Positions 1-64,000 of a stretch of DNA of 64,000 nucleotides are shown here, in pieces; position 1 is the stretch's first letter, and each line of letters opens with the position of its first letter. The stretch is from NCBI GenBank assembly GCA_009760855.2, contig WPIO01000184.1, positions 110,001 to 174,000 of the forward strand, given 5' to 3'. Made by a program: the position numbers and the translations under genes. The notes below the pieces were generated by a model that worked only from the letters and a program-made list of their open reading frames with translations, was not told the DNA's origin and ran no database searches. The stretch comes from Cristatella mucedo. Lineage: Eukaryota > Bryozoa > Phylactolaemata > Cristatellidae.

Positions 1-149
1 GTTAACGACGAGAGTGATTTATATGGGATTCAATAGTGTAGGCAATTAAAATGCAGTTACATTAATGAATGCAACACCTGAGCCAGAAATCCAGAGTAAA
101 TTAATAAATTAATCTGTATGCTCAAAAAAAGTACGTGTAACATTCTTAA

Positions 150-405
150 AGTGTACGAAGTTTATTCAAAAGATAGTGTTCAACTTCAATTATCGTTACC
201 GAAGAATTTTTCCCAAAGGATGAGAGCTAAATGTCGCTGCCGGAAGGAACTAAGGCCCGCCGGTAAAATGAAACCTATACTATCGCACAGACCTCAAGGT
301 TGGACGCAAAAGGATTTTCTTGTGCCTTCACAGCCTGTCAAAAATGTTTCTTGCGATCAAGTGTTGATTAGTGATTTCCTAGGGCTGGAAATGACTCGAC
401 ATTCA
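150..405 (+). repeat. Diverged dispersed repeat, copy 1 of about 7
   Basis: Shares an ordered series of short blocks with 3195-3450, 3770-4020 and 4160-4410. These are a block like ATTATCGTTACCGAAGAA (the others read ATCGTCACCG-ACAACG), then ACCGGTAAA-like, then TTTTCTGGCTG/TTTTCTTGTGC, then GTTGATTAGTGATTTCCTAGG. The alignment is by eye and diverged. No coding potential is shared, so it is probably an old transposon remnant of unknown class. A weaker copy lies at 575-800. Confidence 0.4.
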
Positions 406-827
406 ACCATCTCTGCAGAAAAAAGTGCAATATCGTAAAAATCGTGCAAGCTGAAGACTAGATGCCCAAACAAATTACCTTTGGGATGTACAAAACCAAA
501 TAACCACGTTGAACAATCATAGTCTTACTTTTTCTGCAAATTCTCGTCCTACTTTACATTTCGTGACTGATGAATGATTCTCCCGGAGGAGGCGGAAATA
601 TCACTAGAGGAAAAATGCCGACCGGTAAAGCCAAACTAGTACGGTCCTAAAAATGCACGTAGGTCAGAGGCAGAAGAATTTTCCAGGTGCCAGAACTGCA
701 GTTGGAATATTGTTTATTTATTAGAAGTTGATTACCGACTACAGAGTGGTCGCAGGTTCGACTTCAGTCCATGAACATTTTCTGACCTTGCGATTGGTCT
801 CTTCGCAGGCAAGCACTCACGTTCGCG

Positions 828-830
<3 letters not shown>

Positions 831-863
<33 letters not shown>

Positions 864-871
864 TATATATA
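831..871. repeat. (CA)n(TA)n microsatellite
   Basis: An uninterrupted run of alternating A and C runs into CATACATATATATAT. It is a plain dinucleotide repeat between two diverged repeat copies. Confidence 0.9.
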
Positions 872-2049
872 TTTACTTGTGATTGCTTCCAATAAATCTC
901 AGCGACTGAAATCGTCTACGTATAGACAGCGTTTTCAATGGTTCTGTTCCAGCCCAACGAGTGATCGGGTACAGAGGGGGAAGGAAAATGCAAGCTAACG
1001 TAGTGGCGCGCCACGATTTGGCCGAGGGAATCGACTAATCCTCTCGATATGGACAGTATAATTGTTCTTGATTGCGACGATCTAAACGTTAAGCTGACTT
1101 AAGATTAAGGAATGTCCAAGTCGTGGAAAGACTGGCGATCCGCCGCTTTTGAGATGTTATAGGACGAATCCCGCAACCTCAGTTCTTTCACTGGGATAGC
1201 CAGCACTGTCAAAGACCAATATCGTTTACGTACCGTGACTACGGTCGCGCGACTCAAGCGATTCCAGCTCAACTTTCTATTTTCGTACACTGATAACGTT
1301 CATATTCCTTTTAACCATAAGAAAAGATGCAAGGTAGAAAAATGACTCTGCTTTTAGCAGTTCAGAAAAATCGCACCAATACCGTGGTAGCTTTCGTCCG
1401 GCGGCCTTGCATTTGGGAACCGACAGCTATCAGTATCCACAGGCGAAGTCGAGAACCAAAACTAGGAGCTCAGCTTTGTTGCGGTGGAGAAAAGAGCACC
1501 AAACAGATAATCCTCTGGCAAGGCCGACTCGATCATCAGGTGGACCGGCATGGAGGTGCGCTTGGAACAGCTTATCGGATGATTGGACTCGATTAGTTTT
1601 CAGTTAAATTAAAATAACCTAAATATTCTTTGCTTCTTCTCGCAATTACTTACGTGAGTGGCGTCGCTGGCCTATCGGGTCTGCGAAGTCGCTTAGCTCA
1701 CACTTCGGAATATCTCGGCCATTTTAGCTTTGACTCGGCGAGCGATCCTGCCTAGGATACAGGCGTAAATAGCTGCCCAACATTTCAACCACCAGACACT
1801 TGAGGGGAGAAGCTTTCGTCACCCCGTCGCTCGTTAATTATAACATCGGAAGCGAAACGAAAACCGGCTGAACGGAAACCGAGAATGCTAATGGACGCGT
1901 ACGCTTAAACCTTGACCGGTGCCGTCTTCGAATTCGTCGTACTGCCGAGCGAGACAGCCGGACATCTGAAGCTACCAATTCAGTGGATTTACAGTGAGAT
2001 ACGACGACCGAGCGAGGGAGGGGAAATTTTGGAGCGCTCCGAGCTCTCG

Positions 2050-2270
2050 CCTGCGTCAGCGGCAGTTCCTGAGGGAGCCGTTTGACGACTTTGGCCGAGG
2101 AGAGCCGTTCCTCATTCTTTGGCCGTCTCCTGTGCATGGCCCACTTTCTCCGCTCCCCACCGATAATAACGCTTGCGGTTCGACGCTCCTTCATCGCCTA
2201 CTCAAAGCACCGATCAATTACCAGCTACTGCTAAAGTCATTAACTAATTCGAAGGAGGTGACCGAGTCGG
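2050..2270 (+). repeat. Unknown repeat, first of two copies
   Basis: Matches 3455-3690 in the same orientation over about 220 bp. Shared strings include TTTGACGACTTT, a CGTCTC-TG-GCATG block, CCGATAATAACGCTTG (CCGATGATAACGCTTG in the other copy) and ACCAGCTACTGCTAAA. The two overlapping open frames on opposite strands here are not conserved in the second copy, so I do not call a gene. Confidence 0.55.
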
Positions 2271-3194
2271 AAACACTATCCGATCCGAACACACTAATGC
2301 ACCGACACGAGCCACTGCCCCCATGCTTCCTGAAGAACTAATAGGTAAATAGATAGTGGTGAGTGGAAAGTACCAATATAGCAACAGGTTTGGCTCAGAA
2401 TTCAAATTTAAGTTAGGCGGATATATCAGCCTGTCTGCTAGCCGGTCGGTGGGTGCACTGACAACAACTCCAGACGATTGTGCCAGCACAGTCTGTGTTA
2501 CCAGCTGCGGCATCCTGGCAATGGTCCAGGCACTACTTGGAGTGCTATTTAAGCTACTGCAATCCGTTACTTGTTGACTTGTCACGGTGCCTGGTCTGTG
2601 CACAATTAGCTCTCCGCGTTTTCTCTTGGAGGACGGTGAACATAGCAACCATTGCCTTCCATCTACCCAGCCGTTTCAAGTACGCTTGTCTGACGCGTTC
2701 GGTGTTTTGGAAGAAATGGCATCTCTTGGCTCGTTAAGCCATCAGGTCACGAAATGCAGGCTCTGTGTTAGCCCACTTTGGTTAAATTCTCGTCGGACCT
2801 GCACGGGATTAAGGGTTAGATTTTACCTGAAAAAACTCCTTCGGGACAGCAGCTGGCTCACATGTATGTGTATAAGACTTTGACCTGCCGGTGGGTGCTG
2901 ACGCGGAAAATTCTCAGCCGCTTGGCAGGCTGATCTATATACGAGCGAAAGCCTATGCTGATGTGCAGATGCATGCCGGTCAGAGGCAGGAGAACTTCGT
3001 AGCTGCCGTTACGGATTATTAAAAAAAAAGTATTCTTTGGTGAGCAGTTGATTATCGGTTGCCGAGTACATGCAGGTGAGAGGACGTTCCCCCATCGCTG
3101 CAGCTGGAATTGTAATATATTTAAAGCGGCCCAACGAAACAACTGATAAGAAAAATATAAATTAATGGACGGATAATCTTCTTTTGAGCACTTA
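2271..3194. other. Non-coding stretch, weak repeat copy at its end
   Basis: No gene recognised. About 2880-3090 looks like a poorly preserved copy of the 0-6 kb repeat family: a GCATGCCGGTCAGAGGCAGG block, then AGTTGATTATCGG. The remainder is unassigned. Confidence 0.4.
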
Positions 3195-3450
3195 TAAGGC
3201 TCGCAGAGATACCTATGTTTTGCCTAAAAGTATTGCCATAATGGAATGATCGTCACCGGACGACGTTTCACCAAAAGAAGGTAGGAAAGTCGTACCCACC
3301 CGGTAAACCGATCAATGAGGGCAAAATAGTCCTGTCATGAAAAGGCAGACTCATCAGAATCAACACCATTTTCTGGCTGGTTTACTGCTGGTTATAAAAC
3401 GTGCGTTTATCGTGAAGAGTTGATTAGCGACTTCCTAGTAGTCACAGGTG
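3195..3450 (+). repeat. Diverged dispersed repeat, well-preserved copy
   Basis: Best reference copy of the 0-6 kb family. It begins CCTATGTTTTGCCTAAAAG, then ATGATCGTCACCGGACGACG, CACCAAAAGAAGGTAGGAAAG, TTTTCTGGCTGGTTTACTG and AGTTGATTAGCGACTTCCTAG. The same order recurs at 3770-4020 and 4160-4410. The element class is unknown; no terminal repeats or reverse transcriptase were found. Confidence 0.55.
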
Positions 3451-3454
3451 AGAA

Positions 3455-3690
3455 AGCCGTCTCTGCAGTTGGATTGGCACAGAAAAGTCTTTGACGACTT
3501 TAGCCTGACTAGAGCTGTTCCTCTTTCTTTCGTCGTCTCTTGAGCATGCCCCACTTCTACCGCTCCACACCGATGATAACGCTTGTATTTCAACGCTCCC
3601 ACACTGCCTACTAAAACCACTGATCGATCACCAGCTACTGCTAAAATCACTGACCGATTGATTACCTGCTACTGTTAAAGCTACAGATCG
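3455..3690 (+). repeat. Unknown repeat, second copy
   Basis: Same-direction match to 2050-2270. The segment ACCAGCTACTGCTAAAATCA is followed by an internal near-repeat, ACCTGCTACTGTTAAAGCTA, so this copy also has a small tandem expansion. It directly follows a copy of the other repeat family, as if both were duplicated as a unit or belong to one larger element. Confidence 0.5.
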
Positions 3691-3769
3691 TTTCAAAGAA
3701 GGTGCAATATCAGGTGCAAAACGGTCTGAGGTGAACAACTGAGAAGGAACGAATAATTTTTTGGACCTG

Positions 3770-4020
3770 CATGCTGCTCTAGACAGGTATAGCACTCGTA
3801 AAAATTGCTATATTTTGCCCAAAAGTAATGCCATACTCAAATGATCGTCACCGAACAACGTTTCCCCAAAAGGAGGTAGAAAGTGTGACCGTCTCTAAAG
3901 CCGATCGCAGAGAGCAAGCTAAGTCCGTCGCACTGATGCAGGCTCGTCATAATCAAGATATTTTTTCTGGCTGCTTTACATCCTCTATTTATGGATTGAT
4001 CTCACTTTCGGCTATGAGTA
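3770..4020 (+). repeat. Diverged dispersed repeat
   Basis: Aligns with 3195-3450 through TATTTTGCCCAAAAGTAATG, ATGATCGTCACCGAACAACG, CCCCAAAAGGAGGTAGAAAG and TTTTTCTGGCTGCTTTACA. A 71-codon frame starting at 3828 runs through it but is not kept in the sister copies. Confidence 0.55.
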
Positions 4021-4159
4021 CAGTACCCAATGCACACAGCTGAACGTGAGCTGGCTCTATAAACGAGTAACAGCGTAGTAGCTGAAGTAAATCGGTCTCA
4101 CCTGAGCCCCTAAGCTCGAATAAATAAATTGATTGATCTGCATCGTGCAACAGAGAACC

Positions 4160-4410
4160 TGTAGCCCTCGCGCGGATTCCTATGTTTAGACTAAAGGTAG
4201 TGTCCTGCTGGAATTATCGTTGACGTAAGATGTTGCCCCGAAATCAGGCTGAATAGTCTCAGCCACGTGGAAAGCTCAGAGGTTACGGCAGGCCAAGTCT
4301 GTCATGCACATACAGCATGTCAGAGGCACGATGATTTTCTAGCTGCTTTAATGTTTGAGAAAAACTGTTTATCTAACCGGGAGAGTTGCTTACTGACATC
4401 CTAGGATGTG
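4160..4410 (+). repeat. Diverged dispersed repeat
   Basis: Aligns with the copies at 3195 and 3770 through CCTATGTTTAGACTAAAGG, AATTATCGTTGACGTAAGA, TTTTCTAGCTGCTTTA and GAGTTGCTTACTGACATCCTAGG. Three copies fall within 1.2 kb, giving a local cluster. Confidence 0.5.
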
Positions 4411-5699
4411 TCTAAGACGAGTACCGTAGCTGCTAAAATAAATGAACTGTTAAGTAGATGACTAGCCTTAGTTAGATTTAACCTGATTCCTTTTAACTAG
4501 AGCCTGGACTATTTCTTCAAAGAATATGTGTGAATCTATATCCCTCTTACTAATTAAGTCAAACACTAACTCTCTATCCAAAGAGTCTCATGCTTAAGGG
4601 GGCATACATCTCCTGTAAAAACTGGCTAGGCTCAATACATGCTGAAGACGAGTACTCTTCATCTTCACACCTGGAGTCGAGTAGAAATTCGCAAACCTAA
4701 AATAAACGTAGCGTACCTATACGTATTGAGTGCCCTGATAAACCTCATTAGCTTCTAGATTAACCTGTCTGCAGAGTCAAGGAACTTATTCGCGGTCTTA
4801 CTGGTTTAGTACTTGGAAACTAGAAGCTTTGAGCCCAGGATGCCCCTTTTTCGAATGCAGATGGTTTTGGTCCAGAGTGGATGGTTTTGGTCCAGAATCC
4901 CTCAGCCAGATATACGTACTTCTTCTGAGGAGGTATATCTGATGTCCCTAAAACAAGCCTTCCTCTATCTTTGGAGGGGTTACAAGAAGCCAGCAGCAAA
5001 CCTCGACGGTACTTTCCTTCCTTTCCTCTCTTGTGCAAAACACTCTAGCCTACTATTGAGAACTCGTATCTAGAAGTGCGTACCAGGATCAACATTTCGA
5101 ATAATCTGTTGGGCTGAATATAGTTTCTATGACGACTACAAGAGTAGGACGAAGGAACTGGGGAGGGATCTGGAGTCAACGATGCTTGGTTCTTACATTC
5201 CAGATGATAACAGGCATGGTACCTAAGGATTATAATATTTGCTCTCCAGAGTAATATGGGTTAAGTTTAGGCATACCCTTACCGAAACCCACGAGTCACC
5301 ACAAAGAGGCAACAGCCAATCTAGATCGTCTTTCATCCTTTTACTACTGTGCAATTGATTCTGAGGTAAAATAATTGCAGATTTCAATTGACTCCTGTAA
5401 CGTAGTAACATAGTCACTAAGTGTACAAAGTATGCATCAGATCAGCATGCCTTGTAGGAGACGGAGCCTAGCTTCCTATACTGAATACTGGCCAAGTCAT
5501 TATTTGGTTGGCAATGGCCGCTTTAGTAAGCTTTGAGATGCTATGAATAACCGTACGATTCGCGGATCTGAGACGCAGGCAGAGCACACGTTTTATCGAC
5601 ACCTCTGTCAGTGCGGCTTTTCAGCTGCTCGCTGCAAGGACCCGGAGCTGCTAACACATAAATCTGCCTGGCTGTCCCTTACAGTGACTGGATCAGAGT
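4411..5699. other. Unassigned stretch
   Basis: No gene or known element recognised. The only clear local structure is a short tandem duplication at about 4859-4900, where GATGGTTTTGGTCCAGA occurs twice. Open frames on both strands are under 90 codons and look random. Confidence 0.4.
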
Positions 5700-5870
5700 A
5701 ATGAATCCAGGGAGAGTTTGTTCAAGGAGGTCACTGTGGCCGCCGGATTTCACCGTGAAAAGTGTGTTTCAGCTTCTATTATTCTATTAGCGATAACAAT
5801 TTACGCGATTATAATCAGAACACAATTTTCTGGCTGTTCTAGGACTTTTCAGTCTCGACCTGTTGTAAGT
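5700..5870 (+). repeat. Diverged dispersed repeat, partial copy
   Basis: Carries TTCTGGCTGTTCTAGG and flanking blocks seen in the other 0-6 kb copies. It is the weakest of the aligned copies. Confidence 0.3.
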
Positions 5871-7411
5871 AGCATAGCAGCGGAGACGATGGGTGGTGCA
5901 GTCACCCATTCAATAATAAAAAGCTGTAGCCATCTCAGCTGCTAAACATATAGAATTTTATCAACTAATGAGAATGAAGGAATTCAAGGCTTAATGATGC
6001 CGTCCTATTAGTAGAGCCATAAAATTCAGTGATAAAATATCACGGTGTAAAACCACAAAACATGTCATTAGCAGTACAACAAACAGAACTCAGTTGGCAT
6101 CCTGTCTGAGGCACCTAGAGGCATGCCTACCAGGGATACCATCTGGAGATCAGGAGAGCTGGTGTTCTCACAGAACACCCAGTGCTGTGTAGAATGACCG
6201 GACTCTTTAATTTTGCAAAGAATCAATCGTTGAAGTTCAAAGAATCGCACTAATGTAGTAGCTCCCACATAAAATAACCCTTATAGTAATTTCATCTTAG
6301 CCTCCCCGATATAGGCGATCAAAGATTATCAAGATACCTAATGAGCTGAAACGGTTGTAATCTTAATCAAGAATAAAAACTTGAACTCCTCTAGCTTCAT
6401 TTGCATGGTCATGACCATAGAGGATACGACGACCTACGTATTGAAAACCTAGCAGATGGGAACAGCTAACCAACTTTTAGTAGTGCAAGTCAAATTGGAG
6501 TAATATTACCCTACTGACATGTAAAATAAGGGTAAATGTAACCAGTATTACTATTAAAATAATCTTCAAAACTGCTTCCGTGACAGAGTTTGCGATTATA
6601 GCACGTGAATAGCCAAAGGCTACAAGAAAGTATGCTTCTGAAGTAAATCCGAAATAAAAGATCACCTTTTCTTGAGTAAACAACAAAACCTAGGAATATA
6701 GTTATCAAGAGATACAACAATAACAGAATTATTCCGGAGAGGATATGGCGTCAAAAGACTTTAACCGAAGCAGACGCCGTGAGAGCCAGCACTTGAAAAA
6801 AGAAGCTATAGTGCCTGGCAGAGAAAGGTAAGTGGATTCTGAGTCCACTTGAACATATACTTGATACCTGCAGACTAAAAATGATTTCCTCTAGGTTAAG
6901 AATGACTAGAAAATAGAATTTTACTATCGCGAATTTTTCAAAGTGAGATATGAAAGTTGATCGCACGGAAGACGAGGGATGATCCTCATACTCACGAAAA
7001 AGTGACAGCTATGACGATTTTTTTAGGACTGCATTGTAATTGGAAGCTTAGAGCTCACGGGCTAGTACCTCCTGAAAATAGAACCCTGCTTAATATTCAT
7101 ATACAAAGATCATAACACGCTCTCCAATAATATGGAGTCAAAGCCTCTTCCATCTAATTCGATGCAAAATCCGATGTCACGCCCGACTCTCCTTTAGCAT
7201 AGTCAAAGAGTGCACGAATTATCTCTGCATGTGATGAAGTGAGGCTATTAAAATTAAGAGTGCAGCACTTAACTTCAAGAAAATAGACTGAGCACTAGCT
7301 AACACACCCCTAGAAAAATTTGGATGGTTTACAGATTGATTATGGAAACACAAAGGTACGATCCCAAGAGAAATATAATATCGCTAGGAAGGCAACCAAT
7401 GAAGCACCAAT
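5871..7411. other. Unassigned AT-rich stretch
   Basis: No gene or element recognised on either strand. Frames at 6477-6720 on the minus strand are rich in hydrophobic residues, but they overlap each other in different frames in AT-rich DNA and are most likely chance. Confidence 0.4.
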
Positions 7412-7706
7412 AAACCAAACCTAAAAACACACCTATTTAGGACAGCATTTAGTGGGTCCCAGTGATTCGTCTTTGATGTGCTTATGCGTGCTGACTATGT
7501 GCATGCTGCCACTAACCACATTTGCATGCTGACTCTGTGCATGTCACCCCTAACCATATTATTCATCTCGTTTGTTTTTCAAGCATGATTTTACTTACCA
7601 TTCAATTGCATTTCACTTTACAGCAAATGTAAAGCGCCTAGAGAGAGATTGAATTCTCTGAGGGCGCTTTATCAAGTGAATTATTATTATTATTATTATT
7701 ATTATA
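7412..7706 (+). mobile_element. L2-1 LINE, 3' end with (ATT)n tail
   Basis: A 5'-truncated retrotransposon end. It starts in the last codons of the reverse-transcriptase ORF (ACACCTATTTAGGACAGCAT encodes the conserved ...THLFRTA). It continues through the shared 3' UTR (ATGCTGCCACTAACCACATT, TTACTTACCATTCAATTGCA) and ends with AAAGCGCCTAGAGAGAGATT, GAGGGCGCTTTATCAAGTG and (ATT)n. This 3' end recurs many times in the window in both orientations. A short-microsatellite tail and severe 5' truncation are typical of L2/CR1-type elements. Confidence 0.85.
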
Positions 7707-7899
7707 AATCCGAAATTATTGTGACAAAAGACGACGTGTTAATAGCTAGTTTGTTTAAAGAGGTAATTCATAAGTCTTCCTTCCTTGATGGCCTCAGCAC
7801 AAGCACAAGTACTAAAAAAATAGATTTTTTAATTCAATTATTAACCGTAGTTATCTTTAATGAGGTTCCCATTACCTAAAGAGAAAATACCGTATACGA

Positions 7900-8345
7900 A
7901 GTCGATGGAGAACAAAAACTTAGCATACCATCCGAGCAGAACATCTTTACCTAAGCTTGGAAAGGGCATGCTAGTAGCTGTGGTTGGAAAGCAAGAGGAT
8001 ACACAGAATCAGAGATTCCCAATGGCGAGTAGTGCTTAGCTTCAGACGAGAGGACTGGCGAAGCTGCTGCCCAAGGCATCCAGATAGCTACTCGCACAGA
8101 TATGAAAAGTAGGTATTATGTCTTCCATAGCTTCGCATTAAGCAGAAACTAACAAGCATATATGCCATGAAGAGGCGCCATGGCCATTTGGCTGAGCCAT
8201 ACTCGACAGCCAAATCAAAAAGCATTTGCAGCCTGGAATCCATACATACGTTGTAGACATCACGGATAATAAAAGGTCAATAACGACGACCTATGTCAAG
8301 GCGGCTCAGACAATGCGACCTGTCACTGACCACTCAGAATATGCT
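7900..8345 (+). repeat. Unknown repeat U, copy 1, left part
   Basis: Aligns with 10365-11335: TTCCCAATGGCGAGTAGTGCTTAGCT against TTCCCAATGGCGATCGGTGCTTAGCT, then CATGGCCATTTGGCTGAG, CAACAGCC/CGACAGCCAAATC and GTCACTGACCACT. It is interrupted at about 8345 by a LINE-2 insertion and resumes at about 9345. Copy 2 has about 450 extra bp in the middle. No coding capacity recognised. Confidence 0.55.
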
Positions 8346-9344
8346 ACAGCAACTGATAAACTGAATGCTTGCCTTGCCAGCATCTGATCAAGGATGTCAG
8401 AAAACTTCTTGAAACTAAATGACGATAAAATCAAAGTGCTGCTCATAGGACAACCTAAGCTCGTGGCTGGGTTAAAAGGCTTTGCTCTTCTAATAGGCGA
8501 TGCTGATGTGCAACGATCACCACGTGCTCGAAATTTAGGTGTCGTTTTCGACAGCTGAAGAAAATTATAAAAGCTTCATTCAGAAGACTGCTTCTACAGC
8601 TAGCCAGCACGTCCGATCCCTTCCTAAGATTAGCAGCTGTCTTCCACTGCGGCTTGCAAACAAATTAACTAGCTCCTTAGTTCTATCTCGGTTTGATTAA
8701 TGTGATTCTCTTTTGGCTGGGCTACCAAAGAAAGCAACTAGGACACCGAAGCTGACTATGAATATGGCTGCAAGGCTAGTTTTTAAGTCACTGAGGTTTG
8801 AAAACGTGTCTCCTTTGCTAAAAGAGCTAGGATGGATGCCGGTTGAGCAATGGATACAGAGCAAAGTTTTTAAGCTGATCCACAAGGCCCGCCACGGCTT
8901 GGCTCCTTCTTACCTAGCTGAACTCTGCACCAGTTTCAGCCTTTTCACGCTCTCAGGTCCTGTATGGACAATGAATTAGCTGTGCAATTCCTCAGCCTAA
9001 AGACCACTGGCGACAGAAGCTTTAGCTCTACTAGCCCAAAACTGAAGAATTGACTTCCAAAATTCTTACGAAACGACAACTACTCTCTTGCTGCCGACTA
9101 TGGCTCATCCTTGTCAGCGGTCCTGAGCTGCTACTTCCATGCTACGCACTACCTCAACTGCTCTCCTGACTCTGCTATGCTTCCCACTTTCTCTTTTTTG
9201 CGAGAGACAAAATCTGTTGGCTAACAAATGCGTACCAAAAGCTGCTTAGGCTTTCTGTGTGCTATATAAAGGTCTCCTGCATAAAAAACCTACATTTTCT
9301 TTATGGCTTTGTGGAGTTACAGCCGGAGATACATCACATCATTG
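8346..9344 (+). pseudogene. LINE-2 retrotransposon fragment (RT C-terminal part and 3' end)
   Basis: A 5'-truncated copy of the second LINE family. It covers the end of the reverse-transcriptase domain and the thumb/C-terminal region: the 8713-8979 frame reads MAGLPKKATRTPKLTMNMAA, collinear with the minus-strand frame at 31314-31886. It ends in the family tail GTGGAGTTACAGCCGGAGATAC. The region around 8400-8540 (SENFLKLNDDKIKVLLIG-like) is the part missing from the longer copy at 31-33 kb. Stops and frameshifts break the frame, so it is dead. It sits inside repeat U, so it inserted after repeat U had duplicated. Confidence 0.75.
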
Positions 9345-9860
9345 CAAAGCAGTAGGGTTGAAGTATTCGTAAGCCAAGAAGCATCCAGAAAACCTTGTCA
9401 TAGTCTCACCGACCTGGCTAGCATAGCTGTCCTATGCCGTATTGATAAAGCAGAACACAATTAATTCGGATCCAAGCACCAGAATCACCTCAGTATTTAC
9501 CACGGACGGCTGTAGGAGTGATAGGCATATCATACTTCATGCTGCAGGTGACACATCGAAAGGCCGAAGAGCCCAGCATTTTAACCAATTGGCTCACCCA
9601 AGTCAGCCTTATCTAGTAACCACAGTGATCTGAGCCCGACTCCTGTGTACATGCATATCACGCCTGAAAACGGAGACCAAATCAAAGCAATCTAGCATTA
9701 CTACACACCAGAACTATAGCATTTCAATTGCAAAGTTAAGTGGGAAAACATGCCGCATAGAATGAAAGATTAAATGCTACACAGCCCCCTAGAGATGTAC
9801 GACAATGACACTAATCTTACTCTGTGTCATAAAGGCATTACCTATTGGTTATTCACCCCC
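9345..9860 (+). repeat. Unknown repeat U, copy 1, right part
   Basis: Resumes the match to copy 2: AGTAGGGTTGAAGTATTCGT against AGTAGGATTGAAGTATTCGT at about 11335. Later blocks also match, such as CAGCATTT-A-CCAA-T-GCTCA and CAGCATTTCAAT around 11660-11830. The copies are diverged but collinear. Confidence 0.55.
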
Positions 9861-10364
9861 CAGATTGTAGTCGTGCAGGATTGCAGTCGTCTCAGGTGTA
9901 AAATACTTCAGCATCCCTAGTGAAACTTAGGCGTGTATGCTCTAGGCAAATGCAGGATGCCCTAGAATAGTTCACATGAAGTTGGCTATGAAGGAAATAC
10001 AGAATAACACAAACCCAATGGAATCTTCATTAGAAAACTAGGAGTGAAAGTAATTGAAAGGGATTCCCAGGAAACATAACGCCTGCCGTTGAGTCGATGG
10101 GGAAAGAAGCCTGCCCACAGACACAAAGGCAATTTCTAGTAGACAACTCAAAATCGGCTTATATTTGAGGGCACGCCCGTTACCATTCTTGCAATTCGAG
10201 GTAACATCGTGGTGGCAAGTTCCGCGTGCGCTAATGTTAGCAGCTGAAATCAAGAATCTGTAACTGCCTTTAAACCTGAGGCCACCGTACAAAGCATATG
10301 GTAAGCCCTAATATCTTGAGCTAGGAACTCGTAGCAGGGGAGGAGAAGCCCGCCTTCCCTGTAG
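9861..10364. other. Unassigned stretch
   Basis: Spacer between the two repeat U copies. I see no gene, RNA or known element. Confidence 0.4.
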
Positions 10365-11985
10365 TGATACTGATAGCAAAGCACGTGGAGCAGAAAAATG
10401 TAGCAGACTATCCAAGCAGCTAAACTGTAGCTAAGCCTGAGAAAAGTATGCTAGTGACTCTGATCGGAGAGCCAGAAGTTAAACCAAGTCTGAAGTTCCC
10501 AATGGCGATCGGTGCTTAGCTGCAGATAAGAAGACTGAAAAAGCAGCCTTTCAAGGCTCAAGCGGCCACTCACACAGATAGTCAGTCACCTGCTGACGGA
10601 GAATGATGGCAGCAGGCAGCCAATTCGTCTGGTCAATAAGCCAAATGCGTAGCTAGGGCACTTTCATCGGAATAAAAAGGCCCATTATTTCTTCAGCATA
10701 CATTTATTGTTTACTTTAGCATCGCTTACTCGCTTGCACGTGGCCATGAACAATGCTTAGCTCCTCACGAGCTCAATCACTGGCCTCAACCCCTTCAGTC
10801 GACGATCATATATTGTCATCCTCAAACGACAGACACCCACTGAGACCCGTCAGCAGCTATAAAAACGAGGCTGCTCAATTGACTAGGCTTGAAATATACT
10901 TTGCTTGCGATTTTACGAACACCTGGCAATGATAGCTGCGAGCTGAGGCACAAGACTAGGCACACAGTACAAAATGTGACTATGCCTGAATGAACAGGAT
11001 GAAATAAATCAGCATTCAAGATAAAATATGATGAACGATTCCTATTGTATCAGACAGGGAGCTCGGCAGGCATTGGTCTTGCATGCTACCAAGTGTACTA
11101 ACGTAAGACGTCTTCTACAACGTAGCATTAAGAAGAAATGAACAAGCACATTTACTGTGAAAAAAGAGCTTGGGCCACATGGCTAGGACGCACTCAACAG
11201 CCAAATCTTAATTGATTTGCAACCTGGAACACATATGTGTGTGCATCAAGAGTGATGGAGGTCTTTACCAATGAACTATGACGAGACGGATAGGAAAATG
11301 CGACTTGTCACTGACCACTTAGGTGGAGCATCTAAGTAGGATTGAAGTATTCGTTTGCCAAAAAGCCCTCAGTAAACCTAGTCACAATGTCGCCGACCGG
11401 GGTCACATAGTATCCCTATGCAGCGATCATAAATGACAGGTAGCATTGTAATCCTTCGTTTTATTAATTAGCACACCATGTAATCAGTATCGATAAACAC
11501 TGAACAAACAACTGGATTGATTGTAGGATTGCTTAGGTAAAATATGATTTAGTCGGCTGCCACTACCAAAATCGCTCTAGTACTTACCATGGATTCTACC
11601 TTAAAATTTACATGGATATTCTACTTCGCATGGTGAATAGCCATCAAAAACCGAAGCGATCCAGCATTTCAGCCAACTCGCTCAGCAAATTCTGTATTCA
11701 CCAAGTAAGAGCGGCAATCTGAGCCTAACTCCGGTTTCTTTGGATGCCAGGCCCAAAACCGAAGACACCATTGTGGCAGTTAGGCAAACTGCACAGCCCA
11801 CCTACAGCATTTCAATGCAACATTAAGTGGAAAAACATGCTAAGTAGCATGAAGGATAGCTTGTTAGAGAGCCAGCACTCGAGCTACACGACTATGACAC
11901 CAATCATCCTCCTAGTCCACAAGCATAAACACTTTTCGCATGCTGGCTCATGTCTGGTAACTAAGGACCATTTGTTGGTTAGGTA
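10365..11985 (+). repeat. Unknown repeat U, copy 2
   Basis: Same-orientation partner of 7900-9860 without the LINE-2 insertion, so it shows the uninterrupted target: GTCACTGACCACTTAGG...AGTAGGATTGAAG at about 11310-11345. It carries extra sequence at about 10600-11050. The two copies may be a tandem duplication of host DNA or two copies of one element. Confidence 0.5.
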
Positions 11986-12236
11986 ATGAACAGAGAGACT
12001 TATCAAAAGACATCTGAGCAGTAGCTGCTACTAACAGACAACGCCTCAGCCCTCTGAGGGCAACGTATACATGGGGTTCATCCTTGTTCTTCTTGTCACC
12101 CTATCGAAGCCTTCAGATTGCGCCTGCCCTACGTCCAGTAGCGGACGTTATTGTGCGCATGCAATATAATCTCTATCGGGACTACTCAAAATGTACATGA
12201 ACGGTAAGCAATAACAATGGCGATCGTACTGCTTAT
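11986..12236. other. Unassigned stretch
   Basis: Short gap between repeat U and a LINE-2 end. Nothing recognised. Confidence 0.4.
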
Positions 12237-12365
12237 GTAATGTATCTCCGTCAGTAACTCCACAAAGTCATAAAGACCATGTGGGTGTTACGCAGGAGAG
12301 TTTTGTATAGCGCACTCACAGCCAAAGCGGCTTTCGGTACGCATTCGTAGATGTCGACTGTTAGG
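12237..12365 (-). mobile_element. LINE-2 3' end
   Basis: Reverse complement of the LINE-2 tail. GTATCTCCGTCAGTAACTCC and CACAAAGTCATAAAGACCA are followed by GGTGTTACGCAGGAGAGTTTT, then the codons for the conserved end of the ORF (ESRFGCECAI-like). It is a very short 5'-truncated copy. Confidence 0.75.
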
Positions 12366-13965
12366 TAAATTTTGCTAAACACGCAACTGATGACAATAAT
12401 GGGTTTCATGTGAGCAGTTCATGAGGTGATTTACCAACGTCCAATGCCGAGAAGATCCGGAGCAAATAATTCTCCAAAGCTGGAGAAAAATGAGTGAGAA
12501 TCTATCAGAAGTCGAGAGATATTCAGCAGCACAGATAATGAAACCGTATGCATAGCGGTCTTAGCCCTTAGACATTTAAGGGGTCACAAAATGACCTCTA
12601 CTGCAGCGCTAGCAAGAAGCACGTGAAACAGATTATCTGGCCATTTAGTTCGCCCCAGCAAGCATAAATGGTAACTAATTAATGGGCACGAGCCGGTGTA
12701 CAGCAGCAATTGGGACACCTACCTGTCATCAAAACTCATTCACTTTCAATTACAAGCACTCAATCGGGCTTACCCTCATTGCTTGAGAGAACATCCGCAC
12801 TAAAGAACGTCCGAACTGGGCTCGTCTTTTCCGAAAAGCAGTGGAAGCTACTCACTTCAAGGCGACTTCCATTCTTGCTGACCCCTTAATCTAGTCTTAA
12901 CATGCGTAGGCAACCACTTCAGCTGAGGCGGAAGAGGGCTTCTCACTATACAGCGATTGCAATTCTCAGATGCCCGAGATGAACGGTTTTAGCACCTTGA
13001 ATAGGTGCTAAAATTTTAATACCCTTCTTTGTATGCGGCAAGTCGGCGTGTTATTTGCTTTAGAAAATGGGGTATAATGTGACTCTTGTGTGATGAAGGG
13101 AAGCTATGACTCGATCGCCAAACGTTCGCCCATGGTGGGCGTGGTAGCATCAAACAATCGACGGGTGGCCGACCAGATGAGTGCTAGAACTTTCAAATAG
13201 ACGCTATTCCGGTCGATTGACAGCTCGTGCCTCACGGAGAGCAGGTGCAAAGGACGCCTGGTACGTTCGATGTGTGATGTCATACATCTGGTCAGTCAGC
13301 GATTGACACGGAGCTCATTCAGCTCCTCACATTTTTCCAGTCAGTGGCACCGAAATATCTCCATTGTATGACTTGGACATGCTGACAATTGCTCTCACCG
13401 AAACAAAAACACGTAAAAACTGCCTGCCAACATTATCGACTAAAGGTGCAATGAATTTGAAGGCGAGGCCTCCCACAGGCTTTTTTGTAGGTTCACTTGA
13501 GATCTCTGTAATTATTGACCAACCGATTGAAGTTAGTGTGTGACTCCCCTAGGACCTAACCCAGCATAGGTCTGCATGCAACTGTACTTGAAACGTTTAC
13601 TTTAGGCCAGCCAAAGTAAGCCAGATAGTTAAAAAGATATTTTCGTTTGCTGTATGCCTCTACTTTCTTGTCAGCACTATGGTCTCGATCCCATCAACAG
13701 CCCTGAATCATGTGGTCAGAATAATAAATGCATGCTTCCAATTGCAATTAAAATGCAGAGCCCAACTCGTGGTTTAGCAACTTTGGCATGCATACTTCAT
13801 TAACATGAGCCCAAGAATGGGAAACATAAAAGGATAATCTATTAAGCAAAAGGTACGTGTAAATGTGTTTAACGGCTGTGTTACGACTCATCCATTGCTT
13901 AAGGTCTGCTCTGAAAGTGTTAAGACCTCAATAATAATTATCCTTATGTGAGTAACATACCTTGA
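12366..13965. other. Unassigned stretch with a small hairpin
   Basis: No gene recognised. An 11-bp perfect inverted repeat lies at 12987-13013 (TTTTAGCACCT, 5-nt loop, AGGTGCTAAAA). It stands alone and has no other marker of an RNA gene. Confidence 0.4.
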
Positions 13966-13966
13966 A

Positions 13967-14063
13967 AAGATACACGATAGACAAGTAAGATAGATAAGAT
14001 AAGTAATATATATAAGATAAGTAAGATAGATAAGATAGGTAAGATAGATAAGTAAAATACACG
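13967..14063. repeat. GATA/GTAA-type imperfect minisatellite
   Basis: About 95 bp built from GATA, AGATAAGTA and AGATAGATAA units. The minus-strand frame over it (LIYLTYLIYLTYLIY...) is just the translated repeat. Confidence 0.85.
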
Positions 14064-15365
14064 AGTTGTATATAGAGCCACCTGAGTTACATAAACCTCT
14101 ACCTAGGTGCATTACGACAAGCTGCAAAAAATTCTATTATGAAGAGTTAATTGTTCGTAAGTAGTTAAGTTTTGAAAACATGCGAAAACGCTATTAAGAA
14201 GTACAGTTTCGTGCGGCATTCTCTCGCAATATTTGCTGAATCAAACAAAGTGAAAAGATTCAGTGCAACGGAAACGTGCTCCGCTTCTTGACTTAAAAGT
14301 CTAAGGTTTGATTCTTGGAGCACGCACTCCTCTATCAACGACTACAAGGCAGGGTGATAGTCGTTAGAGCACTTTCGACGCTTTATGCGGGAATGAACTG
14401 TCGGATCGGCTAAAAATTTACCTAACATGAACAATAATTCAAGTTAGCCTGGTTTTCGGAAAAAAGTCTGAGCACATTAGATACGTCTTGAGCTGTGGCA
14501 TTAACGATTAAAAGTCAATGCCAGAGGTGTCAGATGCCTGGTCCAACTTTTAGACTGTTAGTGCATGCGGCGTTGAAATCCGATCACTAAAGTATTTCAA
14601 TTTAGCGTGACGAATAGAAACCGACGAGCGTACGGTAAGAGAGTGCACCAAATGAGCAACGAAGCCTGATAGGCTGCTGTTGCAAGGGAGTTATGCCACT
14701 TGGCAGCGCGACAAAGTTGTGAGATGAAGCAGCTTCTGCAGCGACGACACAACGTATGGACGGCTGAGTTTCCACCAGTTTTTGACAGTGAAGAAAGTTG
14801 GCCTATAGTCCAGAAAAAAACACAGCAGTAATTTAGACGGCATGTCGACAACGCAAGAAATACTCGCACCATTTACGCTTGCCTAAGCACGCCCTACATC
14901 GTTTGCAATCTTCTTAATCCGAATTGAGGCCGAGTGATGACGGAGCAATATGCCCGTCAGATAAGGAATAGCCGAGGAGCTGTACGCGATTGCTACCGAC
15001 AGAAAATAGCTGTAGTGATGTTATGCACAGGAAATGCTATGGGAAGATCGGGAGGATACATGGTTTTAAATGCTACTACAATATCTTGACTAGATTGAGA
15101 CCTTGCAGAAACTGTTTAATACGAACAAGAGTGTGGCTGCTCTGGTTGCGCCCCCAGCGGTTATGGCGCTGGCCCTAACACTGTCATGTGACTGCACTAG
15201 ATCAGCAACTTCCTGGATGTAAGCCCTGCAGTATTATAGCGGTTTCGGCGGCGGCAGCTCTAGTGGAATCTAACAAAGATGCGAGCGCGGACGTGCATGG
15301 TTAAAAAGACTCATTTTTTTATTACTCTCAACGCGTACATAGCACACTTTTCTTACCCAATTATA
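14064..15365. other. Unassigned stretch
   Basis: No recognisable gene, RNA or element. A minus-strand frame of 91 codons at 14597-14872 has many Cys and Arg residues but no motif pattern that I can assign. Confidence 0.4.
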
Positions 15366-15705
15366 TCCACTCTCCTATGGCCGACTATGGCTCGTCCTTT
15401 TTAGCGATCCTGAGCTGCTACTTCCATGCTACTCACTACAACGACATCTACTCTCCAACTGCCGATTATGGCACATCTTTTTCAGCTGTCCTGAACTGCT
15501 ACTTCTATGCTACTCACTACCTCAACTGCTCTCCTAACTCTGCTATGCTTCCCACTTTCTCTTTGTTGCGTGAGACGAAGTCTGTTGGCTACCGAATGCG
15601 TACCAAAAGCCGCTTAGGCTGTGAGAGGGCTATACAAAACTCTGCTGCGTAACAACAGCATACTCTATATGACTTTTTGGAGTTACTGAAGGAGATACAT
15701 GACAC
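15366..15705 (+). mobile_element. LINE-2 3' end with internal tandem duplication
   Basis: Encodes the conserved LINE-2 ORF end (ADYGTSFSAVLNCYFYATHY...LLRETKSVGYRMRT) and ends in TTTGGAGTTACTGAAGGAGATAC. The segment encoding ADYGSSFLAILSCYFHATHY is immediately repeated as ADYGTSFSAVLNCYFYATHY (about 75 bp each). Other copies here carry it once. The frame stays open through both copies to 15652. Confidence 0.75.
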
Positions 15706-15884
15706 TGAATTACGTACTCGTACACATGTGAGACACCTGAATAAAGATTGAGTTCTCCTGGACTGCTGCACCAATAACTTATTATTTCCGATTCACCACA
15801 ATTATGTGTCGATACGGTACCTGTCGCCGTAACCATTTCTCGTCGTGAAATTGTACATGTTGCTGGTAACTTTTTATTGAAACT

Positions 15885-16065
15885 TCCTTTACAATACGCG
15901 TAAAGTGCCTAGAAAGATTGTAAATTTCTACATGGGTGCCAAGCCAATGTATTATTATTATTGTATTACTATTATTATTATTATTATTGTATTATTATTA
16001 TTATTCGTAGTCGTATTATTATTCTGTATTATTATTCGCAGTACTATTACTATTATAGTTATAAT
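15885..16065 (+). mobile_element. L2-type 3' tail with expanded ATT repeat
   Basis: The tail AAAGTGCCTAGAAAGATTG resembles the L2-1 terminus, and an unusually long, interrupted (TAT)n/(ATT)n tract follows. The poly-Tyr frame over it is repeat translation, not a gene. Confidence 0.6.
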
Positions 16066-16345
16066 CGTGTAGTCGTACAGTGTTTCGACATACTTTTTGG
16101 CAATAGCGACAAATCCTTGACACTTGAACTAAGATGCCAACACTGTAATAAAACAATAAGTTGCTCTGAAGAAGCGGTATTTTTACCGGATTGAGTGCAG
16201 GAAAAGGGCTTCGGAGATTGGCAAAACCTGTCGTGAATGTTCGGGCGGGAGGGACAGCTTGTAAAGAAGATGCAGGATACTGGTGGCAAGCGCCATCGTA
16301 TTAACTCACGCGGCGCAAGTATTGCCTAGTTTGAAACAGAGGACT
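16066..16345. other. Unassigned spacer
   Basis: No feature recognised between the ATT tract and the SINE. Confidence 0.3.
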
Positions 16346-16510
16346 CTCATGATTTGGTGAGCCGTGATGGCACACTAGGTAAGGCTATTGCTATCACAAC
16401 CTCAGCGCCGAGGTCGTGGGTTCGATACCTACGGTGGGCGATCCTTTATCGCCACTGAAAGTGGTGGTGATAGTCGCAAAGGCTCTTCCATCGCTATAAA
16501 AAAGAGGCTT
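16346..16510 (+). mobile_element. tRNA-derived SINE (SINE-1 type)
   Basis: The tRNA-like head has an A-box-like segment (TGGCACACTAGGTAAGG) and a good B box, GGTTCGATACC, at 16419-16429. The body is GCGATCCTTTATCGCCACTG and AAGTGGTGGTGATAG. Body and B-box arrangement recur at 23695 (minus), 60185, 60345 (minus) and 60830. It does not fold as a functional tRNA, so it is a SINE and not a tRNA gene. Confidence 0.7.
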
Positions 16511-16731
16511 TTCAATGAACTAGGATTTATTTATTTATTTATGACTCATAAAACTGAGACGAAGAAAGGGCTGGGCAAGCAGGGGGGAAGCTGTCTCCGG
16601 GAGCTAAGGCCAACGGAGTGCCAAAAGTAAAAGGAAGTGTACATATTTTGCAAACACTTTTTCGTGCGAGAACGCCCATTTTTATTTCAAGTAATTCCTG
16701 GTTTCAATGGGCTCGACTATTACTGGCTAAG

Positions 16732-16790
16732 CTAGCTAGTTAAGCTAGCTAGCTAGCTAGCTAGCTAACTAGCTTACAGACTTACCGAGC
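16732..16790. repeat. Palindromic (GCTA)n repeat
   Basis: Repeated GCTAGCTA units within a nearly self-complementary block (AAGCTAGCTAGTTAAGC... to ...TAACTAGCTT). It can pair with itself as a hairpin. It has no other context. Confidence 0.85.
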
Positions 16791-17440
16791 TGCAGCTTGA
16801 CGCACTTGCGGCGGTACATCCGCGACGACTTGCTAAAACAGAGACTGCTCCAACCACCATTTATTCAGCTGGCACTCGCAGCACAACACGCACGCCATCC
16901 TTCACTACTCCAACCACGTTTCCAGTGCAGTTAACGTCTTCTCGCCACATCCTTCCTGCTGCAGGCGGCCTCCGGCAAGTCAAGTGTGAGCCCCGCCTAC
17001 CGCGCCACGTCAAAGGCGAACCAGCGCGTCGCGGATGAGCAGCGACACACTGTTAGACCTCACAGACTAGGCTAGCTAACTGGCTGTGCTACGACTATGC
17101 AGCTATCATATCTGGCTACCTTTCAGGTGTCCAAAATATAGCAATGTCCAGAAATGGGAAGGCAATTTTCGTAAACTGTGATATCAATAGCTTGAACCTT
17201 GCACGAGTTTATGCTGCATGTAAAGATGCTGTTCTCATTACATTTTTTGGAACTATAGAGCACCTAATTTTTCATTTCAACATAAACTATGAGATGGGAA
17301 GAACTAAAGAAAAATCTTAGCCATCACTGTCAAACGCAACTCTGCAACAAGGTGGGTTGCATGAGTGAAGGCTGTGAAAGCTACCAATGATGGAATTAAA
17401 CGGCATTGTAGGTCTTTTGGAAAAACTGTCCGAAGACACT
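16791..17440. other. Unassigned stretch
   Basis: Contains a CpG-bearing part (about 16800-17060) with no gene that I can recognise, followed by AT-rich DNA. Confidence 0.35.
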
Positions 17441-19030
17441 AGTAATAATAATAATAATAATAATAATTCACTTGATAAAGCGCCCTCAGAGAACTTAATC
17501 TCTCTCTAGGCGCTTTACATTTGCTGTAAAGTGAAATGCAATTGAATGGTAAGGAAAATCATGCCTGAAAAACAATCGAAATGAATAATATGGTTAGGGG
17601 TGACATGCACAGGGTCAGCATGCAAATGTGGTTAGTGGCAGCATGCACAGTGTCAGCACGCATAAGCACATCAAGGACGAATCACAGGGACCCACTAAAT
17701 GCTGTCCTAAATAGGTGCGTCTTTAGGTTCCTTTTAAATGTGGTCAGGTCAGGGGATGTTCTGACGCAAGTCGGAGGGGGGGAGTTCAAGGCTTTGGGAG
17801 CATATGAACTAAATGCACGGTATCCAAAGAATTTAAGGTTTGTACGAGGTATTTCTAGACTGTTGGATTCCGAAAAGCTGGTGGTACTCTGCTTGGCCTG
17901 ATGGGGTAGTATATCTGACAGATAGGCTGGAGCCATAGAATGAAGGGATCTAAAAGTGAGCAACAAAACCTTGAAGACAATCCGTTGCTTGACTGGTAGC
18001 CAGTGCAGGTCGGCGATAAGTTGAGTAATGTGGCAACTGCGACGCTCACGACAGACAAGTCTAGCTGCGGAGTTTTGCACCAGCTGCAATCGCCTGATCG
18101 CACATGCTGGTAGGCGAGTAAGCAGTGAGTTGCAGAAGTCGAGACGGGATGTCACGAATGCATGGACCAACTTAGATGTGGTATCTTTATCTAAACTAGC
18201 CCGAATTTTAGAAAATGTTATGAAGCTGAAAATAGGCGGATTTGACTGTGGAGCTGATATGGTCGTCTAACGAGAGGTCGCTTTGGAATATGACGCCTAG
18301 ATTTTGAATTGATTCAAATGGAGATATGCTGGCAGAGCCAATTTTGAGAGTCAGCCTGTCCAATCTCTGGATCACACTGGGTTTGCCCATAACTAGTAAC
18401 TTAGTTTTATCATTGTTGAGTTTTAGAAAATTCACTGCCATCCATGTGCGGATGTCATCAATGCATGCAGCTAGTGAGTTTAGAGAATTTGAGGTGCTCG
18501 AAGGCTGGGAGGGATCAAAGCAAAGGTACAACTGAGTGTCATCCGAATAGAAGTGAAAGCCTAGATTGTGCTTGGCAATCGCATCAGCAAGAGGCAGAGT
18601 ATAAACCGTGAAAAGAACCGGACCTAGCACTGAGCCCTGAGGTACTCCATATTTCAGAGGAACTTCAGATGATCTTTGTCCATTCACGTCAATACTATGG
18701 AGTCTCCCACTGAGATAGTACCTGAACCACTGCAGAGAAATGCCAGTGATGCCCAGGCGAGATGAGAGGCGCTCTAGAAGAACTTTGTGATCGATGGTAT
18801 CAAAAGCTGCCGAAAGATCAAGCAAAACAAGCAGAGACACTCTACTCATGTCTGCATTCCTAAGTAGGTCATTATATACCCGAAGCAATGCTGACTCTGT
18901 GGAGTGATTAGCTCTAAAGCCAGACTGGAACTTACTAGCAAGGTGTGAGGCTTCGATATACGAGTTCAGCTGGTCCGTCACGACCCGTTCGAGTGTCTTC
19001 GACAAGTGGGACACTTCAAACAAAATGTGA
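17441..19030 (-). pseudogene. L2-1 LINE reverse transcriptase, 5'-truncated copy
   Basis: Best L2-1 copy in the window. On the minus strand, 19023-18208 encodes a reverse-transcriptase palm: motif A as LLDLSAAFDTIDH, motif B as GVPQGSVLGP and the catalytic motif as FYSDDTQLY (near 18550; the usual YADD has Ser for Ala). A second frame, 18170-17682, encodes the thumb/C-terminal part with FVTSRLDFCNSLL, LHWLPVKQRI and the end THLFRTAFSGSL. A frameshift near 18210 separates the two; the 57-kb copy reads straight through this point. The 3' UTR and (AAT)n lie at 17441-17570. No endonuclease is present. It is an inactive member of the L2/CR1 type. Confidence 0.85.
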
Positions 19031-19204
19031 AGGTGGCCGCATCCTATATTTTATTCTGACCTTTACATTTTTCGGCTCATTTGCCAGTTTTTATTATACT
19101 TTAAGAAAGATTGACCACATTCAGTCAAAACTGCTGGATCCACAGACAAACTTTAAAGACGAGTTTGCGGCCTCCGTTATCTTTAGATTGAGCTCACTCC
19201 CTTG
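19031..19204. other. Unassigned spacer
   Basis: DNA flanking the 5' end of the L2-1 copy. No feature seen. Confidence 0.3.
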
Positions 19205-19355
19205 AGCCAAGGGCGCCCGGGGCGACGCCTCCACTGCCACCCCCTCACAGCTGTGGTTACCGACAGAGATGCATTACAATAGATTACGCCTTACAGCCCT
19301 TGCCAAGCAGCAGAGGCGGCTGCCAGTCCCAACTCGGGGAGGGACGTTTGGGGGA

Positions 19356-19550
19356 TCAAGTCAAGGTCGAACGATCTTGCCTTGCAGCTTGAGCAGTAAT
19401 TTCTGCGTCAGGCACACCTGGTCCTTGTACGTGGCGTTCTCCTCTTGCAGATCGTGCGCCGGCTGGCGAGCCGGTGAGCAGCGCGAAGCGCTCCCAGTGA
19501 GAACTGAGCCACTGCTCGTTGCCCATTGAGATTCGCACGCTCCATGAACC
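19356..19550 (-). CDS. Possible exon encoding a short coiled coil (weak)
   Basis: On the minus strand the end of the frame 19846-19361 reads HDLQEENATYKDQVCLTQK and then LLLKLQGKIVRP. This looks like a heptad-type coiled coil (L, N/Y, V, L, L, L at a/d-like spacing) and unlike random frames nearby. Just upstream, a different frame gives NEQWLSSHWERFALLTGSPAG, so if this is coding a splice or a frameshift joins them. No family recognised. It lies in a GC-rich patch next to a SINE. It could be an exon, a decayed retrocopy or chance. Confidence 0.25.
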   Translation of the reverse strand, partial: GSWSVRISMGNEQWLSSHWERFALLTGSPAGARSARGERHVQGPGVPDAEITAQAARQDRSTLT

Positions 19551-19827
19551 GTCGCTCGGCGGCCACCATGCAAACAAAGCTGGGTGTAAAAGGAAACTGA
19601 TAGGGCGTGAGCGATATAAGCCAACAAACACGCCATGGCCTCGCAAGCCACACTTCCCCATCGTATCATGGTTCGCCTTTCCGGGATTTGAATCCCCTGG
19701 CCTAACGAATCCGGAGCCGAGAGGTTCTGCCCACACGTAAACTCGTTAGCATCGAATGGACCATGCTGCAGCCATTTCAGCCGCCGTACCATGGCCCTGA
19801 CCAGTGTGGTGCTAGGCAAAGGTAAGC

Positions 19828-19988
19828 AATAATATAATTCCTTCATCTAGCCCCAAAAAGAGAACTTAAATATGTATTTAGCCACTTCATATATGCCACT
19901 GGACTCGAGCACACAACCTCGGCCTTCCAATCCACTCATATCGACCTCTGTCAAGGCAAGCAAGTTAACCACAGAGCAAACCAGCTTG
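19828..19988 (-). mobile_element. tRNA-derived SINE with LINE-like tail (SINE-2 type)
   Basis: Read on the minus strand it has an A-box-like GTGGTTAACTTGCTTGCC and a B-box-like GTGCTCGAGTCC, then ATGAAGTGGCTAAATA and AAGTTCTCTTTTTGGGGC. The tail matches the SINE-2 copies at 38046, 49846 and 53669, although this copy is diverged. Confidence 0.6.
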
Positions 19989-20034
19989 GCTTGAGAATAA
20001 GTGGTATGTGATACCTGGTATTGAAGTAAGCGAT

Positions 20035-20180
20035 TTGTGTGCGTGGGTTTGCCTTTGTGTGCGTGTGTGTTTATATGGGGTAGTGTGCGTTTATATGTGT
20101 TGTGAGTGTTCGCACGCGCGTGTGTGTGTGTGCATTAAGATGTGGTTTAGTGTTTGTGTGTGTGTTTACACGTGGTGTGA
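20035..20180. repeat. GT-rich simple repeat region
   Basis: Interrupted (TG)n/(GTGT)n with CGCACGCGCG in the middle. The Cys/Val-rich frame across it is translated repeat. Confidence 0.85.
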
Positions 20181-20368
20181 ATATGTGGGCTGCCTAAAGC
20201 ACTAAAGCATCGAAGAGGTGACTTGGACTAGGCGACTGAGACTCAATCCAGTCTCTTTGAGCGACTTCGAAAGCTGTCTCCTAGCAGCCCAATTTTTTGT
20301 GTTTGGGCTTTCACTGAGCCCTTTTCCGGACAGATTCTCTATACTCTCGCCAGTTCGCTCAGGAGAGA

Positions 20369-20569
20369 ATGGCGCAGGAGAGGATGCTGATGCCATTCTC
20401 GCCGCTAGCTTCGCTGGCCGAGAGCGAGCGAGCTCCAGCGTCAGAGACCTCTGCAGCACAGCTCGACGAGGCGTCTGCACCGCCGCCCTACGTGCTGCTG
20501 GCCGGCGCCGACGACAGCCTCACTGTCCGAACCACAGGCATGCAGCAGGTCCTCGAAGGCTTGCCGTAG
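20369..20569 (+). CDS. Hypothetical 66-aa protein, candidate only
   Basis: The frame starts ATG-GCG-CAG-GAG and ends in TAG. Its product begins MAQERMLMPFSPLASLAESE and is rich in Ala, Ser, Glu and Pro, with a PPPYVLLAGADDSL stretch. Composition is more protein-like than other small frames here, the DNA is CpG-rich, and an AATAAA lies 280 bp downstream (20849-20854). Against it, frames on other strands and phases also stay open in this GC-rich patch, and I recognise no family. It could be a terminal exon, a small gene or chance. Confidence 0.25.
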   Translation: MAQERMLMPFSPLASLAESERAPASETSAAQLDEASAPPPYVLLAGADDSLTVRTTGMQQVLEGLP

Positions 20570-20848
20570 CTCGGTCGCGTACAGGTTGCGCCCGGCCAGG
20601 CTTGCCGCATGCAGCTCGCTGTGCGCTTACATCTACGCGACGTCCAGTACATATGTCTGCCTGTCGCCTGCACACTGGACCCGCCTGCTCAAGTGATTAC
20701 TTTTCGCGTGGGTTCTAGTCGCAAGTAGATTCTTATTTAAGTTAAGTGAGTGAGAATGATTTGTTGATTGACAATGCTTCGGTGAACCGTATATAGACTT
20801 TCAGCCTCATAGTAACGATGTTCTGCTTGTTTTCTGCTAAACTTCCGA

Positions 20849-20854
20849 AATAAA
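20849..20854 (+). terminator. Possible polyadenylation signal AATAAA
   Basis: AATAAA sits about 280 bp after the end of the 20369-20569 frame and is followed by GT-containing sequence. Such hexamers are common by chance, so this only modestly supports a transcript. Confidence 0.25.
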
Positions 20855-21029
20855 CTGTGGTAAGTGCAGCTACAGTGACTGGATTAAAAGTTGAAATTTT
20901 CCTTTTGTTTGGCTCAATAAATTATGTTTGTGCCTCTGGTTCGTATCTAGCCACTGTCATGCATCTTGGTATTACAGTCGTACTGCTGACGTGGCAGACG
21001 GCTGGGCCAGCTGTCTCAGATCGGGTGCT

Positions 21030-21090
21030 CAGCCGGCAGCAGCAGCAGCTAGCCATGCAGCTAGCTGCTGCTGCTGCTGCTGCTGCATCG
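21030..21090. repeat. CAG/CTG inverted trinucleotide repeat
   Basis: A (CAG)n-CTAGC arm faces GCTAG-(CTG)n across a short CATGCA spacer. The two arms are complementary over about 18 bp and would form a hairpin. It is surrounded by CpG-rich DNA. Poly-Ala and poly-Gln frames over it are repeat translations. Confidence 0.8.
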
Positions 21091-21369
21091 CGGCCCTCGC
21101 GAAGTTCCTCACCACGATTGGAGGTGACGGCAGGCTCTGACTCGCTACCTGCGACGCTGCCACCATCCTCTTCAATGGCATCATCACCATCGCCGTACGA
21201 CGGTTGTAGGACGTTACCCCGCCGACGTTTCCCTCTGGTGGACCCCATCCCCCTCCCGACATTTACCCTATATTGATGAATGTATAACTAAGGATGCAGA
21301 TATATTTTTACATGGTCAAATGAAATTTCACGCTAGATTGAATTAAAATCAACTCATTGAATCAAAATC

Positions 21370-21512
21370 AACTTCAAGCATGATTTTACTTACCATTCAA
21401 TTGCATTTCACTTTGCAGCAAATGTAAAGCGCCTAGAGAGAGATTAAGTTCTCTGAGGTCGCTTTATCAAGTGCATTATTATTAATATTATTGTTATTAT
21501 TATTACTCAGTA
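21370..21512 (+). mobile_element. L2-1 LINE, tail-only copy
   Basis: Only the last about 110 bp of the L2-1 3' UTR (TCAAGCATGATTTTACTTAC to GCTTTATCAAGTGC) and its ATT tract are present. This is extreme 5' truncation. Confidence 0.85.
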
Positions 21513-21534
21513 TAAGCGGTGACTCAATAGCACG

Positions 21535-21790
21535 ACCGATGGAGGAGGTACGGCCAGAGAGGTGTCGGCGGCGGCGGCCGCCGCGGTCGACGCGCGACGC
21601 CCGGTGCAGTAACGGCTGCAGCGGCGGCGAAGAGATTTGGACGGGCGTTAGCCGGCGATGCCATGTCGTGAGGGGCGGTAGTGGCGGCGGCCGAGGTACG
21701 GCCAGCTCGGCGGTGGCGGCGGTCGACGTGCGACGCCCGGTGGAGCAACGACTGCGGCGGAAGAGGCAGTGAGCTTTTGACAGTCGGTAG
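21535..21790. repeat. CGG-rich tandem duplication (about 149-bp unit)
   Basis: GAGGTACGGCCAG occurs at 21544 and again near 21693. Each is followed by CGGCGG-rich sequence, then GCGACGCCCGGTG-AG, GGCTGC/GACTGC-GGCGG and a TAGCCGGC motif. The two units are collinear. The Arg/Gly-rich frame 21491-21772 spans both, but its start lies in the ATT tract of an L2-1 tail, so I do not call it a gene. Confidence 0.6.
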
Positions 21791-22070
21791 CCGGCAGTGC
21801 AGTCGGCAGGGCAGGCGACGCCGGCTGGGGATATTGCTACTCGCTTGCAGCTGTGGCCGAGAGCGTCTGCTGCTGTTCGCCCCGGGCAGAGCTATGACCT
21901 TGCACTTGGTGGTCTGCCGAAAAGCATGGCCTCAGTGACCGCATTTCAAATGACTCTAATGTAGGAATAAGTTCGATATTATATACTATATAATATTTTT
22001 ATTATAAGATACCTAAACAAGACCGTCTATATCATGACATTTCTATACGGGAGGAGACGAAATGTCTCTC
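21791..22070. other. Unassigned spacer
   Basis: Falls from GC-rich to AT-rich DNA. No feature seen. Confidence 0.3.
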
Positions 22071-22074
22071 ATAA

Positions 22075-22150
22075 GGGGGGAAGGTCCTACCCCAGAGGAA
22101 AATGTCGGGGGGGGGGGTGACAAGGGGTGGAAAGTCGGGGGGGGGGAATG
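22075..22150. repeat. G-run cluster with quadruplex potential
   Basis: Four or more G-runs lie on the plus strand: a run of 6, a run of 11, GGGG and a run of 10, separated by short spacers such as TGACAAG and TGGAAAGTC. This meets the usual G-quadruplex pattern. Confidence 0.7.
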
Positions 22151-23690
22151 TCCGTACCGCCATACGACGAAAAGGCCTGAAAATGTAGGAATGCCAGCTA
22201 TTGCGATCTTTTGCTGCTTGTTTTCAATTTGAACCATGGGAGCTGAGCATGCAGCGTCACTGAGACCGCCGACGTGACGGGGCACATCAACATCTACGCG
22301 AGTAATTTGCCATCACACAGATTTCTCAACAACAGAAAATTCCCCGCCCGACGACCATACCCAACTCGTAGGAAGGACGAAGAAAAGTCATCTCCACTCG
22401 CTTTCGTTCCACTTGGCTGCATATCACGGCTCAGATATCCTTGACGCTGGGAAACCCAGAATGAAGCCTACGAGAAGCAAGCTCGATTAACAATCTGGCA
22501 AATGTTTTTTTATGGCGTTGTGCAATCCAAGAACACTTTTCTCCAACTGCGGCCTGGCGAAGTCATTTTTCCAAGCAGACTTCAGCTCTTTGTGCGTGTG
22601 TGTGTGTGTGTTGGTGCGTGTGTATGCGCACACGCAAGTGTGGGTGTGTGCCATCAACTAACCCGACAAGAATGCATTCAGTTCCACGTTCCATATTGCA
22701 TATTGTTCAGCACGTGTCCGCTTCCATGCACCTTTGAGTTTACTCTCCGCCCACTCTAAATCGAATCACCCAACTCGACTGTTCAATTGGAAACTCTGCC
22801 TACAGTTATAGCACTCACTTTGTTACGTGAATTGGTCCTTATGCTGCTCGTGCATGCTGCATTTGTGCACATCGCTGATCAGTTTATATACATTCTTTCC
22901 GCCGCACGATAAGTTCTTAGAAAGAAAGTCTCTCTTGGGATGTTATTCGATTTCTGTATCGCGATTATCATTATAAATAGTTCGCTTCTTACTGTTCCAC
23001 TAAGAAAAAACACGGCCTCCGACAATTATTCCAGAAGACTACATACAGTAAACAAGGATGAGGCCACAAACTTCGAGCTACACGGGCCCTCTCTCCTCCG
23101 ACCGCATGCGGGACCTGTACAGCTTTACGAGAAATAACTGCCAAGTTAAAATTTATCGACAATCACTGTCTAGCGCCTTGGTAAAGTGCTTCCGCGGAAG
23201 CTACTGGAGGCTCTTCAGAGCTGGTGACTCGACTTGTCGCACAATCCGGGAAGCTGAAAACCATCGCACCATGCCCATAGATTGAGGATCTTTAGTGTCT
23301 TCCAGTCGAGCAGCGAATTCAGGTCGAAGCACTTCAAACGATTGGCCAAAGTCAGGCGAGTCGAGCTCCCTCCTACCCAGCTGGTCTGATAAGTGACCCC
23401 AGTCCGGCCCCAAGTGCCGCGGCGGACTCCTTAACGTCAGTAAGGGAAGGGGCCGCTCTGGTCAGCCGCCTCCCAGCACTGCGAACTGTCGGGTACTCGT
23501 TGCCTCAGTAGGGCTTGAGAGGCGGCTTATTGAAAAAAGTTTGAAACTAGGGCAACATGCTGTGTGGACTTTCGGCATCACCCTCGCACACGAAGGACGG
23601 TTGCTTGACTCATCCCTAAGAAAGATAAAAAAAATATTAGCTGGTTTGACTGCCTCTTTTGCACAGCGGCAGCAGAACCTTAAAGGTTTT
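22151..23690. other. Unassigned stretch with a GT microsatellite
   Basis: No gene recognised. 22591-22650 is a short (GT)n run. The rest holds only small frames without motifs. Confidence 0.4.
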
Positions 23691-23694
23691 CCCC

Positions 23695-23822
23695 ACAGCT
23701 CACAGTGGCAATAAAGGATCGACCACCAAAGGATTTGAACCCACGAAATCTGAACGGAGGTCAAGCAAAGAACCACCTGACCAAGACACGAGATAACGAA
23801 ACCGTCCGGGGGTCGATTGACT
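23695..23822 (-). mobile_element. tRNA-derived SINE (SINE-1 type)
   Basis: Reverse complement reads TTGGTCAGGTGGTTC (A-box region), then GTGGGTTCAAATCC (B box) and GGTCGATCCTTTATTGCCAC. The body is shared with the SINE at 16346. Confidence 0.7.
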
Positions 23823-24084
23823 GGGGTGCAAGGACCATCTTAGCCCTGTAAAAAAGGAGCGGATGCACATCATGAGGTACAGCATTGTAGTCTTTTCAAA
23901 TAGTAAATGCAGAGTAGCCACACGAGGCGAGCCACGAGCTCACGATCAGTGAGGACGAAACCAGCGATCGGTGAGCAAGGTGAAGCCAATTAATGATAGT
24001 GAATTACGGATTCCTAGAGACATAGCATAGTCATACGTCTGTGAAGCTTAAAGGCACACACAATTGAGAATCGGTGCGCACGCA
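23823..24084. other. Unassigned spacer
   Basis: Nothing recognised. Confidence 0.3.
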
Positions 24085-24179
24085 TAGGCACGCACACACC
24101 CATATAGACACACTCGCCCACACACACCCACACATACACCCACACACACACCCACCTCCCACGCACACACACACCCACA

Positions 24180-24210
<31 letters not shown>

Positions 24211-24262
24211 GCACACACACACACACGCACGCTCGCGCGCGCGCGCACACACACACACACCA
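24085..24262. repeat. Compound (CA)n/(CG)n microsatellite
   Basis: Long alternating purine-pyrimidine tract. (CACACC)n runs into (CA)n, then two (CG)n runs (about 24195-24212 and 24232-24245) embedded in (CA)n. Frames reading VCVCVRARARV on the minus strand are repeat translation. Confidence 0.95.
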
Positions 24263-24274
24263 CTCGTGGAGTTA

Positions 24275-24375
24275 AGTTCGGATGCAGTACGATGCTAGCA
24301 CTTCGCAATCCCAGGGTAGTAGGTTCGAGTCCACAGGCAGGCAGATGTTTATTCCTTTTCATTATGACCTTGAAC
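24275..24375 (+). mobile_element. tRNA-like SINE fragment
   Basis: Has an A-box-like AGTACGATGCTAGCA and a B box GGTTCGAGTCC, in the order and spacing expected of a tRNA-derived head. The body is not clearly related to the other SINEs here. Confidence 0.45.
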
Positions 24376-25414
24376 GAGTAAGCTCGGAGAGCATTTTTCA
24401 ACTACCCGGTAAGATAAAGTGCATTCCCATCTAACAAAGTATGACTGCAACGGTAATGGCCTAGTGAAGAAGTAAGAAAATCTCACAGTATCTTTGACGG
24501 TCAAAATTTCAGATGGCTCGCTGTGATGTACCGTAGTTTCTTTAATGTATGACTTGGGAGAAAAACTCCACTTTTTCGCCATACTAAAGGGATCAAGCAA
24601 AATGATGGAGTTGAAAACACTGCATGCCTTTCTTGACTAAAACCTCGAACACGAGAGCGAGATTGGCTACCAAACTCACCTATTACCTCCAAACGTCCAT
24701 CCTGGTAAAGGCTGACTTGCTATAAACCACTATAGCAGCACCCTTCGAGAATACAAGAAACCTGCCTTCCTCACAGCCGTGGTAATAATTCGGCACAGCC
24801 ACAGCTTCACTTATTATGGCTACGGGAGAAAAGAAGTGACGCGCAGAGCGACAAGCGCGAGGCAAAGCGTGAACACAAAGCACTTGTCAAAAGAGCATGA
24901 CGATAGCAGGAATATAAATGCGTTGGTTCTTCAACACCGACCGAAAGGGCCCACAGCTGAGAACCGAACTGCAATCGCTGCATATATATATATATATGTA
25001 TAAGCAGTAGCCGACTCGGTACCAAATATGGAATCCGCTACATCCCGTTTGTACTGAATATTCATTTTTACACCTAATGATGTTAGTACTCGCACACTCG
25101 TTTGAGGTGTAAAAGTAAAGCATCACCCGTTAGTTGGCAGTATGCTTTACTTTTGGTTTCAGAGCAAGCATCACCACAAAGCAGCATTGTCTTTGTATGT
25201 TAAGCATCCGTGGCATTCTCAGACAATGCAGCGTACGAAAACACTAATAGTCGGTAAACTGCGCCATTTTTATTTAACCTCATACTTCATCATTTCGATC
25301 TCATTCGCATATATCTAGGCAATATCAAGGGCCGCTAACGTCTGCTTGCTGATGCTATTAGCTCAGCATATCTCTCGAATTTCAGCAATAAATACCAAGC
25401 AGCAATAACTAAAA

Positions 25415-25415
<1 letters not shown>
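24376..25415. other. Unassigned stretch
   Basis: No gene recognised. There is a short (TA)n at 24981-24998. At about 25040-25150 the block AGTAAAGCAT appears with its partial inverse ATGCTTTACT, giving a small imperfect inverted repeat. Confidence 0.35.

Positions 25416-25417
<2 letters not shown>

Positions 25418-25501
<84 letters not shown>
25418..25501. repeat. (CT)n-(AG)n perfect palindrome, about 80 bp
   Basis: (CT)n meets (GA)n at CTCGAG with the centre between 25457 and 25458. The left arm of about 40 nt is the exact reverse complement of the right arm. Both arms are homopurine/homopyrimidine. Confidence 0.95.
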
Positions 25502-25504
<3 letters not shown>

Positions 25505-25784
25505 TGAGAGGACTGTAGCTAGCTAAAGGATAACCAGAGCGACCGCTTGAGGAAATAAATAATCTAGTTCTTTCAACGCTTATTTTAAATAACCATTACG
25601 ATTTCGTATGATCCTTCATGACAGGCTTTAATTTCAGAACGCGTAAGCCTTCGGTTGATTACATACTGTATACAATCCCGCACCTGATATTTTGATAAGG
25701 CTTGCCGCAATATAGGTTGAAAAAATTGCTAGTAAAATAAATATTGTATCGCTAACACTGTACTTTGCCGCCGCTTAGGTTGTG
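25502..25784. other. Unassigned spacer
   Basis: AT-rich; nothing recognised. Confidence 0.3.
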
Positions 25785-25890
25785 ATTGTGGTATACAAAA
25801 CTCTCCTGCGTAACACCCACACGGTCTTTTTGACTTTGTGGATCTAAAGATGGAGATCAACAATATTACATTAAATAGCTACAAAAAGCA
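25785..25890 (+). mobile_element. LINE-2 3' tail
   Basis: ACAAAACTCTCCTGCGTAAC, CACCCACACGGTCTTT and GACTTTGTGGATCTAAAGAT match the LINE-2 terminus seen at 43960-44010. It is tail only. Confidence 0.7.
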
Positions 25891-27394
25891 CTTTTTAAAT
25901 CTTTAGACCTACAGAGCTCTCGTCAGTAACCGAGCCTTGCTAAGGCGAACAAATATAGACCATGTGTCTTACTCAGCCTACCCTGTGCCGAGTGAGCTAG
26001 AGTATTTTTTTTATTTCTGCGTGCTTTGCGTACTCCCGTGAGCACTAACCATTTAAGCTCGTTAAGAACTTGCGGTCCCATTAGCCGGCAGCCCTGATTA
26101 TCTTCTCATACACTTGCATAATAGTTTAAGCACGACATTTTTGCGATTGAGCAGAATCAGCACCTCAAAAAAAGCTTGGCTAGTTAGTTATTTAAATTTT
26201 TATTCAGTATTTTAATTTTTTGAAAGTTCTTTACGGTGACTGACGTTAAGCTTACGCTGTGCCCCTTAAGAATTGTGTTGTACTACTACAATGTTACGGC
26301 AATCATGATTGCTCCGTCAAAAACTTGGAGTGGAAGATGCAGTTCAAATTTGAAAATGTAGCACCAACGTTCGTTGGTGAAAGAAATCGAACTATCATCT
26401 TGCAAGTGATGGGTAAGCATAACTAAACTACACCTGTGATTCTTCACTCGGTCTTGATATCATTATACAGTTAATATAAATGTAAAACCTTTCAGCACTT
26501 CTGTCAGTCCTTACACAAAACTCAATGCCGATACACTTTACGATGCTAAAAAATAAATTTCATGAACGTAGATTCGAGTTCACTTAATAAGAATCGTATT
26601 GAATATAATTTTGAAATACGTGTTCACGTACCTCCTATACTAATTTTCTCCAACTACAAAGCTTAGAGGTCAGTTAGGCTGTATCGCCAGTGAAAGCGCT
26701 GGGAGCTAAATTAGCCTTATTCCGACAGATATTGGCTCACCATTTTGGTCACTATCGAACATCTGCGACCGTCCGCTGTGGTCAAGTATACTTGTCCACG
26801 TTACGGAAGCTGACTTTTGTCTGCCACGGTGCGAGCGCATCTCATCGCTGCAGCAAAGACCGGGCTGCTGACGGCGACACGTTCGCTCACGATTGCAGAG
26901 CACAATTAGCTAGCCGCTCCGCGAGGCTCAGACTTCGTCGGTAGTAGTCGCGCGTCGGCTGACACGTCGAGCGTCGTTACGAGCGCTGCCGTCGTGGCTT
27001 AGTTCTGACCGAATGCTGAAGCTGCACGCCACAATGGTATATGAGATGGAGATAAATGCCGACGATCTTTAACAGTTATTTCGCGCTAGTTTGATAGTCT
27101 GCGACTTTACCGGAGGACGCCGAATCTTAAAGGTGGACTTTTTTATTGGTGTGTTTAAATAGCGGACTTGACGCGGTATTTGCAAGAGAAACGATGACAT
27201 GGCTTACCGCTGCGCCGAACCTCGCAGTTCATTAAAAGCCCCCGCCGAACGTAAAAAACTCTCGATTCCATCCCTAGAAAGCCAAACTTAAGAAAATTGG
27301 CCGAGGCTATTCTTCGGGCATTGCGTAACTTTTTAAATATGCACGCTTCGTGAATATCACAAAGTGGTACCAGCGCTTGAGCAGCATAATGTCA
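25891..27394. other. Unassigned stretch, CpG-bearing patch at 26690-27000
   Basis: No gene recognised. The patch at 26690-27000 has more CpG than its surroundings and an 84-codon frame without motifs. It could be a promoter or first exon, but nothing specific supports that. Confidence 0.35.
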
Positions 27395-27612
27395 CGCAGC
27401 GCATCTCCGTCTGTAACTTCAAAAAGCCACAAAGACGAAGTGGATGCTACGCAGAATTTTTTTTTCTTAAATGCTCAAAAGCCTAAGCGGCTGTCAGTAC
27501 GCGTCGTGTAGCCAACAGATGTCCTCTTACGAAGTAAAGAGTATTTCAGAGACGTAACTGAGTCAAGAGGTCAGTTGAGTGCTGAGTGGCATCGAAGTAG
27601 CACCTCAGGACG
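27395..27612 (-). mobile_element. LINE-2 3' end
   Basis: Reverse complement of the LINE-2 terminus (GCATCTCCGTCTGTAACTTC), followed upstream by the ORF end and matching 31270-31490 through TAGCCAACAGA and ATCGAAGTAGCACCTCAGGAC. It has stops and frameshifts. Confidence 0.65.
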
Positions 27613-28190
27613 TATCACAGGTGAGCAGGTGTCATTGCACAAGAATATGGCAGCACGTACTAGTCTGGAGAGTTTGGATACCCTGAAAGCAGCGATACTT
27701 CAAAGTAGGGGGTACTGCGTGCTGCTGTGCGTGGTACTGTGTACTGCTCCTAATGGGAGTAATGTGCAAGTGGGATTGCTGTTTGTCCTGCATGCGTAAA
27801 ATGAAAGTGCAAACAAGCTTTCAGCATACCGCCTATGTAAGCATATGCCAGAAAAAAAAGCTCGCGGTGCTTTCTACGTGAAAGACGATAGGTCGCCGAC
27901 GCAAACCCTTCATAATAACTATAATGATCCGATATTTTGTACAGCACCCTCTTCGAACCAACCTTTGAACCCAATATTTGAACCTCCGCCTGCGCACTTT
28001 ATGTTATGTTCTTTGTCAAGTTGGCGTGTCGAATTTCACTGATAGCATGCATACCGTCGGCACGCATGAGCACACAAAGTACACTTCTCACGCGGAACCA
28101 GCGAATGCTTTGAGTAAGCGACGGATTTCTAGCTTCCTTTTTAAAGGCCAAGGAATTTCGTAACGTAGTGAGGCATGATTTCCGTGTTTT
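27613..28190. other. Unassigned stretch
   Basis: No feature recognised. Confidence 0.35.
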
Positions 28191-28625
28191 TTGGGCCTAC
28201 GAGCTAAAGCCGCTCAAATACCTCGTACAAACCTCAAATCCTTTGGAGACCGTGCAATTATTTCGTATGCTCCCAAAGCCTGGAACTCCCTTCCGACCTG
28301 CGTCAGAATATCCCCTGACTTGACCACATTTAAAAAGAACTTAAAAACACACCTATTTAGGACAGCATTCAGTGGGTCCCTGTGATTCATTCTTCATGTG
28401 CTTTTGCGTGCTGACAAAGTGCATGCTATCATCAACCACATTTGCGTGCTGACACTGTGCATGTCACCCCTAACCATGTTATTCATGTTGTTTATCAAGC
28501 ATGATATTACTTACCATTCAATTGCATTTCCCTTTGCAGCAAATGTAAAGTGCCTAGAGAGAGATTGAGTTCTCTGACGGCACTTGATCAAGGGCATTAT
28601 TATTTTTATTATTATTATTTTTACT
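28191..28625 (+). mobile_element. L2-1 LINE, 3' fragment
   Basis: Encodes the ORF end QIPRTNLKSFGDRAIISYA followed by LKTHLFRTAFSGSL and a stop at 28385. The full L2-1 3' UTR and an impure ATT tail follow. It is truncated upstream. Confidence 0.85.
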
Positions 28626-28739
28626 AGCCTATTTCCGGTCAAGTAAAGTTTGCTGACTTAAACCTACGACTAGCTACGGGTCTCACAGTGGCACTTGAAA
28701 ATCCAGCTCGTCGGTGGAAGATCAAGACAGCTGGAAAGG

Positions 28740-29015
28740 AAATGAATAATAATAATGACAATAATAATGATACATTTGTTACAGCAACATCAGAAAACTA
28801 AGTCTCTGTTGGGGTGCTTTACATTTGCTACCAAGGAAGCACGATTGCAGCTTATGTTAGTGGTATCACGCACATCGAACAACAATAATGAATTGGTTAT
28901 TGGTGACCTGCACAGGGTCAGCATGCAAATATAGTTAATGGCAGCATGCAACAGTTAGCATTCATAAGCGCACAAAGGACGAATCACAGGGATCCACTAA
29001 ATTCCATGGCGATTA
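28740..29015 (-). mobile_element. Diverged L2-1 3' end
   Basis: (AAT)n, then GTGCTTTACATTTGCTACCA and the shared GGTGACCTGCACAGGGTCAG and AGGGATCCACTAAATTCC blocks on the minus strand. It is older than the neighbouring copies. Confidence 0.65.
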
Positions 29016-29019
29016 GTTG

Positions 29020-29125
29020 CGTTTTTTATTTATATATATTTATTTATATATATACAACCAGCAGTTTTTAGTTATATATATACATATATATATATATATA
29101 TGAATATATATATATATATATGTAC
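29020..29125. repeat. TA-rich simple repeat
   Basis: TTTATTTATATATA blocks and (TA)n runs, partly palindromic. Confidence 0.85.
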
Positions 29126-29129
29126 AAAT

Positions 29130-29262
29130 ACAATTAGCCCTCCAGCACGTCGATTTCTCTCAATTCCGTTGCGGCATGTACTAGTGACATCTGCACGTGG
29201 ATAGCTACAAGCTGTCTTAAATTGAATTAGGATAAAACCAACTTACTAGTTATAATAAAAAT
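29130..29262 (+). mobile_element. L2-1 reverse transcriptase fragment
   Basis: Matches 30665-30790: CCAGCACGTCGATTTCTCTC and GGATAAAACCAACTTACTAG. These encode the LKLNxDKTxLLVM block that follows the catalytic motif. It is not a readable frame. Confidence 0.55.
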
Positions 29263-29892
29263 AATAATAATATTAAACTTGATAAAGCGCCCTCAGAGAA
29301 ATTAATCTTTCTCTAGGCGCTTTAAATTTGCTGCAACGGGAAATGCAATTGAATGGTAAGTAAAATCATGCCTAAAAAACAAACACAATGAATAACGTGG
29401 TTAGGGGTGACATGCACAGGGTCAGCATGCAAATGTGGTTAGTGGCAGCATGCACAGTGTCAGCACGCATAAGCACATCAAGGACGAATCACAGGGACCC
29501 ACTATATGCTGTCCTAAGTAGGTGTGTTTTTAAGTTCCTTTTAAATGTGGTCAGGTCAGGGGATGCTCTGACGTAGGTCGGGAGGAAGTTCCAGGCTTTG
29601 GAAGTATACGAACTAAATGCATGGTCTCCAAATGATTTGAGGTTTGTACGAGATATTTGTAGACTGTTGGATTCCGAAAAGCGGGTGGTACGATGCTTGG
29701 CCTGATGGGGGAGTATGTCTGAGAGATAGGCTGGAACCAAAGAATAAAGTGACCTAAAAGTGAGCGATAAAATCTTGAAGTCAATCTGTTGCTTGACTGG
29801 TGGCCAGTGCAGGTCAGGGAGGAGTGGTGTCACGTGGCAACTGGGAACAATGGTTAGTGGCAGCATGCACACTGTCAGTGTGGTTCTGTGTC
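29263..29892 (-). pseudogene. L2-1 LINE, RT C-terminal part and 3' end
   Basis: Minus-strand frame 29899-29489 encodes LHWPPVKQQIDFKILSLTFR, then HQAKHRTTRFSESNSLQISR and LKTHLLRTAYSGSL. The 3' UTR and (AAT)n follow. The first residues of that frame come from adjoining DNA. It is truncated and inactive. Confidence 0.8.
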
Positions 29893-30252
29893 CTAGCATG
29901 ATTCTAGATCACTGGGCTCGCCGGCACTCTGCCGGTGCAGGTAGACCGGTAGTGCTACAAACCAACCAAGGGTCGAACAGCTGGTGGATGTGGCCCTAGG
30001 TACAGGCCGATGCTCAGCTGTGGTCTGGTGGCCATGGTTTGGGCACAGGCCGGCTTTGTCCTCCCTCTATCTCATTGGAACGAGTTGTGGCAGGGACTGT
30101 GTGAAGGCAAGTTCTAACGCCGTCCAAGTAGTGAACAGCTGCCTTTGGGGAGCTCTTCAGGTGCCTACAAAACTGCACGTTCTTGTGAAACAACTTCCGT
30201 GTTCTGCCTGCTCCTGCCAACGCGCAATAGGGAGAGCATTATTCTTCAGTCA
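29893..30252 (+). repeat. Unknown repeat X, copy 1
   Basis: About 360 bp shared with 43405-43748. It runs from CACTGGGCTCGCCGGCACTC through AACCAACCAAGGGTCGAACA and GGTCTGGTGGCCATGGTTTG to GGGAGAGCATTATTCT. No ORF is conserved. GGGTCGAAC resembles a B box, but I see no matching A box. It is always followed here by the same rearranged L2-1 segment. Confidence 0.6.
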
Positions 30253-30264
30253 TTGGGCAGTATC

Positions 30265-31235
30265 TAGCACATGACGAGTTACAGGGACCCACTAAATGCT
30301 ATCATATCTAAGTGGGTTTTAAAATTCATTTTTAAATGTGGTCAAGCCAGGGAATTTTGTGACGGAAGTTGAGAGTGAGTTTCGGGCTATGGGAATTTTT
30401 GAGAAAGTTTTCATTTATGCAGTGGTCAAAGTGCAATTCGTGGATTTATGGCATTTTTAGATAGTGATACAGCATCTAAATTAGTCTGTGCAATAGTGAC
30501 ATCCCGCCTTGAATTCTATCTGTCCTGCTTTCAGATCTGCCTGCCTGTATACTCAGTAACTAGACTTCTGTAACTCACCACTTGCTGGCCGAAGTGATTG
30601 GCAAGCACAATCTCGGCTTTCACTTTTAAGTTGAATACAATTAGCTTTATCTTAGCTTTGATCCCTCGTAGCCTTCCAGCAGGTCGAATTCCCTCAACTC
30701 CCTAGCTGCATGTACTGATACCATGTGTGCATGGATGACAGAAACCTTTCTTAAATCTAATTATGATAAAACCAACTTCCTAGTTATGGGTAAACAAAAT
30801 GTAATTCGGAAGTTTAAAAGGGCCAACACTCAAAATCGGCTCTTCCATTATCCTGTTGACTGTGCACGATATGAAGGCGTCATGTCTCAAAGTGACCTTT
30901 CTTTGGACGGCCAAATCAGCTTCACGATCAAGTCTGCCTATTTCACTACATAAAATTGCTAAAAATGCGGGCTTGTTTTGTTAGACCAGGATGCATTATC
31001 TAAATTGGCCCATGCATTTGTGACACCCTGTCTGAACTTTTGTAACTAACGGCTTTCTGTACTACACGCAAGTGCAATCAGCACTCACAGGTGGTGCAAA
31101 ACTCTGCAGCTAGGCTAGTCAGTCGTGAGTGTCGAAGTTTCCAAATCACACCACTTCATGCCGTCCAGCACTGGCTGCTATTCAAGTAACACATCGACTT
31201 CAAGGTTGTGGCACTCAATTGTAGGTCCCTTCATA
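30265..31235. pseudogene. Rearranged L2-1 fragments (copy 1 of a duplicated block)
   Basis: 30265-30475 is a minus-strand ORF end (AGGGACCCACTAAATGCTAT). From about 30480 the sequence is plus-strand reverse-transcriptase and thumb pieces (GTGACATCCCGCCTTGAATT; later CAGCACTGGCTGCTATTCAA). The order is scrambled and full of stops. The same scrambled order occurs at 44030-45000, so the rearrangement came before that duplication. Confidence 0.65.
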
Positions 31236-31257
31236 TTATCTAATGTGCTTATATAAC

Positions 31258-33457
31258 GTAATCTAATGTATCTCCGTCTGTAACTCCACAAAGTCATAAA
31301 GACCATGTGAGTGTTACGCAGGAGAGTTGTGTATAGCACACTCATAGCATAAGCAGCTTTCGGTACACATTCGGTAGCCAACAGACTTCGTCTCACGCAA
31401 CAAAGAGAAACTGGGAAGCATAGCAGAGTCAGGAGAGCAGTCGAGGTAGTGAGTAGCATAGAAGTAGCAGCTCAGGACCGCTGAAAAAGATGTGCCATAG
31501 TCAGCAGTTGGAGAGTAGATGTCGTTGGGTAAGAATTGTGGAAGCGAGTTCCACAGTCTAGGACCTGCAGAGCTAAAGCTTCTGTCGCCAACTGTCTTTA
31601 AGCCGATGAATGGGACAGCTAAATTATTGTCCACACAGGACCTCAGGGCACGAACGGGCTGAAACTGGTGCAGCAGTTCAGCTAGGTACGAAGGAGCCAA
31701 GCCGTGGTGGGCCTTGTGGGTCAGCGTAAGAACTTTGCTCTGTATCCTTTGCTCAACCGGAAACCGTCCTAGCTCTTTCAGCAAAGGTGACACGTGCTCA
31801 AACCGCTGGGACTTGAAGACCAGCCTTGCAGCCATATTCATAGTCTGCTGTAGTGGCATAATGGCTTTCTTTGGCAGCCCAGCCAAAAGGGAATTATAAT
31901 AATCAAGCCGAGACAGAACTAAAGAGCTAGTTAAAATTTTTACAAGCCACTGTGGGAGACAGCTCCTAATCTTGGATAGGGATCGGATGTAATGGCTAGC
32001 TGTAGAGGTTCAGTTTCTCAGTTGCTGCAGCAGATTTTGACGGTTTAAAAGACAAATACAATTGAGTATCGTCAGCATAGAAGTGATATCCTATTCCATG
32101 GGCCTTAATCACTTTTCCCAGAGTTTGTGCATAAATGGAGAACAGCAAGGGACCAAGTACAGACCCTTGAGGGACTCCACAGGTGACCCTTCTCGTGTCT
32201 GAGACCTGACCCACACACGACACGGATTGAACACGATCAGACAAGTATGATTTAAACCACGCCAGTGCTTCGTCTGCCAGACCGATCGTTGTTCTCAATC
32301 GTTCAAGCAGAACTTCGTGATCAATGGTGTCGAAAGCAGCAGACAGATCTAGCAGAGCTAGGGCAGTGACATTCCTGTCGTCGTTGCCACGTAGAATGTC
32401 ATTGTTAACACGGAGGAGAGCAGTTTCAGTAGAGTGCTGCCTCTTGAAACCTGATTGAAATGTTTCTGACATTCCATTGTTTTCAATATGTTCAACTAGC
32501 TGCTTAGCAACAATTTTTTCAAGAATCTTTGATAAGAACGGAAGAAGGGAAACTGGACTATAGTTTGCTAGGACCTCTGTGTCTAATCCAGGCTTTTTAA
32601 GAATAGGTCTAACGATTGCCGATTTGAAGGACTTGGGGACGACCCCTTTTCCCAAAGAAGCATTAAAAACCTTGGTTATGGCAGGGCTAAGTTGGTCTGC
32701 TACTGAAGACCACAGAGATGAAGGTATAGGGTCTTCGGGAGACGAGCCCTTTATGCTAGACATTATTAATGTAGCCACATCACAGGCAGAAACATCGGAG
32801 AACCTTTTAAGAATGGTCACAGGTTGAGGAACGGCGATTGCTTTGGTCGGAGGGGGCTTAATGGGGGCACGAATGTGCACCATTTTTTCAGTAAAGAAGG
32901 CTGAAAACGTTTGGGCTGAGCCCTTAATATCTGGGGAGTCAGACCTCACAGCATAGGCCAGTAAATGGTTTACTGTCTTATAAATCTGTGTAGTGTCCGA
33001 CTGGCAGGAATTCAGCTTTCTAATGAAAAAAGAAGCCCTGGTTTGCTTAAGCTTGTGGATGTAAAATCGAAGGAAGTTCTTAAAATTGACTACGTCTGCC
33101 TCAGACCCCGATTTCTTGAAACGACGTTCTAGCCTGCACTCAACCCGGCGCATCTTAAGGAGTTTTTTGTAAATTGAAAGGAATCTCGACGACTTTGAAC
33201 ACGGATAGAGCGAACGGGAGCATGCACGTCAAGAGCACTCCTGAGTGTCATGTTCATCACATCAGTGAGGGTATCGAGATTGCCGGTCCAGACTGAATGC
33301 AGATCAAGAAGACTTGCATCACAAACAGATTTCAAAAACTTGTCCATGTCAATGCTTTGTAATGTACGTCGTTTGGCAAATTCAACATTGCCCTATACGT
33401 ACGAGGGAGCGGGAGCAGTAAACGAGACCGAACAATGATCTAAGAGGGTCAGTGGGC
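31258..33457 (-). mobile_element. LINE-2 retrotransposon, 2.2 kb, with intact RT core
   Basis: Longest LINE here. On the minus strand, from its 5' end: the last part of an endonuclease domain (LLDHCSVSFTAPAPS near 33440-33395), then linker (33347-33129), then a 385-codon frame 33153-31996. That frame carries RT fingers (SFKSAIVRPILKKPGLDTE), motif A LLDLSAAFDTIDH, motif B GVPQGSVLGP and the catalytic FYADDTQLY (about 32065-32085). A second frame, 31886-31314, gives the thumb and C-terminus. Sequence between NLYS and the thumb is missing compared with the copy at 8346, which breaks the frame near 32000. The tail is GGAGTTACAGACGGAGATAC. The element is 5'-truncated at 33457, so it is inactive, but the catalytic residues are intact. 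Confidence 0.85.
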
Positions 33458-33763
33458 ACTGATGTGCTGAAACAGCACGTGTTGTCTCTAACGTCGCTAG
33501 GTAAGATGGCCCACTTCAGTCAATTGCCAAGATGGCCTACTTTAGTCACTCAAACAATGGCATCTTTCGTGACGGAACTTGCTCGACCGAGCAAAGCAAG
33601 TCCACATTCAAATTGTTGCTCGTTAAGTAATAACGGTTATAGTTACGTGCAGTGCTTGTTTTTTTATATTCACTCTCTCCCTTGCCAACCTGTTTGTCGA
33701 GATGTAATCTTGGCTCTTCTGTATACTAGGATGAACGGCTGTGCTTAGAAGCACAGCTTAAGT

Positions 33764-33779
33764 CGCTTCTTGGTTTTTA
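33764..33779 (+). other. Splice-acceptor-like site upstream of ZNF A
   Basis: CTTCTTGGTTTTTAG lies about 40 bp before the shared start. The corresponding place in genes C and D has CTCGTTGCAG. The following exon start (TTTTGCAACATCAGCTC) aligns with the other paralogs up to the ATG. This suggests an upstream non-coding exon. Confidence 0.45.
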
Positions 33780-33818
33780 GTTTTGCAACATCAGCTCTAG
33801 GGAGCCACCTAGCTCAAA

Positions 33819-34841
33819 ATGCAGGAGCCTGTCACTCACCAAGCTCCTCAGCATGCCTGTGGGCAGTGCGGCAAGCTGTTCATGTTACAATGCCGCCTCA
33901 AGGCCCACGAGCTCACCCACGCGGACGAGAGACCTCACTGGTGCAACCTGTGCTCCAAGACGTTTCGCACTGCAGCACGCCTTAAGACTCACAAGCTCAT
34001 GCACACTGGCGAGAGGCCTCACGCATGCGACACGTGCAACAAGCGATTCACCTATGTCAGCCACCTGAGACGGCACGAGCGTTTGCATACGAAAAAGAAG
34101 CTGCATGCGTGCGACAAATGCACCAAGAAATTTACAGATGGCCTCAAGCTGCACCGACACCAGCTCTTGCACACTGATGAGACACAGCCAGCATGCTACG
34201 TTTGTGGAAAGGTGCTTGCTATATCTAGCAGCCTAAAGAACCACTTATATCCTCAATCGGCCGAGAAACCAAACCCTTGCGACCAGTGTCGCACGAGGCT
34301 CACAACGGTTGGCAAAAAGCACCAGCATGTGCATTCGAGGGAGAGGCCGCACCCGTGCGACCAGTGCAAAAAGCGGTTTAAAACCATCGGAAGCCTGCGG
34401 CAGCACGTGAGGGTGCACACGGGTGATTGGAAATACCGCTGTTATTCCTGCGGCAGACGATTTCACTACCTCTGCCGCCTGCGTCGGCACCAGATTCTCC
34501 ACACCAGCAAGATACCCCATGCATGAGACACGTGTGGCAAGCGCTTCACCGTTGCCAGCCACCTGAGCTGGCACTCACTTGTGCACACCAGCAAGAGACC
34601 TCATGCATGCGACATGTGTGGCAAGCACTTCATCGTTGCCAGCCACCTGCACCGGCACTCGCTCGTGCACACCGGTGGTGGCACACCGGAGGCTGCACGG
34701 ATTCGATGCGAGCAGCATGCTGTTTTGATACTTCAGCAGCCTGTACCTGCTTCAGTGCCGGCACACAGTCGAATAGCTCCACACCTGCGACTATACCCAC
34801 AAGCAGTACAGCATTCCGAGCAGCCTGGCTAAGAGCTAAGT
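33819..34841 (+). pseudogene. C2H2 zinc-finger gene A (degrading paralog)
   Basis: Starts at the family ATG-CAG-GAG (MQEPVTHQAPQHACGQCGK). An open frame of 235 codons (33819-34526) encodes eight finger units: 1-4, 7 and 8 are good C2H2 fingers. Unit 5 lacks its second His (LKNHLYPQS), and unit 6 is two residues short (GKKHQHVH). A TGA at 34524-34526 replaces the first Cys of the next finger. After it, in frame, are two nearly identical extra fingers (TCGKRFTVASHLSWH; MCGKHFIVASHLHRH) that copy B lacks. A short tandem insertion near 34670-34690 then shifts the frame. The last finger is cut by the 482-bp insertion. A protein of eight units could still be made; no effector domain is visible. If expressed it would be a nuclear DNA-binding protein. 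Its DNA-contact residues differ from B at +3 in every intact finger. Confidence 0.8.
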
Positions 34842-35315
34842 CAAAGTCACGGTTACTCTAGCAATATTCCACGAAGGTCGGCTTCTCTTCGTGTTGCTCA
34901 TGGTAAATTCGGTCTAGGTTAAGATTAATTCAGGTAAAAATTGAGAGATAGCCCTGCGGCTAGAAAAATTGAGATGATTAAGATTGAGATGCTTGAGATG
35001 ATGAGAAAAATTGAGATGATTGAGAGAACCGCCAAGCGGCTAGAAGGCTCTCGCCTCTCTCCAGCCAAGTAAATTGGTGACGGCCTTCATGTTTGAGAAG
35101 CCGAGGATTTCTAGAATAGTATTGAAGCCCACCTCGTTGATGCAACGGCTTTCAGTAATAAAGATGCAGATAGGACAGCTGGAATGACAGCTTCAAATAA
35201 TGCGAATCTGAACAATCTTCGAATCTGAACAATGCCGACTGAAATGTATTTGAGAGTGATTGCTTTACCGAAGGTGAGCATTGACACCTACAAGCCAGTT
35301 AGAATTGGTTTACTA
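34834..35315. mobile_element. 482-bp insertion in the last finger, copy A
   Basis: Flanked by AGCCTGGCTAAG (34822-34833) and AGCCGGCCAAGG (35316-35327), an imperfect duplication of one target. Genes C and D have a single uninterrupted CTGGCGAGGCACCG at the same codons. The insert has no ORF, terminal inverted repeat or poly-A that I can see. Its middle is rich in ATTGAGATGATT-like repeats. It ends the reading frame with AGC-TAA. The lack of GT at its start argues against an intron. Confidence 0.55.
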
Positions 35316-35760
35316 AGCCGGCCAAGGACAACCGGCACAATCATATCAATGACCAGGGGGCGAGCCAAGCGACTTGCAACAGCAGCTCAGCAGTGAATAG
35401 GTGCTCACGTGATGAGCGGTGCATGTGATTGGGCACGTGCGACGTCCACACTCAAGGCCTCTGAGCGATGCCTCTGTGCAAAGCCTATGAGCATTGGTCA
35501 CCTGACGCAGCATCGTGTGGTTTTCTCCAGCTGCCAATGCCACCTGTGAGTTAATGTGGGCAACGACCTGGTGCTCTCGTGCAAACACACCCTAGAAACG
35601 GAAGCTGTGACATGTGCACTCATCGGCAGCAGTGCTGCTGCACAAAGATTCGTTAGGTTTTGATCTCTTGAGGTAGAAGCACCTTGCACAAGCTGGCTCT
35701 GCTGGAAGAGTAGTTGGCCTCACCGTGGCCACTTTTATCTGCTCCTGGCCATCAGCTAGC
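35316..35760 (+). pseudogene. Detached 3' end of ZNF A and conserved 3' flank
   Basis: Right after the insertion the sequence resumes the last finger and tail. GACAACCGGCACAATCAT corresponds to the RHRRNH codons of gene D, GACCAG to DQ, and CAACAGCAGCTCAGCAGTGA to QQQLSSE. The similarity to the 3' side of gene D (62180 back to about 61885, minus strand) continues for 300 bp beyond the stop. The small minus-strand frames here are not conserved in gene D. Confidence 0.65.
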
Positions 35761-35889
35761 TCTCTGCTGTGCTAGGGCAGAACTTGACTGACATGCCTAT
35801 AGTAATGCTTCGCTATATCTGTCGTAATATGCATACTAAGCTCTTCCAGATTGGCAATTATGCATAGCGCAACTGCAGAAATACACATT

Positions 35890-36044
35890 TAAGATTGCTA
35901 AGTACTCCTGGTTCATTATATTTACATTGCACACATTGCAAAGGGACATATGTCTCTAAGAGCAAGGTTCTTATGCTGACCCACAAGGCCTGCCACGGCT
36001 TAATGCTAATAATAATAATTTCAATACATATATATATATATATG

Positions 36045-36112
<68 letters not shown>

Positions 36113-36640
36113 GTATATGTGTCTAGCATCCCAAGAAAACCTAATCTCTATTCAGGGCTCCTAGGATCTACTCCCCCACCAGGACAAGCATCGTACCACC
36201 TGCTTTTCGGAATCCAAAAGTTGACCAATACCTCATATGAACCTCAAATCCTTTGCAGACCTTGCATTTAGTGTGTATGCTCCCAAAGCCTGGAACTCCT
36301 CTTGACTTGCATCAGAACATCCCCTGACTTGACCACATTTAAAAAGAACTTACATACACCTCTTTAGGACAACATTTAATAGGTCCCTGTGAATCGTCGT
36401 TCATGTGCTTATGAGTGCTCACACTGAGCATGCACACTAACCACACTTGCATCCTGACCCTGTCCATCTCACATCCTGATCCTGTCCATGGCATCCTGAC
36501 CGTGTCCATGTGTTGTTTATCAAACATGATATTACTCACCATTAAATAGCGTTTCCCTTTGCAGCAAATGAAAAGCACCTTGAAAAGAGATTGAGTTCTC
36601 TGAGGGTGCTCTATCAAGTGCAATACTATTATTCACATAT
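35890..36640 (+). mobile_element. LINE-2 scrap, (TA)n, then L2-1 3' end
   Basis: 35960-36005 (CTGACCCACAAGGCCTGCCA) is a short LINE-2 piece encoding LTHKACHGL. A long (TA)n runs 36018-36110. From 36120 the L2-1 ORF end follows (CTCCCCCACCAGGACAAGCA, then THLFRTA-type codons), then the 3' UTR and CAATACTATTATT at 36633. Confidence 0.75.
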
Positions 36641-36725
36641 GCTTCAGGGCTGGAGTCCACGACCTCAGCCAGACCTTGGTCGGGGCGAGCATCTTAACCG
36701 CTGGACCAAACCCAAGTAGTGGCCA
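36641..36725 (-). mobile_element. SINE-2 head fragment
   Basis: Minus strand: GGTCCAGCGGTTAAGATGCTC (A-box region), then GGTCTGGCTGAGGTCGTGG and ACTCCAGCCC (B-box region). Its own tail is missing. The head joins directly to the L2-1 tail, whose sequence resembles the SINE-2 tail. Confidence 0.6.
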
Positions 36726-37334
36726 AACCGAGTGCCCCCCTAATCACGTTGTTGCTACAGGTGACATGCTCTGCTTTCCATTTACGGTGCATGATTTTCA
36801 GAAGACAGTTTATTGTATTTCGCTACAATTGAGTTGCACTTTCTACGCAATACACTGTCATTAGCAACTGCTCCGGCAAATACAGCAGTCCATTCTTGTC
36901 CAGGCTCGTCCTCATGCTGTGGCCTTAAACGGCCCGGGCCAGCCAATTCTTTGAATATATTTTAACAGCAATTCAGCTGCATCACAAAAATGCTTTGCTT
37001 AACTGTTGTTTTTCCTAATTAGAGAAAATAATATGCCAAGTTAATCCACCTTATTTTATGACATCATGCTTGTGCTTGCTCCTACTATGGCCTCCAATGG
37101 CCCTACCAAAACGTCAGCCCAAGCAATTTGAACTGCAATAAAGATGCGATTATCGAATTAGCATTGCACAACTGCGGTTTTCATTTTAAATGATGGGATT
37201 TCATATTCTGGCTAACTCAACAAATATCATGGCGTTTTTCAAAAATCCAAAATGCTGGTCTAAAATGTGCATTAAAAACTTCATTTTAACAAACCTAACC
37301 AAGGAAATGGCAGCTGTATCCCAGTATGCATGAT
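36726..37334. other. Unassigned stretch
   Basis: AT-rich, no feature recognised. Confidence 0.35.
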
Positions 37335-37620
37335 TAGGGATGCCTGCCGCCCCGATGGTTGTATGCCTTATCCTTTCTTTGTGTGCTGCTTATGAATGCT
37401 GACACCGAGCGAGCTGCCATATGACTGCCACTGACTATGTTCGCATGATGACTCTGTGCATTTCACTTCTAAAAATGATGTGCGTGTTTTCATAGAGCTT
37501 GCTGCCACTAACCATACGGTCTTGCTTCCTGTGCAGCAAATTTAAAATGCATAGAAATATAATGAGTTATCTGCGAGTGCTCTAAAAATGTACTAATATT
37601 ATTATTATTATTATTATAAG
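37335..37620 (+). mobile_element. Diverged L2-1 3' end
   Basis: Shared order of 3' UTR blocks (GTGTGCTGCTTATGAATGCTG, TGCCACTGACTATGTT, CAGCAAATTTAAAATGCATAG) followed by (ATT)n at about 37595-37617. An old copy. Confidence 0.6.
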
Positions 37621-37802
37621 TTAAGCTTTGACAGAATTCGTGGTGCATGACAGCTATGGCCTAACTCTCACTTTTGCTCTGTAAAGCCGATACCAGATAA
37701 AATTGGTGGTACATATTTTTCTACGGCCTAAGCAGAGGTCTTGCAGCTTTAAGGATATTTATTTTGTACGTATTTTTCACCCGCAAAGAGATTTCCCCAA
37801 GT

Positions 37803-37945
37803 TAATAATAATAATAATAATAATAATGCACTTGATAAAGTGCCCTCTGAGAACTTAATCTCTCTCTAGGCCCTTTACATTTGCTGCAAAGGGAAATGCA
37901 ATTAAAGGGTGAGTAAAATCATGCTTGATAAACAAAAGCAAAGTT
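37803..37945 (-). mobile_element. L2-1 tail-only copy
   Basis: (AAT)n, then GCACTTGATAAAGTGCCCTC, AACTTAATCTCTCTCTAGGC and ATTTGCTGCAAAGGGAAATG. A truncated minus-strand end. Confidence 0.8.
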
Positions 37946-38045
37946 GAATTTTTCAACAAAAACATTAAAAACGATAGGCAACCCTAAGCTTCAACTGACT
38001 GCACATAACAGTTGTACTGCTATTTTCAATGAAATCATTTCAATG

Positions 38046-38215
38046 CCCTGATTTGGCCAAGGTTATAAGGTGCTAGCCTTTGATGACCGAGGTCAAGGTG
38101 AATGCATTTGGTGACTGAGGTCATGGATTTACATCCCGGGGCTTACTTGAAGCGAATAGATAGAAAATAAGTTCTTTAAGGGCACAATAAATGTAATTCA
38201 TGTATTGCATGATTA
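38046..38215 (+). mobile_element. SINE-2 (tRNA head plus LINE-like tail)
   Basis: A-box region GGCCAAGGTTATAAGGTGCTAGCC. The middle (GATGACCGAGGTCA / GGTGACTGAGGTCA) appears twice, so the head is partly duplicated. The B-box region is diverged. The tail is TTGAAGCGAATAGATAGAAA, then ATAAGTTCTTTAAGGGCACA and ATAAATGTAATTC, matching the other SINE-2 copies. Confidence 0.55.
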
Positions 38216-38264
38216 ATAAATGTTAACTATGTAATTATTTAATATAAAGTGAAGGTATATAAAT

Positions 38265-38350
38265 AACTATAATTATAACACACTTGATAAAGCTCCCTCA
38301 GAGAACTCAATCTCTTTCTAGGTGCTTCACGTTGGCTGCAAAGGAAACAC
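38265..38350 (-). mobile_element. L2-1 tail-only copy
   Basis: ACTTGATAAAGCTCCCTCAG, AACTCAATCTCTTTCTAGG and TGCTTCACGTTGGCTGCAAA on the minus strand. Confidence 0.7.
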
Positions 38351-38509
38351 GATCGACTGCTTAATTAAATAAAATATATAAATAACTGTGATTACAGCCG
38401 TTTTCGCTTTCCTGTCACTTTACAAAAGTAACATTTGAATCATTGCAGAGAAAATGATGTCGTTTAAGCCTAGTATCACATGAGTTTCTACGAAGGACGC
38501 TGGGCTCAT

Positions 38510-38967
38510 AGCAGGCTGTTCAGCATGGTCACCAGCCTCTGCTCAGGCTCGCGTTAAAAGAACACTTTCAAGAGCTCATAATAAATATTTCATTTACCTC
38601 AGGTCATGTCCCAGCATCTTTCAAAAAGGCTTTAGTCAGGCCACTACTCAAGAAATCAACACTACACCAAGATAACTTGAGCGACTTCCGCCCAGTCTTC
38701 TCTCTACCGTTCCTATCAAAGACAGTAGAACGAGTCATGGCAGACCAGTTGAACTCATATATTGAAATTTCAAGCCTTGGTAGTAAGTTTCAAGCTGTTT
38801 AGAGCCTATCACTCCTCAGAGTCAGCATTAGTTCGAGTATATTATGAGTTACCTAGGAATGCAGACTCAGATCGAGTATCTCCGCTTGTTTAACTTGACG
38901 TTTTGGCAGATTTCTACACAATCGATCACCGAGTCCTTGAGCGCCTCTCATCTCGTCTGAGCGTCAC
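38510..38967 (+). pseudogene. L2-1 reverse transcriptase N-terminal fragment
   Basis: Readable with breaks: SGHVPASFKKALVRPLLKKS, then DFRPVFSLPFLSKTVERVMA, DQLNSYIEISS, then motif A remnants before the DNA changes to a tRNA-like repeat. It covers the RT fingers region that the 17.4-kb copy lacks. It has many stops. Confidence 0.7.
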
Positions 38968-39195
38968 TGGTGAGCCACAGTGGCACAGTGAGTAAGGCGG
39001 TTGCTTTTCACGACCTCGGTCCCGAGGTCATGAAGAGAGGTTCTCCCAACTCGCTTTACGGCTTGGCTTCCAGGCGTCGTGGTTCCATAAATTCTCGCAA
39101 GTTGAGCTGTGCGAGCAGCCTCGCGCACTCGAGAACGAGCCAGCGATGGCTGCCGACAGGCTACCCTCACGCGCTACGCTATAAAGGAAAATGAA
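38968..39195 (+). mobile_element. Possible tRNA-like SINE
   Basis: Starts like other SINE heads (CACAGTGGCACAGTGAGTAA) and contains CACGACCTCGGTCCCGAGGTC. The B box is not clear. It interrupts the L2-1 RT fragment, as an insertion would. Confidence 0.4.
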
Positions 39196-39409
39196 CAGGT
39201 GGACTGCGGAAGCGGATAAAGTAGGGCACGTGACCTGGAAGCACGGTCAGTGTGAGCTGTGCCGGTCTTTTTTCCAAACAAAAGGCTCGCTAATAAAAAA
39301 TAAAAATAATTTTAATCAGACAATTATATAGCACCCTCAGATGACTAAATCTCTTAATATACACTATTCAAATGCTGAAAAAGTCATGCTAATATCGCTA
39401 ATGATAACT

Positions 39410-39800
39410 TGCATAACACTCCTTTGGAAACCGGGTCTCTAGCCGGTATGCTCCCAAAGCCTGAACTCACTTCCAACTTGCATCCCGACCTCCTGACTTA
39501 ACCATGCTTAAAATAAAAATAAAAAAGCCTCAATTTATCAAAGCTATTGGTGGGTTCCTGTGATTAGACTTTTATGTGTTTATCCGTTCGGGCACTGTGG
39601 GTGCTGCCACTAACAATACTTGTGTGCTGTGCCTTTGCATTTCAATCCTAACCACGTGACTCTTGCTGCTTATGGAGCATGCTTCCACTAAACCATTCGA
39701 TCGTACTTTTTTGCAGCCAACGAAAAGCGCCTAGAAAGACATTGAAATCTTTGAGGTTACTATATTAAATTTATTGTTATTATTATTATTAAGTCAATCG
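39410..39800 (+). mobile_element. L2-1 3' end, diverged
   Basis: ORF-end codons (GTATGCTCCCAAAGCCTGAA), 3' UTR blocks, AAAGCGCCTAGAAAGACATTG and an ATT tail. Confidence 0.65.
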
Positions 39801-39999
39801 AGTATGGAACTCGTAGAACTGTGGCACCATATGAGAAACTTCTAATGATGAGGTGGGGGTCAGCTAATCCTGCACATTTTCAACTAGAACGGCATCTTTT
39901 TCTTATATTGAGTTAGGTCAGTCGGCCATGGATACTGTGCCAATGTGACCCAGGCAACATTTTTGCTGGCATCTGGACCCGCAAAAATTAGCATAAAAT

Positions 40000-41860
40000 T
40001 TAATGGGGAGTTAAGACCTAAGGAGCTATTTTTTTATGGACTGGTTTTGTTTGAGAGGAACAATAGAAGTGAGACTGGGCGGAAGCTGCTAAAGTTCAAT
40101 TGATCTAGTGTTGCTTTCTTGAGTAGTGGCCTTATTCCACCCTCTGTGAAGGGTGCTGAGAAAAGACCTGACGTTAATGACAGATTCACAATGTCAATTA
40201 TGCACGGGAGTAGCAGATCTATTCACTGTCAAAATAGGACAGTGGGAATAAGACCAAAGGATTAGTTGACTTCTATGACTGGGATGTAAACGTTCACGAG
40301 GCTACTACTGGCCTCCTTGAAAGTAGACATTGAGGTTAGGTATGGAATTGAGGGACTGGATTCCTGAGGAATTCTTCTGCCGTAGTAATGGACTCCCTGA
40401 TCTTGTCTATCTTCTAGACATAAAAGACAGAGAAGCGATAAGCTAGATCATAATATGGATCTCTAGGTAATGAGCTTACCTAGGAGCAGTTAAGGAGATT
40501 GTTTGTCGTCGATATCAGCATTTTTTAATTGTGCATCTGTGATTCAACAATGTTTTTATAGAAACTAGACTTGGGCTTTGATAGGATTGGTACGATCTAC
40601 AGTAGTCCTGATATGCCACTTGGTGGACAGTCAATCAAATCTTCTGTTTGCTTTTTTACGTATCCGCTTAGTCCCCCGGGCAAGTTTAATGTCTGTGGTA
40701 AACTAAACTCTGTTTGGACTAGGGCGCACAATGCGCTTAGTCAGAGGTGCAAACTCATCGATCATGTCACTTAATAACGTGTTCTATCAATCTACCAATG
40801 ATGACAAGTTAAACGGAGGATTGAGCAGCAGCAGAGTTGAAGCAGATATTCTAGCATGGATAGCAGCGATGCCAAGGGTTTTAAGGTTTGGCGATTCACC
40901 TGATTATACATCAGGAGGAGGAGGACACATATTGCAGACTGAATGAGATCAGCATGTGCCTAGAAAAGCAGAACTTGTTAAGAATTGGTGATAATAAATT
41001 GCAGTTGTATGAGGAAACTGGTTGAGTGTGTGAACTTTGATGTGCCTAGGGCAGTGCCCATGTGCCGCAAGAGACAATGAATCAATCAATGCATGAAATT
41101 CATAGCTGGAGGCATCAGATAAGTTATCAAAATGAATAATAGTGAGAAAGTATGATTAAATGCGAGCAGATTCGAAACAAGGTCAGAGAAATCGTAGATA
41201 AACGGGAACTTGATACCTGATGGGCGATAGACTACTGCCACCATTGATAACTTGTTATAGGATGAAATCAAGACAATAGATTTGAGAAAGTGCTTCAAGA
41301 GTACTGCAAACGGTTTGAAATTGATATTTGAGCGGGATATTAAGGATGCCACCTCGAGTCGCGATTGGTCTAGTAGGGGTGTGGAAGAAGGAGAAGCTAG
41401 TCGGGGCTGCTTCATTAATTGTCGGACAATTTACAGATTTTAGCCAAGCTTCACTCAAGGCGACCAGATCAAGACTTCTTTTAAATGTAATGTCGCTTAG
41501 TAATAGGTTTTATTGGACATTGTAACATTGAGCGAGGATTCTAAAAAAACAAGCGTTTAGTCGGGCCACCGGAGTTAAAACGGGCTTGTAGACTACCAAG
41601 TTAGAGGAATTAACAGTATCGCTAGAGGAAGAACATGCTGAGTGGTTCGAGACCATGCTAGGATCATAAAGCGAACTCAGCTCGAAGCGTCTACTGAACG
41701 AGCTGTGTCCCGCCCACTGCCCTGGCTCGGCGTCGTTTCCAGGGGGTGCCTTTTTTAATGCGTAATTCGTGGATGTTAGCAGCAGCAATGACATCTAGGA
41801 ATGCATTTGAACTACGATAACGAAACGGCGAAAGGTATGTACGATCATAACGAATATGGA
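40000..41860 (-). pseudogene. L2/CR1-type LINE, endonuclease and RT N-terminal region, broken
   Basis: From its 5' side (41860) toward 40000 the minus strand shows KPVLTPVARLNACFFRILAQ. It then has LVALSEAWLKS, the beta-strand block typical of LINE endonucleases. Next is SFSFFHTPTRPIATRGGILN, then MVAVVYRPSGIKFPFIYDFS, the VYRPPG block of apurinic-type endonucleases. RT-entry sequence follows at 40190-40000 (GIRPLLKKATLDQLN-like). Stops and frame changes break it. It is the only copy here with the endonuclease N-terminal half. Parts at 40270-41080 are poorly readable. Confidence 0.65.
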
Positions 41861-43189
41861 GGTAATTAGCCGTTGGCTGGCCTAATGCTGCCTCCGTCGT
41901 GGCAGATCCAGCCAGAAGTGATAAGGCTTTAGATGTTTATAGGCACGTCGTCGCTACGTCGCTACGATCAAACAACGAAGAGATAATACTAAAAAGGTTA
42001 TCGATGCATCTTTTCTGTATAAGATATTCGCAAGAGCTTGGTTTTCCTGTGAAAAGTTTGGCAAATAACAAGAGACGCTTGTAAAGCTAGGTGTCGGGAG
42101 GCGAGCCAACCTTTCTCCGGACAAAAGATTTGCTCTACCAGTGAGTTACTGGGATTACCGACTTCTGCGGGTAATGCAGCAATTGCCTCGCTTACAATCT
42201 CATCCTATGCTCGGTATGCATTCCAGATATTTTATTGTAGGACGAGTGCACCCCGTCCCGTTGTCGCTTAAGCCCAGCCGCGCCAAATTTTTGCTGCATG
42301 TGTACTGCTGGAATAAGAACTCTGTGACCGTACCTCTCAACCATAGCAAGGGGCTGTGACCAAAATAGTTGGTACTATAAACGCTGCCCTGGCTATCGCA
42401 TGCTTCAGACGGGCTGCGGTACTGACATCAAGATCACTTCAATATCTAGACTGGATGATGAGATATTAGAAATGAGAAGGTACATTAGCCTACGAAACCC
42501 TGCCATGTCGGAGCAATGGGGCTACCAGCCACTACAGATGCCTTAACACGGACCACGTCTTCTGATTCTGAAATGGCATCCAGGCCGCACAGCGTATGCC
42601 TCACCCAGGTCAGCCAGGCTAGCTTCATTATCTGGTCACCAAGCTGCCCAGGGTGCAGACCACGAAGGGACTTGCCAATGCCGTCCGGTAGCAACCCGTC
42701 ATGAGAGACCGGGCTACTACCTCGTATTTATCAACCTTTTTCCGGGCTACCACCACCAAGACATACTCACTACCGTCAAACTGCACCGTTCATCGACAAT
42801 GACCGCATCGGTGCTGTTGTCGATGACCAGGTCCGGATTTAGAGCAGTGTGTCACCCACGTTCAGTTCCATGTGTTATGTTGCCATCCACTGCCAAACCA
42901 CTTCCTAATCAGGCTTGATACCGTGCCATCTGCTCGTCTACCTCAAATCATTTTACTGTGCCTTGAACCAATCTCATTTTCTCTGCGGGATTCTTCTTTA
43001 ATTGTGTAGGTTCTTAAAGCTCGAAACTCACTACCGACTGGCATCAAACCGAGTTGATCAAGTTGCCGACATTGAAGCTGTAGCTGAATCCCCATCAAAT
43101 TATCACATCATTTTCCAGGTATTTGCAAATTACGATAATAACACGTGTGCAGCTATACGCTTATAGGTTTTTGCAAGGTCTTAAAGTTT
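41861..43189. other. Mostly unassigned, with degenerate L2-like pieces
   Basis: 42110-42180 (TCTCCGGAC-AAAGA...GTTACTGGGATTAC) repeats at 55190-55250, an unknown short repeat. 42860-43060 resembles a decayed L2-1 ORF end. No gene recognised. Confidence 0.4.
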
Positions 43190-43400
43190 CAAATCGAACG
43201 TCGTGTAGCCAATTGACACACTCTATAAATGTCCTCAAAAACTAAGTCTCTTTCTAGGCCCTTTACATATGCCGAAAAGGAAACACGAGCTAATGGTAAG
43301 TGGTCGTAGGCTCGACAAGCAACAAGAATAACATGGCTAGGAATAAATTGAATAAATTGGCTAGGGGTTACATGCACAGGGTCAGCATGCAAGAATCATG
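43190..43400 (-). mobile_element. L2-1 3' end
   Basis: AACTAAGTCTCTTTCTAGGC, CCTTTACATATGCCGAAAAG and GGGGTTACATGCACAGGGTC on the minus strand. It joins repeat X directly. Confidence 0.7.
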
Positions 43401-43404
43401 ATTT

Positions 43405-43748
43405 GTAGCTCACTGGGCTCGCCGGCACTCTGCCGGTGCAGGTAGACCAGTAGTGCTACAAACCAACCAAGGGTCGAACAGCTGGTGGATGTGGCCCAGG
43501 TGCCGGCCGATGCTCAGCTGTGGTCTGGTGGCCATGGTTTGGGCACAGGCCAGCTTTGTCTTCCCTCTAACTCATTGGAACGATTTGTGGCAGGGGCTGT
43601 GTGAAGTAAAGTTTAAACACCGGCCAAGGAGTAAACGGCTGCCTTTGGGGAGCTCTGTAGGTGCCTACAAAAATACACGTTATTGTGAACCAGCTTCAGT
43701 GTTGTGCCTGCTCTTGCCAACGTGCTCTCGGGAGAGCATTATTCTATG
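43405..43748 (+). repeat. Unknown repeat X, copy 2
   Basis: Collinear with 29893-30252 and ends at the same GGGAGAGCATTATTCTATG point. An open frame (43453-43962) crosses from this repeat into a LINE-2 end, so it is a chance fusion. Confidence 0.6.
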
Positions 43749-43749
43749 C

Positions 43750-44012
43750 AACGACAACTACTCTCCAACTGCCGACTATGGCACATCTTTTTCAGCGGTT
43801 CTGAACTGCTACTTCTATGCTACTCACTACCTCAACTGCTCTCCTGACTCTGCTATGCTTCCCACTTTTTCAGTGTTGCGTGAGACGAAGTCTGTTGGCT
43901 ACCGAATGCGTACCGAAAGCCGCTTAGGTTGTGGGTGCACTACACAAAACTCTCCTGCATAACACCCACGTGGTCTTTATGACTTTGTGGAGTTACTGAC
44001 GGAGATACAGTC
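43750..44012 (+). mobile_element. LINE-2 3' end
   Basis: Encodes ADYGTSFSAVLNCYFYATHY, then LRETKSVGYRMRTESRLGCG, and ends in GTGGAGTTACTGACGGAGATAC. It separates repeat X from the rearranged L2-1 block. At 30.25 kb the same junction has no LINE-2, so this insertion is specific to this copy. Confidence 0.75.
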
Positions 44013-44029
44013 ACTAATCAGTAGCATGT

Positions 44030-45475
44030 ACAGGACAAGTCACAAGGACCCACTAAATGCTATCATATCTAAGTGGGTTTTTTAAGTTCGTTTTTAAGTG
44101 TGGTCAAGTCAGAAAATGTCGTGACGGAAGTTGAGAGTGAGTTTCGGGCTTTGAGGGATTTCGAGAAAATTTTTATTTATGCAGCGGTCAAAGTATTATT
44201 CATGGATTTATTGCGTTTTAACATAGGGATACAGCATCTAAATTGGTCTATGTATTTGTGACATCCCACCTTGAATTCTGTCTTTCCTGCTTTCAGATCT
44301 ACCTGCCTGTATACTCAGTAACTAGACTTCTGTAACTCACCACTTGCTGGCCGATGTGATTGACCAGCACAATCTCGGCTTTCACTTTTAAGCCGATGAC
44401 AATTAGCTTTATCTTAGCTTTGATCCCTCGTAGCCGTCCAGCAGGTCGAATTCCCTCAACTCCCTAGCTGCATGTATTGGCACCATCTGCACATGTATGG
44501 CAGAAAATTTTCTTAAATTTAATTTAAATAAAACCAACTTACTAGTTATGAGCAAACACAATGTAATTCAGAAATTGAAAAGGTCAACGCTCAAAATCAG
44601 CTCTTCCATTATTCTGTTGAATGTGCACGAAATGTAGGCATCATGTCTCAAAGTGACCTTTCTTTGGACGACCAAATCAGCTTCACGATCAAGTCTGCCT
44701 ACTTTCAGCTACATAAAATTGCTAAAATGTGGGCTTGTTTTTTTAGACAGGAATACATAATCTAAATTGATCCATGCATTTATGACACCTTGTCTCGACT
44801 TTTGTAACTCGCGGCTTTCAGGCCTACAGGCCAGTGCAATCAGCACTCACAGGTGGTGCAAAACTCTGCAGCTAGGCTTGTCTGTCGTGAGTGTCGAAGT
44901 TGTTACATCACACCACTTCTCGCCGTCCAGCACTGGCTGCTATTCAAGTAACACATCGACTTCAAGGTTGCGGCACTCAATTGTAGGTCCCTTCATTCTT
45001 TTGCTCCAGCTGTTAGATCTACTCCCCCACCAGGCCAGGCATCGTTCCACCTGCTTTTCAAAATCTAACTCTTATACTATACCTCGTACAAGCCTCAAAA
45101 ATCCTTCGGAGACCATTTATTTCGTACGCTCTCAAAGTCCGGAACTCACTCCCGACCTGCATCACGACATCTCTTCACCTGTCCACAATAAAAAGTATCT
45201 CAAAACGCACCTACTGATGGCAGCATGTTGATGCTGCTTGTAATTCGTCCTTTATGTGCTCAAGCGAACTGACACTGCTGCATGCTGCCACTAACAACAC
45301 TTGCATCCTGACCCCGTGCATGTCGCCCCAACATGTTTTTTTTGTTGTTTATTAAGCATGCTACCCCTAACCGCTTGATCTTTCTTATTTGTAGCTATTT
45401 CAAAATGCCTACAAAGAGATTGAGTTTTCTGAGAGCGCCCTATATTAATTATATTAATGTTTTTATTACTGGCCT
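44030..45475. pseudogene. Rearranged L2-1 fragments (copy 2 of a duplicated block)
   Basis: Same scrambled order as 30265-31235: a minus-strand ORF end (44030-44215), then plus-strand RT and thumb pieces. It continues further, to the plus-strand ORF end (SNSYTIPRTSL at about 45080) and a 3' UTR ending near 45470. It is not readable as one frame. Confidence 0.65.
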
Positions 45476-45544
45476 GTGCCATCAGGCACTTACAGCTAGT
45501 GTAAAACCCTGTGACTAGGCTTATATACAATTCATTAATTTGTA

Positions 45545-46155
45545 TTTAATTCATTTGAGAGGCTTGTCTCTTGTGAGTGTTGAAGTTGCCACATCACACC
45601 ACTTCACACCGTCCAGCACTGGCTGCTATTCAAGTAACACATCGACTTCAAGGTTGCGGCACTCAATTGTAGGTCCCTTCATTCTTTTGCTCCAGCCAAA
45701 CTATTAGATCTACTCGTCCACCAGGTTAAGCATCGCTTTCCGGAATATAATTGTTTGCCCATATCTTGTACAAATCTCAAACAGTTTGGCGACCGTTCCT
45801 GTAGTTTGTATGCTCCTAAAGCCTGGAACTCACCCCTCCCGACTTGTGTCACGAACTCTCCTGACTGGTCCACATTTAAAAAGGAGCTAAGCCCGCATCT
45901 ATTCATCACGGTATTTATCGAGTTCCTTGATTCGTCATTTATGTGCTTATGCCTGCTGACTATGCATGCTAAAACTAAGTGTGCTTGCATGCTGACCCTG
46001 TGTGTGTCACCCCTAACCATGTTTTCCCGTTGTTTATTCGGCATACTATCACATTCGATCGTGCTTCCTTTGCAGCAAATCTAAATGACGTAGAAATAGA
46101 TTTAATTATCTGAGGGCACTATAATAAGTTTATTATTATTATTATTATTATCAAA
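45545..46155 (+). mobile_element. L2-1 fragments and 3' end
   Basis: 45560-45690 is a third copy of the thumb piece (CCGTCCAGCACTGGCTGCTA). 45700-46155 is a diverged ORF end (PISCTNLKQFGDRSCSLYA) with 3' UTR and (ATT)n. Confidence 0.75.
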
Positions 46156-46526
46156 TGTGCTTATATGTACTGATGTGCTGAAACAACACGTGTTGTCTCT
46201 AACGTCGCTAGGTGAGATGGCCCACTTCAGTCAATTGCCAAGATGGCACACTTTAGTCACTCAAAAATGGCATCTTTCGTGACGGATTTTGCTCGACCGA
46301 GCAGAGCAAGTCCTCATTCAAATTGTTGCTCCTAAAGTAATAATGGTTATAGTCATGTGCAGTGCTTGCTTTTTATATTCACTCTCTCCCTTGCCAACCT
46401 GTTTGTCCAGATGTAATCTTGGCTCTTCTGCATACCAAGATGTCCGGCTGTGCTTAGAAGCAGAGCTTTGGTCACTTCGTGGTTTTAGTTTTGCAACATC
46501 AGCTCTAGGGAGCCACCGAGCTCCGA

Positions 46527-47375
46527 ATGCAGGAGCCCGTTGCTCACCAAGCTCCTCAGCATGCCTGCGGGCAGTGCGGCAAGCTGTTCATGTATCGATG
46601 CCATCTCAAGGCCCACGAGCTCACCCATACTGACGAGAGACCTCACTCGTGCGACCTGTGCTCCAAGACGTTCCGCACTGCCACTCACCTTAAGACTCAC
46701 AAGCTCACGCACACTGGCGAGAGGCCTCACACATGCAACACGTGCACCAAGCGATTCACCAATGTCAGCAACCTGCGACGGCACATGCGTTTGCATGCTG
46801 GCGAGAAGCTGCACGCCTGCGACAAATGCAGCAAGAAATTTACAGATGGCCTCGAGCTGCACCGACAACAGCTCTTGCACACTGATGAGACACAGCAGGC
46901 ATGCTCCATTTGTGGAAAGGTGCTCGCTATATCTAGCAGCCTAAAGAATCACTTATATCCTCAATCGGCCGAGAAACCACACCCTTGTGACCAGTGTGGC
47001 AATAGGTTCACCACGGTCGGCAAAGGGCACCAGCATGTGCACTCGGGGGAGAAGCCGCACCCATGCGACCAGTGCAAAAAGCGGTTTAAAACCATCGGAC
47101 GCCTGCGGCAGCACATGAAGGTGCACACGGGTGATTGGAAATACCACTGTGATGCGTGCGGCAGACGATTTCGCTACCTCTGCCACCACCGTCGGCACCA
47201 GTTTCTCCACACCGGTGAGAGGCCGCACGGATTCGACACGAGCGACATGCTGCTTCGCGACTTCAGCAGGCTGTGCCTGCACCAGTGCCGGCACTTGCAG
47301 ACATTCGAGAAGCTCCACACCTGCGACTATACCCACAAGCAGTACAGCATTCCGAGCAGCCTGGCTAAGAGCTAA
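46527..47375 (+). CDS. C2H2 zinc-finger protein B
   Basis: 282-codon open frame from the family start (MQEPVAHQAPQHACGQCGK). Finger units begin at residues 14, 42, 70, 98, 126, 154, 180, 208, 236 and 266. Units 1, 2, 3, 7 and 8 are complete C2H2 fingers with HTGERPHxC-type linkers. Unit 4 has Gln for the first zinc His (LHRQQLLH), unit 5 lacks the second His, unit 6 is two residues short and unit 9 has lost both Cys. Unit 10 has one Cys and stops at SLAKS because of the 482-bp insertion. No N-terminal effector domain. Likely a nuclear DNA-binding protein with five reliable fingers. The frame has stayed open despite decayed fingers. It could equally be an early pseudogene. Confidence 0.7.
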   Translation: MQEPVAHQAPQHACGQCGKLFMYRCHLKAHELTHTDERPHSCDLCSKTFRTATHLKTHKLTHTGERPHTCNTCTKRFTNVSNLRRHMRLHAGEKLHACDKCSKKFTDGLELHRQQLLHTDETQQACSICGKVLAISSSLKNHLYPQSAEKPHPCDQCGNRFTTVGKGHQHVHSGEKPHPCDQCKKRFKTIGRLRQHMKVHTGDWKYHCDACGRRFRYLCHHRRHQFLHTGERPHGFDTSDMLLRDFSRLCLHQCRHLQTFEKLHTCDYTHKQYSIPSSLAKS

Positions 47376-47851
47376 GTCAAAGTCACGGTTACTCTAGCAA
47401 TATTCCACGAAGGTCGGCTTCTCTTCGTGTTGTTCATGCTAATATCGGTCTAGGTTAAGATCAATTCAGGTAAAAATTGAGAGATAGCCCTGCGGCTAGA
47501 AAAATTGAGATGATTAAGATTGAGATGATTGAGATGATGAGAAAAATTGAGATGATTGAGAGAACCGCCAAGCGGCTAGAAGGCTCTCGCCTCTCTCCAG
47601 CCAAGTAAATTGGTGACGGCCTTAATGTTTGAGAAGCCGAGGATTTCTAGAATAGCATTGAAGCCCACCTCGTTGATGCAACGGCTTTCAGTGATAAAGA
47701 TGCAGACAGGACAGCTGGAATGACAGCTTCAAATAATGCGAATCTGAACAATCTTCGAATCTGAACAATGCCGACTGAAATGTATTTGAGAGTGATTGCT
47801 TTACCGAAGGTGAGCATTGACACCTACAAGCCAGTTAGAATTGGTTTACTA
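47370..47851. mobile_element. 482-bp insertion in the last finger, copy B
   Basis: Same length and position as in copy A, flanked by AGCCTGGCTAAG (47358-47369) and AGCCGGCCAAGG (47852-47863). It differs from copy A at about ten positions by hand count. The insertion therefore came before the block duplication. Confidence 0.55.
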
Positions 47852-48300
47852 AGCCGGCCAAGGACAACCGGCACAATCACATCAATGACCAGGGGGCGAG
47901 CCGAGCGACTTGCAACAGCAGCTCAGCAGTGAATAGGTGCTCACGTGATGAGCGGTGCATGTGATTGGGCACGTGCGACGTCCACACTCAAGGCCTCTGA
48001 GCGATGCCTCTGTGCAAAGCCTATGAGCATTGGTCACCTGACGCAGCATCGTGTGGTTTTCTCCAGCTGCCAATGCCACCTGTGAGTTAATGTGGGCAAC
48101 GACCTGGTGCTCTCGTGCAAACACACCCTAGAAACGGAAGCTGTGACATGTGCACTCATCGGCAGCAGTGCTGCTGCACGAAGATTCGTTAGGTTTTGAT
48201 CTCTTGAGGTAGAAGCACCTTGCACAAGCTGGCTCTGCTGGAAGAGTAGTTGGCCTCACCGTGGCCACTTTTATCTGCTCCTGGCCATCAGCTAGCTCTC
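47852..48300 (+). pseudogene. Detached 3' end of ZNF B and conserved 3' flank
   Basis: Nearly identical to 35316-35760 and collinear with the 3' end and flank of gene D. It contains the former tail codons CAACAGCAGCTCAGCAGTGA. Confidence 0.65.
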
Positions 48301-48424
48301 TGCTGTGCTAGGGCAGAACTTGACTGACATGCCTATAGTAATGCTTCGCTATATCTGTCGTAATATGCATACTGAGCTCTTCCAGATTGGCAATTATGCA
48401 TAGCGCAACTGCAGAAATACACAT

Positions 48425-48890
48425 TTAAGATTGCTAAGTACTCCTGGTTCATTATATTTACATTGCACACATTGCAAAGGGACATATGTCTCTAAGAGCA
48501 AGGTTCTTATGCTGACCCACAAGGCCTGCCATGGCTTAATGCTAATAATAGCAATAATGCCAATATATATGTATACAATTTATGTGTCTAGTACCCAAGA
48601 AAACTTAATCTCTATTCAGGGCTTCTCGGATCTACTCCCCCACCAGGACAAGCATCGTACCACCTGCTTCTCGGAATCCAACAGTTGACTAATACTTCGT
48701 ATGAACCTCAAATCCTTTGGAGACCGTGCATTCAGTGCGTATACTCCCAAAGACTGGAACTCACTCTCGACTTGTATTACAACATCCCCTGACTTGACCA
48801 CATTTAAAAAGAACTTACATACACCTCTTTAGGACAACATTTAATAGGTCCCTGTGATTCGTCGTTCATGTGCTTATGAGTGCTGACATT
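48425..48890 (+). mobile_element. LINE-2 scrap and L2-1 3' fragment
   Basis: Same arrangement as 35890-36424 but with only a short TATATATGTATA where copy A has a long (TA)n. The L2-1 ORF end and part of its 3' UTR are present; the terminal part is absent. Confidence 0.7.
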
Positions 48891-49845
48891 GTTAGCACCC
48901 AGAAGTCTAGCATCAATCTAATAAACCTACCAGGAAATACTGGTACTTAGTCTGAGAAGGAGCGCTAATGATTCGAGCAGAGCTTTTAGCATGGGATTCT
49001 TGAATTGTCGGCGAGTAATTGAAAAATTAAGAATGCCGCACGACTGTCCAGGATTCAAAAATGGTCACTGGTCATCGCGTAAGACGAGCCACGGTACCAA
49101 GCGTGCACAATCGACTCGACTAGGCTACTTCCCGCACTTGGTTACCGTTCAAGTTCTCTTTCCAACTGGTCTATCGGAACGATTGTAACTACCCACACCA
49201 GCCGATGTAGATAGTTTTTTTGGAAACTGTGCACACTGTTTTCGTGTTAGGACTCAAGTGATAAACTAGTCAAATGCCAAACAACATAGCACAACCTTAA
49301 ATTTTGAATTTTTTAGTTCGTCTGACCTCTGACCTCTGCTCTCCAGATTCAGCAAACGTAGGGCACTCTGTTAGATGACCCAAGTTTTACTGCAGAATTT
49401 CAGCCAGCTTAGACTTATAATTTTGTTTTTAGACAGCGTGCACGAGATCATGACCAACTGGACGTCAACTCGAATACGTGAATTAATATTTCCCTGATTT
49501 TTTGAATTTCGATGTCGACCATCAGCCGTGCCTTGAATTATACGTAGATCAGCACATTCCTTACTCACAATCTTCTCTCGAAGTTAGCGATAGTGATGGC
49601 CGAATACTAATGGCTGATCCTAGTGATAGCCGAATAGTAACGTCTGATCCCACAGGACTAAAACACGTTTCACAGAGGTTCGGTATAAATGGAGACGCGA
49701 AAAACTCTAAGAACAGATCATTTTCGGAACTCCTCATCTGACTGGTTGTCTGAAAAAAACTTGCCCAATACGTTGGTCTGATTGATAACGATCAGGCAAA
49801 CAATATTTTAACTGCGCCAGTGCATCATTTAAAACAAATTAATAT
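48891..49845. other. Unassigned stretch
   Basis: No gene recognised. 49595-49650 has a short tandem repeat, with TGATCCTAGTGATAGCCGAATA echoing AGTGATGGCCGAATA just before it. Confidence 0.4.
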
Positions 49846-49983
49846 AATTCATTTATATAGCGCCCCAAGAGAACCTAATCTCTATTTTCTACGCTTCACA
49901 TATGCCTCGGGGTTCGAGCCCACGACCTCAGTCAGACCTTGGTCGGGGCGAGCACCTTAACCGCTAGACCAAACCAGCTCGGC
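49846..49983 (-). mobile_element. SINE-2, well-preserved copy
   Basis: Minus strand: GGTCTAGCGGTTAAGGTGCTC (A box), then GGTCTGACTGAGGTCGTGGG and CTCGAACCCC (B box at 49911-49921). The tail is ATGTGAAGCGTAGAAAATAG, then AGATTAGGTTCTCTTGGGGC and GCTATATAAATGAAT. Best example of the tRNA-headed, LINE-tailed SINE. Confidence 0.8.
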
Positions 49984-50149
49984 AAATTTTTTGATATTTT
50001 GTCGTCTGATAGTTGTTCTTAAATATTTAAGTAGGATCCCATGATCCATAGTGCATTCATGAGAACCGTAATTTTTGACTGCCGTGGATAGCTAGCAACC
50101 AGATTACCCTTAGCCTCAGCCTTTGTCTTAGCCTCAGTTTGTCTCCGCG

Positions 50150-50870
50150 GCCTAAAAAGTGGACTTCTCCTATGTCGTTATGAAAGCCACCCAATACGGC
50201 GAGAACTCAAGCAGCGTCAGCACAGTCTTCTTTCTGACGTTCTTATTCTAGACTCGGGGAGCCAAGATGATAGACAAAGTAAACCCGTAAATCAAATCAT
50301 CAAAGTTGTCATAAAGTTATGCATAAGCTGTGAAACTGATCGTGCAAAACAATCAGTACTGTTAAGAGTATAAAACTACCTTCACAAGAATACTAATTTA
50401 TGCAGTGTGTCTTCTTGTCATAATAGACTATTTGGCAGCCATTGATGGCATCGATCGCTGAGTCCGTCAATTATTATAATCCGGGCACCTATGACCTCGC
50501 CCGCGCCTCACAAGCTCATCCATAAAATGGAAGTTGTATTATGTCAGAGTTAGACATCCCAGCATTCCTCTTCACGTTTGACTGTCGTCACAGAAGCCTT
50601 TCATATATACGGTACTCCAGTGATGTGGTGTCGGTCCATTCTTCTCATCAGTTATACTCTTCCTCTTGCCGACACGATCACCGAGCAGAATCTAGTCTCT
50701 TATTTGTTGGTTGACGACTTACTACTCTACCTTGGCTGCGATTATTTTCTGCCTTCCACAAATTCAAGGTTCTCAAATTGCTTGCCACTTCCATTTCTAC
50801 TCATCCTTCTTTAATGGCTGCAACATTTCTCAAATTGAATTACAATGGACCGATCTTGCTAGTTACGTGT
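50150..50870 (+). pseudogene. Degenerate L2-1 reverse transcriptase
   Basis: Decayed but in order. Motif A traces lie near 50430-50460. YGTPVMWCRSILLISYTLPL (near 50610) corresponds to YGVPQGSVLGPVLFTVYTLPL. LVDDLLLYLGCD (near 50710) stands for the FYSDDTQLYLCFD catalytic block, and NYNGPILL stands for the LKLNxDKT block. Confidence 0.65.
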
Positions 50871-51437
50871 ACACCCAGTGGTGCTCAGATGCTGTTTTTC
50901 ATAGCATTGATTCGGCGCGTGCGACCTCTCTCTCTCTCTCTCTCTGTGATTCTGAAGCCTGAAATCGGACATGCTATCACAAACTAATTGCTTCATTTTC
51001 ACGCTTCGTAATAGACCAGTAAAGAAAAGCGCATTTCTTCGGGCGCCAAGCAAATTTCTAATTAATATGAATGACGTTCAAAAGGCCTAGTCGCAACTAA
51101 AAAGAAGGACATTCCGCAAAGTCCCGACTCCGTTCGGTTATCGAATAGAATAGATATTTTCCCATCCGCTAAGAATTCCAAGCTAATCGTAATTAAAACA
51201 TCAAAGAAAATAAGCGGAGCGTACTTGTAGATAATGATGAAGAGAAAAGTTCCAGTGGTCAGGAAATATTTTCCGCCAGCCAAAGTGATAGCATTAACAT
51301 TTGATTGCTATCTCCCGCAAATCTGAATGCATCTGCAGCGTCTTTACTGCACTTTATAAATCAAAAGTATAGTCTTCATCATGCAATAAATCGTGTCACA
51401 CCGTCAGTCCACTTTTTCCAGGAGGAACAGGTCAGTT
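50871..51437. other. Unassigned stretch
   Basis: Contains a short (CT)n at 50928-50946. Nothing else recognised. Confidence 0.35.
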
Positions 51438-51723
51438 TGTTGGCGAGGGTTAAAATTCGCTGTTTAACAAGGATTAAAAAGAAAATTTGTTTAGCGACGA
51501 TTAAAATTTACGCCGGCGCGATGGCGACCGTTAGGCAAGCCTCCTTCTTGTTTTGGCCCGGTTTTCGGCCTATTTCCCCGGCAGAGGTTTCCGGCTTTCG
51601 TCGGGTGGGCCACGGAAAAGCCAAGGAGCTGTCAATTGACTGTCCAACGACATCGCGAAATCGAGTCGATGCTGACCTTGAGCCTTCCAGGAATTAGACT
51701 ACCCCCGCCCCGGTGACCGAACA
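51438..51723 (+). mobile_element. Possible LTR remnant with primer-binding-site-like sequence
   Basis: The segment begins TGTTGGCGAGGG and ends GACCGAACA, so it has TGTT...AACA ends. Two bases after it comes TGGCGCCC (51725-51732), a typical start for an LTR-retrotransposon primer-binding site. There is no second LTR or gag/pol in the window. Internal TTTA-CGA-GATTAAAA blocks repeat. It may be a solo or truncated 5' LTR; the evidence is only these end features. Confidence 0.35.
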
Positions 51724-51835
51724 TTGGCGCCCATTGAACTGTGCAAAGTTGGCTGCAATGCGATCCTGCGATGCCCTAGAATGAGTGGATGTTCACTCGA
51801 TTTTATATTAGTTACTTTACATTATCTATCTATCT

Positions 51836-51847
51836 CTCTATCTATAT

Positions 51848-51904
<57 letters not shown>

Positions 51905-51908
51905 ACTC
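51836..51908. repeat. (CT)n microsatellite
   Basis: CTAT repeats lead into a long uninterrupted CT run, then CACTCACTCA. The Ser/Leu-rich frame over it is not a gene. A run of 14 C lies nearby at 52021-52034. Confidence 0.95.
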
Positions 51909-52209
51909 ATTTTTTTTCTGCAGTGGCTAAGTTGCTTGTAAGAGTAGTGAGCTATTCCGTAGACTCAATAGGGTTAGATGGCCGCCATTGACTCGAAAAT
52001 AAAACTAATTATGCAGTAGCCCCCCCCCCCCCCCGTGGCCAAAATACATTAGTTCATGAGTGTGCGGAGCTCGTGCACATAATGCGGAGCCATCGCTTGA
52101 TTTGCATAACGGCGTCTACTCCTAAGGTGTATGAGCACCACCGTCGCGAAGAACGTGTGTGCAAGCAAATCTTGCTCATACCTTAGCATATCAAGTCCGT
52201 ATCCATAAT

Positions 52210-52437
52210 GCCGACACGTCTCTTTAACGTTGTGCATGCTGCCACTAACCACATTTGCATGCTGACCCTGTGCATGTCACCCCTAACCATATTGTTCATT
52301 TTGTTTGTTTTTCAAGCATGATTTTACTTACCATTCAATTGCATTTCACTTTGCAGCAAATGTAAAGCGCCTAGAAAGAGATTAAGTTCTCTGAGGGCGC
52401 TTTATCAAGTGCATTATTATTATTAACGTCAGCGGAC
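52210..52437 (+). mobile_element. L2-1 3' UTR-only copy
   Basis: Very well preserved 3' UTR from GTGCATGCTGCCACTAACCA to GCTTTATCAAGTGCATTATT. It is one of the youngest looking copies and a good consensus reference. Confidence 0.9.
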
Positions 52438-52539
52438 GGTTACAGACGCTCAACAGCGGCCACGACGTACACCGATTGCTGTGTTGACTAGTGCTCACAT
52501 CAGCTCCAATGCCAATGCCGCAAGTCTCGAGTCCCGGTG

Positions 52540-52735
52540 TGGGCGTGGCCACGCCCACGATGTCGTTCCGCCCCCGCAGGACTCGTACCACTCCGGTAGG
52601 CCAACGGGTGCACTACGTACCGGCTCGTTACCCCTGGCCATCGGGCGGTATCAGCTAAGTAAGCTGGATTTCATTGCAACGGGTCAGCTGTGGTCGCGTG
52701 ACCTGCTAGTCCTTCAGTGAAGACTATCTGCCTGT
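52540..52735 (+). repeat. Long inverted repeat, left arm
   Basis: Reverse complement matches 54744-54912. It runs from GGGCGTGGCCACGCCCACGA through GTTCCGCCCCCGCAGGACT, TCGGGCGGTATCAGCTAAG and TAAGCTGGATTTCATTGCAA to GGGTCAGCTGTGG and GACCTGCTAG-CCT. The arms are about 170-190 bp and diverged. Confidence 0.65.
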
Positions 52736-53264
52736 GCGGCGGTCTCTACGCACGCTATCCACTCTCTGTCTGCCTCCCTTTTCTTGTACTCTACTGGCTA
52801 TATCCGGTGCTGATTCCACGACGGCTACTAAATCATGCATACGTACGTACGCTCACTTCCTTGCGTTGCCCGCATACGATACAATATGGTCGCAGTCGTA
52901 AGTACAGCAACTAGCCTGAGGGGGCTTCGCTCTTCGTCGCTCAACCATCGCGAGTTCGACCCCCTACACTGGCTCCCGCCTACTTCAGGGCGAAGGCCTT
53001 CTATTCAGCCTGGGAAGTATACTATCCTACAATCTCATAATCGCGATAATAACTAGCCGCCATAATTCGGTTGGTTTAGCTGGCGCCGCCATTACAACGT
53101 AGCTCTTGGACGCTCTATAGCTTCCGATCCGCAGCTCAGGTAATAGAGGACATAGAGAAAGGCGATAGCGTTGCTACTGGCTGGCAGAAAGTATGGTGCG
53201 ACCATGGACGACGGACCATGGACGATGGTGCTGCCAGCTAGCCAAAGCGCAGTATCACGCTATC

Positions 53265-53512
53265 CCAGCGTCTAGTGGGTCCATGCGATTCGCCATTTTC
53301 GTGGTTATGCGTTCTGACGCCGAGAATGCTGCCGCTAACCATATTTGCACGCTAACACTGTGGGTGTCAGCTCTAGCCAGGTTATGCTCGTTCTCATTAA
53401 GCATGCCACCGCTAATCATTCAACCATGCTTCCTTAGCAAAAAATGTAAAGGGCTTAGAAAAAGATTGAGTTCCCTGAGGTTACTATAACAACGGTTTTA
53501 TTATTATTTTAA
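53265..53512 (+). mobile_element. L2-1 3' end, diverged
   Basis: AGTGGGTCCATGCGATTCGC, AATGCTGCCGCTAACCATAT, AAAGGGCTTAGAAAAAGATTG and an ATT tail. Confidence 0.7.
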
Positions 53513-53668
53513 TGTGCACACGGTGATGCCTCAGGTTGCCGTGGGGGCTCTGGTTCGCCATGGCGGCGCAACAGAGAACGAAGCCCCACGAGCGAGTTGT
53601 GGTGAGGACAACGGCGGCTGTATTGTATCATACGCAGGCAGCGTAAGCAAGCGAGCGTATGAACGCCA

Positions 53669-53812
53669 AGCTGGGTTTTTTTACCGGTTAAGGCGCTCAC
53701 CCTGACCAAGGTCTCGCTGAGGTCGTGGGCTCAAGCCCCGTGGCAAGTGTGAAGCACCTGAATAGAGATTAAGCTCTCTTCGGGCGTTATAAAAATGAAA
53801 TATATTTAAGTA
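53669..53812 (+). mobile_element. SINE-2
   Basis: A-box region CCGGTTAAGGCGCTCACCC, B box GGGCTCAAGCC at 53727-53737, tail GTGAAGCACCTGAATAGAGA, TTAAGCTCTCTTCGGGCG and TTATAAAAATGAAA. Plus orientation. Confidence 0.75.
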
Positions 53813-53909
53813 TCCCTCATTTAAGCAGCTCCGGAGCGCTCGGAGAGAAGAAATGAAGAGATCGAGGAGCAGAGTGGATAGCGCCCACACGTCGGACGGT
53901 GGATAAGTA

Positions 53910-54734
53910 CAGTGGTACCTCGGCTTACGAGTTTAATTCGTTCCGCGCCGAAGCTCAAATTACTCGTTGGTCTTATCAACTTTCCCCATTGAAATGAATT
54001 AAAATGCCATTAATCCATTCCGGACCCCCAAAAAACGCTGCGATTTTTTCACATGTTCTAAAATATAAAAATATACTTATAAGTAACCAACATTGTTTTT
54101 AAAACAATATAATAGAATGCCTTGCCATAAACAGTTTAATTAATCCTAATGTACTTGAGTAACTTGAAGATCAAACGACTTGAAGATGCTAACAGAGTTG
54201 GATGAGAAAGGCTAAAATTAATATCTGAAGGATATTCGCCTATTTTTTACCTTTTCACTGGGCTTTCCTCACTTTCAGTTTATTGGCTGGGCGATTACGC
54301 GGACAGGTTGCTATCAGTTTCGCAATGAACTCTTACCCAATGATATTGCCTTAATAGAGTACAGTACGTACTTAGCTGTTCCTGCTGTAGTCGGATTTAA
54401 CGCCGGAGTCTGACGATCTTTTGCATCCAAGCACCACGATGGCTCGCTCGAGTCTGTCTAGGAGCGAACCAACAGGCCTACGCTTGGCGTCACACTCGGG
54501 TCGTAGGGCTGCGTCTTGCTACGGAATGTCGTTCGCTGCCCTACCTTTATTTACCTGTGTAACCACAAGCAGCGTGACGTTCGCTGTGGAAAGTAGTAGT
54601 GGAATACATAAAGCTGGCTAAACCTTAAACTCGAGATTTAGCTCGCAACTCAAAGCAAAAAAAATTGGCCGAGAGACAGCCAGTATCTCGAGATACTGTT
54701 ATATGTCGAGACCCTCGTAAGCCGAGGTACCGCG
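53910..54734. mobile_element. TA-flanked DNA transposon remnant (Tc1/mariner/pogo-like), 825 bp
   Basis: Left end CAGTGGTACCTCGGCTTACG at 53910. Right end CTCGTAAGCCGAGGTACCGCG finishes at 54734. The two are inverted repeats of about 20 bp (GTACCTCGGCTTACGAG exact in both). Both sides are flanked by TA (53908-53909 and 54735-54736), as in TA-targeting transposases. The interior has no recognisable transposase, so it is non-autonomous or decayed. It sits inside the spacer of a longer inverted repeat. Confidence 0.75.
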
Positions 54735-54743
54735 TAGCTCCCT

Positions 54744-54912
54744 GCAGGGCTAGCGGGTCATGCTACCACAGCTGGCCCGTCGCAATTAAATCCAGCTTAG
54801 TTAGCCGATACCGCCCGACTACTGTGCCTAACGAGCTGGTGGGCAGGGAACCCGTCGGCCTAGCGAAGTCCGGCGGGGGCGGAACACACTTATGGTGTTG
54901 CCACGCCCATAG
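54744..54912 (-). repeat. Long inverted repeat, right arm
   Basis: Inverted partner of 52540-52735. It starts only about 8 bp beyond the TA at the end of the DNA transposon remnant. Confidence 0.65.
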
Positions 54913-55388
54913 TAGCTCTTTTAACAGAGCCACATTAGATTGGATAGCTTGAGCTTGTCATGCATCATATGCGAAAACGTATCCTTTTGGATAAGAATTA
55001 TTTTCATAGAATTATATTACTACGGAAATAGTTTTTATACTAGAGAAAGGATTGCCTGTCTGCCTAAAAGATGCTTTCTTTCTAGCCGAAAATACCCCAC
55101 ACTCCGATCCTCCACCCTCATCGGAAGTCGTGCGTGCGGCGCCGCAATTCTATCCTTACCGACCGGACCAGCATGACAAAATACCTTGTCTCCGGACTAA
55201 AGACATGCTCTGTCTGTAAGTTACTGGGATTACAGAGTTCTGAATGGAATTTGGTAACTTGCTAAGAACCGTCTTTAATCACAGGTGGTTCTCAGCAGTT
55301 ACAGACTGTAATTGTCTTGCTGAGCACCGTGTACGAAGCTCGGTCGGCTGGTTACTACAGGGACTTGAGTATGCTTTCCCGTTATAAT
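54913..55388. other. Unassigned stretch with a short known repeat
   Basis: 55190-55250 matches 42110-42180 (GTTACTGGGATTAC). 55265-55330 is partly self-complementary (GGTTCTCAGCAGTTACAG...). Otherwise nothing recognised. Confidence 0.35.
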
Positions 55389-55389
55389 T

Positions 55390-55790
55390 ATAATAATAAT
55401 AATAGATTCTATAGCACCCAAAGACAACTAAAGCGTTGTCTTAGCGCTTGTCATATGTTGTAAAAGAGGCTTGATCAAATTGTTCGTAGTAACGTAAAGA
55501 ATGGGAAGCCTAACGCGGTGCTACGTGACATACACCGTGAGTAGTTGTAGCATGCAGAGTGTCAGCATGCATAGGCACTGACAGCACAAATAACAGGACC
55601 TACATAATGCTTCGAGAAACAGGTGTGCTGTAAGCTTCTTTTTAAATTTCGCCATGTCGGGACTGTCGTGACGTCAGTCATGAGTTCCAGAGCTAGGGAG
55701 CTTATAAACTAAAGGCACGGTCTCTGAAGCTATGGGTGTCATTGGGAATTACGATCAGGTGATGTCTTTTTAAGCACCTGTATACCGCCT
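55390..55790 (-). mobile_element. Diverged L2-1 3' end
   Basis: (AAT)n, then AAGCGTTGTCTTAGCGCTTG, GCATGCAGAGTGTCAGCATG and ORF-end codons near 55620-55750. An older subfamily. Confidence 0.6.
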
Positions 55791-56505
55791 GCTGATCTGC
55801 TCGTTTTGTGCTGTCAAAACATATTCTTACATGCTGCATGCATATCTAAATAACAAGTTTGGCAGCCCAGAAAATCCTCATGCTAACCGACCGGAATTGT
55901 GGCCAAAGCTGAGTGGGTTTGGTACAGAAACCGCAAAGTCAGTAGCCCTGTGGCCTCATTTCTAGCCCCACATCATTTATGTAGGCTGTTGTCAGGCCCT
56001 AATGAGAAATTGAGTTTAGAAAATGAGAACTTAAGCTACGTTGGCTAGCATTGTCGACTTGCTTGATATAGAGCATATTTCAAGTGCATGGAAAGAGATT
56101 TTGATCTCTTCGGATACCATGCAGTTTCCTTATCACTCTAACTTAAGTTTCAGCCTGTCTAGAATGACCGGAGCAGTGATTCTTGAATTTGTCGTTCTTT
56201 CGCTTCATTCCCACGCCCTCTGACGGCTGTTGCTGCTGAGAGCGTCTTTTCCTTTCAGCTTCTGCTGGATCTTGATTTTTATTTATCAAGCAACTGTGCC
56301 AGGTGTGAATTTCAAGCCTGCCATTCATTTTCAGCCATTTAATCACACTGGTCAAATTTTGCACTAATCTGACAGCTTTTGAATACTCGACTCAGCTTGG
56401 CTTCAGCTGAGGCTGGGAATTCTCACTTTGGGTGTATTACAGATATCCGAAGCAGTGCAAATGAAAAGACCGCCTTGAGAAGAAAATCCGTTTAGGAGTG
56501 ATGTA
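55791..56505. other. Unassigned stretch
   Basis: No feature recognised. The minus-strand frame at 56143-56364 (QNLTSVIKWLKMNGRLEIHT) has mild protein-like composition but no support. Confidence 0.35.
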
Positions 56506-56559
56506 TGTTCAACGTTTTCATGTTCAGTATCAATTACCTGGAAGCACTAATCGAATGGT

Positions 56560-57955
56560 TAGTGGTATCATGCTTGATGAACAGCATGAATTACATGGTT
56601 AGGGGTGACATGCACCGGGTCAGCATGCAAATATGGTTAGTGGCAGGGTGCACAGTGCCAGCACACATAGCGGCTTTTAGTTTCTTTTTAAATGTCGTCA
56701 AGTCAAGGGATGTCTCGATGCAAGTCGGAAGTTAGTTCCAGGCTTTGTGAGCATACCAACTAAAGGCATGGTCTCCAAAGGATTTGAGTTTTGTAGGAGG
56801 CATAAGTAAACAATTAAATTCCGAAAAGCTGGTGGTACGATGCTTAGCCTGGTGGGTGAGTAGATCTGATGGGTAAGCTGAGCCAAAGGATGGAGACCTC
56901 AAATTGAGTCACAAAACCTAAACTCCGTGCATTGCTTGACTGGGAGCCAGTGCAGAGCGGCCAGAAATGGGGTGATGTAGGAACTGCGACACTCACGACA
57001 GACAAGCCTAGCTGCAGAGTTTTGCACTAGCTGTAATCGCCTGATTGCACAGGCCGGTAGACCAGCAAGCAGTGAGTTACAGAAGTCAAGACTGGATGTC
57101 ACAAATGGATGGACCAATTTACATGTGATATCCCTGTCTAAACAAGCCCAAATTTTAGCAATGTTGTGTAGCTGAAAGTAGGCATGTTTGACTGTGGAGC
57201 TGATGTGGTCGTCTAAGAAAAGGTCACTTTGGAACAGGATGCCTAGATTTCGTGAAGATTCAACAGGACGTATGCTGGCAGGGCCAATTTTGAATGTTAA
57301 CCTTTCCAATTTCTGAATCATCACACTTGGTTTTCCCATAACCAGTTAATTGGTTTTATCATCATTCAGTTTTTTGCTGCCATCCACGTGTGAACGTCAT
57401 CAATACGTGCAGCAAGGGAGTTGAGAGAATTCGATGTGCTGGAGGGCTGGGAGGGATCAAAGTGAAGGTACACTAGAGTGTCACCTGGGTACATGTAAAA
57501 GTCTAGATTGTGCCTAGCAATCTTACCAACAAGAGTAAGAGTGTAAACCGTGAAAGGAACTGACCCGGCACAGAGCCCTGAGGTATCCCCTACTTCAGAG
57601 GTTCCTTGGATGATTTCTGTCCATTCACATCAATGCTCTGGAGTCTCCTATTAAGATAGGACTTGAACCATTGCCGTGCCGTGCTAGTGGTGCCAAGGCA
57701 AGATGAGAGGCTCTCAAGAAAGCCTTGGTGATCGATAGTAGTAAAAGCTGTCGAAAGATCGAGCAAAGTAAGCAGAGAGACTCTGCCTAAGTCTGCCTTC
57801 TAAGTAAGTCGTTATTCCACCCGAAGCAATGCTGACTGCAGAGGGATTAGCTCTAAAACTAGACCGGAACTTACTGTAAAAGTTTGAAGTTTCATTATAC
57901 GAGTTCGGCTGGTCTGCCACGACCCGTTCCAGTGTCTTTGAAAGCAACGGTATGT
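56560..57955 (-). pseudogene. L2-1 LINE reverse transcriptase, second long copy
   Basis: Minus strand from 57955: SKTLERVVADQPNSYNETSN, broken motif A near 57760-57700, motif B region near 57590, then the frame 57339-56899. That frame starts after the catalytic block with GKPSVMIQKLERLTFKIGPA and reads through HNIAKIWACLDRDITCKLVH, the junction that is frameshifted in the 17.4-kb copy. The ORF end and 3' UTR stop at about 56560 without a clear AAT tail. Several stops make it inactive. Confidence 0.8.
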
Positions 57956-58199
57956 TGTTCTAACCTTGTACAAATATATAAACATTACAAAATGGATACT
58001 ACATGTCATTGGTAGCTGATCGTCGTGGATCCTAGCTTATTCTAGGGGTAGGGTGTTATTATAAAATATCATGATATCATAACAATAAGTCATGAGAAAT
58101 GATTTTTGACACCTATTCTCTCTACAACCGACGTGTTCGTCAAGTGCATTCTAGTCTTTCGTTTGTAGGCAGAGGAAAACTAGCTTTCTACCGAAGCTT
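57956..58199. other. Unassigned spacer
   Basis: AT-rich, between the L2-1 copy and the conserved upstream region of zinc-finger gene C. Confidence 0.3.
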
Positions 58200-58239
58200 T
58201 GGCTTCACGTCCTTGCCTTCTAGCTCCTGGTACTCTTTT

Positions 58240-58385
58240 GTCTGCTGCAACATGTGTAACTTACATTTTCACATGTATCCTGGATTCTTGGTGGCTCTGC
58301 ATACATTGCTGCTCTCAGTTCTTGTCTCAGTCGAGACAGGAACAGTGGCAGAGCCGGCACCCCCACTCCATTTTTCTCGTTGCAG
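58240..58385 (+). other. Conserved upstream region and splice-acceptor-like site, ZNF C
   Basis: Collinear with the upstream side of gene D (63530 back to 63370): ACTTACATTTTCAC/ACTTACATTCTCAC, CTTGGTGGCT and GCAGAGCCGGCACCC/GCAGAGCCGGTGCCC, ending at CTCGTTGCAG (AG at 58384-58385). Conservation of the pyrimidine-rich tract and CAG suggests the end of an intron. An in-frame TGA between it and the ATG means the next exon starts with untranslated sequence. Confidence 0.5.
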
Positions 58386-58482
58386 CAGCCACGTTCAAGC
58401 AGTTGCGCCTTGAGGCCAAGACGAGGCGCTGGCATACGATCGCTGCTGCTGGCAGCAGCTCCGGGAAGCCGCCGAGCTGACA

Positions 58483-59649
58483 ATGCAGGAGCCCATCGCC
58501 TGCCGAGTTCCTCAGCATGCCTGCGGCCAGTGTGGCAAGCTGTTTACAACCGTGAGAAGCCTGTACGACCACCAGCGCTGGTCGCACCCTGGCAGGAAGC
58601 CGCATGCATGCGACCAGTGCGCTAAGACGTTCCTAGTCGCCACTCACCTAAAGAGGCACTTGCTCACTCACACTGGCGAGAGGCCTCACTCGTGCCACTC
58701 GTGCAGCAGATGCTTTGCCGATGTTGGCAACCTGCGTCGGCACGAAGGTATGCACGCGGCCGAGAAGCCGCACCCTTGCGACATGTGCGGCAAGCGGTTC
58801 GCAACGGTCGGTAACTTGCACCAGCACCAACGCCTGCACACAGGCGAGAGGCCTCACGCGTGCGACCAGTGCGACAAGCGATTTATAACCGTCTTCCACC
58901 TACAGCGGCACGAGCAATCGCACGCAGGAAAGAGGCCACACGTGTGCAATGAGTGCGGCAAGCAGTTTCTAGATGCTTACGGCCTGCGCCGACACATGCA
59001 CGTGCACACGGCCGGCGGGCCGCTGCCGTGCGACATTTGCGGCAAGCGATTTATTGATGCAATAGCAGTGCAGCTGCACCTGCTTGTGCACACGGGCGAG
59101 AGGCCGTACCCTTGCGACTTGTGCGGCATGCAATTTCTCACACTCGGCAGCCTGCGTCGGCACCGGTTCGTGCACACGGACGAGAGGCCGCAGGCGTGCG
59201 ACACGTGTGGCAAGCGCTTCACCGATGCCAGCAACCTGCGTCGGCACGCGCTCGTGCACACGGACGAGAGGCCGCACGCTTGCAACTCGTGCGGCATGCG
59301 GTTTTCCCGGCTCAGCAGTCTGCGCATGCACCAGAGCAGGCACGTGGGCAGGAGGCCTCATGCCTGTGACGAGTGCAGCAAGGCGTTTTGTACCGTTGGC
59401 GAACTGCGCAAGCACCAGGTCATACACACGGGCGAGAGGCCTCATGCATGTGACGTGTGCGGCAAGCGGTTTGGCCACGTGAACAGTCTTCGTCGGCATC
59501 GGGGCCTGCACACGGTTGAGAAGCCGTACAAGTGTGTCACGTGTGACAAGCGATACAGCGACCGGAGCTACCTGGCGAGGCACCGTTGCAATCACGTAGG
59601 CGATCAGAAGGCTGACGCACTCTCGGCAGCTGGAGCAGCTCAGCAGTAA
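58483..59649 (+). CDS. C2H2 zinc-finger protein C, 13 fingers
   Basis: 388-codon open frame, start MQEPIACRVPQHACGQCGK shared with A, B and D. Thirteen fingers begin at Cys residues 14, 43, then every 28 residues to 351. All have both Cys and both His. Finger 1 has one extra residue between its His residues. Linkers are mostly HTGERPHAC or HTDERPxAC, the type that packs tandem fingers on DNA. Helix residues (-1/+3/+6) for fingers 2 to 13 read V/H/R, D/N/R, T/N/Q, T/H/R, D/G/R, D/A/L, T/S/R, D/N/R, R/S/M, T/E/K, H/S/R and D/Y/A. The tail is short and Ala/Gln-rich (ALSAAGAAQQ). No KRAB, BTB, SCAN or SET domain in this exon; an upstream coding exon cannot be excluded but a TGA precedes the ATG in frame. 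Probably a nuclear sequence-specific DNA-binding protein. Confidence 0.9.
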   Translation: MQEPIACRVPQHACGQCGKLFTTVRSLYDHQRWSHPGRKPHACDQCAKTFLVATHLKRHLLTHTGERPHSCHSCSRCFADVGNLRRHEGMHAAEKPHPCDMCGKRFATVGNLHQHQRLHTGERPHACDQCDKRFITVFHLQRHEQSHAGKRPHVCNECGKQFLDAYGLRRHMHVHTAGGPLPCDICGKRFIDAIAVQLHLLVHTGERPYPCDLCGMQFLTLGSLRRHRFVHTDERPQACDTCGKRFTDASNLRRHALVHTDERPHACNSCGMRFSRLSSLRMHQSRHVGRRPHACDECSKAFCTVGELRKHQVIHTGERPHACDVCGKRFGHVNSLRRHRGLHTVEKPYKCVTCDKRYSDRSYLARHRCNHVGDQKADALSAAGAAQQ

Positions 59650-60184
59650 AGAAGCCCACACGGACCGCAGGGGCTCAGGTGGGCATGCCTGGGCGAAAGC
59701 CGTGCTCGGCAGGTGGTCTTGGTGTGTCGGCACAATGATGAAGTGCTCGAGTGGTCGGCTTCCTGTCGTTCGGGCTTCTGCATTGAGTTCACGAGTAATT
59801 GACATTACAGTGCACCACATTCACAGCGCTCCTGCATAACTTTGAACTGGCTTCTGTGCACTAAAGATCTCGGCAGTGCACAGCAGTCGATTGCAAATGC
59901 TCGAGCCTGTGCTGCAAACCGCTTAAATGTTTAGCGAATCGTGCAGAAATTGGCTGCACTGAGCTCTCATCTTTATTGTTAATAGGTATCGAAAGTAAAT
60001 CGATGTAATTTTCAAGCCATTTCCAGTGATTCTTGGCTGGAAAGCTCAGCAATCGCCTGCAATTACTTGAACCAATACCACAATCTATCGAAAAATGACT
60101 AAAAGTGGCTTTGCCTAACTCGAGTGATGATTTCTTGCTGGAGTTTGCAATATTTACAGTGCACGAGTAAAATGCAATTACCCC
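59650..60184. other. 3' flank of ZNF C, unassigned
   Basis: Presumably 3' UTR at first. I found no clear polyadenylation signal and no other gene. Confidence 0.35.
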
Positions 60185-60320
60185 AGGCTCTTAGCCCAGG
60201 GGTAATGTGCTAGCCTTTCGCGACCCATATCTTTAGTTTGAACCATTGAGTGAGTGATCCTTTATTGCCCACTGCAAGTTGTAATGATAGCATGTAGCTG
60301 CGTTTTATTCAAATCTCGGC
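60185..60320 (+). mobile_element. SINE-1 type SINE
   Basis: A-box region CCAGGGGTAATGTGCTAGCC, B-box region AGTTTGAACC, body GTGATCCTTTATTGCCCACTG, then GTTGTAATGATAGC. Confidence 0.65.
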
Positions 60321-60344
60321 TGATTAAACAGCCTCATTTGTACA

Positions 60345-60480
60345 GTGGTAGAAGATCCTTATCGGCTATCACCACTGCTTGCAGTGTGCAATAAAGAATC
60401 GCCCAACTGCAGTATTCGAACTCACGACCTCTGTCGTGAAGACGAGCACCTTACCTCCCGAGCTACTACAACTCACACCA
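60345..60480 (-). mobile_element. SINE-1 type SINE
   Basis: Minus strand: AGGTAAGGTGCTCGTCTTCA, then AGGTCGTGAGTTCGAATACT (B box) and GGGCGATTCTTTATTGCACA. It faces the SINE at 60185 in a tail-to-tail arrangement. Confidence 0.65.
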
Positions 60481-60829
60481 GCGACTGTCCTCTCTGACGA
60501 CGCCGATTTTCTTCCTAGTTTAGCGTTTGCACTACCGATTCAAGAAGCTGGTGGCCGACTTGGTCCTTCCCACAGCACCCAGCTCAAATGCTTCAGGCTG
60601 GTATGAACCGAAGGCTTCCACGAAAAGCCCCTTGGCACTCACGCCCAGCTGTGTTCGCAGCTGCAGCAATCATTGCAGGGTAGTTTTGTGAAGAACATCA
60701 AGCAAAGGAAGTTAAGCCTAGGTGAAGCTGTCAGGAAAGTTCTTATTGCTAAGTAATGTGTGCTATTATGGTTGTGTGGGTTTATAGTGCTGAGAAATGT
60801 GATGTTACTCGTTTGTTGATGAATTTTGT

Positions 60830-60955
60830 GGCCACGATTGCCCAGAAGGAAAGGTGCTCAACTCTTCACGACGGAGGTCGTGGGTTTGAATCCTGCAGTG
60901 AGCGATCACTTATTTTTGCCAACTACAAGTGGTGCTGACAGCCATTAAGGCAGGT
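60830..60955 (+). mobile_element. SINE-1 type SINE
   Basis: AAGGTGCTCAACTCTTCACG, then GTCGTGGGTTTGAATCC (B box) and GAGCGATCACTTATTTTTGC, then AAGTGGTGCTGACAGCC. Confidence 0.65.
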
Positions 60956-60959
60956 CAGC

Positions 60960-61325
60960 AAGCTTAGCACGGTTAGAGGTGACATGCACTGAGTAAGCAT
61001 TCAGATACGGTTAGTGGCAGCATGCACAATGTCAGCATGCAGAAACCAAGTGACACAGAAATTGTAAACACTCAAAGTTGGCTCTGCAAGCATATCTCCT
61101 GTTGATTTGCACGAAATCTAGGTGTCATGTTCTAAAGTGACCTTTTATTAGACGACCACAGTCAAGTATGCCTACTTACAGCTACATAACATTGCTAAAA
61201 GTCGGGCTTCTTTAGTCAGGGATACCACATCACAATTGGGCCATGCATTTGTGACATTCCGTCTTGACTTCTGTAACTCATCGATTGCTTGCCTACCGGC
61301 ATGTGCAATCAGGCGCTGACAGCCA
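60960..61325. mobile_element. L2-1 fragments
   Basis: 60965-61045 is a minus-strand 3' UTR piece (GTTAGAGGTGACATGCACTG). 61070-61325 is a plus-strand piece of the RT thumb (AATCTAGGTGTCATGTTC; TTTGTGACATTCCGTCTTGA). Confidence 0.6.
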
Positions 61326-61359
61326 GTATCAGATATTACAGATATATCTCACCACAGAT

Positions 61360-61668
61360 AATCAAGATTAAAATGTTTCTGATATTTCATTCTTTTCAAC
61401 AAGTTCAACCAGCAACTTAACAACAATTTTTTCAAGAACCTTTGACAAGAAAGGAAGAAGGGATACTTGGCGATAGTTTGCAAGGACCTCTGTATCTAAT
61501 CTAGGCTTTTCAAGTATGGGTCTAACGATTGCCGATTAGACTTGGGGACCACCCATTTTCCCAAAGAAGCATTAAAAATTTCGGTTATGGCAGGGCTAAG
61601 TTGGTCTGCCAGTGAAGACCACAGAGATGATGGTATAGGGTCTTCAGGAGACGAGCTCTTTTTTCATC
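61360..61668 (-). mobile_element. LINE-2 reverse transcriptase fragment
   Basis: Collinear with 32455-32755 of the long LINE-2 copy: TCTGTATCTAATCTAGGCTT, CCCAAAGAAGCATTAAAAAT and GCAGGGCTAAGTTGGTCTGCC. It covers the RT fingers (AIVRPILK region) with a small deletion that shifts the frame. Confidence 0.75.
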
Positions 61669-61884
61669 TTGTGGACATCCGTCATTTTGCGATGTGTGCT
61701 ACATGAATATCCTGAACTGTGAGTATTTGGCAATCTCAAGTATGTATTTCGGCAGCTGTACTGCTTATCAGGTAAAGCCCAGCATGCATAGCACACCAGA
61801 TATAGCAAAGAATGCAGCATTGACATGCCACTCACGGGCACTTTCGAAAGCCTATGGCTTGCCAGCAGTAGTGGCCACGGTGTG

Positions 61885-62180
61885 ACCAACTACTCTTCCG
61901 GCAGAGCCAGCTTGTGCAAGGTGCTTCTACCTCACGAGATCAAAACCTAACGAATCTTCGTGCAGCAGCAATGCTGCTAATGAGCCGCTCTTGTCACAAG
62001 TTCGGTTTCCAGCATGCTGTCGCACAAGATCTGCAGGCTATTGCAGGCACGAACTCACAGGTGGCATTGGCAGCTGGCGAAAAGCTCCCGACGCTGGGTC
62101 AGGTGACCAATGCACAGAGGCACTGCACAGAGGCCTTTAGCATGGACGGCTTGCACATGCCCAAACACGTGCAAGGCTCG
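61885..62180 (-). other. Conserved 3' flank of ZNF D
   Basis: Matches, as reverse complement, the detached 3' regions of A (about 35395-35720) and B. Shared blocks include CACCTGTGAGTT, GCCAGCTGCCAATG and CTTGCACAAGCTGGCTCTGC. Conservation past the stop codon suggests shared 3' UTR inherited with the gene. The 102-codon plus-strand frame here is not kept in A or B. Confidence 0.6.
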
Positions 62181-63314
62181 TCACGTGATAGCCTCTTCAC
62201 TGCTGAGCTGCTGCTGCTGTGAGTCGCTTGTAGCCTGGTCATAGACGTGATTACGCCGGTGCCTCGCCAGGTTGCCCGAACTGCTGTACCGCTTGCTGCA
62301 ATAGTCACACGTGTACAGCTTCTCGTTCGTGTGAAAGCCCTGGTGCGTGCGCAGGTTAGATGCCTTGAAAAACTGCTTGCCGCACGTCCCACATGCATAT
62401 GGACTCTTGCCTATGTGTATGAACTGGTGGTTGTGCAACTCGCCAAGGTTACGAAACCGCTGGCCACACTCGAGACATTCGTGCACCTTCTCGCCCGTGT
62501 GCACAAGCTGATGCAGGCGAAGAGCGCTTAGTCGACCGAAATGCATTCCACACGTGTTGCAAGCGTGCGGCCTCTCGCCCGTGTGCACGCGGTCGTGCCG
62601 GCGCAGGTCGCTGGCACTGATAAAGCACTTGCCGCACTCCTCACACGCCTGCGGCCTCTCGTCCGTGTGCACAAACTGGTGCCGCCGCAGGTGGCCAAGA
62701 GTAAGAAATCGCATGCCACACGCATCGCAAGGGTGCGGCCTCTCGTCCGTGTGCACGAGCATGTGCTGCCTCAATCCCTTGACATCGATAAATCGCTTGC
62801 TGCAAGTGTCGCATGACAGCGGCCTCTCGCCCGTGTGCATGTGCATGTGTCGGCGCAGGTCGCAGGCTTCTATAAACCGCATGCTGCAATGGTCGCAAGC
62901 ATGCGGCCTCTCGTTCGTGTGAGCTTGCTTGTGCCGCTGAAGGTGAGCAGCGGTTACAAACCGCTTGTCGCACGTGTCACAAGGGTGAGGCCTCTCGCCG
63001 GTGTGTGTGAGCATGTGCCTCTTAAGGTGACTGGGGGTGCGGAACACCTTTCCGCACTGGTCGCAGGCCTGCAGCCTCTCGCCCGTGTGCATGCGCTGGT
63101 GCAAACGCAAGTAGGTGACAGTTAAAAACCGCTTGCCGCACTGGTCGCACGAGTGCGGCCTGTCACCTGTGTGCGTGAGTTCGTGGACCTTGAGGTTTCT
63201 CCGCCGCGTGAACAGCTTGCCACACTGGCCGCAGGGATGCTGTGGACGAGCGACGGACTCCTGCATCATGTCAGCTCGGCGCCTCCCTGGAGCTGCCATT
63301 GCAGCAGCGCTCAT
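62181..63314 (-). CDS. C2H2 zinc-finger protein D, 12 fingers
   Basis: 377-codon minus-strand frame. The longest version starts MSAAAMAAPGRRRADMMQES. The family start corresponds to the Met at 63266 or 63269 (MMQESVARPQHPCGQCGK). Twelve complete fingers begin at residue 28 and every 28 residues to 336. Fingers 4-12 align one-to-one with fingers 5-13 of C, including FLTLG-LRRH followed by VHTDERPQAC, so D has one finger fewer near its start. Helix residues (-1/+3/+6) for fingers 1 to 12: R/N/V, T/Y/L, T/H/R, T/H/R, E/D/R, D/G/Q, T/H/R, S/D/R, R/A/L, N/E/N, K/N/T and S/N/A. The tail has QQQQ and acidic residues and ends AIT. The frame stays open back to the splice-acceptor-like site, so a coding upstream exon is possible here. 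No effector domain seen. Confidence 0.9.
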   Translation of the reverse strand: MSAAAMAAPGRRRADMMQESVARPQHPCGQCGKLFTRRRNLKVHELTHTGDRPHSCDQCGKRFLTVTYLRLHQRMHTGERLQACDQCGKVFRTPSHLKRHMLTHTGERPHPCDTCDKRFVTAAHLQRHKQAHTNERPHACDHCSMRFIEACDLRRHMHMHTGERPLSCDTCSKRFIDVKGLRQHMLVHTDERPHPCDACGMRFLTLGHLRRHQFVHTDERPQACEECGKCFISASDLRRHDRVHTGERPHACNTCGMHFGRLSALRLHQLVHTGEKVHECLECGQRFRNLGELHNHQFIHIGKSPYACGTCGKQFFKASNLRTHQGFHTNEKLYTCDYCSKRYSSSGNLARHRRNHVYDQATSDSQQQQLSSEEAIT

Positions 63315-63369
63315 AGGCCAGCAGCGCCTTGTCTTGGCCTCAAGGCATGGGTGCCTGGGTGTATGGCCG

Positions 63370-63540
63370 CTGCAACGAGGATAGGGGCGTGGGCACCGGC
63401 TCTGCTACTGTCACTGTCACGACTGAGACAGGCCATGCATGCAACAAAGCCACCAAGCCTAACAATCCTGGTGAGAATGTAAGTGATACATGCTGCAACC
63501 GAGTCAAGAGAGTTCGAGAAGCAAGAATGCAGGGAGTGAC
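63370..63540 (-). other. Splice-acceptor-like site and conserved upstream region, ZNF D
   Basis: Minus strand reads CCCCTATCCTCGTTGCAG and then CGGCC, with AG at 63371-63370. The upstream 150 bp is collinear with 58240-58385 of gene C. Same interpretation: end of an intron before the zinc-finger exon. Confidence 0.5.
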
Positions 63541-63659
63541 CAAAATGCTCTGCCCCAACAGCTGGACGTCAATTGAGCATACACTAAGCCCAGATTGCAT
63601 CCGGCAAACACACTGGCAAGAGCAGAGAGCAATGTAAAAAAGCAGTACTAATAATTATG

Positions 63660-64000
63660 ACTATTTCTTTATTAACACGTTGTATGATAACAATTATATC
63701 ACACAACTAGTGCCACGAGACAATTAATCTTATCCCAAACACGTCAGGCATACAGTAAAAAAAGCCTGTAATTATGGTTAGAGATAACAGGCACAGTATC
63801 ACTATGAGAAAGCACATAAGAATACTTCACAAGGACTCAGCAAATCAATGAGGAGCTGGTGGTTTCTACCTTCTTGAAACCAATGGTCAATATGGTTAAA
63901 AAAGACAACATGCATAATGTCAGCACATATAATTAAACAAATAAAAACTTGCAAAAACCAACAAATGCTATGATGAACAAGTACACATCCAGCTTCTGTT
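63660..64000 (-). mobile_element. Probable diverged L2-1 3' end
   Basis: TAATTATGGTTAGAGATAAC, GGCACAGTATCACTATG and AAGGACTCAGCAAATC resemble the minus-strand 3' UTR and ORF end of L2-1. CATGCATAATGTCAGCACATA occurs again at 63908. It is weak and runs to the window edge. Confidence 0.4.

What the first reader, a model, noticed from the sequence alone, without database searches (positions are those of the whole stretch)
33819..47375. Duplicated zinc-finger genes A and B differ at DNA-contact position +3 in every intact shared finger
Hand alignment of A (33819-34526) and B (46527-47235) shows about 45 differences in 235 residues. The helix position +3 differs in all six fingers that are well formed: finger 1 R/H, 2 R/H, 3 H/N, 4 K/E, 7 S/R, 8 R/H (finger 4 of B has since lost a ligand). 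Only one zinc ligand differs among the shared fingers (His to Gln in finger 4 of B). Synonymous changes appear fewer than replacement changes. Known for tandem C2H2 proteins: residues -1, +3 and +6 set base specificity, and diversifying selection at these positions is the hallmark of KRAB-ZNFs and PRDM9. Inference: the ancestors of A and B were under selection to change target, possibly against the retrotransposons around them.
Basis: partly seen in the sequence, partly recalled or inferred. Interest (0 to 1): 0.72.

Follow-up and report, generated by a model that had tools for sequence, protein, structure and literature searches.

The report
Zinc-finger twins with altered DNA contacts
Two neighbouring, partly decayed copies of a zinc-finger gene in an animal genome kept the parts that hold zinc but changed the main DNA-touching residue in every well-formed finger, a known way for such genes to acquire new targets.

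Summary
A (33819-34526) and B (46527-47375) are tandem segmental duplicates of a multi-finger C2H2 gene; helix position +3 differs in 6 of 6 well-formed shared fingers (6 of 8 with the two broken ones). Neutral simulations with CpG-biased mutation reach 6 of 6 in at most 0.5% of runs. The other contacts are not enriched in the raw pair (-1 2/8, +2 1/8, +6 0/8) and whole-gene dN/dS is 0.50-0.73. With a decayed third copy (E) and five further relatives as outgroups, two +3 changes are firmly on the A branch, a third well supported, one leans A, one is ambiguous, one leans B. On the A branch contact omega is about 3 against 0.4-0.7 elsewhere (differs p=0.0009-0.0025; above 1 only p=0.05-0.11). 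Pooled over 15 other gene pairs of this genome, contact omega is 1.26 (1.02-1.54), zinc core 0.04. So contact sites were released or pushed to change while the fold was kept: ordinary for poly-zinc-finger clusters. Both copies now look decayed. No test here ties the change to the retrotransposons nearby.

The parts
33819..34526 (+). Gene copy A: 235-codon poly-C2H2 ORF, 6 well-formed fingers (1-4, 7, 8) and 2 broken ones (5, 6)
46527..47375 (+). Gene copy B: 282-codon poly-C2H2 ORF, tandem segmental duplicate of A; His ligand of finger 4 is Gln, core Leu of finger 8 is His
33894..33896 (+). A finger 1 position +3 codon (Arg; B 46602-46604 His); polarity ambiguous
33978..33980 (+). A finger 2 position +3 codon (Arg; B 46686-46688 His); derived in A
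34062..34064 (+). A finger 3 position +3 codon (His; B 46770-46772 Asn); leans derived in A
34146..34148 (+). A finger 4 position +3 codon (Lys; B 46854-46856 Glu); derivation in A well supported, a CpG transition
34392..34394 (+). A finger 7 position +3 codon (Ser; B 47100-47102 Arg); leans derived in B
34476..34478 (+). A finger 8 position +3 codon (Arg; B 47184-47186 His); derived in A, since related genes F and C140 have CAC there
34524..34526 (+). TGA stop of A at the first-Cys position of a ninth finger; two readable finger segments follow in frame
34511..34688 (+). About 178 bases with extra finger segments in A, absent from B (edges uncertain by some tens of bases); partly a tandem copy (34474-34589 vs 34558-34673, 82%)
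34779..35994 (.). Tract 98.8% identical to the B side, flanked by about 90% identity on both sides: gene-conversion tract
34834..35319 (.). About 0.49 kb insert that splits the family's last finger from its tail (B: 47370-47855); low-copy in the genome
33458..33818 (.). 5' flank shared with B (7.8% divergence) and with outgroup copy E; used as non-coding yardstick
58483..59649 (+). Gene C: relative with an open 388-codon frame, 13 fingers
62181..63314 (-). Gene D: relative with an open 377-codon frame, 12 fingers

Best explanation
A and B are the two copies of a tandem segmental duplication inside a cluster of poly-C2H2 zinc-finger genes (finger arrays in single open frames) in an animal genome. 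After the split the zinc-holding skeleton and the reading frame stayed under constraint while the base-contacting helix residues, +3 above all, changed, mostly in A. That is how such arrays acquire new DNA targets: the fold is kept and the contact residues are rewritten. Shown: the duplication, the +3 differences, the contact-site bias on the A branch and in the pooled family, the conserved zinc core, the lesions. Inferred: that the proteins bound DNA, that specificity changed, and that selection favoured the change rather than tolerated it. Both copies look past their working life now.
For: +3 differs in 6/6 well-formed fingers, at most 0.5% of CpG-aware neutral runs. With E as outgroup (5' flank quartets AB|EF 13 against 4 and 0; coding tree 85% ultrafast bootstrap) contact codons on A changed in 7/16 against 10/122 elsewhere, on B in 0/16; omega at A-branch contacts 2.2-3.6. 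Core residues of the six well-formed fingers: 2 of 36 changed where simulation expects 5-7 (P=0.01-0.07), both in B. No indel in 694 aligned ORF bases against 11 in 2,020 bases outside it (p=0.07; p=0.024 against the 5' flank alone). Fifteen disjoint gene pairs (69 fingers): contact omega 1.26 (1.02-1.54), other 0.72, core 0.04. No donor for the finger-1 or finger-2 helix of A in the genome within 3 mismatches.
Against: Whole-gene omega 0.50-0.73; -1 and +6 not enriched in the raw pair; omega above 1 at A contacts only p=0.05-0.11, 0.26 without the +3 codons; finger 1 polarity ambiguous, finger 3 only leans A, finger 4 is a CpG transition and C183 and C share A's first base there; A carries more family-atypical residues than B, linkers included (26 against 12), which suggests relaxed constraint; A-to-B branch contrast relative to the flank only p=0.13. 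The finding was selected for being striking.
Confidence: 0.62

Rival explanations
1. Relaxed constraint only: after duplication A became (nearly) free to drift; exposed contact residues change at the neutral rate while B and the core lag, and the +3 run is luck.
For: A has the family-atypical residue in 26 and B in 12 of 45 differences in the finger region, 7 undecided; A changed several linker residues and has a TGA in a finger; contact omega above 1 not significant on A (p=0.05-0.11, 0.26 without the +3 codons); non-contact A replacements (10/122) fit a neutral rate.
Against: The 5' flank shows 3.1% A-branch change (11 of 357), so 7 of 16 contact codons replaced is several times the neutral expectation; the two core changes in well-formed fingers are in B, not A; the pooled family contact omega has its lower bound at 1.02.
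Confidence: 0.27
2. Mutation bias: +3 is often coded CGC/CAC, and CpG transitions alone flip Arg and His there.
For: CpG transitions at 23 of 61 CpG sites against 7% differing elsewhere; three of the six +3 differences are CGC against CAC or CAT; finger 4 is a CpG transition on A; finger 1 may be parallel CpG loss in B and E.
Against: CpG-aware simulation still gives 6 of 6 in at most 0.5% of runs; fingers 2 and 8 are CAC to CGC on A, a CpG gained: B and the six relatives E, F, C140, C183, C and D have CAC in finger 2, F and C140 in finger 8.
Confidence: 0.05
3. Gene conversion from other zinc-finger paralogues swapped helix segments into A.
For: Changes in A cluster within helices 1 and 2; a 1.2 kb conversion tract joins A and B just downstream.
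Against: The 24-base helices 1 and 2 of A were found only in A genome-wide with up to 3 mismatches; no donor better than B or E for five of six segments among the fetched loci, and for helix 8 the better match (F) lacks A's +3 codon; nothing listed in the genome is closer to A's first 282 bases than B.
Confidence: 0.06

Closest known systems
Lineage-specific poly-zinc-finger expansions (Emerson and Thomas 2009, PMC2604467; passages and section 9 seen)
   Same: Recent paralogues, replacements concentrated at base-contact positions, gain and loss of fingers, some gene conversion
   Different: There -1, 3 and 6 stand out in sets of 9-33 genes (seven of nine species sets in the passage significant, the two insects not); here one pair, +3 only in the raw pair, borderline omega; no KRAB found in the four ORFs scanned
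Metazoan ZNF-transposon co-evolution and FiNZ-ZNFs of cyprinids (Wells et al. 2023, PMC10547256; passages seen)
   Same: Many ZNF open frames in an animal genome with retroelements nearby; base-contact residues among the most variable
   Different: No binding prediction, expression or knock-down here; a FiNZ domain was not looked for; species of the window unknown
Mouse KZFP clusters with pseudogenes and related units (PMC5363842; passages seen)
   Same: Duplicates in clusters, members with stops, emergence and decay of contact-residue signatures
   Different: No KRAB domain detected in A, B, C or D

Membership tests
poly-C2H2 zinc-finger genes | tandem C2H2 fingers with 28-residue period | tested here: met
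   Pfam zf-C2H2 and zf-H2C2_2 in A, B, C, D; finger scan
poly-C2H2 zinc-finger genes | clustered duplicates with base-contact positions more variable than the rest of the finger | tested here: met
   at least 152 matches to gene C in the genome, several on the same contig; 15 disjoint pairs pooled, contact odds ratio 1.88, p=9e-5
poly-C2H2 zinc-finger genes under positive selection at contacts | omega above 1 at contact codons | tested here: inconclusive
   A branch p=0.05-0.11, 0.26 without the +3 codons; family pool 1.26, 1.02-1.54
KRAB-ZNF | KRAB domain | tested here: not met
   no KRAB hit in the four ORFs (exons elsewhere not sought); a genome-wide search found none but its controls were silent too, so it says nothing
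PRDM9 | PR/SET domain with the finger array | tested here: not met
   no SET hit in the four ORFs; exons elsewhere were not sought
transposon-repressing ZNF | binds and silences transposons | not testable with these tools
   no binding or expression data

The most novel reading that the evidence does not exclude
Copy A was re-aimed in one burst by selection: contacts in most fingers were rewritten, +3 toward basic residues (4 of 6 Arg/Lys in A, against 29 of 422 in the other sampled fingers), giving a short-lived DNA-binding protein with a new target, after which it decayed. This would be target turnover without KRAB, seen in passing, in an animal outside the usual models.
Probability: 0.2. 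Interest if true: 0.5.

Novelty: new member of a known kind. Interest (0 to 1): 0.32.

Why it matters
It adds a polarised, single-duplication example, in an unnamed 572 Mb genome and in ORFs without a detectable KRAB, of base contacts changing while the zinc fold is kept, followed by decay. The general principle is published; the value is as a test case and as a sign that this genome's ZNF clusters deserve a full selection scan.

Tried and rejected
Rejected or weakened: whole-gene positive selection (omega 0.50-0.73); joint -1/+3/+6 enrichment in the raw pair (8/24, P=0.12); CpG bias as the full cause; donors of A's helix segments; E grouping with B rather than outside A+B. The typicality-based polarity and the three-sequence polarity (+3 of fingers 1-4 all on A) were toned down once five more relatives were added: finger 1 is ambiguous, finger 3 only leans A, finger 4 is well supported but C183 and C share A's first base.

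The insert is low-copy (6 matches, two of them A and B themselves), so I could not name it. Rows dropped: 138 of 141 codons were compared and two replacements stayed unresolved; searches used only fingers of canonical spacing and pairs of 78-98.5% identity, 77 and 81 each locus once; A-B is left out of the pooled figures quoted. The loci were the best matches in hand, not a random sample. One search failed (missing module) and was redone.
Full report
What is there. The window is bases 110001-174000 of contig 93 of an unnamed 572,011,866-base genome in 688 contigs. It holds four related C2H2 genes: A (33819-34526), B (46527-47375), C (58483-59649) and D (62181-63314, minus strand). A and B lie in a tandem segmental duplication; homologous blocks run from 33458-36426 to 46169-48891, with further repeat-rich blocks upstream (29897-31234 to 43397-44996) that may be copies of elements rather than part of the same event. 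At least 152 places in the genome match gene C and at least 254 match B, some with stops inside; several of the best lie on the same contig.

The observation. A and B align over 235 codons without a gap, with 46 residue and 79 base differences. With the core Leu as +4, position +3 differs in fingers 1, 2, 3, 4, 7 and 8 and agrees in the malformed fingers 5 and 6. Against an even spread this is P=0.0016 (6 of 8) or 8e-5 (6 of 6). CpG sites mutate faster than others here (23 of 61 CpG sites differ by transition; 7% of other sites differ), so I simulated neutral evolution with that bias: P(6 or more of 8) was 0.000-0.0125 and 0.006-0.019; P(6 of 6) was at most 0.005. The excess is real but modest, and it is one position chosen after seeing the data. 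The other contact positions show none in the raw pair: -1 2/8, +2 1/8, +6 0/8.

dN/dS. NG86 gives dN 0.101-0.110, dS 0.152-0.202, omega 0.50-0.73 by kappa, bootstrap 0.39-0.98 at kappa 2. ORF divergence (10.7%) is close to that of the flanks (7.8% and 7.9%; 9.5% and 12.1% in the upstream blocks). So most of the ORF evolves not far from neutrally, but not evenly: core residues of the well-formed fingers changed in 2 of 36 places where simulation expects 5-7 (P=0.01-0.07), and both changes are departures in B.

Polarity. A third copy, E (contig 93, 50504-50926 minus, decayed with four TGA), shares the 5' flank and fingers 1-4. Quartets in the 5' flank place it outside A+B (13 sites against 4 and 0 with F; 14 against 3 and 1 with locus L022), and the coding tree agrees (85% ultrafast bootstrap). 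With E alone, 17 replacements fall on A and 7 on B in 138 codons; contact codons changed on A in 7 of 16 against 10 of 122 others (P=7e-4), on B in none of 16. The +3 changes of fingers 1-4 then all fall on A. More relatives temper this: finger 2 is firm (B and six of six relatives have CAC); finger 4 is well supported (G in B, E, F, C140 and D; A's base also in C183 and C; a CpG transition); finger 3 leans A; finger 1 is ambiguous, because four relatives have AGC, one AAC, and B and E may both have lost a CpG. Finger 8 is firm from F and C140. Finger 7 leans B (Ser is typical, Arg rare).

Models. A three-sequence codon model (A, B, E; stops in E as missing data) gives omega 2.2-3.6 at A-branch contact codons against 0.4-0.7 elsewhere. 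The difference is significant (p=0.0009-0.0025; 0.005 without the two unclear +3 codons; 0.03 without all four), but omega above 1 is not (p=0.054-0.075; 0.11; 0.26). On the A branch coding sites changed at twice the flank rate (26/414 against 11/357, p=0.043), on B not (15/414 against 15/357); the A-B contrast itself is p=0.13.

Family check. Among 15 disjoint gene pairs from the loci I fetched (69 fingers, A-B left out), pooled contact positions differ more than other non-core finger positions (96/276 against 182/759, odds ratio 1.88, p=9e-5; +3 26/69, +2 28/69, -1 20/69, +6 22/69; -1 and +6 alone are not significant). Pooled omega: contacts 1.26 (1.02-1.54), +3 alone 1.25 (0.87-1.70), other 0.72, core 0.04. 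In the C-D pair +3 differs in 9 of 11 aligned fingers. So contact turnover is a feature of this family. A-B has the highest +3 fraction among listed pairs of at least 0.83 identity; some pairs near 0.80 also reach 4/4 or 5/5. These loci were the best matches in hand, not a random sample.

Other explanations. Micro-conversion: A's helices 1 and 2 have no match within 3 mismatches elsewhere in the genome, and no convincing donor appears in the fetched loci. CpG bias: fingers 2 and 8 gained a CpG on A, the wrong direction. Relaxation of A is a serious rival: A has the family-atypical residue in 26 differences and B in 12, 7 undecided, and four of A's six +3 residues are Arg or Lys, which make 29 of 422 in the other fingers.

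Decay. The odd finger 5 is shared by both copies and by the open frame on contig 183, so it predates the duplication; finger 6 is malformed in both. A has a TGA where the ninth finger's first Cys would be (34524) with readable finger segments behind it; B lost a His ligand and a core Leu. In both, an insert of about 0.49 kb (34834-35319 in A) parts the last finger from the family's tail, still recognisable downstream. The insert lies in a tract (34779-35994) only 1.2% diverged between about 10% on either side (log-likelihood gain 56 for two breaks), while the part of that tract that aligns with D is only 73% identical to it: a gene-conversion tract rather than constraint. No indel broke the 694 aligned ORF bases (11 in 2,020 bases outside, p=0.07), which fits a working life after the duplication.

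What is known. Emerson and Thomas 2009 (PMC2604467; passages and section 9 seen) report positive selection at -1, 3 and 6 in poly-ZF expansions of several vertebrates; Wells et al. 2023 (PMC10547256; passages seen) tie ZNF and retroelement numbers across animals and find contact residues among the most variable. The case here is one more member of that kind. No call supports the step from changed contacts to the retrotransposons around the genes.

Noticed in passing
34779-35994 and B counterpart to about 48520: Gene-conversion tract of about 1.2 kb, 98.8% identical between flanks of about 90%
   Followed up: yes
L020 (contig 183, 24720-25976 minus): A relative with an open frame of 454 codons that shares the odd fifth finger of A and B
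   Followed up: partly
L010 (contig 93, 50504-50926 minus): Copy E has four in-frame TGA, three of them where A and B have Cys codons
   Followed up: partly
about 33788, between 5' leader and ATG of A (and B): A and B lack about 0.2 kb of leader that E has, whose end is shared with F, C140, C183 and D, so A/B probably lost it
   Followed up: no
L009 and L014; L066 and L069; L065 and L067; L054 and L055: Nearly identical ZNF arrays at separate places of the genome, apparently very recent duplicates
   Followed up: no
18208-19023 and 31996-33153: Reverse-transcriptase ORFs (Pfam RVT_1) near the genes; other LINE-like fragments around 29489-31886, 43453-46084 and 56899-57339 were recognised by eye only
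   Followed up: no
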